Part shown: positions 1 to 64,000 of the stretch, one piece after another
How positions within the stretch are numbered: position 1 is the stretch's first letter
How the letters are laid out: every line of letters begins with the position of its first letter
Notes under the pieces: generated by a model
The model's input: the letters and a program-made list of their open reading frames with translations, nothing else
What the model was told of the DNA's origin: nothing
Database searches by the model: none
Program-made: the position numbers and the translations under genes
From: Nocardia brasiliensis NBRC 14402
GTDB lineage: Bacteria; Actinomycetota; Actinomycetes; Mycobacteriales; Mycobacteriaceae
Length of the DNA: 64,000 bases
Direction of reading: 5' to 3'
Assembly (NCBI RefSeq): GCF_000308475.2
Contig: NZ_BAFT02000060.1
Coordinates: 62,001 to 126,000 of the forward strand

Positions 1-3000
1 GCGTGCCGCTACAGGCACCGCCGAACGACGCCGAAGGCTATCTGCTCACCGGCGAACTCGGCAGCGTCGCGTCCGGCCGGATCGCCTACACGCTGGGTTT
101 ACAGGGCCCCGCCGTCACTATCGACACGGCGTGCTCGTCGTCGCTGGTCGCGCTGCACGCGGCCGCCGCTTCGCTGCGCCGGGGCGAATGCTCGCTCGCG
201 CTGGCCGGCGGTGCGACGGTGATGTGCCACCCGCGGGTGATCACCGAGATGTCCCGGCAGGGCGGGCTGGCCCCGGACGGACGCTCGAAGCCGTTCTCCG
301 ACAACGCCGACGGGGCCGGCTGGGGTGAAGGCGTCGGCATGCTCGTGCTGGAGCGACTATCCGACGCGCACGCCAACGGGCACGCGATACTGGCGGTGCT
401 GCGCGGCTCGGCGATCAACTCCGACGGCGCCAGCAACGGCCTCACCGCACCGAACGGGCCCGCCCAGCAACGGGTCATCCGCGACGCGCTGCACGCCTGC
501 GACCTCTCGCCTGCCGAGGTGGACGCGGTAGAGGCGCACGGGACGGGCACCTCGCTCGGCGACCCGATCGAAGCGGGGGCACTCATCGCCGCCTACGGTG
601 CGGGCCGCCCGGCGCAGCGGCCGCTGTGGGTCGGCAGCGTGAAGTCGAACATCGGTCATCCGCAGGCGGCCGCCGGCGTGGCCGGAGTGATCAAGATGGT
701 GCTGGCGCTGCGGCACGAAACATTGCCCGCGCTGGTGCATTTCACGACACCGTCCCGGCACGTGGACTGGGCGGAGGCGGGTGTGCGGCCACTCGCCGAA
801 GCGGTGCCGTGGCCGCGCGGCGAGCGGGTACGGCGGTGCGGGGTGTCCTCGTTCGGCATCAGCGGCACGAACGCGCACGTGATCCTCGAGGAAGCGCCGG
901 TGGCGACACCCGACACCGGGTCCAGTGGCCCACCGGCCGAAGTGACGCCGTGGGTGGTCACCGCCCGAAGTGCCGCGGCCCTGCCCGCGCAGGCCGCGGC
1001 TCTGCGCACCGCGGCGGCGACCGAACGTCCCGAGGACGTTGGATTCTCATTGGCGCTCAACCGCTCTCGGTTCGACCACCGAGCCGTGGTGGTCGGCACC
1101 GACCGCGACGAATTGCTGACCGGTCTCACGGCGCTGTCGCGCGACGAGGCCGCGCCGCAAGTGGTGCGCGGGACCGCCTGGCCGGACCCGCGTCCGGTCT
1201 TCGTGTTCCCCGGACAGGGCGGACAGTGGCCGGAAATGGCCGCGGCGCTGCTGAAGTCGTCGCCGGTGTTCGCACAGAGCTTGGCCGAGTGCGCTGACGC
1301 GCTCGCCCGGTACGTCCCGTGGTCGTTGCACGACGTCCTCGACAATGCCGCGGGCGCACCGAGTCTCGATCGGGTCGATGTCGTGCAGCCAGTGCTGTGG
1401 GCCGTGATGGTCGCACTGGCCCGGGTGTGGCAGGCCTACGGCGTCGAACCCGCTGCGGTGGTGGGACATTCTCAGGGCGAGATCGCCGCGGCCTGCGTGG
1501 CGGGCGCGCTGTCCCTGGACGACGGCGCGCTCATCGTGACGCGACGTAGCCGAGCGGTGTTGCCGCTGTCGGGAACGGGCGCGATGCTCTCGCTCGGCCT
1601 CGGTGCGGCCGCGGCACGGGAACGCATGGCGCGGTTCGGCACCCGGCTGTCCGTCGCCGCAGCGAACGGGCCCGAGTCCACGGTGGTCTGCGGCGAACCG
1701 GACGCGATCGCGGAACTACAGGCCGAATGCGCGGCCGCGGGCGTGCACACCCGGACCATCAACGCGGACTACGCCTCGCACAGCAGTCACGTGGACCCGA
1801 TCGAGGCCGAGCTGCTCGACGCACTCGCCCGAGTGCGGCCGCGCGCCGGATCGGTGCCGATGATCTCCACGGTGACCGGCGCGCCGATCGAGCACACCGC
1901 ACTCGACGCGAACTACTGGTGGCAGAACCTGCGCAGGCCGGTCGAATTCGAAAGCGCCACCCGTCATCTGCTGACTGCCGGACATCACGTCTTCGTCGAG
2001 ATCAGCCCGCACCCCGTGCTCGCCTTCGGTATCGAAAGCACCATCGAGGCGACCCGGGCCGAGGCGGCCGTGGTCGCCACCCTGCGCCGCGACGACGGTG
2101 GTTTCGATCGCATGACCGCCGCCCTCGCCCAGGCGCACGCGTACGGCGTGCATGTCGACTGGGACGCCTATTTCGCACCGACTCGACCACGCCGAATCCC
2201 CCTGCCCACTTATGCTTTCCAGCGCCAGCGCTACTGGCTCACCGAAGCGCCGCACACCGGACCGGCCGACCTCACCGCGGCCGGGCTCGAACGCCCGGCG
2301 CACCCGTTGATCGGCGCGGGCGTGCAGCTCGCCGACACCGAGGGGCACCTGTTCACCGCGAGCCTGTCGCTGGACAGTCAACCCTGGCTCGCGGACCACA
2401 CGGTCGGCGGCGAGGCGATCCTGCCCGGTACCGCGATGGTCGAACTCGCGTTGCGGGCGGGCGAACAGGTAGGCGCCGAATGGGTGGACGAGCTGGTGCT
2501 CGAGGCTCCGCTGGTGCTGCCCGGCGACGACACGGTCCAGGTCCAGCTCACCGTCGGCGCGGTGGACGACACGGGCGGACGGCGGGTCAGCCTGTACTCC
2601 CGGCGCGGCGGCCTCGGCGCGTGGACCCGGCACGCGCACGGCACGGTGTCCCCCACCTGGGAGCCGCCGGCCGACGGATTCGCCGAGTGGCCGCCCACCG
2701 ACGCCGCACCGATGAACGTGGACGCCGTCTATGACCGTGCGGCACAGGCGGGTATGGCGTACGGGCCCGCCTTCCGCGGCTTGGACCGGTTGTGGCGGCG
2801 CGGCGACGAGTACTACCTCGAATCGCGCCTGCCGAACGAAATAGCTTCCGACGCCGGGCAATACGGTCTGCACCCCGCCTTGACCGACGCCGTGCTGCAC
2901 GGCTGCCTCGCCGCCATGGCCGACCGGAACGCGCTCACACACGCGGCGGTCCTGCCGTTCACCTGGACGGGGGTCGGCCTGTACACGCTCGGCGCGGCAG

Positions 3001-5990
3001 CGGTCCGGGCTCGCATCACTGCCCTGGGCGACACGGAGTTCCGTGTCGACCTCGCCGACGACGCGGGTGCGGCCGTCGGCCAGATCGCGACGCTGAGCTT
3101 CCGGCCCGCCGGTTCCCTGCTACAGGGTGCGACCCAGGCGCTGTCCACCGTCCGCTGGACCTCGCTGGCCGCACCCGCCGATACCGGAACCAGCGACGAG
3201 CTGTGGGTGCTCGGCGACGACCTCGGCCACCGACTCGCCGACGCCGGAGTCGAATTCGGCCGCTGTACCGATGCCACCGCCGCGGGGACCTCGAGTCCAG
3301 TGCTGCTCGACGTCGCCCCCGCCACCACCGCCGACGGCGTGGCCCGCGCGGCGCTCGACGTCGTGCGGCGGGTGCTGTCCGATATCCGGGCGTGGCTCGC
3401 GGCCACCGGCGACCCGGCGGCACGGCTCGCGGTGGTCACCCATCGTGCGGTCGCAACCACGCCCGACGAGGACGTCACCGATCTCGCGAGCGCCGCGGTC
3501 TGGGGTTTGATCCGCACCGCGCAGGCCGAATACCCCGGCCGGTTCGTCCTGGTGGATCTCGATGACGAACCCGCCTCCGCGCGGGCGCTGCCGCCGGCGT
3601 TGCGCACCGCGGAGGAGCAGATCGCGATTCGCGACGGTCATCTGAGCACACCGCGGATCGGCCCGTTGCGCACCGAAGCCACCGCCCCACCCTTGGCGGA
3701 TCCGGCCCAGACCGTGCTGATCACCGGCGGCACCGGCGGACTCGGCGGACTGCTCGCGCGCCACCTCGTGACCGTGCATCACGTCCGGCACCTGCTCCTG
3801 GTCAGTCGACGCGGCGAAACATCTCCCGGCGCAGCCGAACTCGTCGCCGAACTGAACGCACTCGGCGCCGAGGTCCGGGTGGCGGCATGCGATATCGCCG
3901 ACTATGCGGCCACCGCCGACCTGCTGCGTTCGCTGCCCGCCGACCGGCCGCTCGGTGCGGTGATCCACGCGGCCGGGGTGCTCGACGACGGCACCGTCGA
4001 GACGCTCACCGATGCCCAGATCGAGCGCGTCATGCGCGCCAAGGTGGACGGCGCGGTGAACCTGCATCTGCTGACCGAGGATCTCGGGCTGTCCGGCTTC
4101 CTGACCTACTCCTCGGTGGCGGGTGTGCTCGGCACGCCGGGGCAGGCCAATTACGCGGCGGGCAACGCCTTCCTGGACGCGCTCGTGCAGCACCGCCGCG
4201 CGCACGGACTGCCGGGCATTTCGCTGGCGTGGGGACCGTGGGCGAGCGACGCGGGCATGACCGAGGGCCTGTCCGAGGTGGACCACGCCCGCCTGGGCCG
4301 GTGGGGACTGCTGCCGCTGGACGCCGCGGACGGCTGCGCGCTCTTCGACGCGGCCCGCGCCGCGGATCGGCCACTCGCCATTCCCTGCCGCATCCAGTTG
4401 ACCAGATCCGGTGACGCACAGCTCATTCCGGCGATGCTGCGCGATATGGTCCGGGCCGCGCCCCGGCTCCGCCAGGCCACGAGCGCACCCAAGGCGGATG
4501 ACACCGCACGCGAACGTGAGCGGCTGCGTGACCATCTGATCGGCTTGCCCGCGGCACAACGCCGAGCAGAACTGGTCCGGATCGTCACCCGGCACGCCGC
4601 CGAGGTCGCGAATCTGGCCTCGGCCGACGAGGTCGCCGCCGATCTGCCCCTGATGGCACTGGGTTTCGATTCGCTGGCCTCGCTCGAACTGCGAAATCGG
4701 CTGGTACATCAGCTCGGATTGACCGGGCACCTCTCCGCGAACGCGGTCTTCCAGACGCCGACGCCGACCGGCCTCGCCGCGCGGATCGCCACGATCCTGA
4801 CCGGCGACGACGAGTCCGCCGCAGTCGACGAGCCGGCACCGGACCAGGTGCGGCTACCCGACGATATCGGGCCAGCCACCACCTCCGGCCCGGTCACCCT
4901 GGCCGCCGCCGCACACCTCTTCGTCACGGGCGCAACCGGTTTCGTCGGCAGCTTCCTGGTCCGTGAACTGCTCGACCGGACCTCGGCGACCGTGCACTGC
5001 CTCGTCGAGTCGCCGAGCGCGCCGGCGGGCCTGGCCCGGCTGCAGGACACAATGCGCGGCTACCGGTTGTGGGACGACGCGCTGGCCGAACGCCTGATCG
5101 CGGTGCCCGGCACGCTCACCGATCCCCATCTCGGCCTGACCGAGGCGGCGTTCGACGCGCTGGCCCGCACCGTGGACGGCGTATTCCATTGCGCCGCAGT
5201 CGTGGACGAATCCGAGTCCGCGGACGGGATGGCGGCCGCCCTGCGCCTGGCCGCCCGGCACCGGACGGTCCCGGTGCATCACCTGTCCACGTTCGCCGTC
5301 TTCGGACAGCAGGACACCGAAGCGCCCGCACTGACCGAGGACGCACCCACCGGCCCGTCGGACGCACTGACGGGCGAGCACGCGCGGTCCCGATGGATCG
5401 CGGAGGAAATGGTCTCGCGCGCACGCGACCGCGGGCTACCTGTCTCGGTCTACCGGTTGCCCAGGGTGTTCGGCCACCGGGAGACCGGGGCGTGCTCGCC
5501 GACGGACCTGCTCTGGCGCGTCGTGCAGGGTTGCGTCCAGGCGGGCGTCGCGCCCGCGACCGAACTTACCGCCGACCTCATCCCGGTCGACTACGCGGCG
5601 AAAGCCGTTGCCGCCCTGGCCTGCGACGGCGGAGCGGCCGGTGCGACCTTCCACCTGTCCAACCCGGAACCGGTGCCGTTCGCATCGATCGTCGCCGCTC
5701 TCGTCGCCCGTGGGTATCCGCTGGCCGAACTCCCCGCGGGTCTGTGGGCGGACATGATCGGCAGCGATCCCGACAATGCCGCCCATCCGGTGCTGCAAGC
5801 CTTCTCGGAGATCGCCTTCGAGCAGCCCGGCCACGGCCGGTCGTCGTTCGAGTCCACCGCGACCCGGGCGGCGCTCACGGCGGTCGGCGTATCCGGCCCG
5901 CCCGCGAGCGCCGCGGCGCTCGGCGCGACCATCGACTATTTCATCGAGACGGGCCACCTGCCCGCCGCACAGGAGGCCTCGACACGATGA
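1..5990 (+). CDS. Modular type I polyketide synthase, 5' truncated: KS-AT-DH-KR-ACP-terminal reductase-like domain
   Basis: The frame is open from the window edge, so the N-terminal part of the ketosynthase lies outside. Residues are counted from the GTG at position 3. KS: DTACSSS with Cys44, His179 and His219. AT: GHSQG with Ser490 and a YASH motif at 590-593, which in this family indicates methylmalonyl-CoA. DH: His799 and Asp962 (DAVLH). [10 protein letters not shown] near 1240, LDD at 1327-1329 (B-type), Ser1371 and Tyr1384. ACP: FDSL with Ser1557. The last roughly 350 residues are a thioester-reductase-type Rossmann domain (GATGFVG near 1640). In it the usual Y-x-x-S-K-W reads H-A-R-S-R-W (His1793, Arg1797), so the catalytic Tyr and Lys are both replaced. 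This suggests one extension with reduction to the enoyl level, then release by an atypical domain. The next gene starts inside the stop codon (ATGA), so the two are translationally coupled. Confidence 0.96.
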
Positions 5991-6430
5991 GCGGTGAATA
6001 CCATCTAGCGCAGGCGAACATCCTCTACGCCGTCGACTCGCTGAAGTCCGAGACGCTCGCCGACTTCCACGAGCTCGCGTTGAAGATCGACGCGATGGCC
6101 CGCGCCGCACCGGGTTTCGTCTTCCGGCTCGAGTCGCTGTTCGATCTCCCCGAAGACCCCTACATGCTGAACATTTCGGTGTGGGAGGACATGGCGACGC
6201 TGCGGGAGTTTACCTATCGGGGCGAGCATGCCGGTTCCCTGCGCATCCGCCGGAAATGGTTCAAGCCGCCGCGCGGTGCTCCGTCGGTGCTGTGGTGGCT
6301 GCCCGTCGGCAGCCTGCCCGATGTCGGCGAGAGCATGGCCAGGCTGGACCTGCTGAACGCGAAAGGCCCAACGCAGGAAGCGTTTACATTCCGTCGCGCG
6401 TTTCCGCCACCCGTATCCGGAAAGGATTGA
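5987..6430 (+). CDS. DUF3291-like protein (dimeric alpha/beta-barrel, antibiotic monooxygenase-like fold)
   Basis: This 147-residue protein overlaps the PKS stop by four bases (ATGA), which fixes the start. It opens with [11 protein letters not shown] and contains FVFRLES and a W-rich tract ([14 protein letters not shown]), a pattern I associate with DUF3291, a family with a ferredoxin-like barrel related to antibiotic biosynthesis monooxygenases. No signal peptide or membrane segment is visible. Its place between a PKS and an acyl-CoA dehydrogenase suggests a tailoring or cyclisation role, or a chaperone-like role, for the polyketide. No catalytic residue can be named. The family assignment is fair; the function is inferred from context only. 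Confidence 0.8.
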
Positions 6431-6433
6431 TCG

Positions 6434-7621
6434 GTGCATCCTGACGACCGGCCGCTGTCGCCGGCAGCGGCGTTGCAAGCCGTCCGCGAGTTCGCGCGGA
6501 CCACGTTGCTCGGCCACGACGCCGAGTTCGATTCCGGCGCGGAACCGCCCCTGGCGCTGTACGAACCCCTGCACAAGATGGGTCTGCTGAACTGGTGGCT
6601 GCCCACCGAATACGGTGGCGCCGGCCTCGGCCTCACCGACAGCATCGACCTCGTCTCCGAGCTCGCCTACGCCGACGCGGGCTCGGCCTTCACCCTGCTG
6701 ATCTCCATCCTCAGCAGCTCGATGGTTTCGCTGTACGGCGCACCGGAACTCAAAGAGCGGTTCCTCACGGCGATGACCCGCGAGGGCGGCTACTCGGCCG
6801 CGCTGGGCAGCGAGCAGGCGGCGGGCAGCGAGCTGATCAATCTCGCCACCACACTCACCCGGCGCGGCGACGACGTGGTCCTCAACGGCGAGAAGATGTT
6901 CTCCACCAATTCCGGCTTCGCCGACTACCTCGTCGTGTTCGCCAGGTCCGCCGGGGACAAGAAAGGGGCGACCTATCACGCGGTGCTCGTGCCTCGGGAC
7001 ACACCGGGAGCGCAGGTGGTCAAACGCTGGGACATGATCGGTCTCCGGTCGGCGGGCACCTACCAGGTGTCGTTCACTGACTGCGTCGTGCCGAGCGGCA
7101 ATGTGCTGAACGGGCCGGGACTAAAGATCATCGAGGTCGGTTTGAACTCGAGCCGGATCCTGATCGGGACCATCGCGCTCGGCGTCGCCAGGCGGATCCG
7201 GGATATCTGCCTGGATTACGCGATGACCAAACCGCTGGGCGGTCGCACCCTCGTCGAGAACGCGGTGTTCGCAAGCAAACTCGGGCAGATGGAAATGCAG
7301 ATCGACGTCATGCGCAACCAATGCCTGGCCGCGGCAACCGAATACGACGCCATCATGGCGACCGATGACCCGGCCGCTGAGTTCCTCCAGCGCGGCGCGC
7401 TGCGGTCGGCCCTGACCACCAAGATGTTCTGCGGCCAGACCGGCTGGCAGGTGGCCACGGTCGGCTCGGAGATGTTCGGCGGCCTCGGCTACACCACCGA
7501 ACTGCCCATCGCCAAGTACCTGCGCGATATCCGGGCGGTGACCATCGTCGAAGCCGGCGACGACGTGCTTCGTGAACTCGTCTTCCGGCGGTTCGTGCTG
7601 CCGGCCAACCGCAGGATCTGA
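6434..7621 (+). CDS. Acyl-CoA (or acyl-ACP) dehydrogenase, polyketide tailoring
   Basis: A 395-residue flavoprotein of the acyl-CoA dehydrogenase superfamily, at the usual length. It starts at a GTG three bases after the preceding stop. The N-terminal helical domain is followed by the beta-domain (SEQAAGSELINLATT, then NGEKMFSTNS), and the C-terminal helices contain QVATVGSEMFGGLGYT and LRDIRAVTIVEAGDDVLR. The Glu in IVEAG lies where the family's catalytic base is often found. It removes two hydrogens from an acyl thioester to give an alpha,beta-unsaturated product, with electrons passing to FAD. In this operon it most likely acts on a PKS-bound or PKS-derived acyl chain, or makes an unusual starter or extender. 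Substrate unknown. Confidence 0.92.
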   Translation: MHPDDRPLSPAAALQAVREFARTTLLGHDAEFDSGAEPPLALYEPLHKMGLLNWWLPTEYGGAGLGLTDSIDLVSELAYADAGSAFTLLISILSSSMVSLYGAPELKERFLTAMTREGGYSAALGSEQAAGSELINLATTLTRRGDDVVLNGEKMFSTNSGFADYLVVFARSAGDKKGATYHAVLVPRDTPGAQVVKRWDMIGLRSAGTYQVSFTDCVVPSGNVLNGPGLKIIEVGLNSSRILIGTIALGVARRIRDICLDYAMTKPLGGRTLVENAVFASKLGQMEMQIDVMRNQCLAAATEYDAIMATDDPAAEFLQRGALRSALTTKMFCGQTGWQVATVGSEMFGGLGYTTELPIAKYLRDIRAVTIVEAGDDVLRELVFRRFVLPANRRI

Positions 7622-7631
7622 GGTAGCCCGA

Positions 7632-8411
7632 ATGGGTCAGCGAACAATCAAGCAACCGTCGCCCTGGCTGCAGCATGTGGTGTCCGATGCCCAGCAGGGC
7701 ACCGCCTGCCTGGTGTGCGTGCCGCCGGCCGGGGGCGCCGCCGGCGCGTATTGGACTTGGACACAATGGTTGCCACCGCAGATCGACTTGCTGCTGGTGC
7801 AGCCGCCGGGGCGGGAAGACCGCTACGCGGAGCCGCCCGAGTGGACGCTCGACGAGGTTCGCGAGCAGTTCACGCACGCGCTCGCCGCGCTGCCCGAGGT
7901 GCCGTACCACGTGCTCGGCCACAGCATGGGCAGCCTGATCGGCACGCATATCGCGACCTGGCTGGCCCCGCACCGCGAGGTGCGACGGTTGATCGTCAGC
8001 TCGTACCGGCCGGATCCCAGCGAGAGCCGCTTCTCCCGGGTGTTCCCGAGCGGCCGGATCGACGATATCGACCTCGCCCAGCTCGCCGCGCTCAGCGGTC
8101 TGGAAGTGGCCGATTGGCACGCGCTGCCCGCCGAGTTCCAGGAGGGCCTGACCCGGCGCTGGTATGCGGATCTGGCGTTGTCCGCGGAACTGCCCGTCCC
8201 CACCGAACCGGTGCTGGACTGCCCCATCACCGCGTGGCTCGGCGACCACGACCTCATGCCCGCGGGCGCGCTCACGGCCTGGTCGAAACTCACCACCCGC
8301 AGCTGCACGGTCGAAACCTGGCCCGGCGGCCACGATTACCTCTTCGCCCGGCCCACCCCGGTCCGGGAACGCCTGCTCGAACTCATGGAAACCGATCGGC
8401 CGCCGGCCTGA
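7632..8411 (+). CDS. Type II thioesterase (alpha/beta hydrolase)
   Basis: A 259-residue stand-alone thioesterase of the type found with PKS and NRPS loci. I chose the ATG at 7632 because an AGGTAG sequence precedes it and upstream in-frame codons would run back into the dehydrogenase gene. Visible motifs: PPAGG near the N terminus, GHSMG with nucleophile Ser98, GDHD near residue 210 and GGHDYLF near 235, giving a complete Ser-Asp-His triad. Such enzymes remove aberrant acyl groups from carrier proteins. It is the last gene of the PKS transcript and faces the MFS gene that follows. Because the PKS terminal domain lacks its normal catalytic Tyr/Lys, this enzyme might also take part in release (inference). 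Confidence 0.94.
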   Translation: MGQRTIKQPSPWLQHVVSDAQQGTACLVCVPPAGGAAGAYWTWTQWLPPQIDLLLVQPPGREDRYAEPPEWTLDEVREQFTHALAALPEVPYHVLGHSMGSLIGTHIATWLAPHREVRRLIVSSYRPDPSESRFSRVFPSGRIDDIDLAQLAALSGLEVADWHALPAEFQEGLTRRWYADLALSAELPVPTEPVLDCPITAWLGDHDLMPAGALTAWSKLTTRSCTVETWPGGHDYLFARPTPVRERLLELMETDRPPA

Positions 8412-8445
8412 TCGGCACAACCATGCGAGGTGGGACACGAGCGCC

Positions 8446-8534
8446 GACCCGCAATCGTGCAAGGCCACTCCGCGGCAGTGGAGCGAAGTCGTCACCGGCC
8501 GTTCCGCGCGTTTCCGCAGAACACGTTGCGGGTC
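8446..8534. terminator. Nested inverted repeat between convergent genes
   Basis: GACCCGCAA (8446-8454) pairs perfectly with TTGCGGGTC (8526-8534), and an inner hairpin is formed by CCACT (8465-8469) and AGTGG (8477-8481). It fills the 121-base gap between two tail-to-tail genes and touches the stop of the minus-strand transporter. A bidirectional terminator or an mRNA-end stabiliser is the simplest reading. There is no U-tract, which is common in high-G+C actinomycetes. Confidence 0.45.
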
Positions 8535-9774
8535 ACGGTAATTCGGCGCGGCGGAGGGCGGTGGCGCGGAAGCCGAGGAGTGCGCCGAGGGCGACTACGG
8601 CGGCGCTGACGACGAAGACCGGACGGGTGCCCCAGGCTGCGATGGCCGCGCCGACTATCGGATAGACGAGGGGTGCGAGGCCGAGGGTCACCAGGCTGGC
8701 CGCTGCGGTTACCCGGCCGAGATAGGCTGGCACAGCAGTGGTTTGAATGAGCGCCGCGCACAGCGCACCGCTGAGTCCCGCGGTGAGGCCGATGATGATG
8801 CCGATGCCCGCCGCGACCGGCAGGGCCGCGGCGTAGGCCAGCGCGCCGATCGCGATCGCACCGAGCATCAGGCACACCGGCTGCACGAGTCCGGCCCGAG
8901 GTACCCGGCCGCCGACCGCGAGCAACAGCGACGCGGCGGCCGCGCCCACACCGAATCCGCCGATGATCCAGCCGAGGCCTGTTGCGCCCCAGCCCCGTTC
9001 AGCGGCGAGCAGGGTGACGCCGATATTCAGCGGACCGGTGAAACCGAGCTCGCCCACGGCGAGGACGACGACCAGCGGTGCCAGCACCGGGTCGCGGCGA
9101 ATGTAGCGCACGCCTTCGACCAGATCCGCCCACGCGGTGCTGCGCTGCTCGACCGCACCGTCGTCCGGCAGCGGCGCGATCCGGACGGCGATCAGCAGCG
9201 GTAGCGACACCGCGAACAACAGTGCGGCAGTGGTGAAAGCGAGCGACGGACCGCCGGTCGCCAGCGCCAGTCCGCCGAGCGGAGAGCCGCCGATCAGCGC
9301 GGCGCGGGACGCCAGCCCGCGCAGGCCCTGCACCCGAGCCAGCTGGTCCGGCTTCGTGATGCGCGGCGGCAGCGCGCCGACCGCGGGCAGGAACAGCGCA
9401 TCGATCACGCCGAACACCAGCGCGACCAAGGCGAGCAGCCAGACGCCGGGAGTCGCCAACGCCAACACACCCGCCGCGCCCAGGATCACCAGGCAGCGCG
9501 TCAGATCGCTGCCGATCAACACCTTTCGCGGCCCGAACCGGTCGGCGAGCACTCCCCCGCCGAGCATCAGCAGCACCCTGGGCACCGCCGCCACCGCCAG
9601 GATCAGCCCGGCCTGCGCCGGCGTGCCGACCTGAATCGCCGCCCAGGACAGTGCGAGAAAGTACACGCTGTCCCCCAGCAGCGAACAGACGAACGCGCCG
9701 AGCCAGCGCAGCACATTCGCATCGCGATACGCCGGCGGCACCTGCGCGTCCGGCCGAACGGCTTCGGTACTCAC
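8533..9774 (-). CDS. MFS transporter (drug-efflux-like)
   Basis: A 413-residue polytopic membrane protein with about 12 hydrophobic segments. The first lies after a soluble N terminus of about 25 residues, and an MFS loop (GGGVLADRFGPRKVLI) follows the second helix. Proton-driven exporters of this MFS_1/MFS_3-like type often carry drugs or secondary metabolites. Its GTG start overlaps the stop of the upstream ArsR-like regulator (GTGA), so pump and regulator are one coupled unit. The regulator, and a palindrome in front of it, probably control expression. It is convergent with the PKS operon, so self-resistance to the polyketide is possible but unproven. Confidence 0.93.
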   Translation of the reverse strand: MSTEAVRPDAQVPPAYRDANVLRWLGAFVCSLLGDSVYFLALSWAAIQVGTPAQAGLILAVAAVPRVLLMLGGGVLADRFGPRKVLIGSDLTRCLVILGAAGVLALATPGVWLLALVALVFGVIDALFLPAVGALPPRITKPDQLARVQGLRGLASRAALIGGSPLGGLALATGGPSLAFTTAALLFAVSLPLLIAVRIAPLPDDGAVEQRSTAWADLVEGVRYIRRDPVLAPLVVVLAVGELGFTGPLNIGVTLLAAERGWGATGLGWIIGGFGVGAAAASLLLAVGGRVPRAGLVQPVCLMLGAIAIGALAYAAALPVAAGIGIIIGLTAGLSGALCAALIQTTAVPAYLGRVTAAASLVTLGLAPLVYPIVGAAIAAWGTRPVFVVSAAVVALGALLGFRATALRRAELP

Positions 9775-10361
9775 GGCCGGGACGGAAATCCGTACAGCTG
9801 CACCGCGACGTGCTCGCGACCTTCGACCTCACCCGCCGCGACCGCCGCCTCGCCGCGCTGCTGCCAGCGGCGGACCACAGCGGTGAGCTCCGCCTCCAGC
9901 TCGGCCAGCTCGGCCGCGGTCAGCCGCGGCGTGTACTCGGCGCTGAACGCCGCGTCGGTCCAGGCCTTCGGCCACGCCGACTGCTGATCGAGGTAGGCGC
10001 GGTACCGTTCGCTGCGGTCGGCCAGCAGCTGCCGGGTGACCTGCCCGACGACCATCGCGCCCTCGGGATCGGCGAGAAAGTCCGAGCTGCGGAAGCTCCA
10101 GCCCTTGTCCGACACCGGTTTCCACCAGCGCTCGCGGCCGTCGGTCCCCAATTCCGGTGCCGCCACGACGAATCCGTGCGCCGCCAGCTTCCGCAGGTGG
10201 TAGCTGACGAGCGAGACCGCCTCGTCCACCTGCTCGGCCAGCTGCGACGCGGTCGCGGAGCCGGCGGTGTGCAGCGCGCGATACAGCGCGATCCGCAACG
10301 GATGCGTGAAGACCTTCAGCGTATCGAGATCGGTGATGGTCGGCGGCGCAGCGTCGGGCAT
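9771..10361 (-). CDS. ArsR-like winged-helix transcriptional regulator
   Basis: A 196-residue regulator. The N-terminal third is a winged helix (LKVFTHPLRIALYRALHT, then ATASQLAEQVDEAVSLVSYHLRKLAAHGFV), the arrangement of the ArsR/HTH_20 group. The C-terminal part is helical (AELAELEAELTAVVRRW) and probably dimerises or binds a ligand. No metal-binding Cys pair is seen, so it is unlikely to sense metals. I chose the start MPDAAPPT at 10361 rather than an upstream in-frame ATG, because the longer form would read through the palindrome at 10374-10413. It overlaps the MFS start, so it probably represses its own operon. Confidence 0.9.
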   Translation of the reverse strand: MPDAAPPTITDLDTLKVFTHPLRIALYRALHTAGSATASQLAEQVDEAVSLVSYHLRKLAAHGFVVAAPELGTDGRERWWKPVSDKGWSFRSSDFLADPEGAMVVGQVTRQLLADRSERYRAYLDQQSAWPKAWTDAAFSAEYTPRLTAAELAELEAELTAVVRRWQQRGEAAVAAGEVEGREHVAVQLYGFPSRP

Positions 10362-10373
10362 GCCACTCAGGCT

Positions 10374-10413
10374 AGATACGAAAGGAAATTTGCGCAATTA
10401 TTCTTTCGTATCT
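10374..10413. promoter_or_regulatory. Large AT-rich palindrome, probable operator of the ArsR-like regulator
   Basis: GATACGAAAG (10375-10384) is mirrored exactly by CTTTCGTATC (10403-10412). The centre, TTGCGCAA (10390-10397), shares the same dyad axis, and 17 of 20 base pairs are symmetric over 40 bases. It lies 12 bases upstream of the regulator's start and just after the stop of the preceding minus-strand gene. It is markedly AT-rich for this genome. The position suits an autoregulatory operator overlapping the promoter of the regulator-pump operon. Confidence 0.7.
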
Positions 10414-10424
10414 TGTTCTCCCGG

Positions 10425-10922
10425 TCAGTCGTCGATCCGGAAGTACGTGAGATCGAAGTCGTGCTCCCACGCGACACCGTCGGCCGATTTCTCCCAGGCA
10501 CCGGTGATCTGTTTCCCGTCGACGCTGAAGGTGCCCGAATAGCGTTGGGAGAAGCCGGGTTCCATGCGCCACATGTGCAGGGCACCGGCCTCCAGGCGCA
10601 TCTGATAGGTACGGCTGACACCGCGCGAATCGTAGTGGTGCCGGACGAACGACCCGTCCCGGTCGAGGCCGATGATCACGATCGCGTCGGGCGCCATCGG
10701 ATTGTCGATGACCGAGCGCTCGACCAAAAACTGCTTGGTCTTCATCCATTCGAACGTCGTCGTACCGCTGCGGTCCTTGACGGCCGGGGTGCCCGGGCCG
10801 AAGAACCCCGCCGCGAACGATGCCTCCACCTGCCACCGGCCGACCAGCGGTTCGAGCCGGTCGAGCGCGGTATCCCGGCTGTCCGGGATGTCCGATGGTT
10901 GCGGATCCTGGGTCGTGGTCAT
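10425..10922 (-). CDS. DUF1579-like small beta-rich protein
   Basis: A 165-residue soluble protein without signal peptide or membrane segment. It contains DRLEPLVGRWQVEA near the start and alternating beta-strand patterns (GTTTFEWMKTKQFLVERS, then SGTFSVDGKQITGAWEKS). The LxxLVGxW opening and the 'GTFS-DG-I-G-WE' block resemble DUF1579 or lipocalin-like barrels found in actinobacteria. It could bind a small ligand, but no catalytic residues are evident. It lies upstream of the ArsR-like regulator on the same strand, separated from it by the palindrome, so it may be cotranscribed or controlled by the same operator. Function unknown. Confidence 0.82.
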   Translation of the reverse strand: MTTTQDPQPSDIPDSRDTALDRLEPLVGRWQVEASFAAGFFGPGTPAVKDRSGTTTFEWMKTKQFLVERSVIDNPMAPDAIVIIGLDRDGSFVRHHYDSRGVSRTYQMRLEAGALHMWRMEPGFSQRYSGTFSVDGKQITGAWEKSADGVAWEHDFDLTYFRIDD

Positions 10923-10995
10923 TGCGCCTCCTGCTCGTGGTGTTACCCCGAGTAGACGCCGTGGCGCGCCGGAAATCATCGGTGCGGTTCGCGTG

Positions 10996-11925
10996 TCACC
11001 GCACCGCCCAGGTCGGGCGCCAGGCATCCGCGGGGACCGGGGGCAGACTGCCGACGTGGTCGATGACGCCGCGCAGTCCCGGATGCGGATTCGCAGCGGC
11101 GAAGATGAGCGACAGCGGGTAGGCGAGGGCCGGATTCGCGAGCGGGATGCGGCGCAGGTCGTAGTGCGCGGGCCAGAGGTAGCGGTCCCGCGCGCCGACG
11201 AGGGTCGCCACGTCCGCCGAATCCGCCAGAATGTCGAGCAGTACCTCGTTGCCGAAATTCGGCCCGGCGGCATCGATGCGCAGATCGAAATCCGTGGCGA
11301 GCTGATCGTAGAAGTCCGCCCATTCGCTGCGCGCCGCGATGCCCGGCACCCAGATACGGTGCTTACGCAACTGGGCCGGGGTCAGCGTGCGTGCGGCGGC
11401 CAGCGGATGCCGCGGTCCGGCAAGTAGTTCCAGCGGCGAATCGAAGGCGTGGATCATCCGCACGTCGTCCGGCAGGGCCGCGGGATCGGTGACCGAACGG
11501 AACGTGGCATCGATCTCGCCCGCCCGCACGGCGGCCACCGCGACCCGCGGGTCGTCCACCTTGAGCGTCACCACGTCCAAGGCGATTTCGGGATGTGCGC
11601 GCCAATAGTCGTGCAGGACAACGGCTTGCGCCGAGCGCAGGCCGAGCACGTCGATCCGCAGGGCGCGCGACCCCGGTTCGATCGCGGCCACCGCCCGGTC
11701 CACGCTCGTGACGATGGTGCGCGCGTGCGGGAGGAAGGCCTGACCGTCGAGGGTCAGCTCGACGCCGCGCGCGGTCCGGGTGAACAACCGGACCTCGAGT
11801 GCGCGCTCCAGCGCGGCGATGCGCTTGGACACGGCCTGCTGCGTCACGCCCAGTTCCGCTGCCGCCTGCTGCAGTTGGCCCAGTTCGGCCGCGCGGACGA
11901 ACGATCGGACCGCCTCGGTGTCCAT
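10996..11925 (-). CDS. LysR-family transcriptional regulator
   Basis: A typical LysR protein of 309 residues: an N-terminal winged helix (FVRAAELGQLQQAAAELGVTQQAVSKRIAALERAL, residues about 10-45), then RTARGVELTLDG and a periplasmic-binding-protein-like effector domain. It starts at an ATG 120 bases from the divergent MFS gene, the standard arrangement for a LysR regulator and its target. The gap contains an inverted repeat and three copies of CGGTTGT (see the separate entry). It probably activates or represses the transporter in response to a small molecule. The effector cannot be told from sequence. Confidence 0.94.
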   Translation of the reverse strand: MDTEAVRSFVRAAELGQLQQAAAELGVTQQAVSKRIAALERALEVRLFTRTARGVELTLDGQAFLPHARTIVTSVDRAVAAIEPGSRALRIDVLGLRSAQAVVLHDYWRAHPEIALDVVTLKVDDPRVAVAAVRAGEIDATFRSVTDPAALPDDVRMIHAFDSPLELLAGPRHPLAAARTLTPAQLRKHRIWVPGIAARSEWADFYDQLATDFDLRIDAAGPNFGNEVLLDILADSADVATLVGARDRYLWPAHYDLRRIPLANPALAYPLSLIFAAANPHPGLRGVIDHVGSLPPVPADAWRPTWAVR

Positions 11926-11943
11926 GGACCCACCCTATGCGTA

Positions 11944-12033
11944 CACAACTGTCGGTTGTGGCTCGCCGAAGCGCCGGTTGTTTGATCTGCCGCTGCCCGG
12001 GCTGCTGTGATCCCAGATCCGAGGGCCGGTTGT
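11944..12033. promoter_or_regulatory. Probable LysR operator region in a divergent promoter
   Basis: CACAAC (11944-11949) and GTTGTG (11955-11960) form a perfect inverted repeat with a five-base spacer. The half-site CGGTTGT recurs at 11953-11959, 11975-11981 and 12027-12033; the first two copies are 22 bases apart, about two helical turns. A recognition site near the regulator plus further sites towards the target promoter is the usual layout for LysR-family control. No convincing -35/-10 boxes were seen. Confidence 0.5.
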
Positions 12034-12045
12034 CGAGGGAGTGAG

Positions 12046-13326
12046 ATGCACGCACGATTGGGACGCGATTTCGGTTGGCTGTGGTCGTCCTACGCGGTCA
12101 GCACCTACGGCACCTGTCTGGCGTTCGGCGCTTTTCCGCTGCTCGCGATGCGGGTGCTGGACTCCTCGGCATTGGCCGTAGCGCTGCTGGAGGCGGCCGG
12201 ACTCGCCGTCGCGGCGATCGTCGCGTTCGGGCTCGGGCCGTGGGTCGAGCACCGGAACAAGCGGCCGGTGCTGATCGCGATGGACCTGATCCGGTGCGGC
12301 GCGCTGGCCAGTGTGCCGGTCGCGTATGTCCTCGGCGCGCTGACCTACGGACAACTGCTGGTCGTATCGGTGGTCTCCGGCACCGCGGGCCTCGCCTTCG
12401 CCGCCGCCTCGGGGGCGTATCTGAAGCACCTGGTGCGCAGCGATGAATTGCTCGTCGCCAGTGGCAGATTCGAAGGGACGAGCTGGGTGGCGACCGCGGT
12501 CGGGCCGCCGCTGGGTGGTGCGCTGATCGGTCTGTTCGGCCCGGTCGTCACGATCACCGCCGACGCGGTCAGCTTTCTGCTGTCCGCGTGCGCCGTGCGC
12601 CGGATCCGCGGCGACGATATCGCCACGCCGCGCGCCGAGCCCGCCGCGCCACCCGGAGCCGGCCTGCTCGACGGTTGGCGGTGCATCCGCGGGGACCGGG
12701 TTCTTGTGCGCTTGTTCCTCAACTCGATTTCGGTCAGCGGCTTGATCATGGCGGGCGTCCCACTGCTGTCGGTCCTGTTGCTCGGCGAATACCATTTCCC
12801 GGCTTGGCAATACGGTCTCGCCTTCGGGGTTCCGGCGCTCGGGGGTTTCGTCGGCGCGCGCCTTTCGGCCCGCCTCGTGCTCCGCTACGGCGGACACCGG
12901 GTCATGCTCGTCTCCGGCTGGTCGCGGGCGGTGTTCCCGCTCGGCCTGGCCTTCGTCCAGCCGGGAATTCCCGGACTGCTCACCGTGATCGGCGTCGAGG
13001 CCTTCCTGATCGCGTGCATGGGTGTCTTCAATCCGGTCTACGCGACCGCCCGCCTGCGACGTACCTCCAGGGACCACGCGGCCCGCGTGCTCAGCACCTG
13101 GAATGCCTGCGCGAAATTGCTGCAGGCGACCCTGATGGTGCTCTGGGGCGTGCTCGCCACCTGCACCAGCCCGCGCACCGCGATCGCGATCTCCGGCGTG
13201 CTGCTGCTCGCCACCCCACTGCTGCTGCCCACGACCGCCGACTACCGGAGCACGGCGCCGAGCGCGAGGAACCCACAGATCAGCACGCCCAGGAGCCCGA
13301 GCAGCGGGGCCACGAACCGCACATAG
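12046..13326 (+). CDS. MFS transporter, divergent from LysR
   Basis: A 426-residue membrane protein with about 12 hydrophobic segments. Its MFS loop (GPWVEHRNKRPVLIAMD) follows the second segment, and FEGTSWVATAVGPPLGGALIG lies mid-protein as in MFS_3/enterobactin-exporter-like pumps. I chose the ATG at 12046 because GAGGGAGTGAG lies immediately upstream; in-frame codons further up lack such a site. It is probably controlled by the divergent LysR protein. Its last 28 codons overlap the 3' end of the convergent carrier gene by 85 bases, and this tail (TTADYRSTAPSARN...) is polar and unlike a transporter C terminus, so an original stop may have been lost. Confidence 0.9.
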   Translation: MHARLGRDFGWLWSSYAVSTYGTCLAFGAFPLLAMRVLDSSALAVALLEAAGLAVAAIVAFGLGPWVEHRNKRPVLIAMDLIRCGALASVPVAYVLGALTYGQLLVVSVVSGTAGLAFAAASGAYLKHLVRSDELLVASGRFEGTSWVATAVGPPLGGALIGLFGPVVTITADAVSFLLSACAVRRIRGDDIATPRAEPAAPPGAGLLDGWRCIRGDRVLVRLFLNSISVSGLIMAGVPLLSVLLLGEYHFPAWQYGLAFGVPALGGFVGARLSARLVLRYGGHRVMLVSGWSRAVFPLGLAFVQPGIPGLLTVIGVEAFLIACMGVFNPVYATARLRRTSRDHAARVLSTWNACAKLLQATLMVLWGVLATCTSPRTAIAISGVLLLATPLLLPTTADYRSTAPSARNPQISTPRSPSSGATNRT

Positions 13327-14771
13327 CGGTCGTAACGCACCTTCGCCAGGGCGAGACCACCGGTCACCACCGCCGTCGTCGGGGTCACCAGATTGGCCCA
13401 GCCCGACGCCGACTGCCACGCCGTGACCACAAGGGAGCGTGGCACCTTCGCGAAATCGGCGAGCGGCGCCATGATCGGCATGACCAGCGTGGCATGCCCG
13501 GAGCTGGACGGGATCAGGAAGCCGAGCGGGACGTTCACCAGAAACACCGTGACCGCGAACGCCACCGAGGACGTACCGGTTACCAGCCCTTCCAGGGAAT
13601 GCAGTGCGGTGCTGGTGATTTCGGTGTTGTTCATAATGACGGTCACCCCGCGCGCCAGCACGATCACCAGACCCGCGCCGACGAAATCACCGAAGCCCTT
13701 GCCGACGGCCTCGGACAACCTGTTCTCCCCCAGCCCGCCGACCAGTCCGACCACCACCGCACCCAGCAGGAACAGTGCGGTGAGTTCCGGGAAGTACCAA
13801 CCCAATTGCCAGCGGTAGCGCGCGGCGCCGGGCCCGTCGATCACCTCCGCCCACGGGATGATCGCGAAGATCATGAACGCGAAGGTCGCCGCCACCAACC
13901 AGAGCACCACCTGCTGACGCCGGGTCATCGGGTCGGGGCGATGATCGTCGGCCGATATCTCGCGGTCGCCGGGTTGCCAACCGGACCAAGACTTTTCCGG
14001 GTCACGTTTCACCCGCTCCGCGTACCGGAGCACGTAACCGACGGTGACGGCGGTGAGCACCACCAGCATCGCGAGCCGGAGCCCGATCCCCTCGCCGAGG
14101 GGCACGCCGGCCGCCGCGGACGCCGTGCCGGTGGCGAACGGATTCACCGTCGAACACAGCATCCCGACGCCGGCCCCGCAGATGATCGTGCCCACCGCCG
14201 TCATCCGGTCGTAGCCGAGCGCCAGCAGCAACGGCACCAGCAGGGCGTAGCAGCCGAGCGTTTCCTCCGCGAAGCCCTCGACCGTGCCCGCGATCGCGAA
14301 GACCAGCATGATGCCGACGATCAGCAGTGCGGACCGGTCACGCAACCGATGGGCCAGTCGCCCGATCCCGCTGTCGAGGGCGCCGGTCGCGAAGGCGACG
14401 GTGATGAACGCGCCGACCGCCAGCACGAACAGGAAGACCGCCGCCGCGCCGTAGAGGTGACCGGTCAGGTCCGGACCCACCTGACCCGACCTGTCGTCCT
14501 GCACGCCGTAGAGACCGTTGACCGGCGCGAGGAACAGCTCCCGCAACCGTTCGCCGAACCCCTTGGCATCGTCGACGCGGTGATAGGTCCCCGCGATCGG
14601 ACGGCCGAGCGCATCGGTGTCGTAGGCCCCCGGCGGAATCACGAACGCCGCGAGCCACACCAGCACCGCGACAGCGGCGAGGATCGTATAGGCCGAAGGA
14701 AAGAACCAGGTCTTCTGTGCCCGGTCGGCACGCACCGCTGGGTCCATGGCCGACATGCAACCATCCGCCAC
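13242..14771 (-). CDS. YfcC/DcuC-family carboxylate or amino-acid carrier
   Basis: A 509-residue inner-membrane protein with 11-12 hydrophobic segments and the features of the C4-dicarboxylate anaerobic carrier superfamily (YfcC/ArcD type): an N-terminal helix followed by VIPPGAYDTDALGRPIAGTYHRV, GTVEGFAEETLGCYALL, AGVGMLCSTVNPFATG and a closing segment with IPSSSGHATLVMPIMAPLADF. I chose a GTG start at 14771, seven bases after GGAGG on the coding strand; ATGs at 14756 and 14747 are alternatives. It probably exchanges organic acids or basic amino acids. It is convergent with the MFS gene and divergent from the ABC-F gene. Confidence 0.9.
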   Translation of the reverse strand: MADGCMSAMDPAVRADRAQKTWFFPSAYTILAAVAVLVWLAAFVIPPGAYDTDALGRPIAGTYHRVDDAKGFGERLRELFLAPVNGLYGVQDDRSGQVGPDLTGHLYGAAAVFLFVLAVGAFITVAFATGALDSGIGRLAHRLRDRSALLIVGIMLVFAIAGTVEGFAEETLGCYALLVPLLLALGYDRMTAVGTIICGAGVGMLCSTVNPFATGTASAAAGVPLGEGIGLRLAMLVVLTAVTVGYVLRYAERVKRDPEKSWSGWQPGDREISADDHRPDPMTRRQQVVLWLVAATFAFMIFAIIPWAEVIDGPGAARYRWQLGWYFPELTALFLLGAVVVGLVGGLGENRLSEAVGKGFGDFVGAGLVIVLARGVTVIMNNTEITSTALHSLEGLVTGTSSVAFAVTVFLVNVPLGFLIPSSSGHATLVMPIMAPLADFAKVPRSLVVTAWQSASGWANLVTPTTAVVTGGLALAKVRYDRYVRFVAPLLGLLGVLICGFLALGAVLR

Positions 14772-14833
14772 ACCTCTACCTCCGCAGCCGCGCCGGAAGC
14801 ATCGCTCGGGCGCCCGACCCGCGACTGATAGTC

Positions 14834-14847
14834 TGAGCACGTGCTCA
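14834..14847. promoter_or_regulatory. 14-bp perfect palindrome in a divergent intergenic region
   Basis: TGAGCACGTGCTCA is perfectly self-complementary. It lies in the 226-base gap between the carrier and ABC-F genes, and its core CACGTGCTC recurs at 14896-14904. It is a plausible operator for one or both genes. The cognate regulator is unknown and no regulator gene is adjacent. Confidence 0.45.
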
Positions 14848-14997
14848 TCGAGGTCGACAGACGCTAGCCGCCCGGTCGAAGGCGGCGCCCTGATACACGT
14901 GCTCGTTCGGAGTACGGCCGCGCCCTTCGCCGGCAGCCACAGGAATCTGTTCTCACCTCGCTGCCGCTCGCTCGCGAGCAGGAAGAGCCACTGACGC

Positions 14998-16587
14998 ATG
15001 TCCATCACCTCGGCAATCGCCCTGCACCAACTGACCTTCGAATGGCCGGACGGCTCCGTCGCCCTCGCCGACGTCGACGGCGCCTTCACCACCGGTCGCA
15101 CCGGCTTGGTCGGCCGTAACGGCGCAGGCAAGTCGACCCTGCTGCGCCTGATCGCCGGAAAACTCACCCCGACGTCCGGGCGCATCGAAACCACCGGCGA
15201 CGTCGGGTATTTACCGCAGACCCTCACCCTCGGACGCGACGCCACCATCGCCCAGCTGCTCGGCATCGCGGACAAGCTGGCCGCACTGCGCGCCATCGAG
15301 TCGGGCGCCAGCGACACCGCACATTTCGACATCATCGGCGACGACTGGGACATCGAGGCCCGGGCCGATCAGGCGCTACACGAAATAGGTTTCGGCGCAG
15401 CCGATCTCGACCGCACCGTCGGTGCGATCTCCGGCGGCCAGGCCGTCCTCGTCGCGATCACCGGCCTGCGCGTCCAGCGCAAGCCGATCACGCTGCTCGA
15501 CGAGCCGACCAACAACCTCGATCGCGAAACTCGCGCCCAGCTCACCGCGTTCGTCGACACGTGGCCGGGCACCCTCGTGGTGGTCAGTCACGATCTCGAA
15601 CTGCTCGAGCACATGGACGCCACCGCCGAATTGCACGGCGCGACACTGGAAGTGTTCGGCGGCCCCTACAGCGCGTGGCGCGAGCACGTCGAGCAGCAGC
15701 AGGCGGCCGCGACCCAGGCGGCCCGGACCGCCGAGCAGGCGCTGAAAGTCGAGAAACGCCAACGCATCGAGGCCGAGACCAAGCTGGCCCGGCGCGAACG
15801 CACCGGCCGCGCGACGCAGCAGCACGGCGGTATCCCGCGCATCCTGGCGGGTAACCGTGCCAGCAAGGCGCAGGCTTCCGCCGGCGCCATGCGCACCACG
15901 CTGGACGCCAAAGTTCGTACGGCCCAAGAGGTGCTGGACGCCGCGGCGGCGCGGGTCCGCTCCGACGAACACATCCACCTGGACCTGCCCGATCCCGACG
16001 TGCCACGCAGCAGGCGCATCGCGGAACTGCGCGACGGCGATCGCGGCGTCACGATCCAGGGGCCGGAACGGGTCGCCCTGATCGGCCCCAACGGCGCGGG
16101 CAAGTCCACGCTCATCGAGGATCTCGTGCACGGTCGCCGGCCCGAACGCGGCACCCTGTACACCGATCGCGTCGGATATCTCCCGCAGCGCCTCGACGGC
16201 TTGGACGAGCAGGCCGGCGCGGTCGAGAACGTGCACGCGGTGGCCGTCACCACTCCACCCGGCACCATTCGCAATCAGCTGGCCCGGCTGCTGCTGCGCG
16301 GCGCGGCGGCCGAACGCCCGGTGTCGAGCCTGTCCGGCGGTGAGCGTTTCCGAGTCTCGTTGGCGCGCTTGCTGCTCGCGGACCCGCCGGTGCAGTTGCT
16401 GATTCTCGACGAGCCGACCAACAACCTCGACATCGCCTCGGTCGACCAGCTCGTCGAGGCGCTCGCCGACTATCGCGGCGCACTCTTGGTGGTCAGCCAC
16501 GACTATCCGTTCCTGCGGCGGCTCGGCATCGACACCGTCGTCGCCCTCGACGCCGACGGTCGTTTCCGGCCGCAGGCCGCGCTGTAG
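14998..16587 (+). CDS. ABC-F family ATPase (ribosome-associated)
   Basis: A 529-residue protein with two ATP-binding cassettes and no membrane domain, the ABC-F layout. First cassette: Walker A GRNGAGKS near residue 40, signature ISGGQ, Walker [12 protein letters not shown] charged linker (about residues 235-310, rich in Ala, Lys, Arg and Gln) follows. Second cassette: [14 protein letters not shown] and [11 protein letters not shown]. Members act on the ribosomal exit site and may give antibiotic resistance or regulate translation. The first signature has Ile in place of Leu. The charged inter-cassette linker is of moderate length; whether it reaches the peptidyl-transferase centre cannot be judged. 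Housekeeping versus resistance is undecided. Confidence 0.94.
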
Positions 16588-16595
16588 CACTCGGT

Positions 16596-16627
16596 GACCG
16601 GCGGTCTCGCGACCGAGGCCGCCGGTC
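16596..16627. terminator. Hairpin between convergent genes
   Basis: GACCGGCGG (16596-16604) and CCGCCGGTC (16619-16627) form a perfect nine-base-pair stem with a 14-base loop. It lies in the 48-base gap between the ABC-F gene and the convergent hydrolase gene, so it is probably a bidirectional terminator without a U-tract. Confidence 0.6.
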
Positions 16628-16635
16628 CCACGGCC

Positions 16636-17682
16636 TCAGAGCCGGTCGGCGTCGATGATCGCCTGCGCGAAGGGCTGTGGCGCCTCCTGCGGGACGTTGT
16701 GCCCGATGCCGTCCAGCACCCGGTGTTCGTACCTGCCGAGGTACTTGTCGCGGTAGGGTTTTCCGTCCTTGGCGGCACCGTCGAAGTCGCTGCCGAGGGT
16801 GATGGCCGGGACCGTGATCGCCGGGCCGGTCGCGAGTTGTTGTTCATACTCGTCGTATCGGGCCTCGCCGGGGGCCAGGCTCAAACGCCAGCGGTAGTTG
16901 TGAATCACGATCTCGGCGTGGTCGGGATTGTCGAACGCGGCGGCGCTGCGGTCGAAGGTGGCGTCGTCGAAGTTCCACTGCGGGGAGGCCCGTCGCCAGA
17001 TCAGCTTGTTGAACTCGTGGCGATTGCGGGTGTACCCGACGCGGCCGCGCTCGGTGGCGAAGTAGTACTGATACCACCAGCCCAGTTCGGCTTCGGGCGC
17101 CAGCGGCTGCTGCTGGGCCGCCTGCCGGGTGATGAGGTAACCGCTCACCGCGACGATCGCCTTGCACCGCTGCGGCCACAGCGCGGCGATGATGTCGACC
17201 GTCCTTGCGCCCCAGTCGAATCCACCCAGCACCGCCTGGTCGATCCGCAAAGCGTCCATGAAGTCGACGATGTCGCGCGCGATCGCCGACTGCTGCCCGT
17301 TGCGTACCGCCTGCGGCGACCGGAATGTCGTCGGGCCGTAGCCGCGCAGGAACGGGACCAGCACCCGATATCCGGCCGCGGCCAGCAGCGGTCCGACGTC
17401 GGCGAAACTGTAGGGGTCGTAGGGCCACCCGTGCAGCAGGATGACGGGCCGGCCGGTGCTCGGCCCGAACTCGGCGTAGCCGATGTTCAGGGCGCCTGCG
17501 TCGATCTGCTTGATCGGGCCGAGTGTGGTGTGGGCACCCGAGCCCGCCCGCAGCTCCGCGCCGGGCGGCGTCGGGGCCGGGCTCGTCGCCGGGTCGGTGG
17601 CGCAGGCACTCAGCGTCGCGACGGCCAGGCTCGTCGCGCCCGCGGCCAGCGCCCCACCGAAGAATCGTCTGCTGATTTCCAT
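16636..17682 (-). CDS. Exported alpha/beta hydrolase (epoxide hydrolase/dehalogenase-like), Tat lipoprotein
   Basis: A 348-residue protein. The N terminus carries a twin-arginine motif (SRRFFGG), a hydrophobic stretch and a lipobox (LSAC, Cys about residue 27), so it should be a Tat-exported lipoprotein. The catalytic domain shows HGWPYDPYSF (oxyanion region), GGFDWGAR, where Asp replaces Ser as nucleophile in the epoxide-hydrolase/haloalkane-dehalogenase manner, and GIGHNVPQEAP with the catalytic His. It would hydrolyse an epoxide or C-halogen bond at the outer face of the membrane. It lies downstream of the large LuxR-type regulator on the same strand, with a 134-base gap. Substrate unknown. 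Confidence 0.9.
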   Translation of the reverse strand: MEISRRFFGGALAAGATSLAVATLSACATDPATSPAPTPPGAELRAGSGAHTTLGPIKQIDAGALNIGYAEFGPSTGRPVILLHGWPYDPYSFADVGPLLAAAGYRVLVPFLRGYGPTTFRSPQAVRNGQQSAIARDIVDFMDALRIDQAVLGGFDWGARTVDIIAALWPQRCKAIVAVSGYLITRQAAQQQPLAPEAELGWWYQYYFATERGRVGYTRNRHEFNKLIWRRASPQWNFDDATFDRSAAAFDNPDHAEIVIHNYRWRLSLAPGEARYDEYEQQLATGPAITVPAITLGSDFDGAAKDGKPYRDKYLGRYEHRVLDGIGHNVPQEAPQPFAQAIIDADRL

Positions 17683-17816
17683 CTGAGCTCCTCGTCCCTG
17701 GTCCGGTACGCGGTCGGGACCGGGGCATCCGCCCGAGCACCGTCCGCATCGCCGACGTTAGGCAGCGCCTCGGTGCGGCGGCGAGCGTCAGATGACGTAA
17801 TCGCTGTCGGTCACCG

Positions 17817-20522
17817 CTAGCGGGGCGACGGGTCGTTCAGGACCGGGAGCAGTGCGGCGAGGTCACCTCGTGCGCTGATGCCGAGCTTCGGGAAGATGCG
17901 ATGCAGATGCGTGCTGACCGTGCGATGCGAGAGGAACAGCCGCTGCCCGATCTCCCGATTGGTCAACCCCTGCGCCGCCAGTTGGGCGATGCTCAGCTCG
18001 TGCGGCGTCAGCCGTTCCCGGGCCGCCGGGCTGCGATCCGGACTCGATTCACCGGCGCCGCGCAGTTCCACCCGCGCCCGTTCGCTCCACGCGGCGAAGC
18101 CCAGTGCATCGAAAATGTCACGGGCCGTCCGCAACTGGGTGCGTGACTCGACGATCCGGCGCTGCCGCCGCAACCATTCACCGAACGCCAGGTGCACCCG
18201 GCCACGCTCGGCCGGCCAGCCGGTGAGATCCGCCGACAGCGCCGCCGCGAATCGCTCCGCTACCGCTGCGGTGGCGAATACCGCTTGCGCGTAACGCATT
18301 CCGATCGCCAGCGCAGGCGAGGGCGTCACCGCCGCCACCGGTGCCAGCTCGCGTGTCAGTTCATGCACCGCCTCGGCCTGCCCCGCCCGCACCGCCGCCT
18401 CGGCCAGCTCGGCCAGGAAGTACGCGCGCAAGAACGGCGCGTGCGCGGGGTCGCGCGGGTCGTGCAGCCGGAGCAGGTCGGCACACGCGTCGTCGAACCG
18501 GCCCGTGCCGAGCGCGATGAGCCCGCGGGTGAGCTGCACGGTGGCCAGCACGGGACGCGCGCCCGCGGCGAGCCCGATCCGCTCCGCGTCCGCCACCAGT
18601 GCCGCCGCCTGCGGATAGTCCCCGCGCAGGGCGGCGATCTCGGCCTGCACCGCGGTGGCCAGGCCGTGCATGAACGGCTGGCCGGTTTCCCGGGCCAGAT
18701 CCACGGCCTCCGCGGCGACCGGCGCCGCCGCCGCGAGATCACCCAGCCGGGTCAGGCTCCAGGACTGCACGGTCAGCGCGCGCGGGAGCAGACCCAATTG
18801 CCCCGCGTGCCGCAGGCCGGGTGCGGCGGCCGCGGAGAACCGGGCGGCCAAGTCGAACGCGCCCACCTGCAGCGCGGCACTACCGAGAAACCGATCCACC
18901 TCCGGATCCCGGCCCGTGTGCGCGGCCAACCGCCGCAGCCGCTCGAGGACGTGTGCGCCGCGATCGAACGGCGCCACATACGCGTTGATCGCGACCATGC
19001 GCGGATCTTCGTCCGGTATCGGCAGCGCATCGGCGACCGCGAGCAGTGCCCGGCGGGTCTCGGGGCCGGGCTCGATCCAGAAGCACCGCATGGCCGCGCC
19101 CCACAGGATCCGCAGGGCTGCGTCGGTGTACCCGTCCGCGGCGACAGCGGCGGCGAGTGCCGCCAATTCGCCGATACGCGCGGGACTTTCGCGTACCCCG
19201 TCGTCGAAACCGCTGAGCAGCCAGGTGGCCGTGGCCTGATGGCGCGGCGTCAGCGGCAGCGTGCGGGCGGCCGCGATCAGTCGTTCGGCGGTATCGCGGC
19301 GACCGGCATCGACCGCCGTTTCGGCGGCCCGCAACAGCCGGTCCGCCCGCCCTTCGGGGGTATCGCTCAGTGCCGCGGCACGTTCCAGCGCGGCGACCGC
19401 ACCGGCGCGGTGCCGGGCCTGCTCGGCGGCGGTCTCCAGCTCGACGGCGAGGTGCTCGTCGGGGCCGAGCGTGCCCGCCGCTCGATGCCATATCCGCCGG
19501 TCCGGCGCAGCCTCGAGCACCTCGGCCAGGGCGAGGTGGGCACGGCGGCGTTCCTGCGCCGATGCCTCGGCGGCGACCGCCGACCGTTGCAGCGGATGCC
19601 GGAATGTCACCGTGCCGGAATCCATTTCGAGGAGTCCGGCCGTCCGCGCGGGCGTGAGGGTTTCGGGGTCGGCCGGGGATCCCGTCAGAATGCTTACGGC
19701 GGCCAATGTTTCGGCGATCGAGTCGCCCTCGTTGAGCGCCGCGACGAGCAACGCGGACCTGCTCTCGGGCGGCAGCGCGGCACTTCGTGCCGAGAACGTC
19801 CGCTCGAGGCGTTCCGTCAAGGGCATAGGTCCCGTGAGATCCACTGTCGCCGTGGCCAGTTCGCTCAGCGCGAGCGGATTGCCCTGTGCCGCGGCCAGCA
19901 CCCGGCGGCGGACCGGCGCGATCAGGTCCGGTGCGGCACTGTCCAGCAGTGCCGCGGCGTCGTCGTCGGCCAAACCGCCGAGCCGCAACGGAGTCAGCCC
20001 CGCGTCGGCGAGCGGGGTGCCGCTCTCGCGCGACGTCGCGATCAACGCGAGCGGCTCGGCCTCGATCCGGCGCGCGAGGAACGCGAGCACCTCGGCGCTG
20101 GCCGCATCGAGCCAGTGCACGTCCTCGGCGATGATCAGCAGTGGACGCTCGGCGGCCGCGTCCGACAGCAGCGTCAACGCGGCCAGCCCGACCAGATAGC
20201 CGTTCGGCGCACCCGCGGCATCCGACATCCCGAGCGCGCTCGCCAGCGCCGCGGACTGCGGTGCCGGTAGTTCGCCGAAGCTCCGACGCAGGGGGTACAG
20301 CAGACGTTGCAGCCCCGCGTACGCCGAGTTCAGTTCGGCTTCAGCCCCTGCGGTACGCAACACCCGCAGCCCCGCCACGGCCGCGGCGGCGACCGTCTCC
20401 TCGACCAGGGCCGACTTCCCGATACCGGGCTCCCCCTCGACCAGGATGCCGGACTGCTCACCGGGCCCGTCCACGAGTGCGCGCAGCGCCTTCAGCTCGG
20501 TGTCTCGGCCGAACATCGGCAT
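17817..20522 (-). CDS. Large ATP-binding LuxR-family (LAL) transcriptional regulator
   Basis: A 901-residue regulator with the LAL layout. The N-terminal NTPase has Walker A GEPGIGKS (about residues 30-38) and LLIIAEDVHWLDAAS as Walker B. A long helical repeat region rich in Ala and Leu follows, and a C-terminal LuxR helix-turn-helix closes the protein (LTPHELSIAQLAAQGLTNRE, then LFLSHRTVSTHLHRIFPKLG). LAL proteins often activate secondary-metabolite or catabolic genes. It diverges from the SRPBCC-like gene with a 132-base gap, and the exported hydrolase lies downstream in the same direction; either could be its target. The start MPMFGRD fits the family's usual opening FGRDxEL. Confidence 0.95.
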   Translation of the reverse strand: MPMFGRDTELKALRALVDGPGEQSGILVEGEPGIGKSALVEETVAAAAVAGLRVLRTAGAEAELNSAYAGLQRLLYPLRRSFGELPAPQSAALASALGMSDAAGAPNGYLVGLAALTLLSDAAAERPLLIIAEDVHWLDAASAEVLAFLARRIEAEPLALIATSRESGTPLADAGLTPLRLGGLADDDAAALLDSAAPDLIAPVRRRVLAAAQGNPLALSELATATVDLTGPMPLTERLERTFSARSAALPPESRSALLVAALNEGDSIAETLAAVSILTGSPADPETLTPARTAGLLEMDSGTVTFRHPLQRSAVAAEASAQERRRAHLALAEVLEAAPDRRIWHRAAGTLGPDEHLAVELETAAEQARHRAGAVAALERAAALSDTPEGRADRLLRAAETAVDAGRRDTAERLIAAARTLPLTPRHQATATWLLSGFDDGVRESPARIGELAALAAAVAADGYTDAALRILWGAAMRCFWIEPGPETRRALLAVADALPIPDEDPRMVAINAYVAPFDRGAHVLERLRRLAAHTGRDPEVDRFLGSAALQVGAFDLAARFSAAAAPGLRHAGQLGLLPRALTVQSWSLTRLGDLAAAAPVAAEAVDLARETGQPFMHGLATAVQAEIAALRGDYPQAAALVADAERIGLAAGARPVLATVQLTRGLIALGTGRFDDACADLLRLHDPRDPAHAPFLRAYFLAELAEAAVRAGQAEAVHELTRELAPVAAVTPSPALAIGMRYAQAVFATAAVAERFAAALSADLTGWPAERGRVHLAFGEWLRRQRRIVESRTQLRTARDIFDALGFAAWSERARVELRGAGESSPDRSPAARERLTPHELSIAQLAAQGLTNREIGQRLFLSHRTVSTHLHRIFPKLGISARGDLAALLPVLNDPSPR

Positions 20523-20654
20523 GCCGCGGTACCCCTTTCGCCAGGTCCGCGTCGATCTACGGGCCCGTCCGCGACCCTACCGAATCGGGATTACGTCATC
20601 GGCAGCGTCACCTGACCGATTCGGCGCCACCGCCGCGACAGCCATCGTCAGAGC

Positions 20655-21086
20655 ATGGCTATCGTCCGTTTCCACCTCCTGTCCACCCTCACGCCGGCAC
20701 AGGTCCGGCACGTGCTCACCGATTTCGGGCCGACCCGCCCGCAGGTGTGGCCGAGCATCGACGCCGGCCATTTCGTCGTCCACGAGCGCGGCGACAGCTG
20801 GGCCGAGGTGACCGAGGGCACCGCCGCGGCCTGGGAACGCGCCCGCTACGAGTGGGATCCGGCGGGCGACACCGTCACGGTCACCACGCGCGACTCGAAG
20901 CTCTTCGGCCCCGGCGGCGGCTGGGTCTTCCGGCTCACGCCCGACGAGCACGGCACGCGCGTCGACATCGAGCTGACCCGCACGCCGCAGGCGTTCAAAG
21001 CCAAGGTCCTCGCGGCACTCCTCCCGCTGGTGGCCCCGGCTTCGCTGCGCAAGTCGTTCGCCCGCCCTCTGCATGCCCGGCCATAA
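20655..21086 (+). CDS. SRPBCC (START/polyketide-cyclase-like) family protein
   Basis: A 143-residue soluble protein with a helix-grip pattern: an N-terminal strand (IVRFHLLSTLTPAQVRHVLTDF), central strands (GDTVTVTTRDSKLFGPGGGWVFRLTP) and a long C-terminal helix. The GGGWVFRL and 'GTRVDIELTRTPQAFKAK' segments match polyketide_cyc2-type proteins, which bind hydrophobic ligands. Catalytic residues cannot be named. It diverges from the LAL regulator and may be under its control. Confidence 0.82.
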   Translation: MAIVRFHLLSTLTPAQVRHVLTDFGPTRPQVWPSIDAGHFVVHERGDSWAEVTEGTAAAWERARYEWDPAGDTVTVTTRDSKLFGPGGGWVFRLTPDEHGTRVDIELTRTPQAFKAKVLAALLPLVAPASLRKSFARPLHARP

Positions 21087-21145
21087 CCACGTGCTTAAAG
21101 CCATGCGATCCGAACGATCGCGGTAAGACAACGGAGTTGATCGAC

Positions 21146-21277
21146 ATGCGCGCCGCGCTTTCCGCTTTGATACCCGACCTGTCCACCATCTCGACCGTTT
21201 TCGCGGGACCGGTCGCCGCGTGGCTCTGGGCCGAGGCCGCCCTCTTCCACGGCGTGCCGCATCAAAGCACCTGGTGA
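21146..21277 (+). CDS. Possible small hydrophobic protein (43 residues)
   Basis: A short reading frame starting MRAALSAL with ACGGAG ten bases upstream. It contains a hydrophobic stretch (FAGPVAAWLWAEAALF) that could form one membrane helix. It lies 59 bases after the SRPBCC gene on the same strand. Nothing else supports it, and codon bias over such a short stretch is weak evidence. Confidence 0.35.
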   Translation: MRAALSALIPDLSTISTVFAGPVAAWLWAEAALFHGVPHQSTW

Positions 21278-21332
21278 CTCGCTTCTGCAGGCCCGGAAAA
21301 GGCGCCTGCCGGGCGGCGTAGCGTCTAGGCCT

Positions 21333-22529
21333 ATGGCAGCACCCAAGCACACCGGTCCGACGCCGGGCATCCGGCGACTGGCCGCGGTGTGCCGGACCGA
21401 GGTTCCGGTGCTGACCCGGCGGCTGATGGCGGCCATCTTCACCGATATCCCCGAGTGGACGGATTACTCACCCGTCAGCCGCGAGGATCTGCGCAACGGC
21501 TGCCGCAGCTACCTGACCCGGGTGCTGGACCTGCTCGCCGGGGATGTCACCGTGCCGGACCGCGACGATGTCGCCGCCGCCATCGGCCGCAACCGTGCGG
21601 CGCAAGGCGTGCCGCTGGAGGTGATGCTGCGGACGTTCCGGCTCGGCGGCCAGATCGTCTGGGAGGCGCTGCTCGACCGCGCCGACGACCTGGCGCCGGG
21701 CGAGTTCCGCGAGATCGGCGCGGCGACCTGGTCGGTCATCGACGGCATGTCCTCGGCGCTGGTCACCTCCTACCGCAATACCGAACTCGAGCAGGTACGC
21801 CGGGACGAGCGCCGCAGACACGGACTGATCGAGGACCTGCTGGCCGGGCGCGCGCACGACGCGACCTTCGCCGCGCGCGCCGCCCGCGAACTGAACCTGC
21901 CCGCGCACGGCGCCTACCTCGTGGTCGCGGTGCGCGGCGCCCGGCCGGCCGTGCAGCTCGGCACCGAGACGGCCTTGGCGGCGCTGGGCATTCGCTCGGT
22001 GTGGCACGATCGGGTGGACACCACGGTCGGCTTGGTTTCACTCGAGCGGCACGACAGTTCCACTGTGCTGCAACAGATCCGGCCGCGCGTCCGGGGCGGG
22101 GCCGCGGCCTCGCCACCAGTGCCGGGGCTAGCCCAGATCGATGCCGCTCACTCGCTGGCCATGCTCGCCTTGGAAACATTGCCTACGGACGCACAGGGTT
22201 TGGTGTTGCTCGACGAGCGCTACCCCGAGGCGATGCTGCTGCGGTCCCCGGACCTCACCGAACTGCTGGTGACGCGCACGCTCGGGCCGGTGCTCGCACT
22301 CCCCGAGCGGGAACGCGACATCCTGCTGGAGACGCTGACCACCTGGCTGGCCGAGAACTGTTCGGCCGCCAACGCCGCGCCGCTGCTGCACTGCCATCGC
22401 AACACCGTCATCAACCGGCTGCACCGCATCGCCACGCTGCTCGGCCGCCCGCTCGAGGGCCGACGCGCTTACGTCGAGCTGTCGCTCGCGCTGGCGGCAG
22501 TCGAGCTGGGTGTGGCCGGATCGGACTGA
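21333..22529 (+). CDS. PucR/CdaR-type transcriptional regulator
   Basis: A 398-residue protein: a helical N-terminal RsbRD/sensor-like region (LTRRLMAAIFTDIPEW, NRAAQGVPLEVMLRTFRLG), a GGDEF-like central region, and a C-terminal PucR helix-turn-helix (LLETLTTWLAENCSAANAAPLLHCHRNTVINRLHRIATLLGR). Such proteins sense metabolites and often control neighbouring catabolic genes. It lies 156 bases upstream of, and codirectional with, the 2-oxoacid dehydrogenase operon, so it may control that operon (inference). No clear operator was identified in the gap. Confidence 0.92.
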   Translation: MAAPKHTGPTPGIRRLAAVCRTEVPVLTRRLMAAIFTDIPEWTDYSPVSREDLRNGCRSYLTRVLDLLAGDVTVPDRDDVAAAIGRNRAAQGVPLEVMLRTFRLGGQIVWEALLDRADDLAPGEFREIGAATWSVIDGMSSALVTSYRNTELEQVRRDERRRHGLIEDLLAGRAHDATFAARAARELNLPAHGAYLVVAVRGARPAVQLGTETALAALGIRSVWHDRVDTTVGLVSLERHDSSTVLQQIRPRVRGGAAASPPVPGLAQIDAAHSLAMLALETLPTDAQGLVLLDERYPEAMLLRSPDLTELLVTRTLGPVLALPERERDILLETLTTWLAENCSAANAAPLLHCHRNTVINRLHRIATLLGRPLEGRRAYVELSLALAAVELGVAGSD

Positions 22530-22685
22530 GCCGCCCGCAGCGATTGTGCGCTGCGCCCATTTTCATGCCCCGATTTCTGGGCTTCCGGCAAATTGCTTGG
22601 GCAATCACGGCCCACAAGACTCGAGAGAACGACCCACGCCACAACCCGGCCGGGTCGCTAATCGTCGAGATGAGGAGCACCACGA

Positions 22686-24134
22686 GTGCCGGAATTCGAT
22701 CTACTGGTGATCGGCGGCGGACCGGGCGGCTACGTGGCCGCCATCCGGGGCGCGCAGCGCGGACTCCGGGTCGGCTTGGTGGAAAAGGAGCGCCCGGGCG
22801 GCGTCTGCCTGAACTGGGGTTGTATCCCGACCAAGGCGATGCTGCGTTCCGCCGAGGTCTTCCACACGCTCACCGCCGCAGCGGAATTCGGCGTCTACGC
22901 CGACAATGTGCGCTTCGACTTCGCGGCCGTGCGGCAGCGCAAGGACGGGGTCGTCAAGGAACTCACCGACGGCGTCGCCGGCCTGCTGAAGGCCAACGGC
23001 GTCACGGTCATCGAGGGTCACGCCCGGTTCGTCGGCCCGACCACGGTCGAGGTGCACGAGACCGGCGCGTCGCCCATTTTCGAGGGCGGTCCCCGCTACG
23101 CCGCCGCGCCGGGCGCGCCGGTGCGGCAGGTCAGCGCCCAGGACGTGATCGTCGCGACCGGTTCGGTGCCCGCGCTGTTGCCGATTCCCGGGGCCGACCT
23201 GCCCGGTGTCGTCACCTCCGACGGCGCGTTCGGGCTCACCGAGGTGCCGCGGCGCCTGGTGGTGATCGGCGGCAGTGCGGTCGGCGCGGAATGGGCCAGC
23301 CTGTTCGCCACGTTCGGCAGCCAGGTCACCGTGGTGGAAATGCAGGATCGCCTGGTTCCGCTGGAGGACAAGGAGATCGGCGACGCGCTCGGCCGCTCCT
23401 TCCGCAAACGCGGCATCACCGTGCTGACCGGGGCCACCGTCACCGCCATCGCCCAGGACGACGGCTTGCTGGTCTCGGTCGCCGGACCCAAGCCCCAGGA
23501 CATCCCCGCCGACGTCGTGCTGGTCGGGGTCGGCCGCCGGCCCAACACCGCGCACCTGGGTCTGGACGTCGCCGGAATCGGCACGGACGCACGGGGTTTC
23601 ATCGAGGTCGATGATCAGCTCCGGACCGGGGTCGAGCACGTCTACGCCATCGGCGACGTCACCGGAAGGGCACTGCTCGCCCATGTCGCCTCGCATCAGG
23701 GCCTCACCGCAGCCGACGTGATCGCCGGACACGACGCGCACATCGACTACACGGTGATCCCGGCCGCCACCTTCACTCATCCGGAGATCGCGAGCGTCGG
23801 GCTCACCGAGGCGGCCGCGCGTGCGGCCGGTCACGAGGTGATCACCGCCAAGTTCCCGTTCGCGGCGCTGGGCCGGGCGAAGACCTTCGGCGAGACCGAG
23901 GGCATCATGAAGATCGTTGCCGGGCAACGACATCGAGAGGTGCTCGGCGTGCACATCATCGGCCCGTCGGCCAGCGACCTGATCACCGAGGGCGCGCTGG
24001 CCATCTACTTGGAGGCGACGCTCGATGAGCTGGCCGACACCATTCACGCCCACCCCACCCTCGGCGAGATCGGCATGGAGACGGCGCTGGCCGGGCTCGG
24101 ACTGCCGGTGCACATCGCGCCGCGTAAGCGTTAG
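22686..24134 (+). CDS. lpdA: Dihydrolipoyl dehydrogenase (E3)
   Basis: A 482-residue flavoprotein disulfide reductase. FAD-binding GGGPGG (9-14), redox disulfide GGVCLNWGCIPTK with Cys40 and Cys45, an NAD-binding segment (GGSAVGAEWASLFATFG), a second FAD contact (EHVYAIGDVTG) and the C-terminal His-Glu motif (HAHPTLGEIGME) are all present. It reoxidises the dihydrolipoamide of the E2 subunit encoded three genes downstream and passes electrons to NAD+. The start is GTG with GAGGAG upstream. It is the first gene of a four-gene operon with nine-base gaps. The E3-first order is unusual but complete. Confidence 0.97.
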   Translation: MPEFDLLVIGGGPGGYVAAIRGAQRGLRVGLVEKERPGGVCLNWGCIPTKAMLRSAEVFHTLTAAAEFGVYADNVRFDFAAVRQRKDGVVKELTDGVAGLLKANGVTVIEGHARFVGPTTVEVHETGASPIFEGGPRYAAAPGAPVRQVSAQDVIVATGSVPALLPIPGADLPGVVTSDGAFGLTEVPRRLVVIGGSAVGAEWASLFATFGSQVTVVEMQDRLVPLEDKEIGDALGRSFRKRGITVLTGATVTAIAQDDGLLVSVAGPKPQDIPADVVLVGVGRRPNTAHLGLDVAGIGTDARGFIEVDDQLRTGVEHVYAIGDVTGRALLAHVASHQGLTAADVIAGHDAHIDYTVIPAATFTHPEIASVGLTEAAARAAGHEVITAKFPFAALGRAKTFGETEGIMKIVAGQRHREVLGVHIIGPSASDLITEGALAIYLEATLDELADTIHAHPTLGEIGMETALAGLGLPVHIAPRKR

Positions 24135-24143
24135 GAGCCGCAG

Positions 24144-25235
24144 ATGACCACCACGAGCGCTCCGCGCAAGACCACCCGTCGGGCCACCAAGGCCGCGCCT
24201 GTGCCCGCCGAATCACCTTTCGCCACCGAGGATCCCGCGGTCCTGCGTGGCCTGTTCCGCGACATGCTGTTCGTGCGGCGCTTCGAAGAGCGCACCGCGC
24301 AGAGCTACCAGCAGGCCAAGATCGGCGGCTACTGCCACCTGAACCTCGGCGAGGAAGCCACCGTGGTCGGCCTCGGCGCCGCGATGCGGCCCACCGACTA
24401 CCTGTTCACCAACTACCGCGAGCACGGGTACGCGCTGGCCAAAGGCATCGAGCCGGGCCGGGTGATGGCCGAGCTGTACGGCCGCGCCACCGGCACCTCC
24501 AAGGGCTGGGGCGGCTCGATGCACATGTACGACACCGCGACCCGCCTGCTGGGCGGCTACGCCATCGTGGGCGGCCAGGTTCCGCTCGCCATCGGCGCGG
24601 CGCTGGCCATCGACTACCGCGGCGGGGACGACGTGGTGGTGTGCCAGATGGGTGAGGGCACCACCAATATCGGCGCGTTCCACGAATCGCTCAACATCGC
24701 CGCCCTGTGGCGGCTCCCGGTGGTCTTCCTGGTGATCAACAACCAGACCGGCATGGGCACCACGGTCGAGAACTCCTCGGCCGAGCCAGATCTGTGGAAG
24801 CGGGCCGCCGCCTACCGCATGCGCGGCGAGCGGGTGGACGGCACCGACGTGCTCGCCGTGCGCGATATGGCGAGCGAACTCATCGAAGCCGCACGGCGCG
24901 AAGGGAAACCGGCGCTGCTGGAGGCGGTCAGCTACCGGCTCAAAGGCCACTCGGTGGTCGACCCGGCCAAATACCGCAGCACCGAAGCGGTGGCCACGGC
25001 GCGCGAACACGATCCGATCGCGCTGTGGCAGCACCGATTGCTCGCCGCCGAGGTGCTCACGGATCAGTCGCTGGCCGAGATCGAACGAGAGGTGACCGAA
25101 AGCGTGGTCGCCGCCGTGGAATTCGCCGACGCCAGCCCGCACCCGGACCCGTCGAGTCTGTTCGACTACAACTACGCCACGCCGGTCCCGAGCGACTCCC
25201 GCCGTCTGCCCGCCGACCCGCTCTTCACCGCCTGA
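24144..25235 (+). CDS. pdhA: 2-oxoacid (probably pyruvate) dehydrogenase E1 component, alpha subunit
   Basis: A 363-residue thiamine-diphosphate enzyme subunit. It carries MGEGTTNIGAFHESLN followed by LPVVFLVINN, the ThDP/Mg motif (GDG...NN, here GEG), and the phosphorylation-loop equivalent (YRLKGHSVVDPAKYRS). A basic N-terminal tail (PRKTTRRATKAA) precedes the domain. With the beta subunit it decarboxylates a 2-oxoacid and transfers the acyl group to lipoyl-E2. KGWGGSMHM and YREHGYALAKG are typical of pyruvate dehydrogenase alpha chains, so pyruvate is the likeliest substrate; branched-chain or acetoin dehydrogenase remains possible. Confidence 0.94.
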   Translation: MTTTSAPRKTTRRATKAAPVPAESPFATEDPAVLRGLFRDMLFVRRFEERTAQSYQQAKIGGYCHLNLGEEATVVGLGAAMRPTDYLFTNYREHGYALAKGIEPGRVMAELYGRATGTSKGWGGSMHMYDTATRLLGGYAIVGGQVPLAIGAALAIDYRGGDDVVVCQMGEGTTNIGAFHESLNIAALWRLPVVFLVINNQTGMGTTVENSSAEPDLWKRAAAYRMRGERVDGTDVLAVRDMASELIEAARREGKPALLEAVSYRLKGHSVVDPAKYRSTEAVATAREHDPIALWQHRLLAAEVLTDQSLAEIEREVTESVVAAVEFADASPHPDPSSLFDYNYATPVPSDSRRLPADPLFTA

Positions 25236-25244
25236 GGACCAACT

Positions 25245-26288
25245 GTGTCTACCAACCCCGCCGGCTCCGCAAGCGCCGCCGGCTACCAACCCCCAGCGCC
25301 TGTCATGACCTATCGCGAAGCGCTGCGCGAAACCCTGCGCGAGGAGATGCGCCGCGACGACGACGTCTTCCTGATCGGGGAAGAGATCGGCGTCTTCGAA
25401 GGCTCCTACAAGATCACCGCCGGACTGCTCGCCGAATTCGGCGAGAAGCGGGTACGCGACACTCCGATCGCGGAGGAAGGTTTCGTCGGCGCCGCGATCG
25501 GCGCCGCCATGCTGGGCCTGCGCCCGGTGGTGGAGATCATGACGATCAACTTCTCGCTGCTCGCGCTGGACCAGATCGTCAACCACGCCGCCAAGATCTA
25601 CGGCATGTTCGGCGGGCAGACCAGCGTGCCGATGGTCATCCGCACGCCGGGCGGCGGCGGCCAGCAGCTCGGCGCGACGCATTCGCAGAACATCGAGCTG
25701 TACTACGCCTTCGTGCCCGGTTTGAAAGTGGTGGCGCCCAGCACGCCCGCCGACGCCCGCGCACTGCTCAAGGCCGCGATCGAGGACGACGATCCGGTTC
25801 TGTTCCTGGAGAACCTGTCCCTCTACAACACCAAGGGCGAAGTGCCGGTGGACCTTCCGGCCGCGCAGATCGGCAAGGCCGCAGTCACCAGGGCAGGCAC
25901 CGACATCACGCTCATCGGCTACTCCCGGATGGCCACCGTCGCCACCCAGGTCGCCGAACGCCTTGCCGCCGAGGGTGTTTCTGCCGAGGTGATCGACCTG
26001 CGCAGCCTGCGCCCACTGGACCGCGAGACGCTCATCGCGTCCGTGCGCAAGACCGGCTGCGCGGTCGTCGGCGAGGACGACTGGCTCACCTACGGTATCG
26101 GCGCGGAGATCGCGGCCTCGATCTCCGATGGCGCGTTCGACTACCTCGATGCCCCGGTCCGTCGCGTCGCGATGGCCGAGGTTCCGCTCCCCTACGCGAA
26201 ACCGCTGGAGAAGCTCGCCCTGCCGTCCGCGGATTCGCTCTACACCGCCGCGGTGGAAACCCTTGCGGCCGTTGGCCGGAGGTCCTGA
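25245..26288 (+). CDS. pdhB: 2-oxoacid (probably pyruvate) dehydrogenase E1 component, beta subunit
   Basis: A 347-residue transketolase-type subunit. It starts at GTG nine bases after pdhA and has a Pro/Ala-rich leader of about 20 residues before MTYREALRETLREEM. The family blocks IGEEIGVFEGSYKITAGL, DTPIAEEGFVGAAIGAAM, TPGGGGQQLGATHSQ and EVIDLRSLRPLDRETL are all visible, so the pyrimidine domain and the C-terminal transketolase domain are intact. It completes the heterotetrameric E1 with PdhA. It overlaps nothing and is separated from the E2 gene by two bases. Confidence 0.95.
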   Translation: MSTNPAGSASAAGYQPPAPVMTYREALRETLREEMRRDDDVFLIGEEIGVFEGSYKITAGLLAEFGEKRVRDTPIAEEGFVGAAIGAAMLGLRPVVEIMTINFSLLALDQIVNHAAKIYGMFGGQTSVPMVIRTPGGGGQQLGATHSQNIELYYAFVPGLKVVAPSTPADARALLKAAIEDDDPVLFLENLSLYNTKGEVPVDLPAAQIGKAAVTRAGTDITLIGYSRMATVATQVAERLAAEGVSAEVIDLRSLRPLDRETLIASVRKTGCAVVGEDDWLTYGIGAEIAASISDGAFDYLDAPVRRVAMAEVPLPYAKPLEKLALPSADSLYTAAVETLAAVGRRS

Positions 26289-26290
26289 CC

Positions 26291-27622
26291 ATGCCCGAAA
26301 TCACCATGCCCCGGCTCTCCGACACCATGGAGGACGGCGTCGTCTCCGCCTGGCTCAAGCAGGTCGGCGAGCAGATCACCCGCGGCGAGGTCGTCGCGGA
26401 GATCGAAACCGACAAGGCGCTCATGGAGCTCGAGGCGTACGAGGACGGCGTGCTCGAGCAGATCCTCGCCGCGCCGGGGGTACGCGTGCCGATCGGTGAG
26501 CCCATCGCGATCGTCGGCGACGGGAGCGGCACTTCGGCGGCCGCTGCGCCGCCGGCGGATTCGGCGGCCGCGACACAACCGGCCGAGACCACTCCGGCGC
26601 AAGCTCGTCCGGCCGACCCGGCCCCGGAAACGCCTGCGGTGCACAGTGTTCCCGCCGCCGGCGCGGACGAGCGCAAGAAGTCGTCTCCCCTGGCTCGTAA
26701 GATTGCGCGGGAACTGGGGGTCGATCTCGCCGCCGTCGCCGGCACCGGCCCCGGCGGCCGGGTCACCCGTCAGGATGTGGAAGCCGCGCACCGCCAGGCC
26801 GCCGCATCCGGCACCACCGCCGCGCCCGGCCAGGCCGCCGAGCCCAGCCCAGTGGCCGAGGCGCCCTCCGGACCCGTTTCTCCCGCGTCCGCACCGAGTG
26901 TCGTTGCCGCACAGCCTGTCCCGGCGACAACAGACTACGAAGAGATCCCGCTCACCAACATCCAGCGGGTTTCCGCGGTCCGGCTCACCGAGAGCAAGCA
27001 GCAGGCGCCGCACATCTACCTGACCAGCGCGATCGACGTGACCGACCTGTTCGCCTTCCGCGCGCAGCTCAACACGACGCTGGTGGCCGCGGGCGAGGGC
27101 AAGGTCAGCGTCAACGACCTGCTGGTCAAGGCGGTCGCCACGACGCTGCGCAAGGACCCCGCGGTCAATGTCAGCTTCGCGGGCGACAAGCTGCTGCGCC
27201 ACCGGGGTATTCATCTCGGCGTCGCGGTGGCCACCCCGGCGGGTCTGCTCGTACCGGTGCTGCGCGACGCGGACCGCAAGAGCGTCTCCGAGCTGGCGGC
27301 CGAGAGCCGGGACAAGGCGGTCCGGGCACGCGAGCGCAAGCTCCGCGCGGACGAAATGTCCGGCGGCACGTTCACCATCTCCAATCTCGGCATGTTCGGG
27401 ATCGAGCAGTTCACCGCCGTCATCAACCCGCCGGAGTCCGCGATCCTCGCGGTCGGCGCGGCGGCCGACGAACTGCGCCTCGCGGACGGGGCCGTGGTGA
27501 CCCGCAAGATCCTGCGCGTCACCCTGTCCGCCGATCATCGCGCCGTCGACGGCGCGGTCGCCGCCCAGTTCCTCGCCCACCTGAAGGACCTGCTCGAGCA
27601 GCCGCTCCGCATCATCGCCTGA
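26291..27622 (+). CDS. pdhC: Dihydrolipoamide acyltransferase (E2)
   Basis: A 443-residue E2 with one lipoyl domain (residues 1-80, EIETDKALMELEA with lipoylated Lys42), an Ala/Pro-rich linker, a peripheral-subunit-binding domain (SSPLARKIARELGVDLAAVAG, about 135-170), a second Ala/Pro linker and a catalytic domain ending in HRAVDG (His416, Asp420). It transfers the acyl group from E1 to coenzyme A and forms the core of the complex. The single lipoyl domain separates it from the multi-lipoyl SucB-like protein of actinobacteria. It starts at the ATG two bases after pdhB, and a strong hairpin follows eight bases after the stop, so the operon ends here. Confidence 0.96.
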   Translation: MPEITMPRLSDTMEDGVVSAWLKQVGEQITRGEVVAEIETDKALMELEAYEDGVLEQILAAPGVRVPIGEPIAIVGDGSGTSAAAAPPADSAAATQPAETTPAQARPADPAPETPAVHSVPAAGADERKKSSPLARKIARELGVDLAAVAGTGPGGRVTRQDVEAAHRQAAASGTTAAPGQAAEPSPVAEAPSGPVSPASAPSVVAAQPVPATTDYEEIPLTNIQRVSAVRLTESKQQAPHIYLTSAIDVTDLFAFRAQLNTTLVAAGEGKVSVNDLLVKAVATTLRKDPAVNVSFAGDKLLRHRGIHLGVAVATPAGLLVPVLRDADRKSVSELAAESRDKAVRARERKLRADEMSGGTFTISNLGMFGIEQFTAVINPPESAILAVGAAADELRLADGAVVTRKILRVTLSADHRAVDGAVAAQFLAHLKDLLEQPLRIIA

Positions 27623-27630
27623 CCCCCGAA

Positions 27631-27680
27631 CCGCCCGCATCCTGCGCGCCGCCCAGTCGGCCACCGCAGGATGCGGGCGG
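27631..27680 (+). terminator. Strong hairpin terminator after the E2 gene
   Basis: CCGCCCGCATCCTGCG (27631-27646) and CGCAGGATGCGGGCGG (27665-27680) form a perfect 16-base-pair stem with an 18-base loop, starting eight bases after the E2 stop. There is no U-tract. It isolates the dehydrogenase operon from the encapsulin operon downstream. Confidence 0.85.
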
Positions 27681-27952
27681 CTTCATGTCCGGAAGCCGTT
27701 CCGCCGTGACCGCTTTCGCGCTCTGGCGCATCGGCGTCATATCCGCGCGCTCTCATTTCGCCTGCCAGGGCAAGGCGATTTCGGTGACGTCTCAACAGTA
27801 GACCGCATTGCCGGGCAATCGATTTCGGGTATCCGGACGGAAACTTCGGTGTACCGTTCCACGGACGTCCTACCATTTCCCCGGGGGAAACTCGACGGAC
27901 GATACGGTGGCGGCTCGCCGATGTTTTACTGTTTGTTTGGCAAGGAATTCCG
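27681..27952. promoter_or_regulatory. Leader/promoter region of the encapsulin operon with a 15-base palindrome
   Basis: The 272 bases between the hairpin and the aminotransferase start hold no gene. They contain TTTCCCC-G-GGGGAAA (27876-27890), a perfect inverted repeat around one central base, flanked by two copies of ACGGACG (27861-27867 and 27894-27900). The stretch next to the start codon is T-rich (GTTTTACTGTTTGTTTGG), and AAGGA precedes the ATG at 27953. This is the natural place for the operon's promoter and operator. I could not assign -35/-10 boxes. Confidence 0.5.
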
Positions 27953-29293
27953 ATGGCGGATAATGAGATAGACCATTCGGCATCGACCCGGCAACTGCCG
28001 GGCGCACGGATAGCTACCGATTCGCGGCTGGCGCTGGACGGCGGTGTCCCCGTCCGATCGGCGCCCTGGCCGACTTATGACCGAGGCGCCGTGTGCGTCT
28101 ATCCCGAAGACGAGGCGGCGGCGCTGCGCGCCATTCGCAGCCACCTCTACTTCCGCTACGACTACCGGCCCGCGCACGAAACCGAGTGCGCCGGATTCGA
28201 AGCCGAACTCTGCCGCTATTTCGGCTGTAAGCACGCGCTGGCCACCGCCAGCGGCACCACCGCGCTGGCCTTGGCGATCATGGCCGCGGGCATTCCGCCC
28301 GGCAGTCTGATCGCCTGTCCCGGTTTCACTTTTGCGGCGACGCCCAGCGCCATCCTGCTCGCCGGATGCACGCCGTTCCTCGTCGACGTCGACGAGAATC
28401 TGCACTTGGACGTGGCCGATCTGCGGCGCCGGTGGACCCCGCAGGTACGCGCGATCATGGTGGTGCACATGCGCGGTTTCGCCGGCGACATGGCGGCCCT
28501 GCTCGAATTCGCCGACGAAATGGGTGTGCCCGTGTTCGAGGACGCCGTGCCGGCGCTCGGCGCGGAATTGGCCGGCCGTAAACTCGGCACCTTCGGCCTG
28601 GCGGGCGCTTTCAGCACTCAATCGGACAAGTCGCTCAACAGCGGCGAGGGTGGCTTTCTCGTCACCGACGACAGCGCGCTGTTCGCCCGCGCCACTGTGC
28701 TTTCCGGCGCGTACGAGGGACGATTACGCCGGCATTTCCCGGACGGCGAACCACCGATCAGCACCGATCTGGATCTGCCGCTGCTCAGTTTCCGCATGGA
28801 CGAGATCCGCGCCGCGCTGCTGCGGGCCGAGCTGGCGCGATTGCCGGTACGGCTGGCCGCGTTCCGGCGCAATTACGATCACGTCGCCGCGGCGCTGGCC
28901 GACGTCGACGGAATTCGGATCCGGCAACCGGTCGCGCCGGGCGCGTATCTCGGCGAGGCCTTCATCTTTCAGGTGCCGAGCGGGCGCGCCCAATGGTTTG
29001 CGCGGGCGCTGTGCCACGAGGGCATCGAGGCGCGCAATCTCGGTTCCGACGCCGACCACAACATCCGGGCGTTCTGGAATTGGCGATTCCTGTTCCGCGG
29101 CATGACGACCACCGCCATCCAAGCACTGCTGCCCGCGGCGACCCGCTATCTCCAAGGGGCCGTTGATGTTCCGCTCTCCTCGACGCTGACGCCCGCGGAT
29201 TGCGACGAACTCGTCACGGCGGTACGCAAAGTCGCCGCCGCCGAACTCGGCACCGAAGAGGGCGCGGGCTCCGCAGCGGCCGGGCAGCGATGA
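27953..29293 (+). CDS. DegT/DnrJ/EryC1/StrS-family PLP aminotransferase
   Basis: A 446-residue fold-type I PLP enzyme of the sugar-aminotransferase/AHBA-synthase superfamily. Visible: SGTTALALA (100-108) for the phosphate, CPGFTFAATPSAIL, FEDAVPALGA with Asp197, and FSTQSDKSLNSGEGG with Lys226 as the PLP-binding residue. It usually transfers an amino group to a keto-sugar, a keto-cyclitol or a related ketone. About 25 residues precede the conserved start (LALDGGVPVR), and a Glu/Gly/Ala tail follows the domain; both are longer than needed. First gene of the encapsulin operon; the next gene starts inside its stop (ATGA). Substrate unknown. Confidence 0.94.
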   Translation: MADNEIDHSASTRQLPGARIATDSRLALDGGVPVRSAPWPTYDRGAVCVYPEDEAAALRAIRSHLYFRYDYRPAHETECAGFEAELCRYFGCKHALATASGTTALALAIMAAGIPPGSLIACPGFTFAATPSAILLAGCTPFLVDVDENLHLDVADLRRRWTPQVRAIMVVHMRGFAGDMAALLEFADEMGVPVFEDAVPALGAELAGRKLGTFGLAGAFSTQSDKSLNSGEGGFLVTDDSALFARATVLSGAYEGRLRRHFPDGEPPISTDLDLPLLSFRMDEIRAALLRAELARLPVRLAAFRRNYDHVAAALADVDGIRIRQPVAPGAYLGEAFIFQVPSGRAQWFARALCHEGIEARNLGSDADHNIRAFWNWRFLFRGMTTTAIQALLPAATRYLQGAVDVPLSSTLTPADCDELVTAVRKVAAAELGTEEGAGSAAAGQR

Positions 29294-30450
29294 GCACCGA
29301 AGCCGGCGCGCTACCGCGGCTCGCCCTGGCCGGTGTGTTCGGCGGTCTGTTCTGCGGCTATCTCGGCCTGTCCGCGGCGATCCCGGTGCTGCCCGCGCAC
29401 GTCCGGGATCAGTTCGGGGCGGGCGATCTCGCGGTGGGGCTCGCGGTCACCGCGACCGCGCTCACCGCGCTGCTCACCCGTCCGATCTTCGGTGGGCTCG
29501 CGGATCGATACGGGCATCGCTGCGTCATGCGCTTCGGCGCGCTGGCGATCGCCGCGGGCGGCCTGCTGTACTTCCTCCCGGTCGGTCTCGCGGGCCTGAT
29601 CGTGGTCCGGCTGCTGCTCGGCATCGGCGAGGCCGCCCTGTTCACCGCGGGCGCGGTCTGGACCGTGGCGCTCGCCCCGCACCACCGTCGCGGCCAGGTG
29701 ATCGGCTTGTACGGCATCGCCATGTGGGGCGGCATCTCGCTGGGCACCGCGCTCGGTGCGGTCTTGCGGCACTTCGGCATCGATGCGGTGTGGGCGTTCT
29801 GTGCCGCCGCGCCGTTGCTCGGCGCGGTCCTGATCAACATCGTCGTGCCGCAACCGCACGTCGCGGCGGCCAGCGGCCGCGGGCTGCTGCTGCGGCCCGC
29901 GGTGCTGCCCGGGCTGGGCCTGGCGTTGGGCGCCGCGGGTTATGTCGGCCTGGCCGCGTTCGTGATCAGCGGTCTGCAGGAACGCGGCATCGACGCGGGC
30001 GTCGTCGTGCTGAGCACCTTCAGCGCGGTGTACGCGGGCACCCGGTTGTTCATCGGGCATCTGCCGGATCAGCTGGGCCCGCGCCGGGTCGCATCCTGGT
30101 GTGGCGCAGGCGAAGCCGCGGGGCTGCTGATCATCGCATGGGCGCCGAACCTGCCGGTCGCGGTGCTCGGCGCCGTGGTCATGGGCGTCGGATTCTCGCT
30201 CCTGCATCCCTCTTTGGCGCTGATGGTCATGAACAACACCGAAAACACCAAGCAGGGCGCGGCAATCGGCGCCTACACCTCGTTCTGGGATCTGGGCCTG
30301 TTCGTCTGGGGTCCGGCGACCGGGGCCATCGCGACCGGGTTCGGCTACCCCGCCGTCTTCGTGGTCGGCGCGGCCTGCGCGCTCGCGGCCTCGGTCCTGG
30401 CCATGACGATCCGGCAAGCAGTCACCACGGAGAAGGCAGTCGGCCGATGA
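29290..30450 (+). CDS. MFS exporter in the encapsulin operon
   Basis: A 386-residue membrane protein with 12 hydrophobic segments, starting at the ATG that overlaps the preceding stop. The MFS loop FGGLADRYGHRCVMRFG follows the second segment, and HHRRGQVIGLYGIAMWGG lies between segments 4 and 5. It is short, without a large central loop, as in small-molecule exporters. Its tight coupling to the aminotransferase and sulfotransferase suggests export of the operon's product, or self-protection. It overlaps the sulfotransferase gene by four bases (ATGA). Confidence 0.92.
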   Translation: MSTEAGALPRLALAGVFGGLFCGYLGLSAAIPVLPAHVRDQFGAGDLAVGLAVTATALTALLTRPIFGGLADRYGHRCVMRFGALAIAAGGLLYFLPVGLAGLIVVRLLLGIGEAALFTAGAVWTVALAPHHRRGQVIGLYGIAMWGGISLGTALGAVLRHFGIDAVWAFCAAAPLLGAVLINIVVPQPHVAAASGRGLLLRPAVLPGLGLALGAAGYVGLAAFVISGLQERGIDAGVVVLSTFSAVYAGTRLFIGHLPDQLGPRRVASWCGAGEAAGLLIIAWAPNLPVAVLGAVVMGVGFSLLHPSLALMVMNNTENTKQGAAIGAYTSFWDLGLFVWGPATGAIATGFGYPAVFVVGAACALAASVLAMTIRQAVTTEKAVGR

Positions 30451-31382
30451 CGAACCCCACCCCGCTGAAAGTCCTGTGCATCACCGGTTGGTGTCGCAAC
30501 GGCAGCACCATCATCGGCAACATCCTGAACGAGATTCCCGGCTTCTTTCACGTCGGCGAGCTGGCCTTCCTCTGGAAGAACGCGGCCGGGCGCGGCGTGA
30601 ACCAGGAGTGCGGCTGCGGGCTCGAGCTCGTCGACTGCCCGATCTGGTCCACCGTCCTGCCGATCGGTCAGCCCGCCGATACGCCGTTCGCCGCGCATGC
30701 CGACACGGTCATCCGGCGTCAGCTCGGCAGCGTCCGGACCCGCCACACCTGGCAGGTCCTGGGCCGCGGCCTGCGTAGCGCGCAGGTGCGCGCCCACGCC
30801 ACGCTGATGACCGAGGTCTATCACGCCGTCGCGGCCCGCTCGAACGCCCGAGTGATCGTCGATACCAGCAAGATTCCCGGCGAGGCCGCGCTGCTGCCGT
30901 ATCTCGACGGCATCACCCCGTACTACGTCCATCTGGTGCGCGACCCGCGTGCGGTGGCCCAATCCTGGAGCAAGCCGAAGGAATACGTGTACGCGATGTC
31001 GCCGGGCAAGAGCACCGGCTACTGGACCGGATTCAATCTCGCCACGCACGCGATCACCCGGCGCCATCCGCAACGCTCCCTGTTCCTGCGCTACGAGGAC
31101 TTCATCGCCGCGCCCGAACAGACCATCGCCGCGATGCTGGCGCACTGTGCGTGTGATCCCGCGGCGAACCCGGTCACCGATCGCACGGTCGAGTTGCACA
31201 CCAATCACACGGTGACCGGGAACCCGGACCGCTTCCACACCGGGGCCACCGTCATCCGTCCGTCCGACGATTCCTGGCGGTCCGGGTTGCCGAAGTCGGC
31301 CCAGCGCACCGTCGCCGCACTGTCCTGGCCGCTCGCACGCCGCTATGGCTACGCGCTCGGCACCACGAAAGCGAAGGGGTAG
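30447..31382 (+). CDS. PAPS-dependent sulfotransferase family protein
   Basis: A 311-residue soluble protein of the sulfotransferase fold. The 5'-phosphosulfate loop is ITGWCRNGSTIIGNIL near residues 11-26 (R-N-G-S-T in place of P-K-S-G-T), and the 3'-phosphate motif is YVHLVRDPRAVAQSW near residue 160. HVGELAFLW and LFLRYEDFIAAPEQTIAAML complete the family pattern. It would move a sulfonate group from PAPS to a hydroxyl or amine on a small molecule. Sulfotransferases are among the genes I recall as recurring beside family 3 encapsulins. The next gene begins two bases after the stop. Confidence 0.9.
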   Translation: MTNPTPLKVLCITGWCRNGSTIIGNILNEIPGFFHVGELAFLWKNAAGRGVNQECGCGLELVDCPIWSTVLPIGQPADTPFAAHADTVIRRQLGSVRTRHTWQVLGRGLRSAQVRAHATLMTEVYHAVAARSNARVIVDTSKIPGEAALLPYLDGITPYYVHLVRDPRAVAQSWSKPKEYVYAMSPGKSTGYWTGFNLATHAITRRHPQRSLFLRYEDFIAAPEQTIAAMLAHCACDPAANPVTDRTVELHTNHTVTGNPDRFHTGATVIRPSDDSWRSGLPKSAQRTVAALSWPLARRYGYALGTTKAKG

Positions 31383-31384
31383 TC

Positions 31385-32191
31385 ATGGATCTCGGGCTCG
31401 AGCACAAGGTAGCGCTGGTCGCGGGCGGGTCGAGCGGGATCGGGCTGGCCATCGCGCGGGAACTGGCAGCCGAGGGCGCGCACGTCGCGATCGGCGCGCG
31501 CGACGCCGCCCGGCTGGCCGCGGCGGAGCGGGCGGTCAAAGAGGTCGCGCGGGCCCGGGTGCACGCCACCAGTGTGGACATCACCGACAGTGCGGCCGCC
31601 CACCGCTGGATCGAGGAGGTCGCCGCCGAATTCGGTGCGGTGCACGTCATGGTGGTCAGCGGCGGCAGCCCGCCCACCGGGAACGCGGCCTGCTTCGCGC
31701 CGGCGGACTACCGGGCGGCGATCGATGGCGTGCTGATGCCCGCGGTCGACGTGGCCCTCGCCGCGCTGCCGTATCTGCGCAAAGCCCGTTGGGGCCGGGT
31801 AATTTTCGTGACCTCGGAGACCGCGAGCGTGCCCATCGGCGATCTGGCGCTGTCCGGTGTGACCAGGACGGCCATCACCCGTTTCGCCCAGTCCCTGGCC
31901 GTCGAGGTGGGCCGCGACGGCGTGACGGTCAACGTGCTGGCGCCCAGCGCGACCCGCACGCCCCTGCTGGAACGCGTGGTGGCGCAACGCACCGACCGGA
32001 TCGAAGCCGAGTTCGACACGCTGGGCAGGCACACCGCGATCGGGCGTATCGCCCACCCGGCCGAAATGGCCGCCGTCGCCGCCTTTCTGGCGAGCGCGCG
32101 GTCCTCCTATCTGACCGGGACGGTCCAACTGGTCGACGGCGGCGCGAGCCTGCTCGGCCCGAGCTGGTCACACCCCGCCGAACCAGCGTGA
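31385..32191 (+). CDS. Short-chain dehydrogenase/reductase, atypical catalytic residues
   Basis: A 268-residue SDR. The cofactor motif is GGSSGIG (14-20), and the usual NNAG is replaced by VSGGSPPTG (91-99). Ser144 stands in FVTSETAS, but the classical YxxxK reads S-G-V-T-R (Ser157 to Arg161), so the catalytic Tyr and Lys are both absent. A subgroup of FabG-like SDRs is known with a 'P-x-x-x-L-x-L-S-x-x-x-R' signature and an imperfect tetrad, and this protein fits it (PIGDLALSGVTR). It may be a redox enzyme with a different proton relay, or not a redox enzyme. The ATG follows the sulfotransferase stop by two bases. Confidence 0.92.
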   Translation: MDLGLEHKVALVAGGSSGIGLAIARELAAEGAHVAIGARDAARLAAAERAVKEVARARVHATSVDITDSAAAHRWIEEVAAEFGAVHVMVVSGGSPPTGNAACFAPADYRAAIDGVLMPAVDVALAALPYLRKARWGRVIFVTSETASVPIGDLALSGVTRTAITRFAQSLAVEVGRDGVTVNVLAPSATRTPLLERVVAQRTDRIEAEFDTLGRHTAIGRIAHPAEMAAVAAFLASARSSYLTGTVQLVDGGASLLGPSWSHPAEPA

Positions 32192-32228
32192 CCGGCACTG
32201 TCGCCGGCGACACGGAAGGAAGTAAAAC

Positions 32229-33104
32229 ATGCTGCACACCGATGGCGTGAAACCGACTCTGGCGCAGGTCGTCCGGGACCGCGCGCAGGAACTCTCCCCG
32301 GGACGGATGTTCGTGGAGTGCTGCGCCGAGCGGGGTCTGGACGCCGCGGTCGAGTACGACGTGACGATCACCGACTCGCTGACCAGTTCGCGGCGCAAGC
32401 CGCGCCACCCCGCGCGCAATATGCTCAAAGCCATTGACCTGTCCCGTGATCCGCGTCAGTACTACTGGCACGAAAGCCCGCCCGGCGCCGACGACGCCCC
32501 GATCGACGGCGCCGACGTCCGCCGGGAACTGGCCAGCAGGTTCCACAGGTCACCGATCCCGGAACTGCTGCCCACCACCGCCTGGGTCCAGGTGCCGCCG
32601 CAGCTGTGGGAGGACCCCGGCACGTTCGAATCCTTCATCGACTATCGCCTGATCGTGCGGCTGTGCACGGCGGAGAACTACACGATCATCGCGAGCGCGG
32701 GTGGCCTGCTCAACATTCCGGGCATCGAGCGGATGACCTCGGCCGGGCCGTTCAGCTCGACTATCCTGCGCGCCTGCAACGAGATCGAGCAGATGGGCGG
32801 CACCGCGGACGGCATGATCATCAACCCGGTCGACTACTACCGCGCCATGGGCACCGGGACCCTGATGACCGATCTGGAGCGCAACGGCGTGTTCATCGTG
32901 CGCACCCGCCTGGTCGAGCCGGGCAGTGCCATCGTCGGCGACTTCGGCCACGGCGCACAGCTTTTCGACGCCGGACGCTCGGTGATCCGGTTCGCCGAGC
33001 CACCGCCGGGCACGTTCACCGAGCCCGGCGCGGCGGTGATGGCGCAGATCTACGAGCGGGTCGTGGTTAACCTGCCGACCAACTTCTTCGTCGTCACCGT
33101 GTAG
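32229..33104 (+). CDS. HK97-fold capsid-like protein, probable family 3 encapsulin shell
   Basis: A 291-residue protein with the layout of an HK97-type major capsid protein. N-arm, residues 1-50; probable E-loop, about 52-100 (charged, with RRKPRHPARN). P-domain: RSPIPELLPTTAWVQVPPQL (107-126), the helix with TFESFIDYRLIVRLCTAEN (132-150), then IIASAGGLLNIPGI with the turn Gly165-Ile166. A-domain: MIINPVDYYRAM (196-207). Closing strands: AIVGDFGHGAQLFDAG (234-249) and ERVVVNLPTNFFVV (276-289). No portal, terminase, protease or tail gene is near, while five biosynthetic genes and an exporter surround it. This matches the proposed family 3 ('natural product') encapsulins, shell proteins inside biosynthetic clusters. 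It would assemble into an icosahedral compartment for operon enzymes. AAGGA precedes the ATG. Confidence 0.85.
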   Translation: MLHTDGVKPTLAQVVRDRAQELSPGRMFVECCAERGLDAAVEYDVTITDSLTSSRRKPRHPARNMLKAIDLSRDPRQYYWHESPPGADDAPIDGADVRRELASRFHRSPIPELLPTTAWVQVPPQLWEDPGTFESFIDYRLIVRLCTAENYTIIASAGGLLNIPGIERMTSAGPFSSTILRACNEIEQMGGTADGMIINPVDYYRAMGTGTLMTDLERNGVFIVRTRLVEPGSAIVGDFGHGAQLFDAGRSVIRFAEPPPGTFTEPGAAVMAQIYERVVVNLPTNFFVVTV

Positions 33105-33113
33105 GGGGCGTCG

Positions 33114-34416
33114 GTGTCCGAAGAGACGGCGCCACCCGTGCGCGACGACCCGGACGTCGTGGTCGTCGGGGGCGGGGCCGCCGGATTGTTCTGTGCCTAT
33201 CACCTGCGCCGCGCCGGTGCGGCGGTCACCGTGCTGGAACGCGGCGCGCTCGGCGGCCCGCAGTCGTGTTCCAGCGGGAACACAGGCTTCGTCGGCACGC
33301 ACGGCGCCGCGCCCTTGGCGGAGCCGGGAATGCGCTCGTGGCGTTCGCTCGCCATGCTGCATCCGGACGCCCCGTTCCATGTGCGTCCGCGGGCGGACCG
33401 CGAATTGCTGCGCTGGCTCGGTCATTTCGGGCGGGCCTGCACACCGTCGGCCGCGGCGACGGGGTTTCGGACCCTGGCCGAGATGAAGCGGCGCAGCCTC
33501 GAGATCCTGCACGAACTCTGCGTATCCGAAAGGATCGCGGACACTTTCGCAGCGCCCGGCATCGTCCTGACTTACCGGACCGCCCAAGGCTTTTTCCGCC
33601 GCGCGCGCGGCCCTCGCCCGCACCGTGGCCAACGGGATCCCGTTGCGCGTCCTCGCACCGGGCGAGCTGGACGAACTGGAGCCCAGGACCCGGTTCGCCG
33701 TCCACGGCGCGCTGTACAACCCGGAGGGCGCGTACCTGCGGGTGCCGGAGTTCGTGCTCGAGTTCGGCCGCCTGCTGCGGGCACTCGGCGTCGAGATCCG
33801 CGAATACACCGAGCTGACCGGCTTCGCGATCACCGCGGGAAAGATCGGTCGGCTCAGCACAACCCGCGGTGAGCTCCGTCCCGGTGCGGTGGTCCTCACT
33901 GCAGGCGCCTGGTCGACCGAATGCGCGCGGATGGCCGGGGTCGAGCTACCGCTGCAACCGATCAAGGGCTACAGCGTCACCATGGACCAGCCGCCGAACG
34001 GGCCGAGCCGTCCTGTCCTGTTGAGCGAAGGCCGGGTGGCGCTGGTCCCCCTGGGCGATCGCTTGCGCATCGGCGGCACCCTGGAGCTGACCGGCATGCG
34101 TAACACCATCTCCGACCGCCGGGTGCGGAGCATGTTGCGCACCGTCGGTGACTACCTGCCCGACCTCGAACAGACGCACACCCGCGAGACCTGGAGTGGT
34201 CTGCGCCCCAGCACACCCGACGGCGTGCCGGTCATCGGCCGGGCCGGGCCGGGCAACCTGATCGTCGCCGCGGGATACGGCCATATCGGCATGGGGCTCG
34301 CGCCGGCCGGTGGTGAGCTCGTCGGGCACCTGCTCGCGGGTGAGACACCGGTCACCGATCCGGATCCCTTGCGCCCGAATCGTTTCGGTGGGTCGCGTGA
34401 CCGGCAGCCGACATGA
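33114..34416 (+). pseudogene. DadA-like FAD amino-acid oxidoreductase, frameshifted by one extra T
   Basis: An FAD-dependent oxidoreductase of the D-amino-acid dehydrogenase (DadA) group in two frames. The first runs from the GTG at 33114: VVVVGGGAAGLFCAYHLRRA (Rossmann GxGxxG), SCSSGNTGFV, then LTYRTAQG. The second, from about 33596, continues AARAALARTVANG and runs to 34416 through LLSEGRVALVPLGDRLRIGG, WSGLRPSTPDGVPVIGR and AAGYGHIGMGLAPAGG. The frames join perfectly if one T is removed from the run TTTTT at 33591-33595 (giving QGFSAARAA), restoring about 433 residues, the family's length. All other motifs are intact, so the mutation is recent, a sequencing error, or slippage-dependent. 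It would oxidise an amino acid or secondary amine. The ATG of the next gene overlaps its stop. Confidence 0.88.
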
Positions 34417-35138
34417 CCGCGCACCCGGACACCAAGCGCGGCAGCACGATCGGCGTGTTGTGCCTCGACACCGCGTTCACCAAGCTCCCCGGCCATATCC
34501 GGAATCCGTCGACCTTCGACTTCCCCGTCGTCTACCAGGTGGTGCGCGGCGCGACACCGCAGCGGGTGGTGGCCGAGGCGGATCCGACATTGCTCGCGCC
34601 GTTCGTCGCCGCCGCAAAGGAACTCGAAGCCCGCGGGGTGGCCGCGATCACCAGCGGCTGCGGGTTCCTCGTCCTGTTCCAGCAGCAGTTGGCCGACGCC
34701 GTGCACGTCCCCCTGTACAGCTCGAGCCTCATCCAATTGCCGATGGTGCGCCGCATGATCGCTGCAGACCGCGAGATCGGCGTCCTCGTCGCCAAGCGGG
34801 ACGCGCTGACCTGGCGGCACCTGCGCGCGATCGGCGCCGAGACGCTGCCGATCCGCGTCGCCGGAATGGACGCGCACCCCGAGTTCCGCGAGGTCGTCCT
34901 CGAGGGCCGCCGGACCGCGCTCGACGCCGACCGGCTCGGGCGTGAGGTGCTCGCCGAGGTCGACCGCCTGGCCGCGGCGCAGCCGGCGCTCGGCGCGCTG
35001 GTGATCGAATGCACCGACCTGGTGCCCTACGGGCACGCGATCCAGCGCCGTCTCGGCATCCCGGTGTTCGACATCGTCACGCTCACCGAAATGGTGCATC
35101 GCAGCCTGTGCCACCGCCCTTTTCGCAGCGGCCGGTAG
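34413..35138 (+). CDS. Aspartate/glutamate (hydantoin) racemase-family protein
   Basis: A 241-residue cytosolic enzyme. It shows the two-domain pattern of the Asp/Glu racemase superfamily with a paired-cysteine active site: Cys83 in AITSGCGFLV and Cys200 in VIECTDLVPYG. GVLVAKRDALTWRHL starts the second domain. Members racemise or epimerise amino acids without cofactor, or act as maleate isomerase/decarboxylase relatives. Next to a DadA-like enzyme it may supply or invert the stereocentre of an amino-acid building block. Its start overlaps the preceding stop by four bases (ATGA). It is the last gene of the operon; the next gene is convergent. Confidence 0.9.
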   Translation: MTAHPDTKRGSTIGVLCLDTAFTKLPGHIRNPSTFDFPVVYQVVRGATPQRVVAEADPTLLAPFVAAAKELEARGVAAITSGCGFLVLFQQQLADAVHVPLYSSSLIQLPMVRRMIAADREIGVLVAKRDALTWRHLRAIGAETLPIRVAGMDAHPEFREVVLEGRRTALDADRLGREVLAEVDRLAAAQPALGALVIECTDLVPYGHAIQRRLGIPVFDIVTLTEMVHRSLCHRPFRSGR

Positions 35139-35166
35139 TGGCCGGCGCGGGTCGTCGGCAGCGGGC

Positions 35167-36162
35167 TCAGCCGAGGGTACCCAGCCAGTCGAGCACGGCT
35201 TGCTGATGGGCGCGGGCCGCACGCGCGATCACCAGCGCATGTCCCGCATCCGGCAGCACGTAGGTCCGAAGTCGCGCCGCGGGTGCGAAATACGGCGCCT
35301 CGGCCGCGTACAGCGCCGCCGTGTCGGCGCACACCGAACACAGCTTGTCCTCGCTGCCGTTGGCGATCATCACCGGCACGCCGATCCGGCGGGTCATCGG
35401 CCCGACGGTGGTGACGAGGCCGGTGACCATCTCGGCGAGGGTGAACGTGTCCTTCACCTGCGCCTCGTCTACGGCGAGGACGGCCGGGTCGGTGCCGGGA
35501 ACCCCGAAACTCGCCGGACGGGTGCCCGGGGCGGTGGTCAGATAGCCGGGATCGTGGCCGGCGAAACGCGGGTCCGGGTCGGTGGCCACCGATCGGAACG
35601 TGAGCGCGGCGGCCATGGTGCCCAACGGATTCACCGAGTGTGAGTAGCCGGTCAGCAGCAGGCCGTCCAGCTGTGCCCCGCCGACCGCCGCGAGCACCCC
35701 GATCCCGGAACTCAACGAGACGCCGCCGAACACCACCTTCCGGAACGGCGGGTGGCCCGCCATTCCGTCGCGGCGCAGACCGGCGATGATCCCGGTCACC
35801 GCGTCGGCCTCCCGGGGCGAGGTGACGCTGTGGCTCGGCGGACGCGAACTCCGGCCGGTGCCGAACCGGTCCACCGAGACGACCGCGTAGCCCGCGGCGT
35901 TCAGAGCACGCCGGAAGCTGTATTTCTCCCCGGCCGCGGGCCAATCCCAGTATCGGGCATTGGTCGCCGCGCCGGGCATCAGGACCAGCACGGTATCGGT
36001 GGCCTGCGCCGGCAGGCACATCCGGGCGCCCAGTTCGCCGTCGGGCACCGCTAGCAACAGATCTCGGCACCGGCCCGGATCGGCCGGTGCGGCGTGTGCG
36101 ATACCGGTCGAGGCCAGCACGGCGGCCACCGCTATCGCGACGGTTCCTCGCACGAAATTCAT
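35167..36162 (-). CDS. Secreted alpha/beta hydrolase (lipase/esterase-like)
   Basis: A 331-residue protein with a clear Sec signal peptide (FVRGTVAIAVAAVLASTGIAHA, cleavage about residue 24, APAD following). The mature domain carries VLMPGAATNARYWDW, a nucleophile elbow GGVSLSSG, GVPVMIANGSEDKLCSVCAD with the acid residue, and DAGHALVIAR with the His. A Cys pair in CSVC and further Cys (RCRDLL, RMCLPA) suggest disulfides, as expected outside the cell. It would hydrolyse an ester of unknown structure. It is convergent with the encapsulin operon and has its own upstream region at 36163-36348. Confidence 0.9.
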   Translation of the reverse strand: MNFVRGTVAIAVAAVLASTGIAHAAPADPGRCRDLLLAVPDGELGARMCLPAQATDTVLVLMPGAATNARYWDWPAAGEKYSFRRALNAAGYAVVSVDRFGTGRSSRPPSHSVTSPREADAVTGIIAGLRRDGMAGHPPFRKVVFGGVSLSSGIGVLAAVGGAQLDGLLLTGYSHSVNPLGTMAAALTFRSVATDPDPRFAGHDPGYLTTAPGTRPASFGVPGTDPAVLAVDEAQVKDTFTLAEMVTGLVTTVGPMTRRIGVPVMIANGSEDKLCSVCADTAALYAAEAPYFAPAARLRTYVLPDAGHALVIARAARAHQQAVLDWLGTLG

Positions 36163-36286
36163 ACTCGCGCACGCTATCCCACCCCTCGGTCGCGGGAAAG
36201 CGGAAAAGTCGTCGATATGACGCGAATGTCCTTGTCACGCCACAACTTTCCGTACTGGAACCGGGGACTGGTCAACTTTGGAACCC

Positions 36287-36298
36287 GGAACAAGTTCC
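36287..36298. promoter_or_regulatory. Inverted repeat upstream of the secreted hydrolase
   Basis: GGAAC (36287-36291) and GTTCC (36294-36298) pair around AA, and TCTAT/ATAGA (36303-36307 and 36314-36318) follows ten bases on. The 186-base gap is AT-richer than its surroundings. It lies upstream of the minus-strand hydrolase and downstream of the CYTH-CHAD gene, so it may be an operator, or terminator structure for the latter. Weak evidence. Confidence 0.3.
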
Positions 36299-36348
36299 GA
36301 ATTCTATTGTCCGATAGAGCAACTCGCAGGGTTCCAGCGCGACCACAA

Positions 36349-37779
36349 CTAGCGGGCGATCTCGGCCACCAGTCGGCGCGCCCGCTCGGCCGCGTGCTGC
36401 TCGTTCGCGTAGAGCAGGCCGTAGGTGAAGCCGTTCTCACCAGCGGTCGTGCCCGCCGTCGTCGCGAGCCGCCACAGCAGTCCGGCCGAGACCACGCCGT
36501 CGTTGTGGTCGCCGAGCACGCGTTGAAGCTTCTTGTAGTACTTGATATTCGACTCAGCGGTAGCGCGCCGATGCACCGGTTCGTGCACCTCGGCGGCATA
36601 TCGCGCGCGCTTGGCGGCCTTGCGCGCCCGGTGCAGCGATTCGTCGCGCCGGTCGGCCAGCGCCACCGCGAGCCGCTGGTCGGCTTTGCGTGCCGCCCGC
36701 CCCGCGCGCCGCACCAGTTCGCTCTTGCGCACCCGAACCGCGAACGGCGGCTGCGACTTCCACGCCTGCAGCGCCGCGAGCAGCGCCAGGTAGCGCGGCG
36801 AATCCAACGCCGCCGCGAGGGCGGCCCGGCTGGTCAGCTGCCGTTCGAGCAGGGTGGCGTCGATTCGGCCCGCCACCGGACCGAGGACGAGTTCCGGGGG
36901 CAGCTCCTCGATCTCGGCGGCCAGGCGCGCCCGCTGTACCTGACAGTCCCGCACCTCGCCGAGCAGTCCGGCGTACCACTTCAATTCGTCCGCGATGCCC
37001 TCGATCGCCGGGCGGTCCAGCAGCTTCCCGAAGACGCGCAGCGTGCTGCGCAGGCGCCGGGTCGCGACACGGGTGTCGTGGATCGGATCCTCGCCACGGC
37101 GCAGCGCGAGGTCTCCGGCGAACACGACATCGATCTGAGCGTTCAGGTATTCGTGGATCGCGCGCTCCGCTTTCGACCGTGCCACCGCGGGTTCGTCCCG
37201 AGGTGGCACCACACGCGCGAGCTTGGACGGATACCTCGACCGCGACGCACCCGCCGCGGCCAGCCGGTCCAGCAGTTCGGCGGGCGCGGCCGCGGTACGC
37301 GGGCCGAGCTCGACTTCGATTTCCCGCCAGGCCAGGGCGGCCGCGGACCCGTCGCCCGGCGTGGTTCGCACGGTGTCGTCATCGACCTCGACCACGAGTT
37401 CGCCGTCCGGCCCGAACACCCGGTGCCGGTTGCGCAGGGTGTGAATCGTCGTGACCTCGTGCAGTCGCCTGCCGAGGGCGGCGCCGGTGACCACGTCGGC
37501 GAGTTCGTCCGGTAGTTCGTCGGACCACGCGGTGACCAGCTCCAGCCTGCCGTCGTCCTGCGGGATCTTCAGCTGCCAACCGGACTCGTCGGTGCCGGCC
37601 CGGCGCCGCAGCACCAGATCGTGGGAGAGCAGATCGCGGGCGGTGGTGTCGAAATAGGTGCTGGTGAGCTCCACCGCCGTCGCCTCGACCCGCCCGCCGG
37701 GCACCAGATCGTCGAGCGGTGGGAGGGCGAAAGCCCGGTCGACCTCCCATTTCGTTTCACGTTCGAGAGAGTCCTTCAT
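36349..37779 (-). CDS. CYTH-CHAD domain protein (polyphosphate-binding)
   Basis: A 476-residue fusion. Residues 1-200 are a CYTH (triphosphate tunnel) domain beginning with the E-x-E-x-K signature (Glu6, Glu8, Lys10) and containing YFDTTARDLLSHDLVLRRR and VEVDDDTV. Residues about 215-470 are a CHAD domain, helical and rich in His, Arg and Lys (IHDTRVATRRLRSTLRVFG, YKKLQRVLGDHND). CYTH domains bind or cleave triphosphates and CHAD domains bind polyphosphate, so a role in polyphosphate metabolism or granule association is likely. I chose the ATG at 37779 because it places E-x-E-x-K at the N terminus as in the family. It diverges from the topoisomerase gene. Confidence 0.93.
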   Translation of the reverse strand: MKDSLERETKWEVDRAFALPPLDDLVPGGRVEATAVELTSTYFDTTARDLLSHDLVLRRRAGTDESGWQLKIPQDDGRLELVTAWSDELPDELADVVTGAALGRRLHEVTTIHTLRNRHRVFGPDGELVVEVDDDTVRTTPGDGSAAALAWREIEVELGPRTAAAPAELLDRLAAAGASRSRYPSKLARVVPPRDEPAVARSKAERAIHEYLNAQIDVVFAGDLALRRGEDPIHDTRVATRRLRSTLRVFGKLLDRPAIEGIADELKWYAGLLGEVRDCQVQRARLAAEIEELPPELVLGPVAGRIDATLLERQLTSRAALAAALDSPRYLALLAALQAWKSQPPFAVRVRKSELVRRAGRAARKADQRLAVALADRRDESLHRARKAAKRARYAAEVHEPVHRRATAESNIKYYKKLQRVLGDHNDGVVSAGLLWRLATTAGTTAGENGFTYGLLYANEQHAAERARRLVAEIAR

Positions 37780-37906
37780 CCTTGTGGCGTTCCCGGCGCA
37801 CATCGCACCAAACGGACATACCGTGCGTGGCAGCCTGTTTGTCTCCCTCCTCCCGGGGAACGTCCAGCTAGCCACCCATGACGGACAACCCAGGAGGTTC
37901 GCGGAT

Positions 37907-38917
37907 ATGCGGCTGCGACGCAGCACGCCATACGGCCCCGGCATGCGCCGAGTGGCGCGCGGCCGTGGGTTCTCCTACGTGAGCACCGAGGGTGCCCGGG
38001 TTTCGGACGAGGCGACCCTCGAACGCATTCGTGGCCTGGTCATACCGCCCGCGTGGCGCAAGGTGTGGATCTGTCCGCACGACAACGGGCACATCCAAGC
38101 AGTGGGGGTCGACGCCGCGGGCCGGCGCCAGTACCTCTATCACGAACAGTGGCGCAAGGAGCGTGACGAGGAGAAGTTCGATCGCGTCCTCGACCTGGCC
38201 GCCGGACTACCGGAACTCCGCAGGCGCATCCACGCCGAACTCACCGAACCGGGCCTGGGGCTGCGACGGGTGGCCGCGCTCGCGGTGACGCTGGTGGATC
38301 GGGGCGTATTCCGAGTCGGCGGTGAGGAATACGCGCAGGAGCATGGGACCCGCGGGGTCGCGACCCTGCTGCGCGAGCAGGTCCGGCTGTCCGGTGCCGA
38401 GATGTCGTTCGACTATCCGGCGAAGGGCGGTATCCAACGCCGGGTGCGGATCCGCGACGCCGACTCCGCCCGCGTCGTGCGGTCGCTACGCCGCTGCCGG
38501 CACGACTCGCCACGGCTGCTCGTCTACCGGAAAGGGTCGCGATACTGCGAACTGCATGCCGACGATATCAACGACCTGTTCCGGGAGTGGTCCGAAAGCG
38601 AGTGCAGTGTAAAGGATCTGCGCACCTGGCACGGCACGGTACTGGCCGCGGCGGGTTTCGGCTCGGTCGAGCGGCCGGACTCACAGCGCCGACGCAAAGC
38701 GGTGGAGCGCACGGTGATCACGGATGTCGCTGCGGCGCTGGGCAATACCCCGGCCGTCGCCCGGGCGTCCTATGTCGATCCCCGCGTCCTGACCGCCTTC
38801 GAGCACGGGGCGACGATTTCGGCCGCCTTGCGCCGCGCGGCCCGGGGCGGATCGGACGAGCAACGCCAGAACACGGTCGAGCGCGCGGTGATCCGCCTGC
38901 TGCGCACCACGAACTGA
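37907..38917 (+). CDS. DNA topoisomerase IB (poxvirus/bacterial type)
   Basis: A 336-residue type IB topoisomerase. It opens with LRRSTPYGPGMRRVARGRGFSY and IPPAWRKVWICPHDNGHIQAVG, followed by RRQYLYHEQWRKERDEEKFDR. The catalytic part has RVAALAVTLVDRGVFRVGGEEYA, the active-site region KDLRTWHGTVLAA, and the nucleophile Tyr289 in RASYVDPRVL. It nicks and reseals one strand to relax supercoils and needs no ATP. AGGAGG nine bases before the ATG at 37907 decides the start. It stands between the CYTH-CHAD and YbdK genes; such enzymes often accompany DNA repair and stress genes in actinobacteria. Confidence 0.95.
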   Translation: MRLRRSTPYGPGMRRVARGRGFSYVSTEGARVSDEATLERIRGLVIPPAWRKVWICPHDNGHIQAVGVDAAGRRQYLYHEQWRKERDEEKFDRVLDLAAGLPELRRRIHAELTEPGLGLRRVAALAVTLVDRGVFRVGGEEYAQEHGTRGVATLLREQVRLSGAEMSFDYPAKGGIQRRVRIRDADSARVVRSLRRCRHDSPRLLVYRKGSRYCELHADDINDLFREWSESECSVKDLRTWHGTVLAAAGFGSVERPDSQRRRKAVERTVITDVAAALGNTPAVARASYVDPRVLTAFEHGATISAALRRAARGGSDEQRQNTVERAVIRLLRTTN

Positions 38918-38926
38918 GGAGCCGGA

Positions 38927-40033
38927 ATGCTGGACGCAACCACGATCACCGTCGGTGTCGAGGAGGAGTTCCTGCTCGTCGACCCGGTTACCGGCGCCCC
39001 CGTCGCGAAGAACACCGAGGTGGCCGCCGCGGCCGAGCAACGCGGCGTCGAACTGCAACTCGAACTGACCTCGTGCCAGGTCGAGACCAGCACCGGCGTG
39101 CACCGCGAAACACCAGCGCTACTGGGCGAACTCGCCGAGTTGCGGCGCAGTGTCGCCGAATGCGCCGAACAGGTGGGCACCCGCCTGCTGGCCGTCGCGG
39201 TGCCGCCGACCGTGCCCGAGCGGTTCCCGGTCACCGACACCGAGCGCTATCAGCGCATCGCCGACACGTTCGGGATGATCGCGCACGAGCAGGGTCTGTG
39301 CGGTTGTCACGTGCACGTCGCCGTGCCCGATCGCGAGACGGCGATCCAGGTGAGCAATTATCTGCGGCCGTGGCTGCCGGTGTACCTGGCGCTCACCGCG
39401 AACTCGTCGATCTATCGCGCGGCCGAGACCGGCTACGCGAGCTGGCGCAGCATCCTGTGGCGGCGCTGGCCGAGCGCCGGGCCGCCGCCTTACTTCGAAT
39501 CCGCCGCCGATTACGCGGCCATGGTCGACATGATGATCGAGGGCGGCAACATCCTCGATACCAAGATGGTCTATTGGGATGTCCGGCCTTCCGAATCGTT
39601 CCCCACCGTCGAGGTCCGGGTCAGCGACGTGCCCGCCACCGTCACCGAGACCGCCCTGCTGGCCACGCTGGTGCGCGCCACCGCGATGATGGCGCGGGCG
39701 GCGCTGGAACGCGGCGAACGCGCGCCGGAGGTCCCCGGTGAGGTGCTGCGCGCGGCCTATTGGAACGCCGCGCGCTTCGGACTCGACGGCAACGGTCTCG
39801 ATCCGGTGTCCCGGCGCGTTGTGCCCGCCCCGGCACGACTGTCCGCGTTGCTGGAGCATGTCGCGCCGGCTCTCGACGAGCTGGGTGATCGCACCTTCGT
39901 GACAGACGCGGTGGCGACGGTGCTGGAGCGCGGCAACGGCGCCCGCCGTCAGATCGTGGCCTTCCGAAACAACGGTCGAGTGAGCGACGTGGTGACAGAA
40001 CTCGCCGACGCCACATTGGAGAAGTGCCGTTAG
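38927..40033 (+). CDS. ybdK: Carboxylate-amine ligase, YbdK type (glutamate-cysteine ligase 2 family)
   Basis: A 368-residue ATP-dependent ligase. GVEEEFLLVD near the N terminus, LQLELTSCQVETSTGVH, CGCHVHVAVPD and FPTVEVRVSDVPATVTETALLATLVRA are the family blocks with the metal- and substrate-binding Glu and His residues. Family members show weak glutamate-cysteine ligase activity; the true substrate is often unknown. It could make a gamma-glutamyl compound for redox defence or for ergothioneine-like thiols. It follows the topoisomerase gene by nine bases and is probably cotranscribed with it; the next gene is convergent. Confidence 0.93.
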   Translation: MLDATTITVGVEEEFLLVDPVTGAPVAKNTEVAAAAEQRGVELQLELTSCQVETSTGVHRETPALLGELAELRRSVAECAEQVGTRLLAVAVPPTVPERFPVTDTERYQRIADTFGMIAHEQGLCGCHVHVAVPDRETAIQVSNYLRPWLPVYLALTANSSIYRAAETGYASWRSILWRRWPSAGPPPYFESAADYAAMVDMMIEGGNILDTKMVYWDVRPSESFPTVEVRVSDVPATVTETALLATLVRATAMMARAALERGERAPEVPGEVLRAAYWNAARFGLDGNGLDPVSRRVVPAPARLSALLEHVAPALDELGDRTFVTDAVATVLERGNGARRQIVAFRNNGRVSDVVTELADATLEKCR

Positions 40034-40043
40034 CCGGAGGTGC

Positions 40044-40688
40044 TCAGCGCGCGTCCGCGCGGATCTGCTCGGCGAATTCGTCGTCCAGCGCGGCGCGGAC
40101 GAGTGCCGCCGCCAACGCGCCGGCTCGGCCGTCCGGCGCGAGCGCGGCGAGTTCGTCGGTGCCGGTCGGCAGGTCGACCCGTCGCGCGCCCTGCTTGGCG
40201 CGCTCGTCGAAGTACGGTCTCGCCCAGGTCCATACGTCCTGGACCTCGCGCAAGAAGATATCGCTGCCGGTGGGTCCGATCCCCTGGAATTCCTGGAGCA
40301 GCTGCGCCGCGCGGGCCCGGTCCTCTTCGGCGGCCTCGCCCAGTCTGCGTAGATCACCGCCGTATTTGTCGAGCACCAGGTTCGCGTTCGCGCCGAGCCT
40401 GGTCGCGGTGCTCTCGTCGTAGCGCTTGTAGCGCGCGCGGCCCAGCGCGTCCACGAGTTCTTGCCACTGCGCGTCCGCGATCCGTTGCGGGGTGCGGTAT
40501 CCCGTGGCGATCAGCTCTTTCGCCGCGGCGACCGCGATATCCGCCGAAATCCGGGTGCTCAGCAGCTCGGCGAGCACGAGAAGCTGGAACAGCGGCGCGG
40601 GCTTGTCGGCCAGGTCGATACCGGCCTGCGCCGCATAGCCCTCGCCCGCCCGCTCGAGCAACGCGTGCACAACATTTCGTTCACTCAT
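40044..40688 (-). CDS. HhH-GPD-type DNA repair protein (endonuclease III-like)
   Basis: A 214-residue protein with the helix-hairpin-helix pattern LLQEFQGIGPTGSDIFLREVQDVW near residues 128-151 and a helical N-terminal half (LFQLLVLAELLSTRISADIAVAAAKEL). No four-Cys iron-sulfur loop is present, unlike Nth. The Asp in the hairpin region (GSDIFLRE) may be the GPD aspartate, but there is no clear Lys, so a glycosylase without lyase activity, or a degenerate relative, is possible. I chose the ATG at 40688. It is 11 bases downstream of the NDH-2-like gene on the same strand. Confidence 0.82.
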   Translation of the reverse strand: MSERNVVHALLERAGEGYAAQAGIDLADKPAPLFQLLVLAELLSTRISADIAVAAAKELIATGYRTPQRIADAQWQELVDALGRARYKRYDESTATRLGANANLVLDKYGGDLRRLGEAAEEDRARAAQLLQEFQGIGPTGSDIFLREVQDVWTWARPYFDERAKQGARRVDLPTGTDELAALAPDGRAGALAAALVRAALDDEFAEQIRADAR

Positions 40689-40699
40689 TGCGCGACTCC

Positions 40700-42043
40700 C
40701 TATTTCGACGCCGGATGCTTGCTCGGAATCCCTTCGCTGCCACTGAAACTGGCTTCCTCCGGGCTGACGAGACCGAGCAGCGCGAGCGCCCGCGGGGTTA
40801 CCGCGTTGGTGGCGTACGCCAACGAGATCGCCCACCGGTTCACCGCTCTGGGCACCGCATAGATGTGGTAGACCCGGGTCACGACCTTGGCGAGTCGGCC
40901 CGACAGATGGATGCCCATCGGGTTGGCGACGGCGAAGCCCGGACCCAGATCTACGACCAAGCCCATGTCGCGGTGCTTGTACGGTCCGGCGGTGCCGATG
41001 CCCAGGCTCGCGGCCACATTGCGCGCCAAGGTTTTTCCCTGGCGCGTCGCGTGCTGTGCGGTCGGCGGGGTGATCTTGCCGGGCTTGGTCAGATCCGGGA
41101 CCGCCGCCGCGTCGCCGCCCGCGAACACGTCGGGATGGCCGGGCACGCCCAGCTGCGCGTCGACCGCCAGGCGGCCGCGTTCCAGGGGCAGATCCAGGGT
41201 GCTCAACAGCGGTGCACCGGTCACGCCGGTCACCCAGGCCACCGTGTGGGTGGGGATCACGCTGTCGTCGGTGAGCACGACGTGGCCGTCGCTCAGCTCG
41301 CGCAGCGAGGTCTGCAATCGAATGTCGATTCCCCTCCCCCGCAACACCGACAAGACCTTGTCGCCGAGCCGCTCGCCCACCTCGGGCATCACCCGGTCGG
41401 CCATGTCCAGCAGCACGAAACGCACCTCGGCGGGGTCGACACCGCGGCGGTGGGCGTAGGCGTCGGCGAGCGCGCGCAACTGCGCGATCAGTTCGGTGCC
41501 CGCGTACGAAGCGCCGACGACCACCACCGTGCGGCGCGCCCGGCGCAGCTCGGGATCGTCTTCGTGGTCGGCCAATTCGAGTTGCCTGAGCAGCTGCTCA
41601 CGCAGATACAGCGCCTCGGCAATGGTTTTCAGGCCACGCCCGTGCTCGGCCAGGCCCGGCACATCGAAGAGCCGGGTCGCCGAGCCGGGTGTGAGCACCA
41701 GCCGATCCCACGAGAGTTCCCGCGCCGGATAGTACTCGCTCCGCACGGTGATCGACTTACGTTGCAGATCAACAGATTCGGCCTTGCCGACGACGAGTCG
41801 CACCCGGGGCAGGGCGTCGGCGAGCGAGATCACCACGAATCGGGGATCGATCAGTCCGCCTGCCACATCCGGTAGCAACGGCGTGTAGAGCATGTAGTCG
41901 TCGGGCGTGACGAGCACGACCTCGATGTCGCGGCCCGCCTTCGCCAGACGGCGGCACAGTTTCGCGGCGCAGGTGAAGCCGGCGAAGCCGCTGCCGACGA
42001 TCACCACCCGCTGCGGGGTCTCGGTCTCGGCTACCGGCACCAC
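40700..42043 (-). CDS. Type II NADH dehydrogenase-like FAD/NAD oxidoreductase
   Basis: A 447-residue flavoprotein. The FAD motif GSGFAGFTCAAKL lies near residue 17, the NAD motif VVVVGASYAGTELIAQLRAL near 172, and GVPGHPDVFAGGDAAAVPD closes the FAD site. The C-terminal region (VYHIYAVPRAVNRWAISLAYATNAV) is amphipathic, as in membrane-associated NDH-2. It would pass electrons from NADH to a quinone without pumping protons. NDH-2 proteins are usual in actinobacteria, and this copy within a stress-gene block may be an extra one. Two codons before MVPVAE offer no better start. Confidence 0.93.
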   Translation of the reverse strand: MVPVAETETPQRVVIVGSGFAGFTCAAKLCRRLAKAGRDIEVVLVTPDDYMLYTPLLPDVAGGLIDPRFVVISLADALPRVRLVVGKAESVDLQRKSITVRSEYYPARELSWDRLVLTPGSATRLFDVPGLAEHGRGLKTIAEALYLREQLLRQLELADHEDDPELRRARRTVVVVGASYAGTELIAQLRALADAYAHRRGVDPAEVRFVLLDMADRVMPEVGERLGDKVLSVLRGRGIDIRLQTSLRELSDGHVVLTDDSVIPTHTVAWVTGVTGAPLLSTLDLPLERGRLAVDAQLGVPGHPDVFAGGDAAAVPDLTKPGKITPPTAQHATRQGKTLARNVAASLGIGTAGPYKHRDMGLVVDLGPGFAVANPMGIHLSGRLAKVVTRVYHIYAVPRAVNRWAISLAYATNAVTPRALALLGLVSPEEASFSGSEGIPSKHPASK

Positions 42044-42082
42044 CGGCTCCTCCTCTGTCTCTGGTCGGGCCTCGAACTGTGA

Positions 42083-42544
42083 TCAGGCGTCAGGACGCTC
42101 GATATCCCCGCGCCACGCGCCGGTCTCGTGCTGCCTGCTCTCGATGAACTTCTTGAACCGCTGCATATCGCCGTTCACTCGGTGCTTCAGCACGCCGAGA
42201 CGGTCGGCGGCGGTCTCCACGAAGCCGTCCGGGTCGACGTCCATCTGCGCGGTGATCCTGGTGTGCGTGTCGTCGAGCCGGTGAAAGGTGATCACCCCCG
42301 CGTGCTGGGGGCCGGAATCGGACTTCCACGCCACCCGCTCGTCCGGGTGCTGCTCGGTGATGGTGGCATCGAACTCGCGGGTCGAGGGCCCGACGTGGAT
42401 GCGCCAGTGGGTGTGCCGGTCGTCGAGCTGCTGCACCGCTTCCACACCCTCCATGAACTCGGGGAACGACTCGAATTGCGTCCACTGGTTGTAGGCGGTG
42501 CGGACCGGTACCTCGACATCCACGGTGGCGGCCAACGTACTCAT
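42083..42544 (-). CDS. SRPBCC family protein (cyclase/dehydrase-like)
   Basis: A 153-residue protein with the helix-grip fold: MSTLAATVDVEVPVRTAYNQWTQFESFPEFMEGV, RHTHWRIHVGPSTREFDATITEQHPDERVAWKS and a C-terminal helix (RFKKFIESRQHETGAW). This matches polyketide_cyc-type proteins often found beside stress genes in actinobacteria. I chose the ATG at 42544 because GAAAGGGG precedes it and the domain starts there. It lies 39 bases upstream of the NDH-2-like gene on the same strand. The ligand is unknown. Confidence 0.9.
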   Translation of the reverse strand: MSTLAATVDVEVPVRTAYNQWTQFESFPEFMEGVEAVQQLDDRHTHWRIHVGPSTREFDATITEQHPDERVAWKSDSGPQHAGVITFHRLDDTHTRITAQMDVDPDGFVETAADRLGVLKHRVNGDMQRFKKFIESRQHETGAWRGDIERPDA

Positions 42545-42622
42545 GTGTACCCCTTTCGTTGCTGTCGCGTTGCGCGACTCGGTCAGGGGCGGCATACCCG
42601 GGCAACCGGAGCAGAAACAGAC

Positions 42623-43261
42623 TCAGCCGGGCCGGAAACCGGCTTCCCTGGCGATGATTCCGAGATCGTCGACGAACGCCTGGTAGGCCGCGGTCCGGTC
42701 CGGCGCGCGCAGCACCGCGGCGGGATGCACGGTGGTGATCACGTCGTAGTCGCCGTGCGCGATCACCTCACCGCGGCGCTCGCTGACCTTGAAAGTGTTG
42801 CCCAGCAACGCTTTGGCGGCGATCGCGCCCAGACCCACCACCAGCTTCGGGTGCACGACCGACAACTCCGCACTCAGCCATGCCGAGCAGGCGACGATCT
42901 CGGTGCGGCCGGGCTGCTTGTGAATTCGCCGCTTGCCGCGCTCGGTGAACTTGAAATGCTTCACCGCGTTCGTGAGATAGACCTGATCGCGCGGGATGCC
43001 TGCCTCGGCCAGCGCGCGGTCCAGGAGACCGCCCGCGGGGCCGACGAAGGGATGGCCCTGTACGTCCTCCTGGTCGCCGGGCTGCTCCCCCACCATCACG
43101 ATGGCGGCCGCGGCCGGTCCCTCGCCGAACACCGTCTGGGTGGCGTCCCGGTACAGATCGCAACCGTGACACCCTTGCGCGGCCGCCCGCAGGGTGCGCA
43201 ACGACGGCCGTCCGCTCGGGACGAACTCGGCGGCCCCTGGCGCTGTATCACGAGCGGGCAC
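42623..43261 (-). CDS. udgX: UdgX-type uracil-DNA glycosylase
   Basis: A 212-residue family 4-like uracil-DNA glycosylase. It has CHGC (Cys31, Cys34) and Cys125 for an iron-sulfur cluster, motif GEQPGD (59-64), FVGPAG, TNAVKHFKF, and HPAAVLR near the end. The insert KRRIHK (110-115) is the hallmark of UdgX, whose loop His forms a covalent bond with the abasic DNA after uracil removal; here that would be His114. Such enzymes are known mainly from mycobacteria and other actinobacteria. It starts at a GTG 12 bases after the decarboxylase stop, in the same direction. Confidence 0.94.
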   Translation of the reverse strand: MPARDTAPGAAEFVPSGRPSLRTLRAAAQGCHGCDLYRDATQTVFGEGPAAAAIVMVGEQPGDQEDVQGHPFVGPAGGLLDRALAEAGIPRDQVYLTNAVKHFKFTERGKRRIHKQPGRTEIVACSAWLSAELSVVHPKLVVGLGAIAAKALLGNTFKVSERRGEVIAHGDYDVITTVHPAAVLRAPDRTAAYQAFVDDLGIIAREAGFRPG

Positions 43262-43273
43262 AACGACTTCCGT

Positions 43274-44764
43274 TCACTCGGCGACCACGCGGATGGTGTG
43301 CAGTGCGGGATCGGCGGGATCGGGCACATTCATGCCGGAATCCAGCCCCGTGCGCAGGTATGCCACGACCGCCTCGTCGATCCGCTCACCGGGGACGATG
43401 ACCGGGATACCCGGCGGGTACGGCGTGACCTGTTCGGCTGCGATCCGTCCCGGCGCCGCCGCCAGCGGCACCGCCTGCACCCGGCCGAAGAAGGCATCGC
43501 GCGGCAGCATGACGGTCTCCAGTTCCAGCTCGTCCGGGGACGGCAGCCGGATGTGATGTGGCGCAGGCTCTTTCCACTGCTCTCGCCAGGCGGTGAGCGC
43601 CGCGACGAGCCGGTCCGCGGTATCGTCGTCGTCGGCGAAGGACAGCGTGGCCAAGATGCGCCGATGGTCGCTGAGCCCGACGTCGACGTGCCGTTCCTCG
43701 CGCAGCCAGTCGGCGACCTCGTAACCCGTTGCCCCGGTGGCGGATACGTCCATCAGCACCTGCATGCGGTCCAGGTCGTGCGAGGCTTCGACACCGAGCA
43801 GCTCCTTCTCCATCACCTGGATGCCCGGTATCCGCGCCAGTTCCGAGCGCAGACGATCCGACACACGCAACGCCTCGCCCAGCAACCGGTGACCGTCCTG
43901 CACCATCTGGCGGCGCCAACCGTCGATCGCGGCGTACATCAAGACGTTCGGGCTCGTGGTCGTCAGCAGGTCCGCGCACGCGCTCAGGCGCGCCCGATCG
44001 ATCAGATCGCCTTGGACGTGGAAGACCGAGCCCTGCTCGAATCCGGCGCCCATCTTGTGCACGCTCACCACGCAGACGTCCGCGCCCGCGTCCATCGCCC
44101 AGGTCGGCAACTCCTCGTGGAACGGCAGATGCGCGCCCCACGCCTCGTCGACGATCAACGGCTTGCCGCGGCGGTGGCACACTTCGGCGATACCCGCGAT
44201 ATCCGCGCAGGTTCCGTACGGGCTCGGACTCACGATCAGCGCACCGGAGGCGTCCGGGTGACGCTGCCATGCGTCCTCGATCTGCTGGACCGAGGGCGGA
44301 TGGGAGAAATGCCGTTCGGCGTCCCAGCGCGGCGTCACCCAGCGGGGCAGCAGGCCGGCGAAGATCAATCCGGCGACAATGGATTTGTGACTGTCCCGCC
44401 CGAGGATCAGCCCACCGTCGCCACCACCCGCCACGGCGAGCATCGCGGCCTTCACCGACAGCGAGCTGCCGCAGGTGGAGAAGAACGCCATCTCGGCGCC
44501 GACGGCGTCGGCCATGAGCTCTTCGGCGTCCGACAGGTACTCGCCCCGGGCGCGACGATCGTCCAGCCCGCCGGAGGCGAGCACATCGCTGCGAAAAGCG
44601 TCGCCCAGTACCTGCAGTACCCGGTCGTCGACGCCGCGCCCCTGCCGATGGCCGGGCGGCGTGAAGCCGTACCGACCACGCCGCCGGTAGTCGTCCAGTG
44701 CGTCCAGAATAGGTGCTCGTAGTTGGTCCATCCCTTGCTGGCTACCCACCAGCACGCGGATCAT
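43274..44764 (-). CDS. Orn/Lys/Arg decarboxylase-family PLP enzyme
   Basis: A 496-residue fold-type I PLP enzyme. FTPPGHRQGRGVD near the N terminus, FFSTCGSSLSVKAAML, LGRDSHKSIVAGL, VDEAWGAHLPFH with Asp206, and SVHKMGAGFEQGSVFHV with PLP-binding Lys237 are all in place, followed by the C-terminal domain (FGRVQAVPLAAAPGRIAAEQVTPYPPGIPV). It decarboxylates arginine, lysine or ornithine, giving polyamines or acid resistance. A second in-frame ATG (44731, MDQLRAPI) fits the family's usual start as well and may be the true one. It precedes udgX in the same direction. Confidence 0.93.
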   Translation of the reverse strand: MIRVLVGSQQGMDQLRAPILDALDDYRRRGRYGFTPPGHRQGRGVDDRVLQVLGDAFRSDVLASGGLDDRRARGEYLSDAEELMADAVGAEMAFFSTCGSSLSVKAAMLAVAGGGDGGLILGRDSHKSIVAGLIFAGLLPRWVTPRWDAERHFSHPPSVQQIEDAWQRHPDASGALIVSPSPYGTCADIAGIAEVCHRRGKPLIVDEAWGAHLPFHEELPTWAMDAGADVCVVSVHKMGAGFEQGSVFHVQGDLIDRARLSACADLLTTTSPNVLMYAAIDGWRRQMVQDGHRLLGEALRVSDRLRSELARIPGIQVMEKELLGVEASHDLDRMQVLMDVSATGATGYEVADWLREERHVDVGLSDHRRILATLSFADDDDTADRLVAALTAWREQWKEPAPHHIRLPSPDELELETVMLPRDAFFGRVQAVPLAAAPGRIAAEQVTPYPPGIPVIVPGERIDEAVVAYLRTGLDSGMNVPDPADPALHTIRVVAE

Positions 44765-44797
44765 GCACCAGCACGTCGTCCCAGGTCTGCGGCTTGC

Positions 44798-45235
44798 TCA
44801 GCTTTCGGAGACCGCGTCCAGCGCGCTGCCCAGGCGCGGATAGCACCTGATCCAGGCGGCCGCGCCGGACAGGTCGAACGCCCGCTGCGTCGGCCGCGAC
44901 GACACCACCGCGGCGAACTTCCGATCGTCGTCCTCGGCCCGTTCGGCGGCGAGGATCAGCACGTCCACCCCGGCGAAGCCCAGGAAGGCGATCCGGCTGG
45001 TGTCCACCACCGTCGCGGGGAAGTGCTCACCGGCGCGCACGACCTGGTGCAGAAAGGGCGCGGTGGCGAGGTCGAGGTCGCCGCTGACGGCCAGCACCCG
45101 GACGCCGGGTAGCACGTCGACCCGGATGCGGAGCTGCCCACGCGCGTAGTCGCGCGTCCTCGAATGGTGCGGGTGCGACAACAGCCGACGAGACATGCGA
45201 GGCTGGCGCGGACTCAGCTGATTGCTCATGCTCAA
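44798..45235 (-). CDS. STAS-domain protein lacking the usual phospho-serine
   Basis: A 145-residue protein with a basic N-terminal tail of about 35 residues and a STAS domain (GVRVLAVSGDLDLATAPFLHQVV, then TVVDTSRIAFLGFAGVDVLILAA). In anti-sigma-factor antagonists this last segment normally reads D-S-S-G, with a phosphorylated Ser; here it is G-F-A-G. It therefore cannot be switched by a cognate anti-sigma kinase in the standard way. It may bind a partner constitutively or serve as a modulator of another protein. Two start ATGs (45235 and 45229) are possible. Confidence 0.85.
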   Translation of the reverse strand: MSMSNQLSPRQPRMSRRLLSHPHHSRTRDYARGQLRIRVDVLPGVRVLAVSGDLDLATAPFLHQVVRAGEHFPATVVDTSRIAFLGFAGVDVLILAAERAEDDDRKFAAVVSSRPTQRAFDLSGAAAWIRCYPRLGSALDAVSES

Positions 45236-45432
45236 CGCTCCGGTTCACCGCCGAACGGACATATCGCCCAGCATAATTCGGTGATAGACCAGGCCGAGTT
45301 GGGCGACGCCGAAGGGAGCCGTCTCGAGGCGGGGACTACCGTCGGCTCCTGTCTGAACCTCCTTGAAACCTACTCCACCCCGGCGGGCAGCGCCATTCCC
45401 CCTGCTCATTACGGCGCGGCGACCGATTCGCG

Positions 45433-47025
45433 CTAGCGCACGCGCGCACGGAACGAGTCCGGGTCGGCGGCGGCCCAGTCCGCGGCCCAGGCAGGCGGCG
45501 CTTCGCTGATCAATTGGCCCGGAGCGAGCCAATCGTAGAGTTCGGCGTAGGACAGCTGCTCGGTGGCCGAGATGCGCTTGCGCAGCAGGTGGGGCGTGAG
45601 CTGGGCCGGGTGATCCACGCCGAGCGACGCCATGATCTGCACGGCCTGCGCGACCGTGGCCTCCTGATAGCGCCGGACCCGCTCGGTCTTGTCCGCCACG
45701 TCGAGCGCGCGAGCGCGGCGCGGATCCTGGGTAGCCACGCCGACCGGGCAGTGGTTGGTGTGGCAGCGCTGCGCCTGGATGCAGCCGATGGCCATCATCA
45801 TGGCGCGCGCCGCGTTGGTGTAGTCGGCCCCTTGGATCAGCCGTTTGACGATGTCGTTGCCCACGGCCACCTTGCCGCTGGCCCCGATCTTGATCCGGTC
45901 GCGCAGTCCGGTGCCGACGAGCGCGTTGTGCACGGTGATCAGCCCATCGGTCAGCGGCAGCCCGACGTGGTCCTCGTACTCCAAAGGCGCTGCGGCCGTG
46001 CCGCCTTCGGCCCCGTCGACCAGGATGAAATCGGGCGTGACGCGCTCGTCCAGCATCGCTTTGCAGATCGCGAGAAACTCGCTGCGCGAACCGAGACACA
46101 GCTTGAATCCGATCGGTTTACCGTCCGACAGTTCGCGCAGCCGGGCGATGAACGCCACCAGTTCGCGCGGGGTCCGGAACGCGGAATGCGCTGCCGGGCT
46201 GACACATTTCTCGTGCGCGGGCACGCCACGGAACTCGGCGATCTCCGCGCTCACCTTCGCGGCAGGCAGCACCCCACCCAGGCCGGGCTTGGCGCCCTGG
46301 CTGAGTTTGATCGAGATCGCTTTGATCTGCTCGTGCGCGGCCTGCTCGGCGAACCGGGCCGGGTCGAACGCGCCGTCGCGCGTGCGGGTGCCGAAGTAGC
46401 CCGAGCCGATTTCCCACACCAGGTCGCCGCCGCCGTCGAGGTGGTACGGCGTGAGCCCGCCTTCACCGGTGTCGTGCGCGAAACCGCCCAGCGCCGCACC
46501 GCGATTCAGCGCCCGCAGCGCGTTCGCCGACAGTGCGCCGAAGCTCATCGAGGACACGTTGAACAGCGACATCGAGTACGGCCGGGTGCAGTCCGGGCCG
46601 CCGATCAGCACCCGTGGCGCTCGCGCGGGCTCGGGCACCGGCGCGTTCGAGTGGACCAGGTACTCGTAACCCACGCTCTCGACGTCGCGCTCGGTACCGA
46701 ACGACAGTTCGCCGTGGATACCTTTGGCGCGCTCGTAGATCATCGTCCGGATGTCGCGGTCGTACGGGCGGCCGTCGACGTTGCGTTCGATGAAGTACTG
46801 CTGCAGCTCCGGCCGCAGGCTTTCCAGCAGGTAGCGCATGTGCCCGAGGATCGGATAGTTGCGCAGCACGGCGTGCCGCCGCTGCGCCAAGTCGTAGAGA
46901 CCGACCCCGAGCAGCGCGGCCAGCGCCACGGCCAGCACCCACCACGCCCACGAGCCGATCGAGGCGGCGACGCCGACCGCGATCGTCGCGGCGAGCAGGA
47001 ACCCGACGACGAAGAATCGGAGCAT
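45433..47025 (-). CDS. FMN-binding glutamate synthase-like protein with N-terminal membrane anchor
   Basis: A 530-residue protein. Two hydrophobic helices (FFVVGFLLAATIAVGVAA and WWVLAVALAALLGVGLY) occupy residues 3-45, after which the central FMN/Fe-S-like domain of glutamate synthase follows: SFGALSANALRALNRGA, GEGGLTPYHLDGGGDLVWEI, KISLGQGAKPGLGG-like KLSQGAKPGLGG, DGAEGGTAAAPLEYEDHVGLPL and CIQAQRCHTNHCPVGVATQDP with a Cys cluster. It lacks the amidotransferase domain, so it does not make glutamate from glutamine by itself. Such proteins are common in actinobacteria with no defined substrate. It lies 24 bases after the zinc alcohol dehydrogenase gene. Confidence 0.92.
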   Translation of the reverse strand: MLRFFVVGFLLAATIAVGVAASIGSWAWWVLAVALAALLGVGLYDLAQRRHAVLRNYPILGHMRYLLESLRPELQQYFIERNVDGRPYDRDIRTMIYERAKGIHGELSFGTERDVESVGYEYLVHSNAPVPEPARAPRVLIGGPDCTRPYSMSLFNVSSMSFGALSANALRALNRGAALGGFAHDTGEGGLTPYHLDGGGDLVWEIGSGYFGTRTRDGAFDPARFAEQAAHEQIKAISIKLSQGAKPGLGGVLPAAKVSAEIAEFRGVPAHEKCVSPAAHSAFRTPRELVAFIARLRELSDGKPIGFKLCLGSRSEFLAICKAMLDERVTPDFILVDGAEGGTAAAPLEYEDHVGLPLTDGLITVHNALVGTGLRDRIKIGASGKVAVGNDIVKRLIQGADYTNAARAMMMAIGCIQAQRCHTNHCPVGVATQDPRRARALDVADKTERVRRYQEATVAQAVQIMASLGVDHPAQLTPHLLRKRISATEQLSYAELYDWLAPGQLISEAPPAWAADWAAADPDSFRARVR

Positions 47026-47049
47026 AGGCCGCTTGCCCTCCTCGTACGC

Positions 47050-48243
47050 TCACTCTCGGCCGGGTGTCAATACCACCTTCACCATACCGTCGGACTTCTG
47101 CTGGAACTGCGCGTAGGCCTCCGGCGCGTCGGACAGCGGGAGGTGGTGCGTCGCAAAGGAATCCACGCCCAGCGGGTCGGCGTCGTGCAGCAGCGGGATG
47201 ATGTCGTCCACCCATCGCTTCACGTTGGCCTGGCCCATGCGCAGCTGGATCTGCTTGTCGAACAGCACCCGCATGGGCAGCGGATCCACCATGCCGCCGT
47301 ACACGCCGACCAGTGAGATGGTCCCGCCGCGGCGCACGATGTCGATCGCGCTGTACAGCGCCGCCAGCCGATCGACGCCCGCGGTGTCGTTGACCTTCTC
47401 GGCGACCACGTCCGGCAGCAGCGCGGCCGCCTTCTGCGCCATCGAGGTGACCGGCGAGCCGTGCGCTTCCATGCCGACGGCATCGATCACCGAATCGGTG
47501 CCGCGTCCCGCGGTCTTCTCTCGCACCATATCGGCGAGGTGTCGCCCGGCCACCTGGAGATCGATGGTTTCGATGCCGCGCCGGGCGACCCGAGCCAAGC
47601 GCTCCGGCACCAGGTCGACGCCGATCACCCGGAATCCGCGCTGCGCCGCGATCCGGCAGGCCATGTCGCCGATCGGCCCGAGGCCGAGCACGGTCACCGA
47701 CCCGCCCGCCGGGATCGCGGCATACTCGACCGCCTGCCACGCGGTCGGCAGCACATCCGACAGGTACAGGAAGCGATCGTCGGGCGGGCCGATCGGGACC
47801 TTGACGTGGGTGAAGTCTGCGTGCGGCACCCGCAGGTACTCGGCCTGCCCGCCGGGCACCTGACCGTACAGTTTCGAATAGCCGAAAAGCGCCGCGCCGC
47901 TGCCGCGTTCACGGACCTGCGTGGTCTCGCACTGGGTCGTCAAGCCTTGGTCGCACATGAAGCAGTGGCCGCAGCTGATCTGGAATGGCACCACCACCCG
48001 GTCGCCCTTCGCCAAATTCGTGACCCCGGCCCCGGTCTCCTCTACGATGCCGATCGGCTCGTGCCCCAGCACATCTCCCTCACTCATGTACGCGCCGAGG
48101 ACTTCGTAGAGATGCAGGTCCGAGCCGCAGATCCCGGACGACGTCACCCGGATGATCGCGTCGGTCGGTTGCTCGATCCGCGGGTCGGGCACCTCTTCCA
48201 CGCCGACCTTGCGCTTGCCCTGCCACGTCACTGCTTTCATCAC
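47050..48243 (-). CDS. Zinc-dependent alcohol dehydrogenase (formaldehyde dehydrogenase-like)
   Basis: A 397-residue medium-chain dehydrogenase. Catalytic zinc: Cys39 (GICGSDLH) and GHE with His61-Glu62. Structural zinc: Cys91, Cys94, Cys97 and Cys105 in CGHCFMC. NAD motif: GLGPIGDMACR near residue 190. The long loop after residue 105 and the sequence DRFLYLSDVLPTAWQAVEYA resemble glutathione-independent formaldehyde dehydrogenases and related threonine dehydrogenase-like enzymes. It oxidises an alcohol or aldehyde adduct with NAD(P)+. It starts with ATG at 48243 or 48240, and the glutamate-synthase-like gene follows in the same direction. Confidence 0.94.
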   Translation of the reverse strand: MMKAVTWQGKRKVGVEEVPDPRIEQPTDAIIRVTSSGICGSDLHLYEVLGAYMSEGDVLGHEPIGIVEETGAGVTNLAKGDRVVVPFQISCGHCFMCDQGLTTQCETTQVRERGSGAALFGYSKLYGQVPGGQAEYLRVPHADFTHVKVPIGPPDDRFLYLSDVLPTAWQAVEYAAIPAGGSVTVLGLGPIGDMACRIAAQRGFRVIGVDLVPERLARVARRGIETIDLQVAGRHLADMVREKTAGRGTDSVIDAVGMEAHGSPVTSMAQKAAALLPDVVAEKVNDTAGVDRLAALYSAIDIVRRGGTISLVGVYGGMVDPLPMRVLFDKQIQLRMGQANVKRWVDDIIPLLHDADPLGVDSFATHHLPLSDAPEAYAQFQQKSDGMVKVVLTPGRE

Positions 48244-48338
48244 TGCTCCTTCATCGAATTCTCGCCCGCACCGGCGCTTATCCGGAGCCGCCGTCGAAAC
48301 GTCGTCTGTCGCAGCGCCTTCGGGGCACGATCACGGGC

Positions 48339-48950
48339 CTATTCGTAGGCCGGGTAACTCTCGGTGTTCAGCACCCGCGCGAGGTGGGCGGCGTTGCGCG
48401 CCATGGCTTTCGTGGCCGAGGCGGTCGAGTCCGGAACTTCGTCGAGATCCTGATAGTCGGTGCCGCCCATGGCTTCGCCGTTCCAGTACGTGCAACCCTG
48501 CGCGGGGATGGAGAAGCCGATGTCGTTGAGCCCCTGGAACAGGTCGGCCACGATCTTGTGTGCGCCGTCCTCGTTGCCGACCACCGCGGCGATGGCGACC
48601 TTGCCCACCATGGACGGCCGTCCGGCGTCATCGGTTTCGGACAGTTCCGCGTCCAGGCGCTCGAGCACGCGCTGCGCGACCGAGGACATGTGGCCCACCC
48701 ACGTCGGCGTCGAGATCAGCAGAATGTCCGCCGCCGCGATGCGGGCGCGGATCGTCGGCCACTGGTCGCCGGAGCCCTCGTCGGCACGCACACCGGGATG
48801 CACGTCGTAATCGACCACCCGCAGGATCTCGCCTTTGACGTCGTGCTCCGCCAGCGCGTCGAGCGCGTGCCGGGCGATGAGTTCGCTACTGGACTCGGCG
48901 GGCGATTTCTGCAACGTACAGACCAACGCGACGGCGGTGGGTGCGGTCAT
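48339..48950 (-). CDS. Flavodoxin-fold NAD(P)H-dependent oxidoreductase
   Basis: A 203-residue protein of the NADPH-dependent FMN reductase/flavodoxin-like superfamily. VALVCTLQKSPAESSSELIARHAL forms the phosphate-binding loop, ILLISTPTWVGHMSSVAQRVLERLD the flavin contact, and VAIAAVVGNEDGAHKIVADLFQGL the third strand and helix. It would reduce quinones, azo compounds or flavins, probably in stress defence. I chose the ATG at 48950; no upstream in-frame start fits the family opening. It precedes the zinc dehydrogenase gene by 95 bases. Confidence 0.92.
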   Translation of the reverse strand: MTAPTAVALVCTLQKSPAESSSELIARHALDALAEHDVKGEILRVVDYDVHPGVRADEGSGDQWPTIRARIAAADILLISTPTWVGHMSSVAQRVLERLDAELSETDDAGRPSMVGKVAIAAVVGNEDGAHKIVADLFQGLNDIGFSIPAQGCTYWNGEAMGGTDYQDLDEVPDSTASATKAMARNAAHLARVLNTESYPAYE

Positions 48951-49126
48951 GATCTTCGTCCTCCTGTGCGGGTCGGGGAATCGAACTGCCGGGACTGCGT
49001 GCGGCGGCGCACGTACGCCTGTCCACCGCATACCCGAGGACCACGGCGCAAACATCGCCGAACTCCCCGGCCCTGCCGCGCCCCTCGTACGACGGCTACC
49101 GCGCAGGCGACTGGTATGAAGAAACG

Positions 49127-49591
49127 ATGGGTATCAGCAACCTCGCCGAGCAGATCGCCGCGGCGGCGCAGCGGACGGGCCGCACCGTAGCGGTCGCGGA
49201 ATCGCTGACCGCCGGTCGCCTGGCCGCCGCCTTGGGCGCGGCCCCCGACGCGGGCAGCTGGTTCCACGGCGGTGTGGTCGCGTACTCACGCTTCGTCAAG
49301 CACAGCGTGCTCGATGTGCCCGAGGGACCGGTGGTGTCGCAGGTCGCGGCCGAGTCGATGGCGCGTACGGTGCGCGCGATGACCGGCGCGACGATCGCCT
49401 GCGCGGTCACCGGCGCGGGCGGACCCGACCCGCAGGACGGCCAACCCCCGGGCACGGTCTGGTTCGCCGTCGCGACCGAGCATTCGACCGCGACCGAGCG
49501 CCGGCATTTTCCGGGCGATCCCGCCGCGGTGCTCGATCAAACGATCTCGCACGCCCTCGAATTAGTACTCGACGCCCTACCCGCGCAGTAA
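49127..49591 (+). CDS. CinA-like nicotinamide-nucleotide amidohydrolase (PncC-type)
   Basis: A 154-residue stand-alone CinA C-terminal domain. It starts ATG MGISNLAEQI and has VAVAESLTAGRLAAAL, WFHGGVVAYSRFVKHSVLDVP and AVTGAGGPDPQDGQPPGTVWFAV, the conserved family blocks. The enzyme deamidates NMN to nicotinate mononucleotide in NAD salvage. It diverges from the flavodoxin-like gene with a 176-base gap. The separate (non-fused) form is usual in actinobacteria. Confidence 0.94.
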   Translation: MGISNLAEQIAAAAQRTGRTVAVAESLTAGRLAAALGAAPDAGSWFHGGVVAYSRFVKHSVLDVPEGPVVSQVAAESMARTVRAMTGATIACAVTGAGGPDPQDGQPPGTVWFAVATEHSTATERRHFPGDPAAVLDQTISHALELVLDALPAQ

Positions 49592-49674
49592 CCGTCCTAC
49601 TTCCGCAGCTGAGCCAGATAGTCACCGTGAGCCCGCAGCTCGGTGCCCGCGCTGCGGTTCGGCGCGTTCAGGAA

Positions 49675-50022
49675 TCACGAGCGGTCGGCCTCGCGGGCCG
49701 GAAGTGGCTTCAGGACCGAGAGCTTCGAGTCCGGGATATCGAGTTCGGCCAACGAAACGAAATAGGCGTCGAATTCGCGCGCATAGTCCCCGGCACCGTC
49801 CTGACCGCCACAGAAAAAGCCGCCGCCTGGCGTCAGTGATCCGTCGGCGGCCAATCGGCTTATCCGAATTCGTATCTCGTGCAGCAGGGCCGCGGCGTCC
49901 GGACCGATTTCGCGCGCGAACAGGGAATGCTCGACGCGGGGCGGGGGCCGGTCGAACCGGTCCAGGAATCTGCGCAGGCCAGAGGTAAGATCCGACCGAA
50001 ACGGCCGTCGTCGTGCATCCAT
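49675..50022 (-). CDS. Hypothetical protein (115 residues)
   Basis: A short protein of mixed composition starting MDARRRPFRSD. It has an amphipathic helix (GLRRFLDRFDRPP), a central helix (PDAAALLHEIRIRISRLAAD), a Gly-rich turn with a Cys (GGGFFCGGQDGAG), and an acidic end (REFDAYFVSLAELDIPDSK). No membrane segment or signal peptide is seen, and I do not recognise the family. It lies between CinA and the CAR gene, in the CAR direction but separated from it by 193 bases with a strong hairpin, so it is probably transcribed apart. The codon use looks normal. Existence moderately likely. Confidence 0.55.
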   Translation of the reverse strand: MDARRRPFRSDLTSGLRRFLDRFDRPPPRVEHSLFAREIGPDAAALLHEIRIRISRLAADGSLTPGGGFFCGGQDGAGDYAREFDAYFVSLAELDIPDSKLSVLKPLPAREADRS

Positions 50023-50167
50023 CGGTACCTCACGTCCCGGCGCCGAGCCGGCTGCGGAACTTTCGCCGAGTCGGGCTGGAACTCACCGTAACCGCACGGA
50101 CACCGCCCGGAATATCGGTTGAACGATGGACGCGGATCAACCAAATTAGTTCGGCGAGCGAAGAATA

Positions 50168-50202
50168 CGAGTGGGGCGCGGCAGCCCACCGCACCCCACT
50201 CG
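50168..50202 (-). terminator. Hairpin terminator after the carboxylic acid reductase gene
   Basis: CGAGTGGGG (50168-50176) pairs with CCCCACTCG (50194-50202), and inner GCGG (50178-50181) pairs with CCGC (50189-50192), giving a long stem with one internal mismatch and a seven-base loop. It starts 14 bases after the CAR stop on the minus strand. The strand beyond reads T-rich (TATTCTTCG), so an intrinsic terminator is likely. Confidence 0.75.
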
Positions 50203-50215
50203 CGTTCCTTATCGG

Positions 50216-53200
50216 TCAGAGCAGTCCGAGGTGCTCCAGGTTGGTGACGTATTTCAGAATGGTCGACTCGGTGAGGTGCGGGATGTCTTTGTCCGGGCCG
50301 ATATTCGCGTCCTGCACCGCGGCGCGGAAGCGGTCGGCCGGGGCGACGCTGCCCTCGACCGGCGGCTGCGGATGCGCGTAGCTGTGCAGCAGCGGCAGCA
50401 AGGAATGCCTGCGCTGCTGCTCGGGCAGCGCACGCAGTTTCGTGCCGAACTGCTCGAGCCAGGCCTGATAGTCCGCGACCCGGGCGATCGGATAGCCGGC
50501 CGCGACGAGCCAGTCGACGAACTCGTCCAGCCCGATGCCGTCGTGGTGCGGGTTCATCACGTGGTAGGTCGAGAAGCCCTCGTGCACACCGAGTTCGGTG
50601 ACCGCCTCGGCGATGAAGTCGACCGGTAGCCCGTCGTAGTGCGCGCGCTGCCGCTGCCCGGCCGCATCGGTCTGATAGAACGAGCCGGGCGCGACGCCGG
50701 TGGCCACCAGGCTGAGCATCAATCGGGTGAACATGTCGGGCACGTTCAACTGACCGACATAGCGGCCGTCCACCATGATCATGTCGCATCGGAACACGCT
50801 GACCGGCAACCCATATCGCTCGTGGGCCGCGCGCAGCAGCACCTCACCCGCCCACTTGCTGTTGCCGTAGCCGTTGGCATAGCGCTCGTCGACCGACCGG
50901 GTCGCGCTGATCGTGCGGATATCGGCGTCCTCGACGAACTGCCCGGCCGCGATCTGATCGCCGACGCCGACGGTGGAGATGTAGTCGAAGATCTTCTGTT
51001 TTCCGGTGAGCGCCAACCGGATCAGCTCGGCCGTGCCCACCACGTTCGGCCCGAACAGCTGGCGGTAGGGCAGCACATGGTTGACCAGCGCGGCGCAGTC
51101 CACGATCAGGTCCACGCGCTCGGCCAGCTGCTGCCAGGTGGCGCGGTCCAGCCCGAGGTCGAGGTCACCCTTGTCACCCGCCACCACTTCCAGGTGCCGC
51201 TCGGCCAGTCGCCGGTAATGCGTGAGCAACTGCGGGTCGCCGCTGTCGAACACCGCGTCCAGGCGCTGACGGGCGGCCGCGTCGTCGGTCGCGCGGACCA
51301 GGCAGATCAGCGTGCCGTCCACTGGACCGAGCCGTTCCAGCAGCGCCAGCGCGAGGAACCGGCCGAGGAAGCCGGTGGCGCCGGTGAGCAGCACGGTGCG
51401 CACCGCATAGTTCGGCGCGGGCAGGGCGGCGGCGCCGTCGAGCGTGGCAGCGTCCAGGAACTTCTCCAGGGTGAGATCGGCGGCGCGCACCTCGGTCGCC
51501 TCCGGTCCGTGCACGCTCTCGAACGTCGGCCGCGTCGCCTGCGCGCCGGACTCCAGGAAGGTGGCCAGGGCGCGCAGATCGGTCGCCGGACTGACGATCA
51601 CGCCGACCGGCACCTCGACGCCGAGGATGTCGTGCAGCGCGTTGCCGAAGGTCAACGCGGACAACGAGTCTCCGCCGAGCTCGGTGAAATGCGCCGCCGG
51701 GTGCACGTCGGCGGCGGGGATACCGAGCAACGCGGCGGCCACCCGGGTGACGGTCTCGAGCACCGGCCGGTCGGCGGCACCCGTCCGCAGCGCGCGCAAC
51801 TCCTCGGCCTGCCCGTCGGACAACCGCTGATACAGCTGCTCGAGCAGCTCGCCGTAGCGTTGCCGCAGCTTCGGCCGCGCGAGCTTGCGGATGCCGGTGA
51901 GCAGGCCGTTCTCCACCGTGAACGGCGTTGTCTCGACCAAGAAGTCGCGCGGGATCTCATAGGACTGCAACCCGGCGTCGGCGGCGACTGCCCGCAATGC
52001 CTCGGTGAGCAGCGGACCGATCGCACCGACGTCACCGGAAACCCGTTCCAGCACTGCGTCGTCCGGGACGATCACCGCCAAGAGGTAAGGGCGCGAGCTG
52101 TTGCCGTAGATGTAGATCTGCTGGATCAGCGGACTGGCACCGTAGGCCGCCTCCAGCTTCGACACCGTGACGAACTCGCCCTGCGACAGTTTGAGCACAT
52201 TGTTGCGGCGGTCGAGATAGCGCAACTCGTCGGGCTGCACCTCGGCGACGATATCGCCGGTCCGGTAGTAGCCGTCCGGGTCGAACACCTCCGCCGTCAC
52301 CTCGGGCCTGCGGTAGTAGCCGGGAAAGATGTTCTGTGTCTTCACGAGCAGCTCACCGCGCGGGTACGGACGGTCGGTGCGGTAATAGCCGAGCTCGGGC
52401 ACGTCGGCCAGCTTGTAGTCCAGCACCGGCGGCCGCGCCACCTTGCCGTCGACCGTGATGCCGCCGGCCTCGGTGGAGCCGTACCCGTCCGGTAGGTGGA
52501 AACCCAGTAGGGCATCGACGAATTCGCGCACCTCGACCGAGATCGGCGCGGACCCGGTGACCGCGCCGAGCGCGCGCCCGCCGAGCAGGTCGCGGCGCAG
52601 TTCCGCGAGCAGTTCCGGTGCCCGATCGGACCGCTCGGCGGGACCGACGCCGTCGAGGGCCCGCTGGTACTCCTGGTAGAGCAGATCCCACACCCGCGGC
52701 ACGAATTGCAGCTGCGTCGGCCGGACCAGCGAGAGATCCTCCAGGAAGGTCGAAAGATCGCTGCTGGCAGCGAAATACGCGATACCGCCGCGGGCCAGGG
52801 TGCCGTACAACGTGTAGCGGCCCATGAGATGGCTCATCGGCATGAAGTTCAGCGTGATCCACGGCCCGGCCGCGTGCGGGCCCTCGCCCAACCCGAATTT
52901 GCCCTGCCACAGGTTGGCGACCAACCGCTCCGAATACATTGCGCCCTTGGGCGTTCCGGTGCTGCCCGAGGTGTAGATCAGCAGCACGATTCGCTCGCTG
53001 TCCGCCGCTTCCGGCGCAACCTCGCCGGCTTTCCCGCTATCGGCAAGTTCCGCAAGCGTTTTCAGTGCCACACCGGTTCCGGCGAGACGCGCGGCGGCCG
53101 CCTCGTACGCTTCGCGATGGGCGTCCACCTCCGCCCGGTGGTCCAGCACCACGATCAGGCCCGGCCGGTGCTCGCCGTCGGCGAGGTCGAGCGCCTCCGC

Positions 53201-53713
53201 GAGCTGGTCGACACCCGCCGCGAGGACGCGCGGCTGCGTCTCGGCCAGGATCGGGCGCAGTTGCACCGCAGGCGCATTCGATTGCATCGGCACGGCGATC
53301 GCGCCCGCCAGCGTCGCCGCGAGGTCGAGCACGGTGTATTCGACGCTGGTGAAACCGAGCATCGCCACGTGCTCGCCGGGGCGCACCCAGCCGCCGTCCG
53401 CCGCCTCGCCGCGCAATCCGGCGGCCACGGCCGCCACCTGCCGCCCGAGTTCGGCGTAGGTCGTCGTTTCGTATTCCGGCAGCACATGCAGCGTCGTGCG
53501 GCCGGTCACCGGATCGGTGACCAATCGGGTGGCGCGGGCGCCGACGGCCGGGCGGCCACCGTAGGCATCGAACACGATGCGGATCAGTTCCGCGAGCCCT
53601 ACCGCAGGATCTTGAATTCGAGCGTTGACTGCCGGATCGGGCAGTGCACCCGCGAGCACCTCGTCCGTGGCGGACAGGTCATCGATTCGTCGAGCTACCT
53701 CTACATCTGTCAT
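50216..53713 (-). CDS. car: Carboxylic acid reductase (CAR): adenylation-carrier-reductase
   Basis: A 1165-residue three-domain enzyme, close to the usual 1170. The adenylation domain holds LLIYTSGSTGTPKGAMYSE near residue 250 and GYGSTEAGG near 430. The carrier domain has LGGDSLSAL with the phosphopantetheine Ser683. The reductase domain has LLTGATGFLGRFLALALLER and the intact Y-G-N-S-K pair Tyr949-Lys953. It activates an aromatic or aliphatic acid with ATP, loads it on the carrier and reduces it to the aldehyde with NADPH. I chose the ATG at 53713 because GGGAG lies seven bases upstream. It needs a phosphopantetheinyl transferase; the nearest one visible is at the window's right end. It diverges from an LLM oxidoreductase gene. 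Confidence 0.97.
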   Translation of the reverse strand: MTDVEVARRIDDLSATDEVLAGALPDPAVNARIQDPAVGLAELIRIVFDAYGGRPAVGARATRLVTDPVTGRTTLHVLPEYETTTYAELGRQVAAVAAGLRGEAADGGWVRPGEHVAMLGFTSVEYTVLDLAATLAGAIAVPMQSNAPAVQLRPILAETQPRVLAAGVDQLAEALDLADGEHRPGLIVVLDHRAEVDAHREAYEAAAARLAGTGVALKTLAELADSGKAGEVAPEAADSERIVLLIYTSGSTGTPKGAMYSERLVANLWQGKFGLGEGPHAAGPWITLNFMPMSHLMGRYTLYGTLARGGIAYFAASSDLSTFLEDLSLVRPTQLQFVPRVWDLLYQEYQRALDGVGPAERSDRAPELLAELRRDLLGGRALGAVTGSAPISVEVREFVDALLGFHLPDGYGSTEAGGITVDGKVARPPVLDYKLADVPELGYYRTDRPYPRGELLVKTQNIFPGYYRRPEVTAEVFDPDGYYRTGDIVAEVQPDELRYLDRRNNVLKLSQGEFVTVSKLEAAYGASPLIQQIYIYGNSSRPYLLAVIVPDDAVLERVSGDVGAIGPLLTEALRAVAADAGLQSYEIPRDFLVETTPFTVENGLLTGIRKLARPKLRQRYGELLEQLYQRLSDGQAEELRALRTGAADRPVLETVTRVAAALLGIPAADVHPAAHFTELGGDSLSALTFGNALHDILGVEVPVGVIVSPATDLRALATFLESGAQATRPTFESVHGPEATEVRAADLTLEKFLDAATLDGAAALPAPNYAVRTVLLTGATGFLGRFLALALLERLGPVDGTLICLVRATDDAAARQRLDAVFDSGDPQLLTHYRRLAERHLEVVAGDKGDLDLGLDRATWQQLAERVDLIVDCAALVNHVLPYRQLFGPNVVGTAELIRLALTGKQKIFDYISTVGVGDQIAAGQFVEDADIRTISATRSVDERYANGYGNSKWAGEVLLRAAHERYGLPVSVFRCDMIMVDGRYVGQLNVPDMFTRLMLSLVATGVAPGSFYQTDAAGQRQRAHYDGLPVDFIAEAVTELGVHEGFSTYHVMNPHHDGIGLDEFVDWLVAAGYPIARVADYQAWLEQFGTKLRALPEQQRRHSLLPLLHSYAHPQPPVEGSVAPADRFRAAVQDANIGPDKDIPHLTESTILKYVTNLEHLGLL

Positions 53714-53864
53714 CACATGTCTCCCTGACCAGCGGTTTGGCAAAGCAGCAATGTCTTTAGTTCTGGTAACTATCTACCTGGGACAGGCTACTCCCCCACT
53801 GCCCAACTGAGAAGACGCTCGTCGCGCCGGAATTTCTGCCGGAGCCCAGGAGTTGCATGCGGGC

Positions 53865-54686
53865 ATGCAGATTGGGATCATCACTTTTCTCACCGACGAA
53901 GGCATCAGCGGTAAGGCACTAGGTCCCGCGCTGGAGGATCGCGGCTTCGAATCCCTGTTCCTGGCCGAGCATTCGCACATCCCGGCGAGCAGAAAGTCGC
54001 CGTATCCGATGGGCGGCGACCTGCCCCGCCGCTACTACCGCACGCTCGATCCGTTCGTCGCGCTCAGCGCCGTCGCCGCGGTGACCGAGCGATTGATCCT
54101 GGGCACCAGCGTCACCCTGCTGATCCAGCGCGACGTCATCCACACGGCCAAAGAGGTGGCGAGCCTGGACCTGATCTCCGGCGGGCGCGTCGTGTTCGGC
54201 GTCGGCGTCGGCTGGAATCGCGAGGAGATGGCCGACCACGGGACCGACCCGCGCACCCGCGGCGCATTGCTGGACGAGCAACTCGAGGCGATCCGCGTGA
54301 TCTGGACCGAGGAACTCGCCGAATACCACGGCCGTTTCCTCGATTTCGACCCGATGTACTCGTGGCCCAAGCCCGTGCAGCAGCCGCACCCGCCGATCTT
54401 CGTCGGCGGCGAGACGGCCGCGATCAAACGCGCCATCCGGCACGGCGTGGGCTGGGTGCCCAATGGCGCGGCCACGGCGGCCGAGGTCCCGGCGCAGCTG
54501 GCGCCGTTCGCCGGCAACGACCTGCCCGTGATGGTCGCGCCGGTGCTCCCCGACCCGGCGATCCTCGACGCCTACGCCGAGGCCGGGGTGCAACGGGTGG
54601 CGCTGTCGCTGGCACCGCTGCCTGAAGCGGACGCGCTACGCAAACTGGACACCTTGGTCCCGCTGGTCGAGCGCTATCACGGCTGA
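53865..54686 (+). CDS. LLM-class (probably F420-dependent) oxidoreductase
   Basis: A 273-residue TIM-barrel of the luciferase-like monooxygenase family: MQIGIITFLTDEGISGKALG, EHSHIPASRKSPYPMGGDLPRRYYRTLDPF, TSVTLLIQRDVIHTAKEVASLDLISGGRVVFGVGVGWNREE. The last stretch is the typical cofactor/phosphate-binding strand and loop. In actinobacteria this subgroup usually uses coenzyme F420. I chose the ATG at 53865, which begins the conserved strand; a TTG at 53853 with AGGAG directly before it could give four more residues. It diverges from the CAR gene, so the two may share a regulated intergenic region and perhaps a pathway. Confidence 0.92.
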   Translation: MQIGIITFLTDEGISGKALGPALEDRGFESLFLAEHSHIPASRKSPYPMGGDLPRRYYRTLDPFVALSAVAAVTERLILGTSVTLLIQRDVIHTAKEVASLDLISGGRVVFGVGVGWNREEMADHGTDPRTRGALLDEQLEAIRVIWTEELAEYHGRFLDFDPMYSWPKPVQQPHPPIFVGGETAAIKRAIRHGVGWVPNGAATAAEVPAQLAPFAGNDLPVMVAPVLPDPAILDAYAEAGVQRVALSLAPLPEADALRKLDTLVPLVERYHG

Positions 54687-54694
54687 CCAGTCGT

Positions 54695-55492
54695 TCAGGG
54701 CTTGCGAGCCACCGCGCCGTACGCGGAGATGGGCCGGGTTTCGCCGACCTGCGTATCACCGGAACGCCACTCGGTGATCGAGACGAAACCCGGCTCGACC
54801 AGTTCCAAATCGTCGAAGGCCGCGCGGATCCGGGCCTGCGGCCGAGGCACGTACGGCACGCCGCCGCTGTTGGTGTAGTTCTCGCACAGCGTGACATAGG
54901 CCTTGCTGTCGTCGGTCCCGTCCCACAGGACCAGGTAGCTGCCCGACGGCACCGCGCCCACCACGGTGCGCACGATGCGCAACATGTCGTCGTAGGTCTT
55001 GGCATGGCCGAGCACACCCATGAACATGACGCCGATCGGCTTGTCGAAATTCAGCACGTTGCGGGCGTCGGCGATGATCTGCTCGGGGTCGTGGTAATCG
55101 CAGTCGACGTAGGTGGTGACACCTTCGTTGGTGGTGCTGTTGAGCAATGCCCTGGCATAGGTCAGCACCAGCGGATCGTTGTCCACGTACACGATTTTCG
55201 ATTCGGGGGCGATCCCCTGCGCCACCTCGTGGGTGTTCTGCATCGTCGGCAGGCCGGTGCCGATATCGAGGAACTGACGCACCCCCGCTTCCTGCGCGAG
55301 ATAGGTCACCGCGCGGATCAGGAACTGGCGCGACTGCACCGCCATGGTGCTGATGTCCGGATCGACCTGCAGGCTGGCTTCACCCACGACTCTGTCGACT
55401 TCGTAATTGTCCTTGCCGCCCATCCAGTAGTTCCAGATGCGCGCGGAATGCGGGATGTCGGTCCGGATCTGCGGGGTAAGGTTCTCGGACAT
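54695..55492 (-). CDS. SAM-dependent methyltransferase of the PF04672 (DUF574) type
   Basis: A 265-residue protein with the family hallmarks: IPHSARIWNYWMGGKDNYEVDR near the N terminus, FLDIGTGLPTMQNTHEVAQ (SAM motif I), IVYVDNDPLVLTYARALL, and PIGVMFMGVLGHAKTYDD. This large actinomycete-specific family has few known substrates. I chose the ATG at 55492, which starts the family's conserved N terminus. It is convergent with the LLM gene (eight-base gap). No biosynthetic partner is obvious. Confidence 0.93.
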   Translation of the reverse strand: MSENLTPQIRTDIPHSARIWNYWMGGKDNYEVDRVVGEASLQVDPDISTMAVQSRQFLIRAVTYLAQEAGVRQFLDIGTGLPTMQNTHEVAQGIAPESKIVYVDNDPLVLTYARALLNSTTNEGVTTYVDCDYHDPEQIIADARNVLNFDKPIGVMFMGVLGHAKTYDDMLRIVRTVVGAVPSGSYLVLWDGTDDSKAYVTLCENYTNSGGVPYVPRPQARIRAAFDDLELVEPGFVSITEWRSGDTQVGETRPISAYGAVARKP

Positions 55493-55706
55493 GGTTTTTC
55501 GGCTCCTCAGCGAACGCGAACAGCGGGGCACCGCCGACCGGCGACGGTAGGGTATTGACAGGTTGCATCCGATCTGCCAGTGACAGTACAAGCTTCAACC
55601 TCGCCAAGGGTCAAGTTAGCGAAGAGCTGTCCGAGATCGTAACCGGCCGTCCATATACGGCGTACGGTCTCGCCGATCCCGCGCACCAGCCCGATTCACC
55701 CCGCCA

Positions 55707-55870
55707 TCAGGTTTGTCCGGGATGTCGGGAAAGGAACTCTCCGACAAGGGTATTCACCGCATCGGGGACTTCGGCGGCGGCCAGGTGCGCGGCGTTGTCC
55801 GCCATTCGAAGGACACCGGCCGGAGTCGAACCTCGGTACGGTCGGGCAAAGCAGCGATGGTCCCGGCGGG
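55707..55870 (-). pseudogene. Remnant of an alpha/beta hydrolase C terminus
   Basis: The minus strand encodes RMADNAAHLAAAEVPDAVN followed by TLVGEFLSRHPGQT and a stop at 55707, the typical end of an alpha/beta hydrolase including the catalytic His (AAHLAAAE-P). Further upstream another frame encodes AALPDRTEVRL, which resembles the segment that normally precedes it, so a small indel separates the two. No start codon or upstream catalytic domain remains in the 414-base gap between two other genes. I read it as a decayed gene; a chance resemblance is possible. Confidence 0.4.
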
Positions 55871-55906
55871 GCCGCCTCGCCTGGGCCACTGCCGGAAGGC
55901 GCGTAC

Positions 55907-56911
55907 ATGGCAGATTCTGTCGAACATCAATTCCTTTCCCAGCGGGTGGTCGACGTGCTGAGCGACCTGGCGAGATCCCGCCTCTATTCCTACACCGAGG
56001 CCGAACGACGCAAGTTCGACTTCGCCTGCGAGCTCCAACGGGATTGGTCTCGCCCCCTCGTCGGTCAAACCCTCTGGAGTCATCACTCCGGAATAGACAA
56101 AGATCTGCGCACCATGCTGCTCGACACCGAAGCGGAGATCTGCGTATACGTGGCCAAAGATACCGTGCACCATCGCCGGTTGTTATCCGAGGCGATGCGC
56201 GACTTCCGGACGAGCGGCCTGCCTTTCGCGCCCCATCGGTTACGGGTGTTCTGGATACCGGCCGACTTCGATGCCGATGACGACGAGCAGCGCCGGATAG
56301 TCGGCGACGTGTTGACCGACAATGTCGTTCGCGACGTGCTCATGAATGTCGTCTTCGGCAATCTCACCGCCGAGGATGTGCGTTTCTTCGTCCGCACCGG
56401 CGGTCTGGCCGGGCTCCACGTCGCGGTGCTCGTCTCGATTTCGACCGCGCTCGAACCCTATCGACGTCCCGGCGATATCGGCGAACAACTAGGCGTCTCG
56501 CCCGGCGCGATCCGTGAACGCTTGCTGCGCTTACTGGGGTGCGGCTTTCTCACGCAATTCGGCGGTGGTGCGACACGCACTCAGGCGACGCTGAAAGGCC
56601 GGGTCTTTCTCGACCTGTGCGCCCAACTCTGGCGGCAGCATCAGACCGGCACCCTGGATGCTGAGATGACGCACATCCTCCGGCTGCTCGATCTGCGGTA
56701 CGACCCTGCTGCGATCGAATACTCGGCCCGCGCACTGCATTTGGCCGGTCCGCTGCTCACCGAGGTCCCGGAGATGGCGACCGGCAGGCTGATCGCCACG
56801 ATCGCGGCAGCCGTCGAGCGCTGGGGCATCGACTTCGAAACGATAGAACACGTGGTGCCGCAGCGCGGTGCGAAGTTGCCCGCATGGTGGCCGGACAACC
56901 CCGCCGAATAA
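55907..56911 (+). CDS. Hypothetical protein with a winged-helix-like region
   Basis: A 334-residue protein I do not recognise. It starts ATG at 55907 with GGAAGG upstream. The first 150 residues are charged and helical (FLSQRVVDVLSDLARSRLY, then AEICVYVAKDTVHHRRLLSEAM). Near residues 185-205 there is a helix-turn-helix-like pattern (DIGEQLGVSPGAIRERLLRLLGCGFL) followed by a wing (GGGATRTQATLKGRVFLDL), the signature of a winged DNA-binding domain. The C-terminal third contains LAGPLLTEVPEMATGRLIATIAAAVERW. No membrane or signal sequence is seen. It is convergent with the IclR gene (four-base gap). A regulator is the simplest guess. Confidence 0.75.
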   Translation: MADSVEHQFLSQRVVDVLSDLARSRLYSYTEAERRKFDFACELQRDWSRPLVGQTLWSHHSGIDKDLRTMLLDTEAEICVYVAKDTVHHRRLLSEAMRDFRTSGLPFAPHRLRVFWIPADFDADDDEQRRIVGDVLTDNVVRDVLMNVVFGNLTAEDVRFFVRTGGLAGLHVAVLVSISTALEPYRRPGDIGEQLGVSPGAIRERLLRLLGCGFLTQFGGGATRTQATLKGRVFLDLCAQLWRQHQTGTLDAEMTHILRLLDLRYDPAAIEYSARALHLAGPLLTEVPEMATGRLIATIAAAVERWGIDFETIEHVVPQRGAKLPAWWPDNPAE

Positions 56912-56915
56912 CCGG

Positions 56916-57713
56916 TCAGCCGTTGAGGTTTGCGGTGATTTCGGCTGCGGCGGCAAGGACGGCGACTGCCAGGTCCGGGACGCGGGCGTCGGGGACGCGG
57001 GTGGAGAGGGCGGCGATGCTCACTGCGGCGACGACGTCGCCGTCGGCGCCGTGGACGGGTGCGGCGATGCCGAGTACGTCGGGGTCCAGTTCGCCGCGGC
57101 TCACGGCGTAGCCCTGCTCGCGGGTCTGTTGCAGGCGGGCGAGCAGGGCGCGCTTGGTCACCGGCGTGCGTGCGGTGAAACCTTCCAGGTGGGTGGTGTC
57201 GAGGATGTCGTCGACCGCGGCGTCGGAAAGCCAGCTCAGCAGGCTGAACGCGGACGCTCCGGCATTGATGGGCAGGATCTCGCCGCGCTCGTAGGTGATC
57301 CGCACGGCCCGGCTACCACTGTCCTCGCGCTCCAGGCAGATGACGCGGTCGCCGGTGAGCCGGGTGAGCAGGACGGTTTCTCCCACGGTGGTCGCGAGGC
57401 GGCGCATGATCGGCCGGGCGATCTCGGAGAGGCCGAAACCGCGACGGGCCAGGCGCGCCAGCTCCATCACCCGGGATCCTAGGCGGTAACCGCTGCCGTC
57501 GGCGTCCTCCAGGAATCCGGTCTGGGTGAGGCTTTGCAGATACCGGTAGGCAGTGGAGCGACCCACCGCGAGATGGGCGGCCACCTCGGCCGCGGTCAAC
57601 ACCAGATGTCGCTCGTCGAACATCAGCAGGATGTCGAGCGCGCGGTCCGCGGTGGTGTTGCGTTCGCGGTACCCGCTGTTCGTTCCAGAAATATGTCCCG
57701 CCATGTAGGACAT
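56916..57713 (-). CDS. IclR-family transcriptional regulator
   Basis: A 265-residue regulator: an N-terminal winged helix (ALDILLMFDERHLVLTAAEVAAHL, VGRSTAYRYLQSLTQTGFLED) and a C-terminal effector domain (GETVLLTRLTGDRVICLEREDS, GYAVSRGELDPDVLGIAAPV, typical IclR blocks). It is divergent from the flavin-hydroxylase operon, with a 118-base gap full of inverted repeats, so it almost certainly regulates that operon in response to an aromatic acid. The start is MSYMAGH at 57713; a second ATG at 57704 (MAGH) is possible. Neither has a strong ribosome-binding site, so a leaderless start may apply. Confidence 0.93.
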   Translation of the reverse strand: MSYMAGHISGTNSGYRERNTTADRALDILLMFDERHLVLTAAEVAAHLAVGRSTAYRYLQSLTQTGFLEDADGSGYRLGSRVMELARLARRGFGLSEIARPIMRRLATTVGETVLLTRLTGDRVICLEREDSGSRAVRITYERGEILPINAGASAFSLLSWLSDAAVDDILDTTHLEGFTARTPVTKRALLARLQQTREQGYAVSRGELDPDVLGIAAPVHGADGDVVAAVSIAALSTRVPDARVPDLAVAVLAAAAEITANLNG

Positions 57714-57786
57714 TCTAGGGTTCCAGTCTGGAACCTTGGCCGAATTTGTCCCGTTTCTCAGGACTTCAGTCCCTATATCCGGGACG
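57693..57786. promoter_or_regulatory. IclR operator region with three inverted repeats
   Basis: GGTTCCAG-T-CTGGAACC (57719-57735) is a perfect 17-base palindrome six bases upstream of the IclR start. ATGTCC/GGACAT (57693-57698 and 57708-57713) overlaps the start codon. GGACT-TC-AGTCC (57761-57772) lies nearer the hydroxylase, followed by GGGAC at 57781-57785 that pairs with GTCCC at 57748-57752. Together they suggest a shared operator controlling both divergent promoters. IclR proteins commonly bind such sites between divergent genes. Confidence 0.65.
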
Positions 57787-57831
57787 CGCACTTAGAGTGG
57801 ACTCGAGCAGTCTTCCGGAAGGAGCGTTCGA

Positions 57832-59394
57832 GTGCAGGGTGGGGTGATCGAAAGCGATGTCGTGATCGTCGGCGCGGGCCCGGTGGGCATGACCGCGGCG
57901 GCACTGCTCGCCGCCCGCGGCGTGCGGGTCCAGGTACTCGAGCGGAACACCGAGACCAGTGACGAGCCGAAGGCGATCAGCATCGACGACGAGGCGTTGC
58001 GCGCCTTCCAGTGGGCCGGCCTGGCCGAGCGGCTGCTGCGAATCATGGTGCCCGGCACCGGCACTCGCTATTACGACAGCCAGGGCAGCCCGCTGTTCCA
58101 CGCGCGCGCCGAGCAACCCCGGCGCTTCGGCTATCCGTTCAAGAACCCGTTCGCCCAGCCCGACCTGGAACGCGAACTGGCACAGCATCTTCGACAGCAG
58201 CCGACCGTGCGACTGCGCATGGGCACGGAGCTGACCGACCTGATTCCGGACGACGACGGCGTCACCATCCGCTGCGGCACACAGCGACTGCGGGCTCGCT
58301 ACGTCCTCGGCTGCGACGGCGGCCGCTCGACGGTGCGCGACCGGCTCGGCATCGGCATGCGCGGCCACAGCCATCCGGAGACCTGGCTGGTCGCCGACGT
58401 GCTCGGCGATCGGCACGATCAGCGGTACGGCATGCATCACGCCGATCCCGCGCGCCCGCACGTGATCATCCCCGGCAGCGGCGGGCGCTGCCGGTACGAA
58501 TTCCTGCTGCACCCCGGCGAAGCCGAACTGCCGGAGCTGGAACTCGTGCGCCGCTTGCTCGCGCCGTACCGCGAGATCACCGACGACCAGGTGGAGCGCG
58601 TGGTGACCTACCGGTTCCACAGCCTGGTCGCGGATCGGTGGCGCGCCGGTCGGGTGTTCCTGCTCGGCGACGCCGCGCACATGATGCCGCCGTTCGCCGG
58701 CCAGGGCTTGAATTCGGGCATCCGGGACGCGGCGAATCTCACCTGGAAGATCGCCGATGTCCTGTCCGGCCGGCTGACCGCCGCCGCGCTGGATTCCTAT
58801 GAGAGCGAACGGAAACCACACGCCCTCGCCACCGTAGCCCTCTCGGAGCGGATGCGGCGGGTGGTGATGACGACCGATGCCAGGCTGGCCCGCCGCCGCG
58901 ACGACTACCTGCGCCGGGCGGTCTCGACACCGCATGGCAAAGCGTACTTCGAGGGGATGCGCTACCGGCCCGCCCAGGTCTATTCGACCGGTTTGATCGC
59001 GGCCGCGACCGCGCCCGTCGGCATCGCGATCGGGCAGCCGGTGGTGTTCGAGGCGGGCACCGGCCGGATGCGGCTGCTCGATGAAATCCTCGGTCTCGGT
59101 TGGGCGCTGCTCGGCGTCGGCGGCGACGCGGCGATCCTCGCGGATGAGGTGCGCCACGCACAGTCGTTCGCGCCGGTGGTGTTGCACGTTCCGATCGATG
59201 ACCGGATGCCCTCGTGCGCACCGGGTATCGGCTCGATCGTCGATCTCGACGGCCGGCTCGCCGCCGACCTGGCCGCGTACCGCGGGCACAGTGTGCTGCT
59301 GCGCCCGGACCGGTTCGTCGCCGCCGCCTGGCAGCCCGGCCGCGCCCCCGCCCTCACCACGGCGCTGTGCGCCGCCGACCCCGTTCCCGCATGA
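57832..59394 (+). CDS. FAD-dependent aromatic monooxygenase (MhpA-like)
   Basis: A 520-residue class A flavin hydroxylase. FAD motif VVIVGAGPVGMTAAALLAA (residues 8-26), the middle motif LGCDGGRSTVRD, GDAAHMMPPFAGQGLNSGIRDAANL near residue 280, and a C-terminal thioredoxin-like region (VVLHVPIDDRMPSC) are all seen, as in 3-(3-hydroxyphenyl)propionate hydroxylase and related enzymes. It would hydroxylate a phenolic acid to the catechol that the next gene's product cleaves. It starts at GTG with GGAAGGAG upstream, and its stop overlaps a possible start of the dioxygenase gene (ATGA). Probably repressed or activated by the divergent IclR. Confidence 0.94.
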   Translation: MQGGVIESDVVIVGAGPVGMTAAALLAARGVRVQVLERNTETSDEPKAISIDDEALRAFQWAGLAERLLRIMVPGTGTRYYDSQGSPLFHARAEQPRRFGYPFKNPFAQPDLERELAQHLRQQPTVRLRMGTELTDLIPDDDGVTIRCGTQRLRARYVLGCDGGRSTVRDRLGIGMRGHSHPETWLVADVLGDRHDQRYGMHHADPARPHVIIPGSGGRCRYEFLLHPGEAELPELELVRRLLAPYREITDDQVERVVTYRFHSLVADRWRAGRVFLLGDAAHMMPPFAGQGLNSGIRDAANLTWKIADVLSGRLTAAALDSYESERKPHALATVALSERMRRVVMTTDARLARRRDDYLRRAVSTPHGKAYFEGMRYRPAQVYSTGLIAAATAPVGIAIGQPVVFEAGTGRMRLLDEILGLGWALLGVGGDAAILADEVRHAQSFAPVVLHVPIDDRMPSCAPGIGSIVDLDGRLAADLAAYRGHSVLLRPDRFVAAAWQPGRAPALTTALCAADPVPA

Positions 59395-59414
59395 GCACGG
59401 AGGTGAAGGACCTC

Positions 59415-60359
59415 ATGACCGCCCCGACGCCGTTGTCGCACAACGAGTCTCGGCACAGCGGTGCGCTCCGCCGTACCGCGGCGTCACACCTCGGGCTGCG
59501 AGTTCCGGAGGTCGGCCCGGTGGCCGAGTTCTACGGGCGCGTCTTCGGTTTGGTGCCGCACAGTGAACTGTCCGGCGGCGGGATGCGGCTGGGCTGGGGC
59601 CGCGGGCATCACGTGCTGGATCTACTGCCGGGCACGCCCGCACTGGACCATCTGGGCTTCGAGGTGGCCGACCCCGGCGGACTCGACCTGCTGGACAAGC
59701 GACTGCGGGCGGCGGGCCACTCGGTCGACGCGCTGGACGAGCTGTTCCTGGACGAATCCGTCGGTACCGCAACCGGTCTGGGCACCACCGACCCCGAAGG
59801 AAATATCGTGCATTTCCACGCACCGGTGCACCGCACCGGCGAGCGCGGCGCCGATACCGGGCAGCGGCCGATCCGCTACCAGCATCTCGCCCTGGGCAGC
59901 ACCGATGTCCCCAGGATGATCGAATTCTATTGCGATACAGTCGGTTTCCAGATCTCCGATCAGCTCTCCGACGGCAGCTTCGCCTGGTTGCGCAGCAACC
60001 GCGACCATCACACCCTCGCGATCGTCGCCGCCGAGCGGGCCTGCCTGGACCACTACTCGTTCGACCTCGCCGAATGGAACGACTTCAAGCGCTGGTGCGA
60101 CCGCCTCACCGAGCAGGAGGTCGACGTCGCCTGGGGTCCGGGCCGGCACGGACCGGGCAACAACCTGTTCGTCTTCGCGGACGATCCCGCGGGCAACCAT
60201 GTGGAACTGTCCGCGGAGATGGAGAAGTTCCACGACGACCGCGCCACCTACACCCCGCGGCACTGGGATCCGGTGCCCCGCAGCGTGAATCTGTGGGGCG
60301 GCCAGCTCGCGAGCTGGCGGCGCACCGGCGAGCGGCGACCGTGCGGAGAGAAACCGTGA
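59415..60359 (+). CDS. Type I extradiol dioxygenase (two-domain VOC family)
   Basis: A 314-residue ring-cleaving dioxygenase of two vicinal-oxygen-chelate domains. The metal triad of the C-terminal domain is present: His157 (RYQHLALGS), His213 (LDHYSFDL) and Glu264 (NHVELSAEM), the usual Fe(II) ligands of BphC/MhpB-like type I enzymes. The N-terminal domain (ASHLGLRVPEVGPVAEFY) has lost these ligands. It opens a catechol next to the hydroxyls, following the upstream hydroxylase. I chose the ATG at 59415 because GGAGGTGAAGGA lies just upstream; a start at 59391 (MSTEVKDL), overlapping the previous stop, is the alternative. The next gene overlaps its stop (GTGA). Confidence 0.92.
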   Translation: MTAPTPLSHNESRHSGALRRTAASHLGLRVPEVGPVAEFYGRVFGLVPHSELSGGGMRLGWGRGHHVLDLLPGTPALDHLGFEVADPGGLDLLDKRLRAAGHSVDALDELFLDESVGTATGLGTTDPEGNIVHFHAPVHRTGERGADTGQRPIRYQHLALGSTDVPRMIEFYCDTVGFQISDQLSDGSFAWLRSNRDHHTLAIVAAERACLDHYSFDLAEWNDFKRWCDRLTEQEVDVAWGPGRHGPGNNLFVFADDPAGNHVELSAEMEKFHDDRATYTPRHWDPVPRSVNLWGGQLASWRRTGERRPCGEKP

Positions 60360-61594
60360 TCGCGGACAGCGGGGGCGCCCGCGACCGCCTACCCGCGACC
60401 GGCGTCATCGGCCTGTGTGCGCTGATCGTCGTCGCCGAGGGCTACGACCTCATCATGTACGGCGCGATGCTGCCCGCGCTGCTCGACGAAACCGGTTGGG
60501 GGATGACCAAATCCACCGCGGGCACGGTCGGCAGCATGGTCTACGTCGGGATGACCGCCGGGGCGCTCACCGGCGGCAGGCTGGCCGATCGTTTCGGGCG
60601 GCGGCGTCCCCTGCTGGTCGCCGTCGGCTGGTTCACCGGCTGGACCGCGGCCTGCGCGCTGGCCGGCTCCGCGGCGCAGCTGGGCGCGTTCCGCCTGCTC
60701 GCCGGGATCGGCATGGGCGCCGCGGCCGCGGTCGCGTTGGCGCTGGCCAAGGAGTACACCGCGCCCGGCCGCACCAGCCTGACCGTCACCGTGCTCATGG
60801 CCGGTATCCCGATCGGCGGCATCACCTCCGCGCTCGCCGGGCTGATCCTGCTGTCCGAGCACGGCTGGCGGCCGCTGTGCTGGATCGGCGCAGTCGGCTC
60901 CGCGCTGGTCCTGCTCATCGCGATCGTCTTGCTGCCCGAATCCAGGGAATTCGCGCGCACCCGCAGCCCGAGCCGGGTACGTGAGCTGTTCGCCGCGCCC
61001 CGCGGACCGATGACGATCCTGTTCGCGGTGGCGGCGTTCGCGGAATTGCTCACCTGGTACGGGCTGAACACCTGGATCACCACACTGATGCGGGAGCTGC
61101 GCTACCCGATGACCTCGGCTCTGCAGTTCTCGCTGACGCTCAACAGCGGCGCGGTCCTCGGATCGTTCGCGCTCGCCGCGGCGGCCGTGCGGTGGGGCGC
61201 GCGCCCCGTGGCGAGCGTGAGCGCGTGCGTCGCCGCGGCCATGATCGCGGCCTGCGCCACGGGGCTGTCGGACCGGCTGCTGTTACTCGCCGTCATCGCG
61301 GTGCTCGGCGCGGCCGCGCATTCGACCTTGAATCTCATCAATGCCGCTGTGGCGGACGCCTATCCGGCCGACCTGCGCGGCAGTGCGCTCGGCTGGTCCA
61401 ACGGCGTCGGCAGGCTCGGCGCCGTGGCCGCACCCACCCTCGGTGGCTGGGTCCTGGCGGCGACCGGCCCGCTGCAGGTTTTCCAGACCTTCATCCTGAC
61501 CTCGGTCTGCGCCGCCCTCGTGCTGGCGGCGCTGACCCGCACCGGCCGCGCGAGCCGACCGGCCCCGGTCGATCGAGCGCGGGTGGCCGGATGA
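60356..61594 (+). CDS. MFS aromatic-acid:H+ symporter (AAHS-like)
   Basis: A 412-residue membrane protein with 12 hydrophobic segments. VIGLCALIVVAEGYDLIMYGAMLPALL is the first helix with the D-x-x-x-Y-G pattern of the AAHS group, and LTGGRLADRFGRRRPLLVAVG is the MFS loop. It would import an aromatic acid that the two upstream enzymes degrade, as MhpT does for hydroxyphenylpropionate. It begins at a GTG overlapping the dioxygenase stop, so the three genes are coupled. It ends the operon; a perfect hairpin follows at 61810-61842. Confidence 0.93.
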   Translation: MIADSGGARDRLPATGVIGLCALIVVAEGYDLIMYGAMLPALLDETGWGMTKSTAGTVGSMVYVGMTAGALTGGRLADRFGRRRPLLVAVGWFTGWTAACALAGSAAQLGAFRLLAGIGMGAAAAVALALAKEYTAPGRTSLTVTVLMAGIPIGGITSALAGLILLSEHGWRPLCWIGAVGSALVLLIAIVLLPESREFARTRSPSRVRELFAAPRGPMTILFAVAAFAELLTWYGLNTWITTLMRELRYPMTSALQFSLTLNSGAVLGSFALAAAAVRWGARPVASVSACVAAAMIAACATGLSDRLLLLAVIAVLGAAAHSTLNLINAAVADAYPADLRGSALGWSNGVGRLGAVAAPTLGGWVLAATGPLQVFQTFILTSVCAALVLAALTRTGRASRPAPVDRARVAG

Positions 61595-61809
61595 ACACGA
61601 CACCGCATCCCGGGTGGGTCGGACCGCGGAGGGGGCGGCCCGACCCACACTCCCAGCGCGCCCCACCGCCCACGTGACACCGGCCGCCGTCGCCGCATCG
61701 AGGGGTTGCGGTGCGAGTGGCCGGCACCGAGACGGCGTCGGGCGACCGGCGGCGTGCGGACAGCGGAGGGAGGACCGCTGCCGCCCCGCCCGGCTCGACG
61801 TCCCAACCG

Positions 61810-61842
61810 GCCGACATCCCTTGCCCAGCAGGGGATGTCGGC
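61810..61842. terminator. Perfect hairpin between convergent genes
   Basis: GCCGACATCCC (61810-61820) pairs perfectly with GGGATGTCGGC (61832-61842) around an 11-base loop. It lies 15 bases after the stop of the minus-strand ligase gene and 215 bases after the plus-strand transporter stop. A bidirectional terminator is likely. The rest of the 263-base gap (61595-61857) shows nothing else. Confidence 0.75.
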
Positions 61843-61857
61843 GTGTAGTCGGGTGAT

Positions 61858-63573
61858 TCAGGACAGCGGGGACAGCGCGTTGTCGCGGTATTGCGCGCGG
61901 ACCGCGTAGCGGCGGACTTTGCCGCTCGAGGTGAGCGGGATGGAGCCGGGGGTGATCAGGACCACGTCGGTCAGGCGCAGGCCGTGGTGCTCGCCGATCG
62001 CGGTGCGCACGGCGGTGGCTATCTCGGCTCTGGTGGCGGCGTCGGCCGGGTGGTCGCGGTTCAGTTCGGCCACCAGCACCAGCTCGGGGTCGTCGTGATC
62101 GAGCACCTGGAAGGCGGCACAGCGGTCGGGCCGCAGGGCCGGGTGGCTGTCCATCGCGGTGGCTTCGAGGTCGGAGGGATAGTGGTTGTAGCCGTCGATG
62201 ATGATGAGGTCCTTACGACGACCGGTGACATAGAGCTGTCCCTCGTGCACGAACCCGAGATCGCCGGTGCGCAGGAAGTTTCCGGCGTGGCCGGGGACGC
62301 TCGCGCCGAACGTCTCGGCCGAGGCTTGCGGCGCGTCCCAGTACCGGGCGCCGACACTGTCTCCGCGCAAACAGATTTCGCCGACCTGCCCGGCCGGTAG
62401 CGGGGTGAGCGTCTCGGGGTCGGCGAGCACGAACTCGTAGGCGTCGTTGAGTTCACCGCTGGCCACCAACCTGCGGCCACCGCTCGGCACCGGTTCCACC
62501 CGCCCCTTGGCCAGCGCGGTCGGGTCCACCTCGACGGTGGTGAGGCCGCTGCCGCGCGGGCCGCCGGTCACCAGCAGTGTCGCCTCGGCGAGGCCATAGC
62601 ACGGGAACAGACTGGCGGCGTCGAAGCCCGCGTCGCCGAAATGCTCGGCGAAGGCGAGCATCGTGTCCACCCGGACGGGCTCCGCGCCGCAGAGCGCCAC
62701 CCGCAGCGGCGACAGGTCGTACTTGCCGACCTGCGGGGCAGCCACCCGCCGCACCGCGAGCGCGAAAGAGAAGTTGGGGGCGACCGTATGGGTGGCGCCG
62801 AAGCGCGACATCGCCGCGATCCAGCGCGCCGGTCGTTGCACGAAAGCCAAGGGGGACATGCTGATCACGGAGGAATCGCTGTACACCGGGTAGGTCACCA
62901 TGCTGAGCAGGCCCATGTCGTGGAAGGTCGGCAGCCACGCCACACCCACTCCGGCGCCGATCTTTCCGGTGACCAGCCGCAGATTGGCGAGCACGTTGCC
63001 GTGGGTGAGCACGACACCTTTGGGTTCACCGGTCGAACCGGACGAATACTGCAAGTGCGCAATGGTTTCGGCGGTGATGCCCGGATCGCGGTACCGGTCG
63101 GCCGTCGCGGGGTCGACCTGATCGGTGACCACGGTGCGCAGCTGGGTGAATCCCTTGTTGTGCGCCAGCACCGGTGTCAGCAGCGGTTCGATATCGACAC
63201 TGGTGAGCACTAGCCGCGCCCCGGAGTTGGCGGTGATGGACGCCAGCCGCGCCAGCGAGTCGGCCAGCTTGTTCGGCTGCGGCGGCGCCACCGGCACCGC
63301 GACCACACCGGCGTACAGGCAGCCGTAGAAAGCCACGACGAATTCCAGCCCGGGCGCGTAGAGCAGCAGCGCCCGCTCCCCCGGCTCGGTGACCTCGGCC
63401 AGCCGCACGGCCACCGCGCGGGCCGCCCGGTCGAGGTCCGCGAAAGTCATTGCCGCACTGACCTCGTCACCGTCGCCGAGATGCCGGAACCGCACCTCGT
63501 CGGGTCTGGCGGCGGCCCGCATGGTCAGCATCTGCACGAGGGTGACCGGCTCTACCGGGAAGAAGGTTGTCAT
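61858..63573 (-). CDS. Fatty acyl-AMP ligase (FAAL, FadD-like)
   Basis: A 571-residue adenylate-forming enzyme. HLQYSSGSTGEPKGVVLTHGN near residue 170, VAWLPTFHDMGLLSMVTYPVYSDS, the FAAL-type segment APNFSFALAVRRV, FPCYGLAEATLLVTGG, and LYVTGRRKDLIIIDGYNHYPSDLE are characteristic of FAALs rather than CoA ligases. It activates a fatty acid as acyl-AMP and hands it to an acyl carrier protein of a PKS or NRPS. The first in-frame ATG (63573) overlaps the stop of the phosphopantetheinyl transferase gene by four bases. With that transferase it probably begins a lipid-initiated biosynthetic cluster beyond the window. Confidence 0.94.
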   Translation of the reverse strand: MTTFFPVEPVTLVQMLTMRAAARPDEVRFRHLGDGDEVSAAMTFADLDRAARAVAVRLAEVTEPGERALLLYAPGLEFVVAFYGCLYAGVVAVPVAPPQPNKLADSLARLASITANSGARLVLTSVDIEPLLTPVLAHNKGFTQLRTVVTDQVDPATADRYRDPGITAETIAHLQYSSGSTGEPKGVVLTHGNVLANLRLVTGKIGAGVGVAWLPTFHDMGLLSMVTYPVYSDSSVISMSPLAFVQRPARWIAAMSRFGATHTVAPNFSFALAVRRVAAPQVGKYDLSPLRVALCGAEPVRVDTMLAFAEHFGDAGFDAASLFPCYGLAEATLLVTGGPRGSGLTTVEVDPTALAKGRVEPVPSGGRRLVASGELNDAYEFVLADPETLTPLPAGQVGEICLRGDSVGARYWDAPQASAETFGASVPGHAGNFLRTGDLGFVHEGQLYVTGRRKDLIIIDGYNHYPSDLEATAMDSHPALRPDRCAAFQVLDHDDPELVLVAELNRDHPADAATRAEIATAVRTAIGEHHGLRLTDVVLITPGSIPLTSSGKVRRYAVRAQYRDNALSPLS

Positions 63574-64000
63574 GCTTGCACTCCTGCGCTTCGACGACCG
63601 AAATATGCTCTGGCCCCGGCCGATTCGGTGGGGCGCAAGGGAAAGCGCCGGGCCGGCCGGTGACTGACGAAGGCGCCGACGTGGCGCGGGCTCAGACCGA
63701 AGCGATGGACGTATCCAACGGGCAGTGCCGCGCCGTCGACGCCCGTGACCACCGTGTGCCCGGACGCATCCGCCCCGAGTTCGAGGGTGTCGGGAGATAT
63801 CGTCAACCCGCTGCCGAGCCATTTCAGGTAGCTTTCCTTGGCCACCCAGTGGTGCAGGAACCGGCGGCGGTCGGCCCGGACCAGGTCCGCCTCGCCCGGG
63901 GTGAGCACTCGAGTGGCGAGTGCCATCTGGTCGAAGTCGGTATCCAGCGATTCGATGTCGACGCCGACCGCGCCCGATCCGGCCACCGCGACGACCGCGC
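63570..64000 (-). CDS. 4'-phosphopantetheinyl transferase (Sfp/AcpT-like), N-terminally truncated by the window
   Basis: The frame is open at the window edge, so only the C-terminal 143 residues are seen. They hold VGVDIESL with the metal-binding Asp-x-Glu, and FLHHWVAKESYLKWLGSGL with the W-x-x-K-E-S-x-x-K block of Sfp-type transferases. The enzyme attaches phosphopantetheine from CoA to carrier-protein serines. It could activate the CAR Ser683, the PKS Ser1557 and carriers loaded by the FAAL. Its stop overlaps the FAAL start (ATGA), so the two are translated together. Confidence 0.92.
   Translation of the reverse strand, partial: AVVAVAGSGAVGVDIESLDTDFDQMALATRVLTPGEADLVRADRRRFLHHWVAKESYLKWLGSGLTISPDTLELGADASGHTVVTGVDGAALPVGYVHRFGLSPRHVGAFVSHRPARRFPLRPTESAGARAYFGRRSAGVQA

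Follow-up and report, generated by a model that had tools for sequence, protein, structure and literature searches.

The window, i.e. the whole stretch of 64,000 nucleotides of Nocardia brasiliensis NBRC 14402 that was analysed, contains an open reading frame (ORF; 32229-33104) that almost certainly encodes a family 3 encapsulin shell protein. The gene sits in a conserved biosynthetic cassette of seven or eight genes, whose product is presumably a natural product. The original prediction had considered the system to be undescribed. However, family 3 encapsulins, their biosynthetic clusters and their sulfotransferase (ST) and SDR neighbours have been published in 2021 (Andreas and Giessen 2021, PMC8346489), and the window shell adds a member to this family. 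The novel aspect is a comparison of 59 distinct loci, in which the shell is found in clusters of four different builds and the ST is the sole enzyme common to all of them. Tentatively, the function of the shell may be linked to the activation of a small molecule by sulfation.

Identity of the shell protein

The ORF starts with an ATG codon, codes for 291 amino acids and is preceded by a ribosome-binding-like sequence (Table 1). The original prediction had recognised the order of HK97-type motifs, had named the protein a family 3 encapsulin and had proposed profile searches and a structure prediction as checks. The motifs are indeed all present (G165-I166, I197-I198-N199-P200, V236-G237-D238-F239 and E276-R-V-V-V), and the assignment is backed by a curated protein model, the HK97 profile, the predicted fold and the gene context. 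The NCBIfam model NF041188.2 ('family 3 encapsulin nanocompartment shell protein', cut-off 180 bits) matched the ORF over positions 1-266 of 266 with an E-value of 5.3e-95 and 317.6 bits, and a chance match is thus excluded. The Pfam check came out negative, as the single shell sequence had no match in Pfam-A, even at an E-value of 10. A phmmer search of the PDB with the same protein gave weak matches, the best of which was HK97 (E 0.0056). Owing to both results, the single sequence taken alone is ambiguous. A profile of 37 shell relatives matched HK97 gp5 at positions 59-273 with an E-value of 2.5e-14. Moreover, all eight matches of the shell profile in the PDB up to an E-value of 10 were phage capsid chains, which means that the sequence search revealed no family 3 structure. 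Among the PHROGs, 17 of the 37 relatives matched the major head protein phrog_10 (best E 0.00014), and the window shell protein itself had no match.

An AlphaFold2 model of moderate quality (pLDDT 69.5, pTM 0.64; range of the five models 50.5-69.5; weak stretches at 1-8, 48-66 and 219-224) was used for fold comparisons. Foldseek aligned the model with the HK97 prohead with an E-value of 2.4e-14, and VIA superimposed 237 residues at an rmsd of 5.0 with a Z score of 17.2. Among the matches listed, the VIA Z scores of encapsulins of families 1 and 2 were 10.8-12.8. Thus, the shell protein is an HK97-fold capsid relative. By analogy with other encapsulins, it would be expected to self-assemble into a closed shell. 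The gene is under purifying selection and hence maintained, as dN/dS values of 0.10-0.22 were obtained in eight comparisons with Nocardia orthologues. Across 56 shells, F28, R59, E100, P123, F136, R140, R144, E149, N150, E187, R225, R227, D238, F239, P283 and F286 are invariant.

The protein shares the fold, the profile match and the high VIA score (Z 17) with the HK97 gp5/D3 capsid, but it carries Arg98 in place of the autocatalytic crosslink lysine Lys169, which is not kept, and its gene lies in a metabolic and not in a phage context. Furthermore, its N-terminus is presumably too short for the HK97 delta scaffold domain. With family 1 and family 2 encapsulins (e.g. 2e0z of P. furiosus, 9i8e of Dendrosporobacter, EncA of M. 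xanthus and the 2B shells of Streptomyces), it has in common the HK97 fold and the occurrence of a capsid-like protein in an enzyme operon. However, the fold score is lower than that for the HK97 prohead, and neither a known cargo class adjoining the shell gene nor a recognised targeting peptide was seen. The agreement with the family 3 or 'natural product' encapsulins comprises the curated model far above its cut-off, a cluster with ST and SDR genes, an actinobacterial host and no phage genes seen nearby, and nothing was found that excludes the window shell from membership.

The cassette in the window

The cassette consists of genes for a DegT aminotransferase (AT), an MFS protein, the ST, the SDR, the shell, a DadA-like protein (DAO) and a racemase-like protein, which overlap or are separated by short gaps (Table 1). 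These are the neighbours that had been named from the sequence in advance. Lys226 of the AT lies in a SxxxKxxxxGEGG-type stretch in 32 of 32 aligned rows (window and three duplicate strains included), and we take it to be the PLP lysine by this motif. The true start of the MFS gene is probably near 29290, overlapping the AT stop, if the gene calls of L085, a close relative, are taken as a guide. The Pfam score of the ST was taken on a longer ORF (29724-31379). All 34 aligned rows of the racemase-like protein, among them the window and duplicates, have Cys83 and Cys200.

Table 1 Features of the cassette in the window
Feature	Position	Strand	Basis
DegT/DnrJ/EryC1-type PLP aminotransferase (AT), first cassette gene	27953..29293	+	Pfam DegT, E 1.4e-58
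MFS transporter, probable exporter	29200..30450	+	Pfam MFS_1, E 2.1e-44
PAPS-dependent sulfotransferase (ST), Sulfotransfer_3 type	30447..31382	+	Pfam Sulfotransfer_3, E 1.4e-08
Atypical SDR, Ser/Arg at YxxxK positions, extended C-terminal tail	31385..32191	+	Pfam adh_short_C2, E 4.8e-39
Ribosome-binding-like GGAAGGAAG 5' of the shell gene	32214..32222	+	Read from sequence; GGAAGG at 32214-32219
Family 3 encapsulin shell protein, HK97 fold	32229..33104	+	NF041188 model, HK97 profile, predicted fold, dN/dS
DadA-like FAD-dependent amine/D-amino-acid oxidoreductase, frame-broken near 33591	33114..34416	+	Pfam DAO on two ORFs
Asp/Glu/hydantoin-racemase-like, PRK07475 subfamily, last cassette gene	34413..35138	+	NF005679, E 4.7e-84, above cut-off

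The shell gene is indeed located between the SDR and DadA-like genes, as had been proposed, but the latter is not intact. Its halves are in different frames (33114-33872 and 33625-34416), and the homologous gene of L085 shows a one-base length difference near 33591. Both halves are constrained (omega 0.18 and 0.25), which indicates that the break is either recent or an assembly error. The gene is split in L020 (same contig as L093), too. The reported absence of phage genes nearby agrees with a scan of 20 flanking ORFs (20655-41872), among which no phage family was found at a Pfam E-value of 0.001; four of these ORFs had no Pfam match at all. The flanking genes were also considered as parts of the system. 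Close to the cassette, the 2-oxoacid-dehydrogenase-like genes upstream (22686-27622) were seen in no loci other than L017/L086, L018/L012 and L085. The ABH, CHAD, TopoIB and GCS genes downstream were seen there in the same order in these loci only and partly in L087. Both groups were dropped.

Cluster classes and their constant partner

A scan of named genomes yielded 35 shell loci. In genome searches, the shell was found in 16 of 150 Nocardia genomes and in 14 of 343 genomes of a second genus (13 above the NF041188 cut-off), which was taken by inference for Streptomyces. Among 398 genomes of the phylum of L050, the shell was found in the L050 genome only, and among 396 genomes of the phylum of the window in the window genome and G049 only. 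Searches of plasmids for further shell classes gave no match beyond two remote ones of 23% identity in Proteus records. In N. crassostreae (L025, on the contig of L006), the shell gene contains an internal TAG. Removal of duplicates left 59 distinct loci, one of them that of the window, and tblastn was used to score partners up to 8 kb away from the shell. Genes were called with a home-made GC-frame caller that missed or misplaced some of them (e.g. the shell of L040), and key counts were repeated with tblastn. Gene functions outside L026, L050, L083, L142 and L148 were assigned by similarity to genes of those loci or of the window. The Mesorhizobium and Myxococcus clusters lie outside the sample.

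Class 1 comprises 37 loci from Nocardia, Micromonospora, Nonomuraea, Streptosporangium and MAGs, one of which is labelled Chloroflexi, and has the order AT-MFS-ST-SDR-(methyltransferase)-shell-DAO-racemase. According to tblastn, all seven genes, methyltransferase aside, are present in 31 of the 37 loci; of the incomplete ones, L027, L034 and L043 run into contig ends and L032, L045 and L046 lack the MFS gene or more. The AT gene is on the opposite strand in L031 and L045. The methyltransferase gene occurs in 21 of the 37 loci and is absent in all 15 Nocardia loci and in L039. Class 2 (12 loci) combines the shell with an A-T-reductase, an AKR and an ST from a separate Pfam family, which was determined on L050 to be Sulfotransfer_5; an MFS gene is present in nine and a DAO gene in 11 loci. 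The code of the class 2 adenylation domain, read by motif at positions that we presume to be the relevant ones, is DSW-D-IG-A/G-IG-K in five of six cases, and the sixth domain had no match to the A4/A5 motif; no substrate could be named with confidence from this code.

Class 3 (five loci) contains genes for a transaldolase-like protein, U374, the shell, ST, CysD, CysN/C and MFS. U374 had neither a Pfam match nor a credible match in the PDB. Class 4 (five loci), of which the gene names were assigned on L142, contains the shell, ST, SDR, a LysZ-LysK fusion and a CysC-CysD-CysN stretch that is cut off in L141 and partly in L140. The divergent genes of class 4 code for a LysR regulator, LysW, LysX, a semialdehyde dehydrogenase, a split transketolase, an AMP ligase and an acyl-CoA dehydrogenase. 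LysW was found within 8 kb of the shell in all five class 4 loci and had no match within this distance of the shell of the window or any other class 1 locus (tblastn, 1e-8). The transketolase was identified in class 4 only. A DegT aminotransferase had no tblastn match within 8 kb of the class 4 shells, and there was no aminotransferase among the L142 genes that were scanned.

Over the 59 loci, matches were obtained for MFS in 47, DAO in 46, SDR in 43, and AKR and PAPS-synthesis genes in 12 each. Two of the 43 SDR matches are distant (6.0 and 7.6 kb) and belong to class 3 loci, in which the operon neighbours include neither an SDR or AKR nor a DAO. Neither class 3 nor class 4 has the DAO. PAPS-synthesis genes (CysD, CysN/C or APS kinase) accompany all five shells of class 3 and four of the five of class 4, as well as two of the 12 shells of class 2 and a single one of the 37 of class 1. 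The ST is the only enzyme common to all four cluster types: it lies at most 2.6 kb from the shell in 58 of the 59 loci, and the sole miss is L034, a truncated locus of which the sequence starts 838 bp ahead of the shell match. Classes 1, 3 and 4 share one ST type, and no locus matched both types at an E-value of 1e-8 (46 + 12). The simplest reading of these sequences is that class 2 may have replaced its ST while keeping the function beside the shell. A quick shell tree did not settle the branching order of class 1, class 2 and classes 3+4.

This tree was built from 56 shells and five prophage-like capsids (weak matches L007-L011, prophage status inferred). Each class formed one group with a support of 100, 94, 89 and 97, respectively, and classes 3 and 4 were sisters (support 99). 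In representatives, class 2 shells are 38-44% identical to class 1 shells, compared with 23-30% identity to those of classes 3 and 4. The shell position aligned to HK97 Lys169, position 98, is Arg in 35 of 35 class 1 proteins, Arg (6) or Leu (5) in class 2 and Thr in ten of ten proteins of classes 3 and 4.

The linkage was also examined from the side of the ST, using the window and class 3 enzymes as queries. In the 150 Nocardia genomes, 18 matches were obtained, all in the same 16 genomes that have the shell, and 17 of them adjoin a shell gene; the 18th (G549:C313) runs off a contig end, and a shell of its own was not found. Among the 343 genomes of the second genus, eight of nine matches adjoin the shell, and the ninth (G679) is in a region that, as read from translations, looks exopolysaccharide-like. 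Inheritance as a linked operon explains part of this linkage, but it does not explain the different ST of class 2. Moreover, gene linkage is a sign of a shared pathway and does not show that the ST is encapsulated; the terminal tails of the ST proteins are not conserved. A constant ST goes beyond the wording 'commonly found' and 'conserved pairs ... in many' in the available passages of the 2021 paper, which distinguishes six family 3 classes (PMC8346489). One of them, the Mesorhizobium class with SDR, phosphoserine aminotransferase and phosphatase genes, may be an exception to the rule, as no ST is mentioned for it in those passages (PMC8346489).

Possible functions of the shell

The expectation that few, if any, family 3 members have been characterised agrees with the literature: in the available passages of two more recent papers, families 3 and 4 are still described as lacking experimental validation (PMC10960027, 2024; PMC12140327, 2025), and no report of a family 3 cargo, shell function or structure was found in the available text of the open-licence PMC literature on encapsulins. 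Our main reading, to which we give a probability of roughly 0.38, ties the function of the shell to sulfate-activation chemistry with sulfate as a leaving group. The neighbouring PAPS-dependent ST would sulfate a hydroxyl group of an amino-containing small molecule and, in at least some pathways, the sulfate would then depart as a leaving group when a ring is closed or an elimination takes place, a step that is modelled on aziridine formation in the azinomycin/vazabitide pathways. The shell would confine the ST or its activated, electrophilic product until the latter is finished, and the MFS protein would export the finished product. In class 1, the SDR with its conserved and predicted-disordered C-terminal tail would be the best candidate for loading into the shell.

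The leaving-group reading is derived from two observations. First, the only STs among the PDB matches of the window and class 4 enzymes are 4gox and CurM. 4gox is presumably the ST domain of an olefin synthase (Ols). The class 4 enzyme had one match up to an E-value of 0.01, namely 4gox at 6.9e-8 (listed as 'Polyketide synthase'), and the window enzyme weakly matched 4gox (E 0.0059) and the CurM ST 4gbm (E 0.42), its other two matches being antibody fragments. According to the available passages, CurM and the olefin synthase enzymes are activating STs, and the sulfate is lost (PMC3903477). Unlike these polyketide synthase domains, the shell-linked STs are stand-alone proteins, and the window match is weak.

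Second, the class 4 gene set resembles the DADH route: LysW-type AmCP, LysX, LysZ-LysK, the semialdehyde dehydrogenase and the split transketolase correspond to most of the DADH genes in the available passages of PMC9570651, where DADH is sulfated and the aziridine is closed by displacement of the sulfate. Thus, class 4 shares with the azinomycin/vazabitide pathways the AmCP, kinase/hydrolase, semialdehyde dehydrogenase, transketolase and sulfation genes. However, the azinomycin route requires an aminotransferase (PMC9570651, available passages), which was not identified in class 4, and the class 1 cassette of the window has neither an AmCP nor a transketolase. The missing aminotransferase slightly lowers our confidence, and what is indicated for class 4 is some sulfate-dependent chemistry and not an aziridine as such; a different ring or an elimination is equally likely there. 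None of classes 1-3 corresponds to a known leaving-group pathway. The closure enzyme AziU3/U2, which is described as having a novel fold (PMC11168924, available passages), was neither among the sequence matches of the shell profile nor among the 50 matches listed per fold search, and the folds could still agree. In the passages on the one studied family 3 product, this is chloromyxamide with 6-chloromethyl-5-methoxypipecolic acid (PMC8346489), and one might speculate that the pipecolic acid arises by chloride opening of such a ring.

The original prediction had envisaged that the shell shields an aldehyde, imine or amino-acid intermediate, which is close to the proposal of sulfated products and of shells that sequester aldehydes or ketones in the available passages of PMC8346489. 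Accordingly, the shell would enclose tailoring oxidoreductases and keep a reactive carbonyl or imine from the cytoplasm. Such a role would suit the carbonyl-reductase-like gene (SDR or AKR) in classes 1, 2 and 4, the A-T-reductase of class 2, from which release of an aldehyde is expected and which is accompanied by an AKR near the shell, and the flavin amine oxidase in 46 of 59 loci; in class 3, U374 is Rossmann-like by eye and might replace the reductase. However, the SDR and DadA-like proteins are not common to all shell types: class 3 has just the two distant SDR matches mentioned above, and both class 3 and class 4 lack the DAO. The window assembly, for its part, has a broken DadA-like gene. 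Moreover, the cluster SDRs lack the canonical Tyr/Lys pair: S157 and R161 occupy the YxxxK positions in 32 of 32 rows (27 of class 1 with two duplicates, the window included, and five of class 4), and an ordinary role as a ketone reductase is therefore not secure. Among 27 control SDRs, 22 have YxxxK, and the five exceptions show that SDRs without it also exist outside shell clusters. Shielding of an aldehyde or ketone, which we consider possible albeit rather unlikely, is less likely than a link to sulfate activation.

It is unlikely, too, that each shell type loads a different protein, with the class 1 SDR entering via its tail and sulfation being a mere neighbour in the pathway. In favour of this idea, class 1 SDRs end 15-20 residues past the DGG motif in 27 of 27 rows (two duplicates included), in contrast to at most 11 residues in 27 control SDRs, ten of which had to be inspected by eye, as the search for the motif gave no result or stopped at an earlier site. 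Outside Nocardia, the near-fixed tail has 20 amino acids in 16 of 17 loci and a pairwise identity of 60% (core 73%), whereas class 1 ST tails vary in length and are 19% identical. An AlphaFold2 model, for which only 18 SDRs with L026 at their head were aligned, has a good core (pLDDT 82.8 overall) and values below 50 for most of its 22 C-terminal residues. Thus, judged from sequence conservation and predicted disorder, the tail appears to be the best candidate for a cargo signal, in class 1 only. It cannot be a family-wide signal, as the class 4 SDRs have no tail and the Nocardia tails, including that of the window, differ apart from a loose GPxxxH-like stretch. No equivalent tail and no loading signal common to all classes were seen on the proteins examined. 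The N-terminus of the AT and the C-terminus of the ST were rejected as loading signals, as they are not conserved in all loci. A signal shared by the class 1 SDR and the class 2 AKR was dropped because of the tailless class 4 SDRs; the AKR ending (HRWDR...) looks to us like an ordinary AKR end.

It is also conceivable, though quite improbable, that the HK97-fold protein does not enclose cargo and instead forms an open assembly, binds a ligand or catalyses a reaction, for instance sulfate elimination. The L142 genes scanned leave only the shell unassigned, two edge ORFs (85 and 756 amino acids) being outside the scan, and R144, N150, R225 and R227 are invariant in 56 shells and other residues in HK97 in the profile alignment; they would suit anion binding and may serve as leads for mutation. 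However, we know of no enzymatic capsid fold of the HK97 kind. Finally, a prophage or gene-transfer-agent capsid remnant, for which the HK97 profile match and the nearest phage capsids (26-29% identity over 63-65% of the protein, best 20 of 119) could be quoted, can be dismissed, as the metabolic synteny is conserved in dozens of loci, the flanking ORFs scanned have no phage Pfam match and the 56 shells are on one side of the tree, apart from the five prophage-like capsids (SH-aLRT 100, with a long-branch warning).

A bolder form of the sulfate-activation reading, which is doubtful and on balance unlikely, would regard the family 3 encapsulins as sulfonation compartments that have been retained in pathways of at least four different designs. 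Inside the shells, a hydroxyl group would be sulfated as a leaving group, and an electrophile (aziridine-like, another ring or an elimination product) would be formed or held away from DNA and nucleophiles until export; class 1 would load an SDR-derived protein without the catalytic pair via its C-terminal tail. If so, it would to our knowledge be the first case of a compartment devoted to the activation of a group by sulfation. The constant ST partner turns the function of the shell into a specific and testable question, and the conserved SDR tail is a concrete candidate for a cargo signal that can be tested by one reporter fusion. If true, the handling of a sulfate-activated reactive intermediate would be a new reason for having compartments in secondary metabolism.

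Cassette enzymes and upstream region

The lack of the YxxxK motif in the SDR of the shell cassette is shared by five of the 27 control SDRs (L099, L101, L103, L104 and L106). The DadA-like gene of the cassette differs near position 33591 by one base in length from that of a close relative. A likewise split DadA-like gene is present in locus L020 (= L093).

Coordinates of the features
Feature	Position	Strand	Remarks
2-oxoacid-dehydrogenase-like gene set	22686-27622		directly upstream of the cassette
Cluster SDR	31385-32191	+	Ser/Arg at the catalytic Tyr/Lys positions, also in relatives
DadA-like gene	33114-34416	+	halves in two different frames
U374 (374 aa)	L083:10715-11836	minus	adjoins a class 3 shell; Rossmann-looking

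The 2-oxoacid-dehydrogenase-like set, which is preceded by a PucR-type regulator at 21333, encodes the lipoamide dehydrogenase, E1 alpha and E1 beta according to Pfam, and the E2 was recognised from its own translation. The set is not conserved together with the shell cassette. In the window, the AT skew is positive (0.20-0.21) in two 2-kb stretches (8001-10000 and 14001-16000) and ranges from -0.18 to 0.11 elsewhere.

Possible decay in other shell loci

In N. crassostreae (loci L025 / L014), the reading frame of the shell gene contains a TAG and the MFS gene was matched only in part, possibly reflecting cassette decay or an assembly error. The class 2 locus L153 (genome G702) is probably degenerate because the shell match is shortened and the A-T-reductase is present only as a fragment.

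Class 3 shells

U374 had neither a Pfam match nor a credible PDB match. The Nocardia genome G467 harbours two different family 3 shells, belonging to class 3 (locus L083) and class 1 (locus L095), which are located 1.4 Mb apart.
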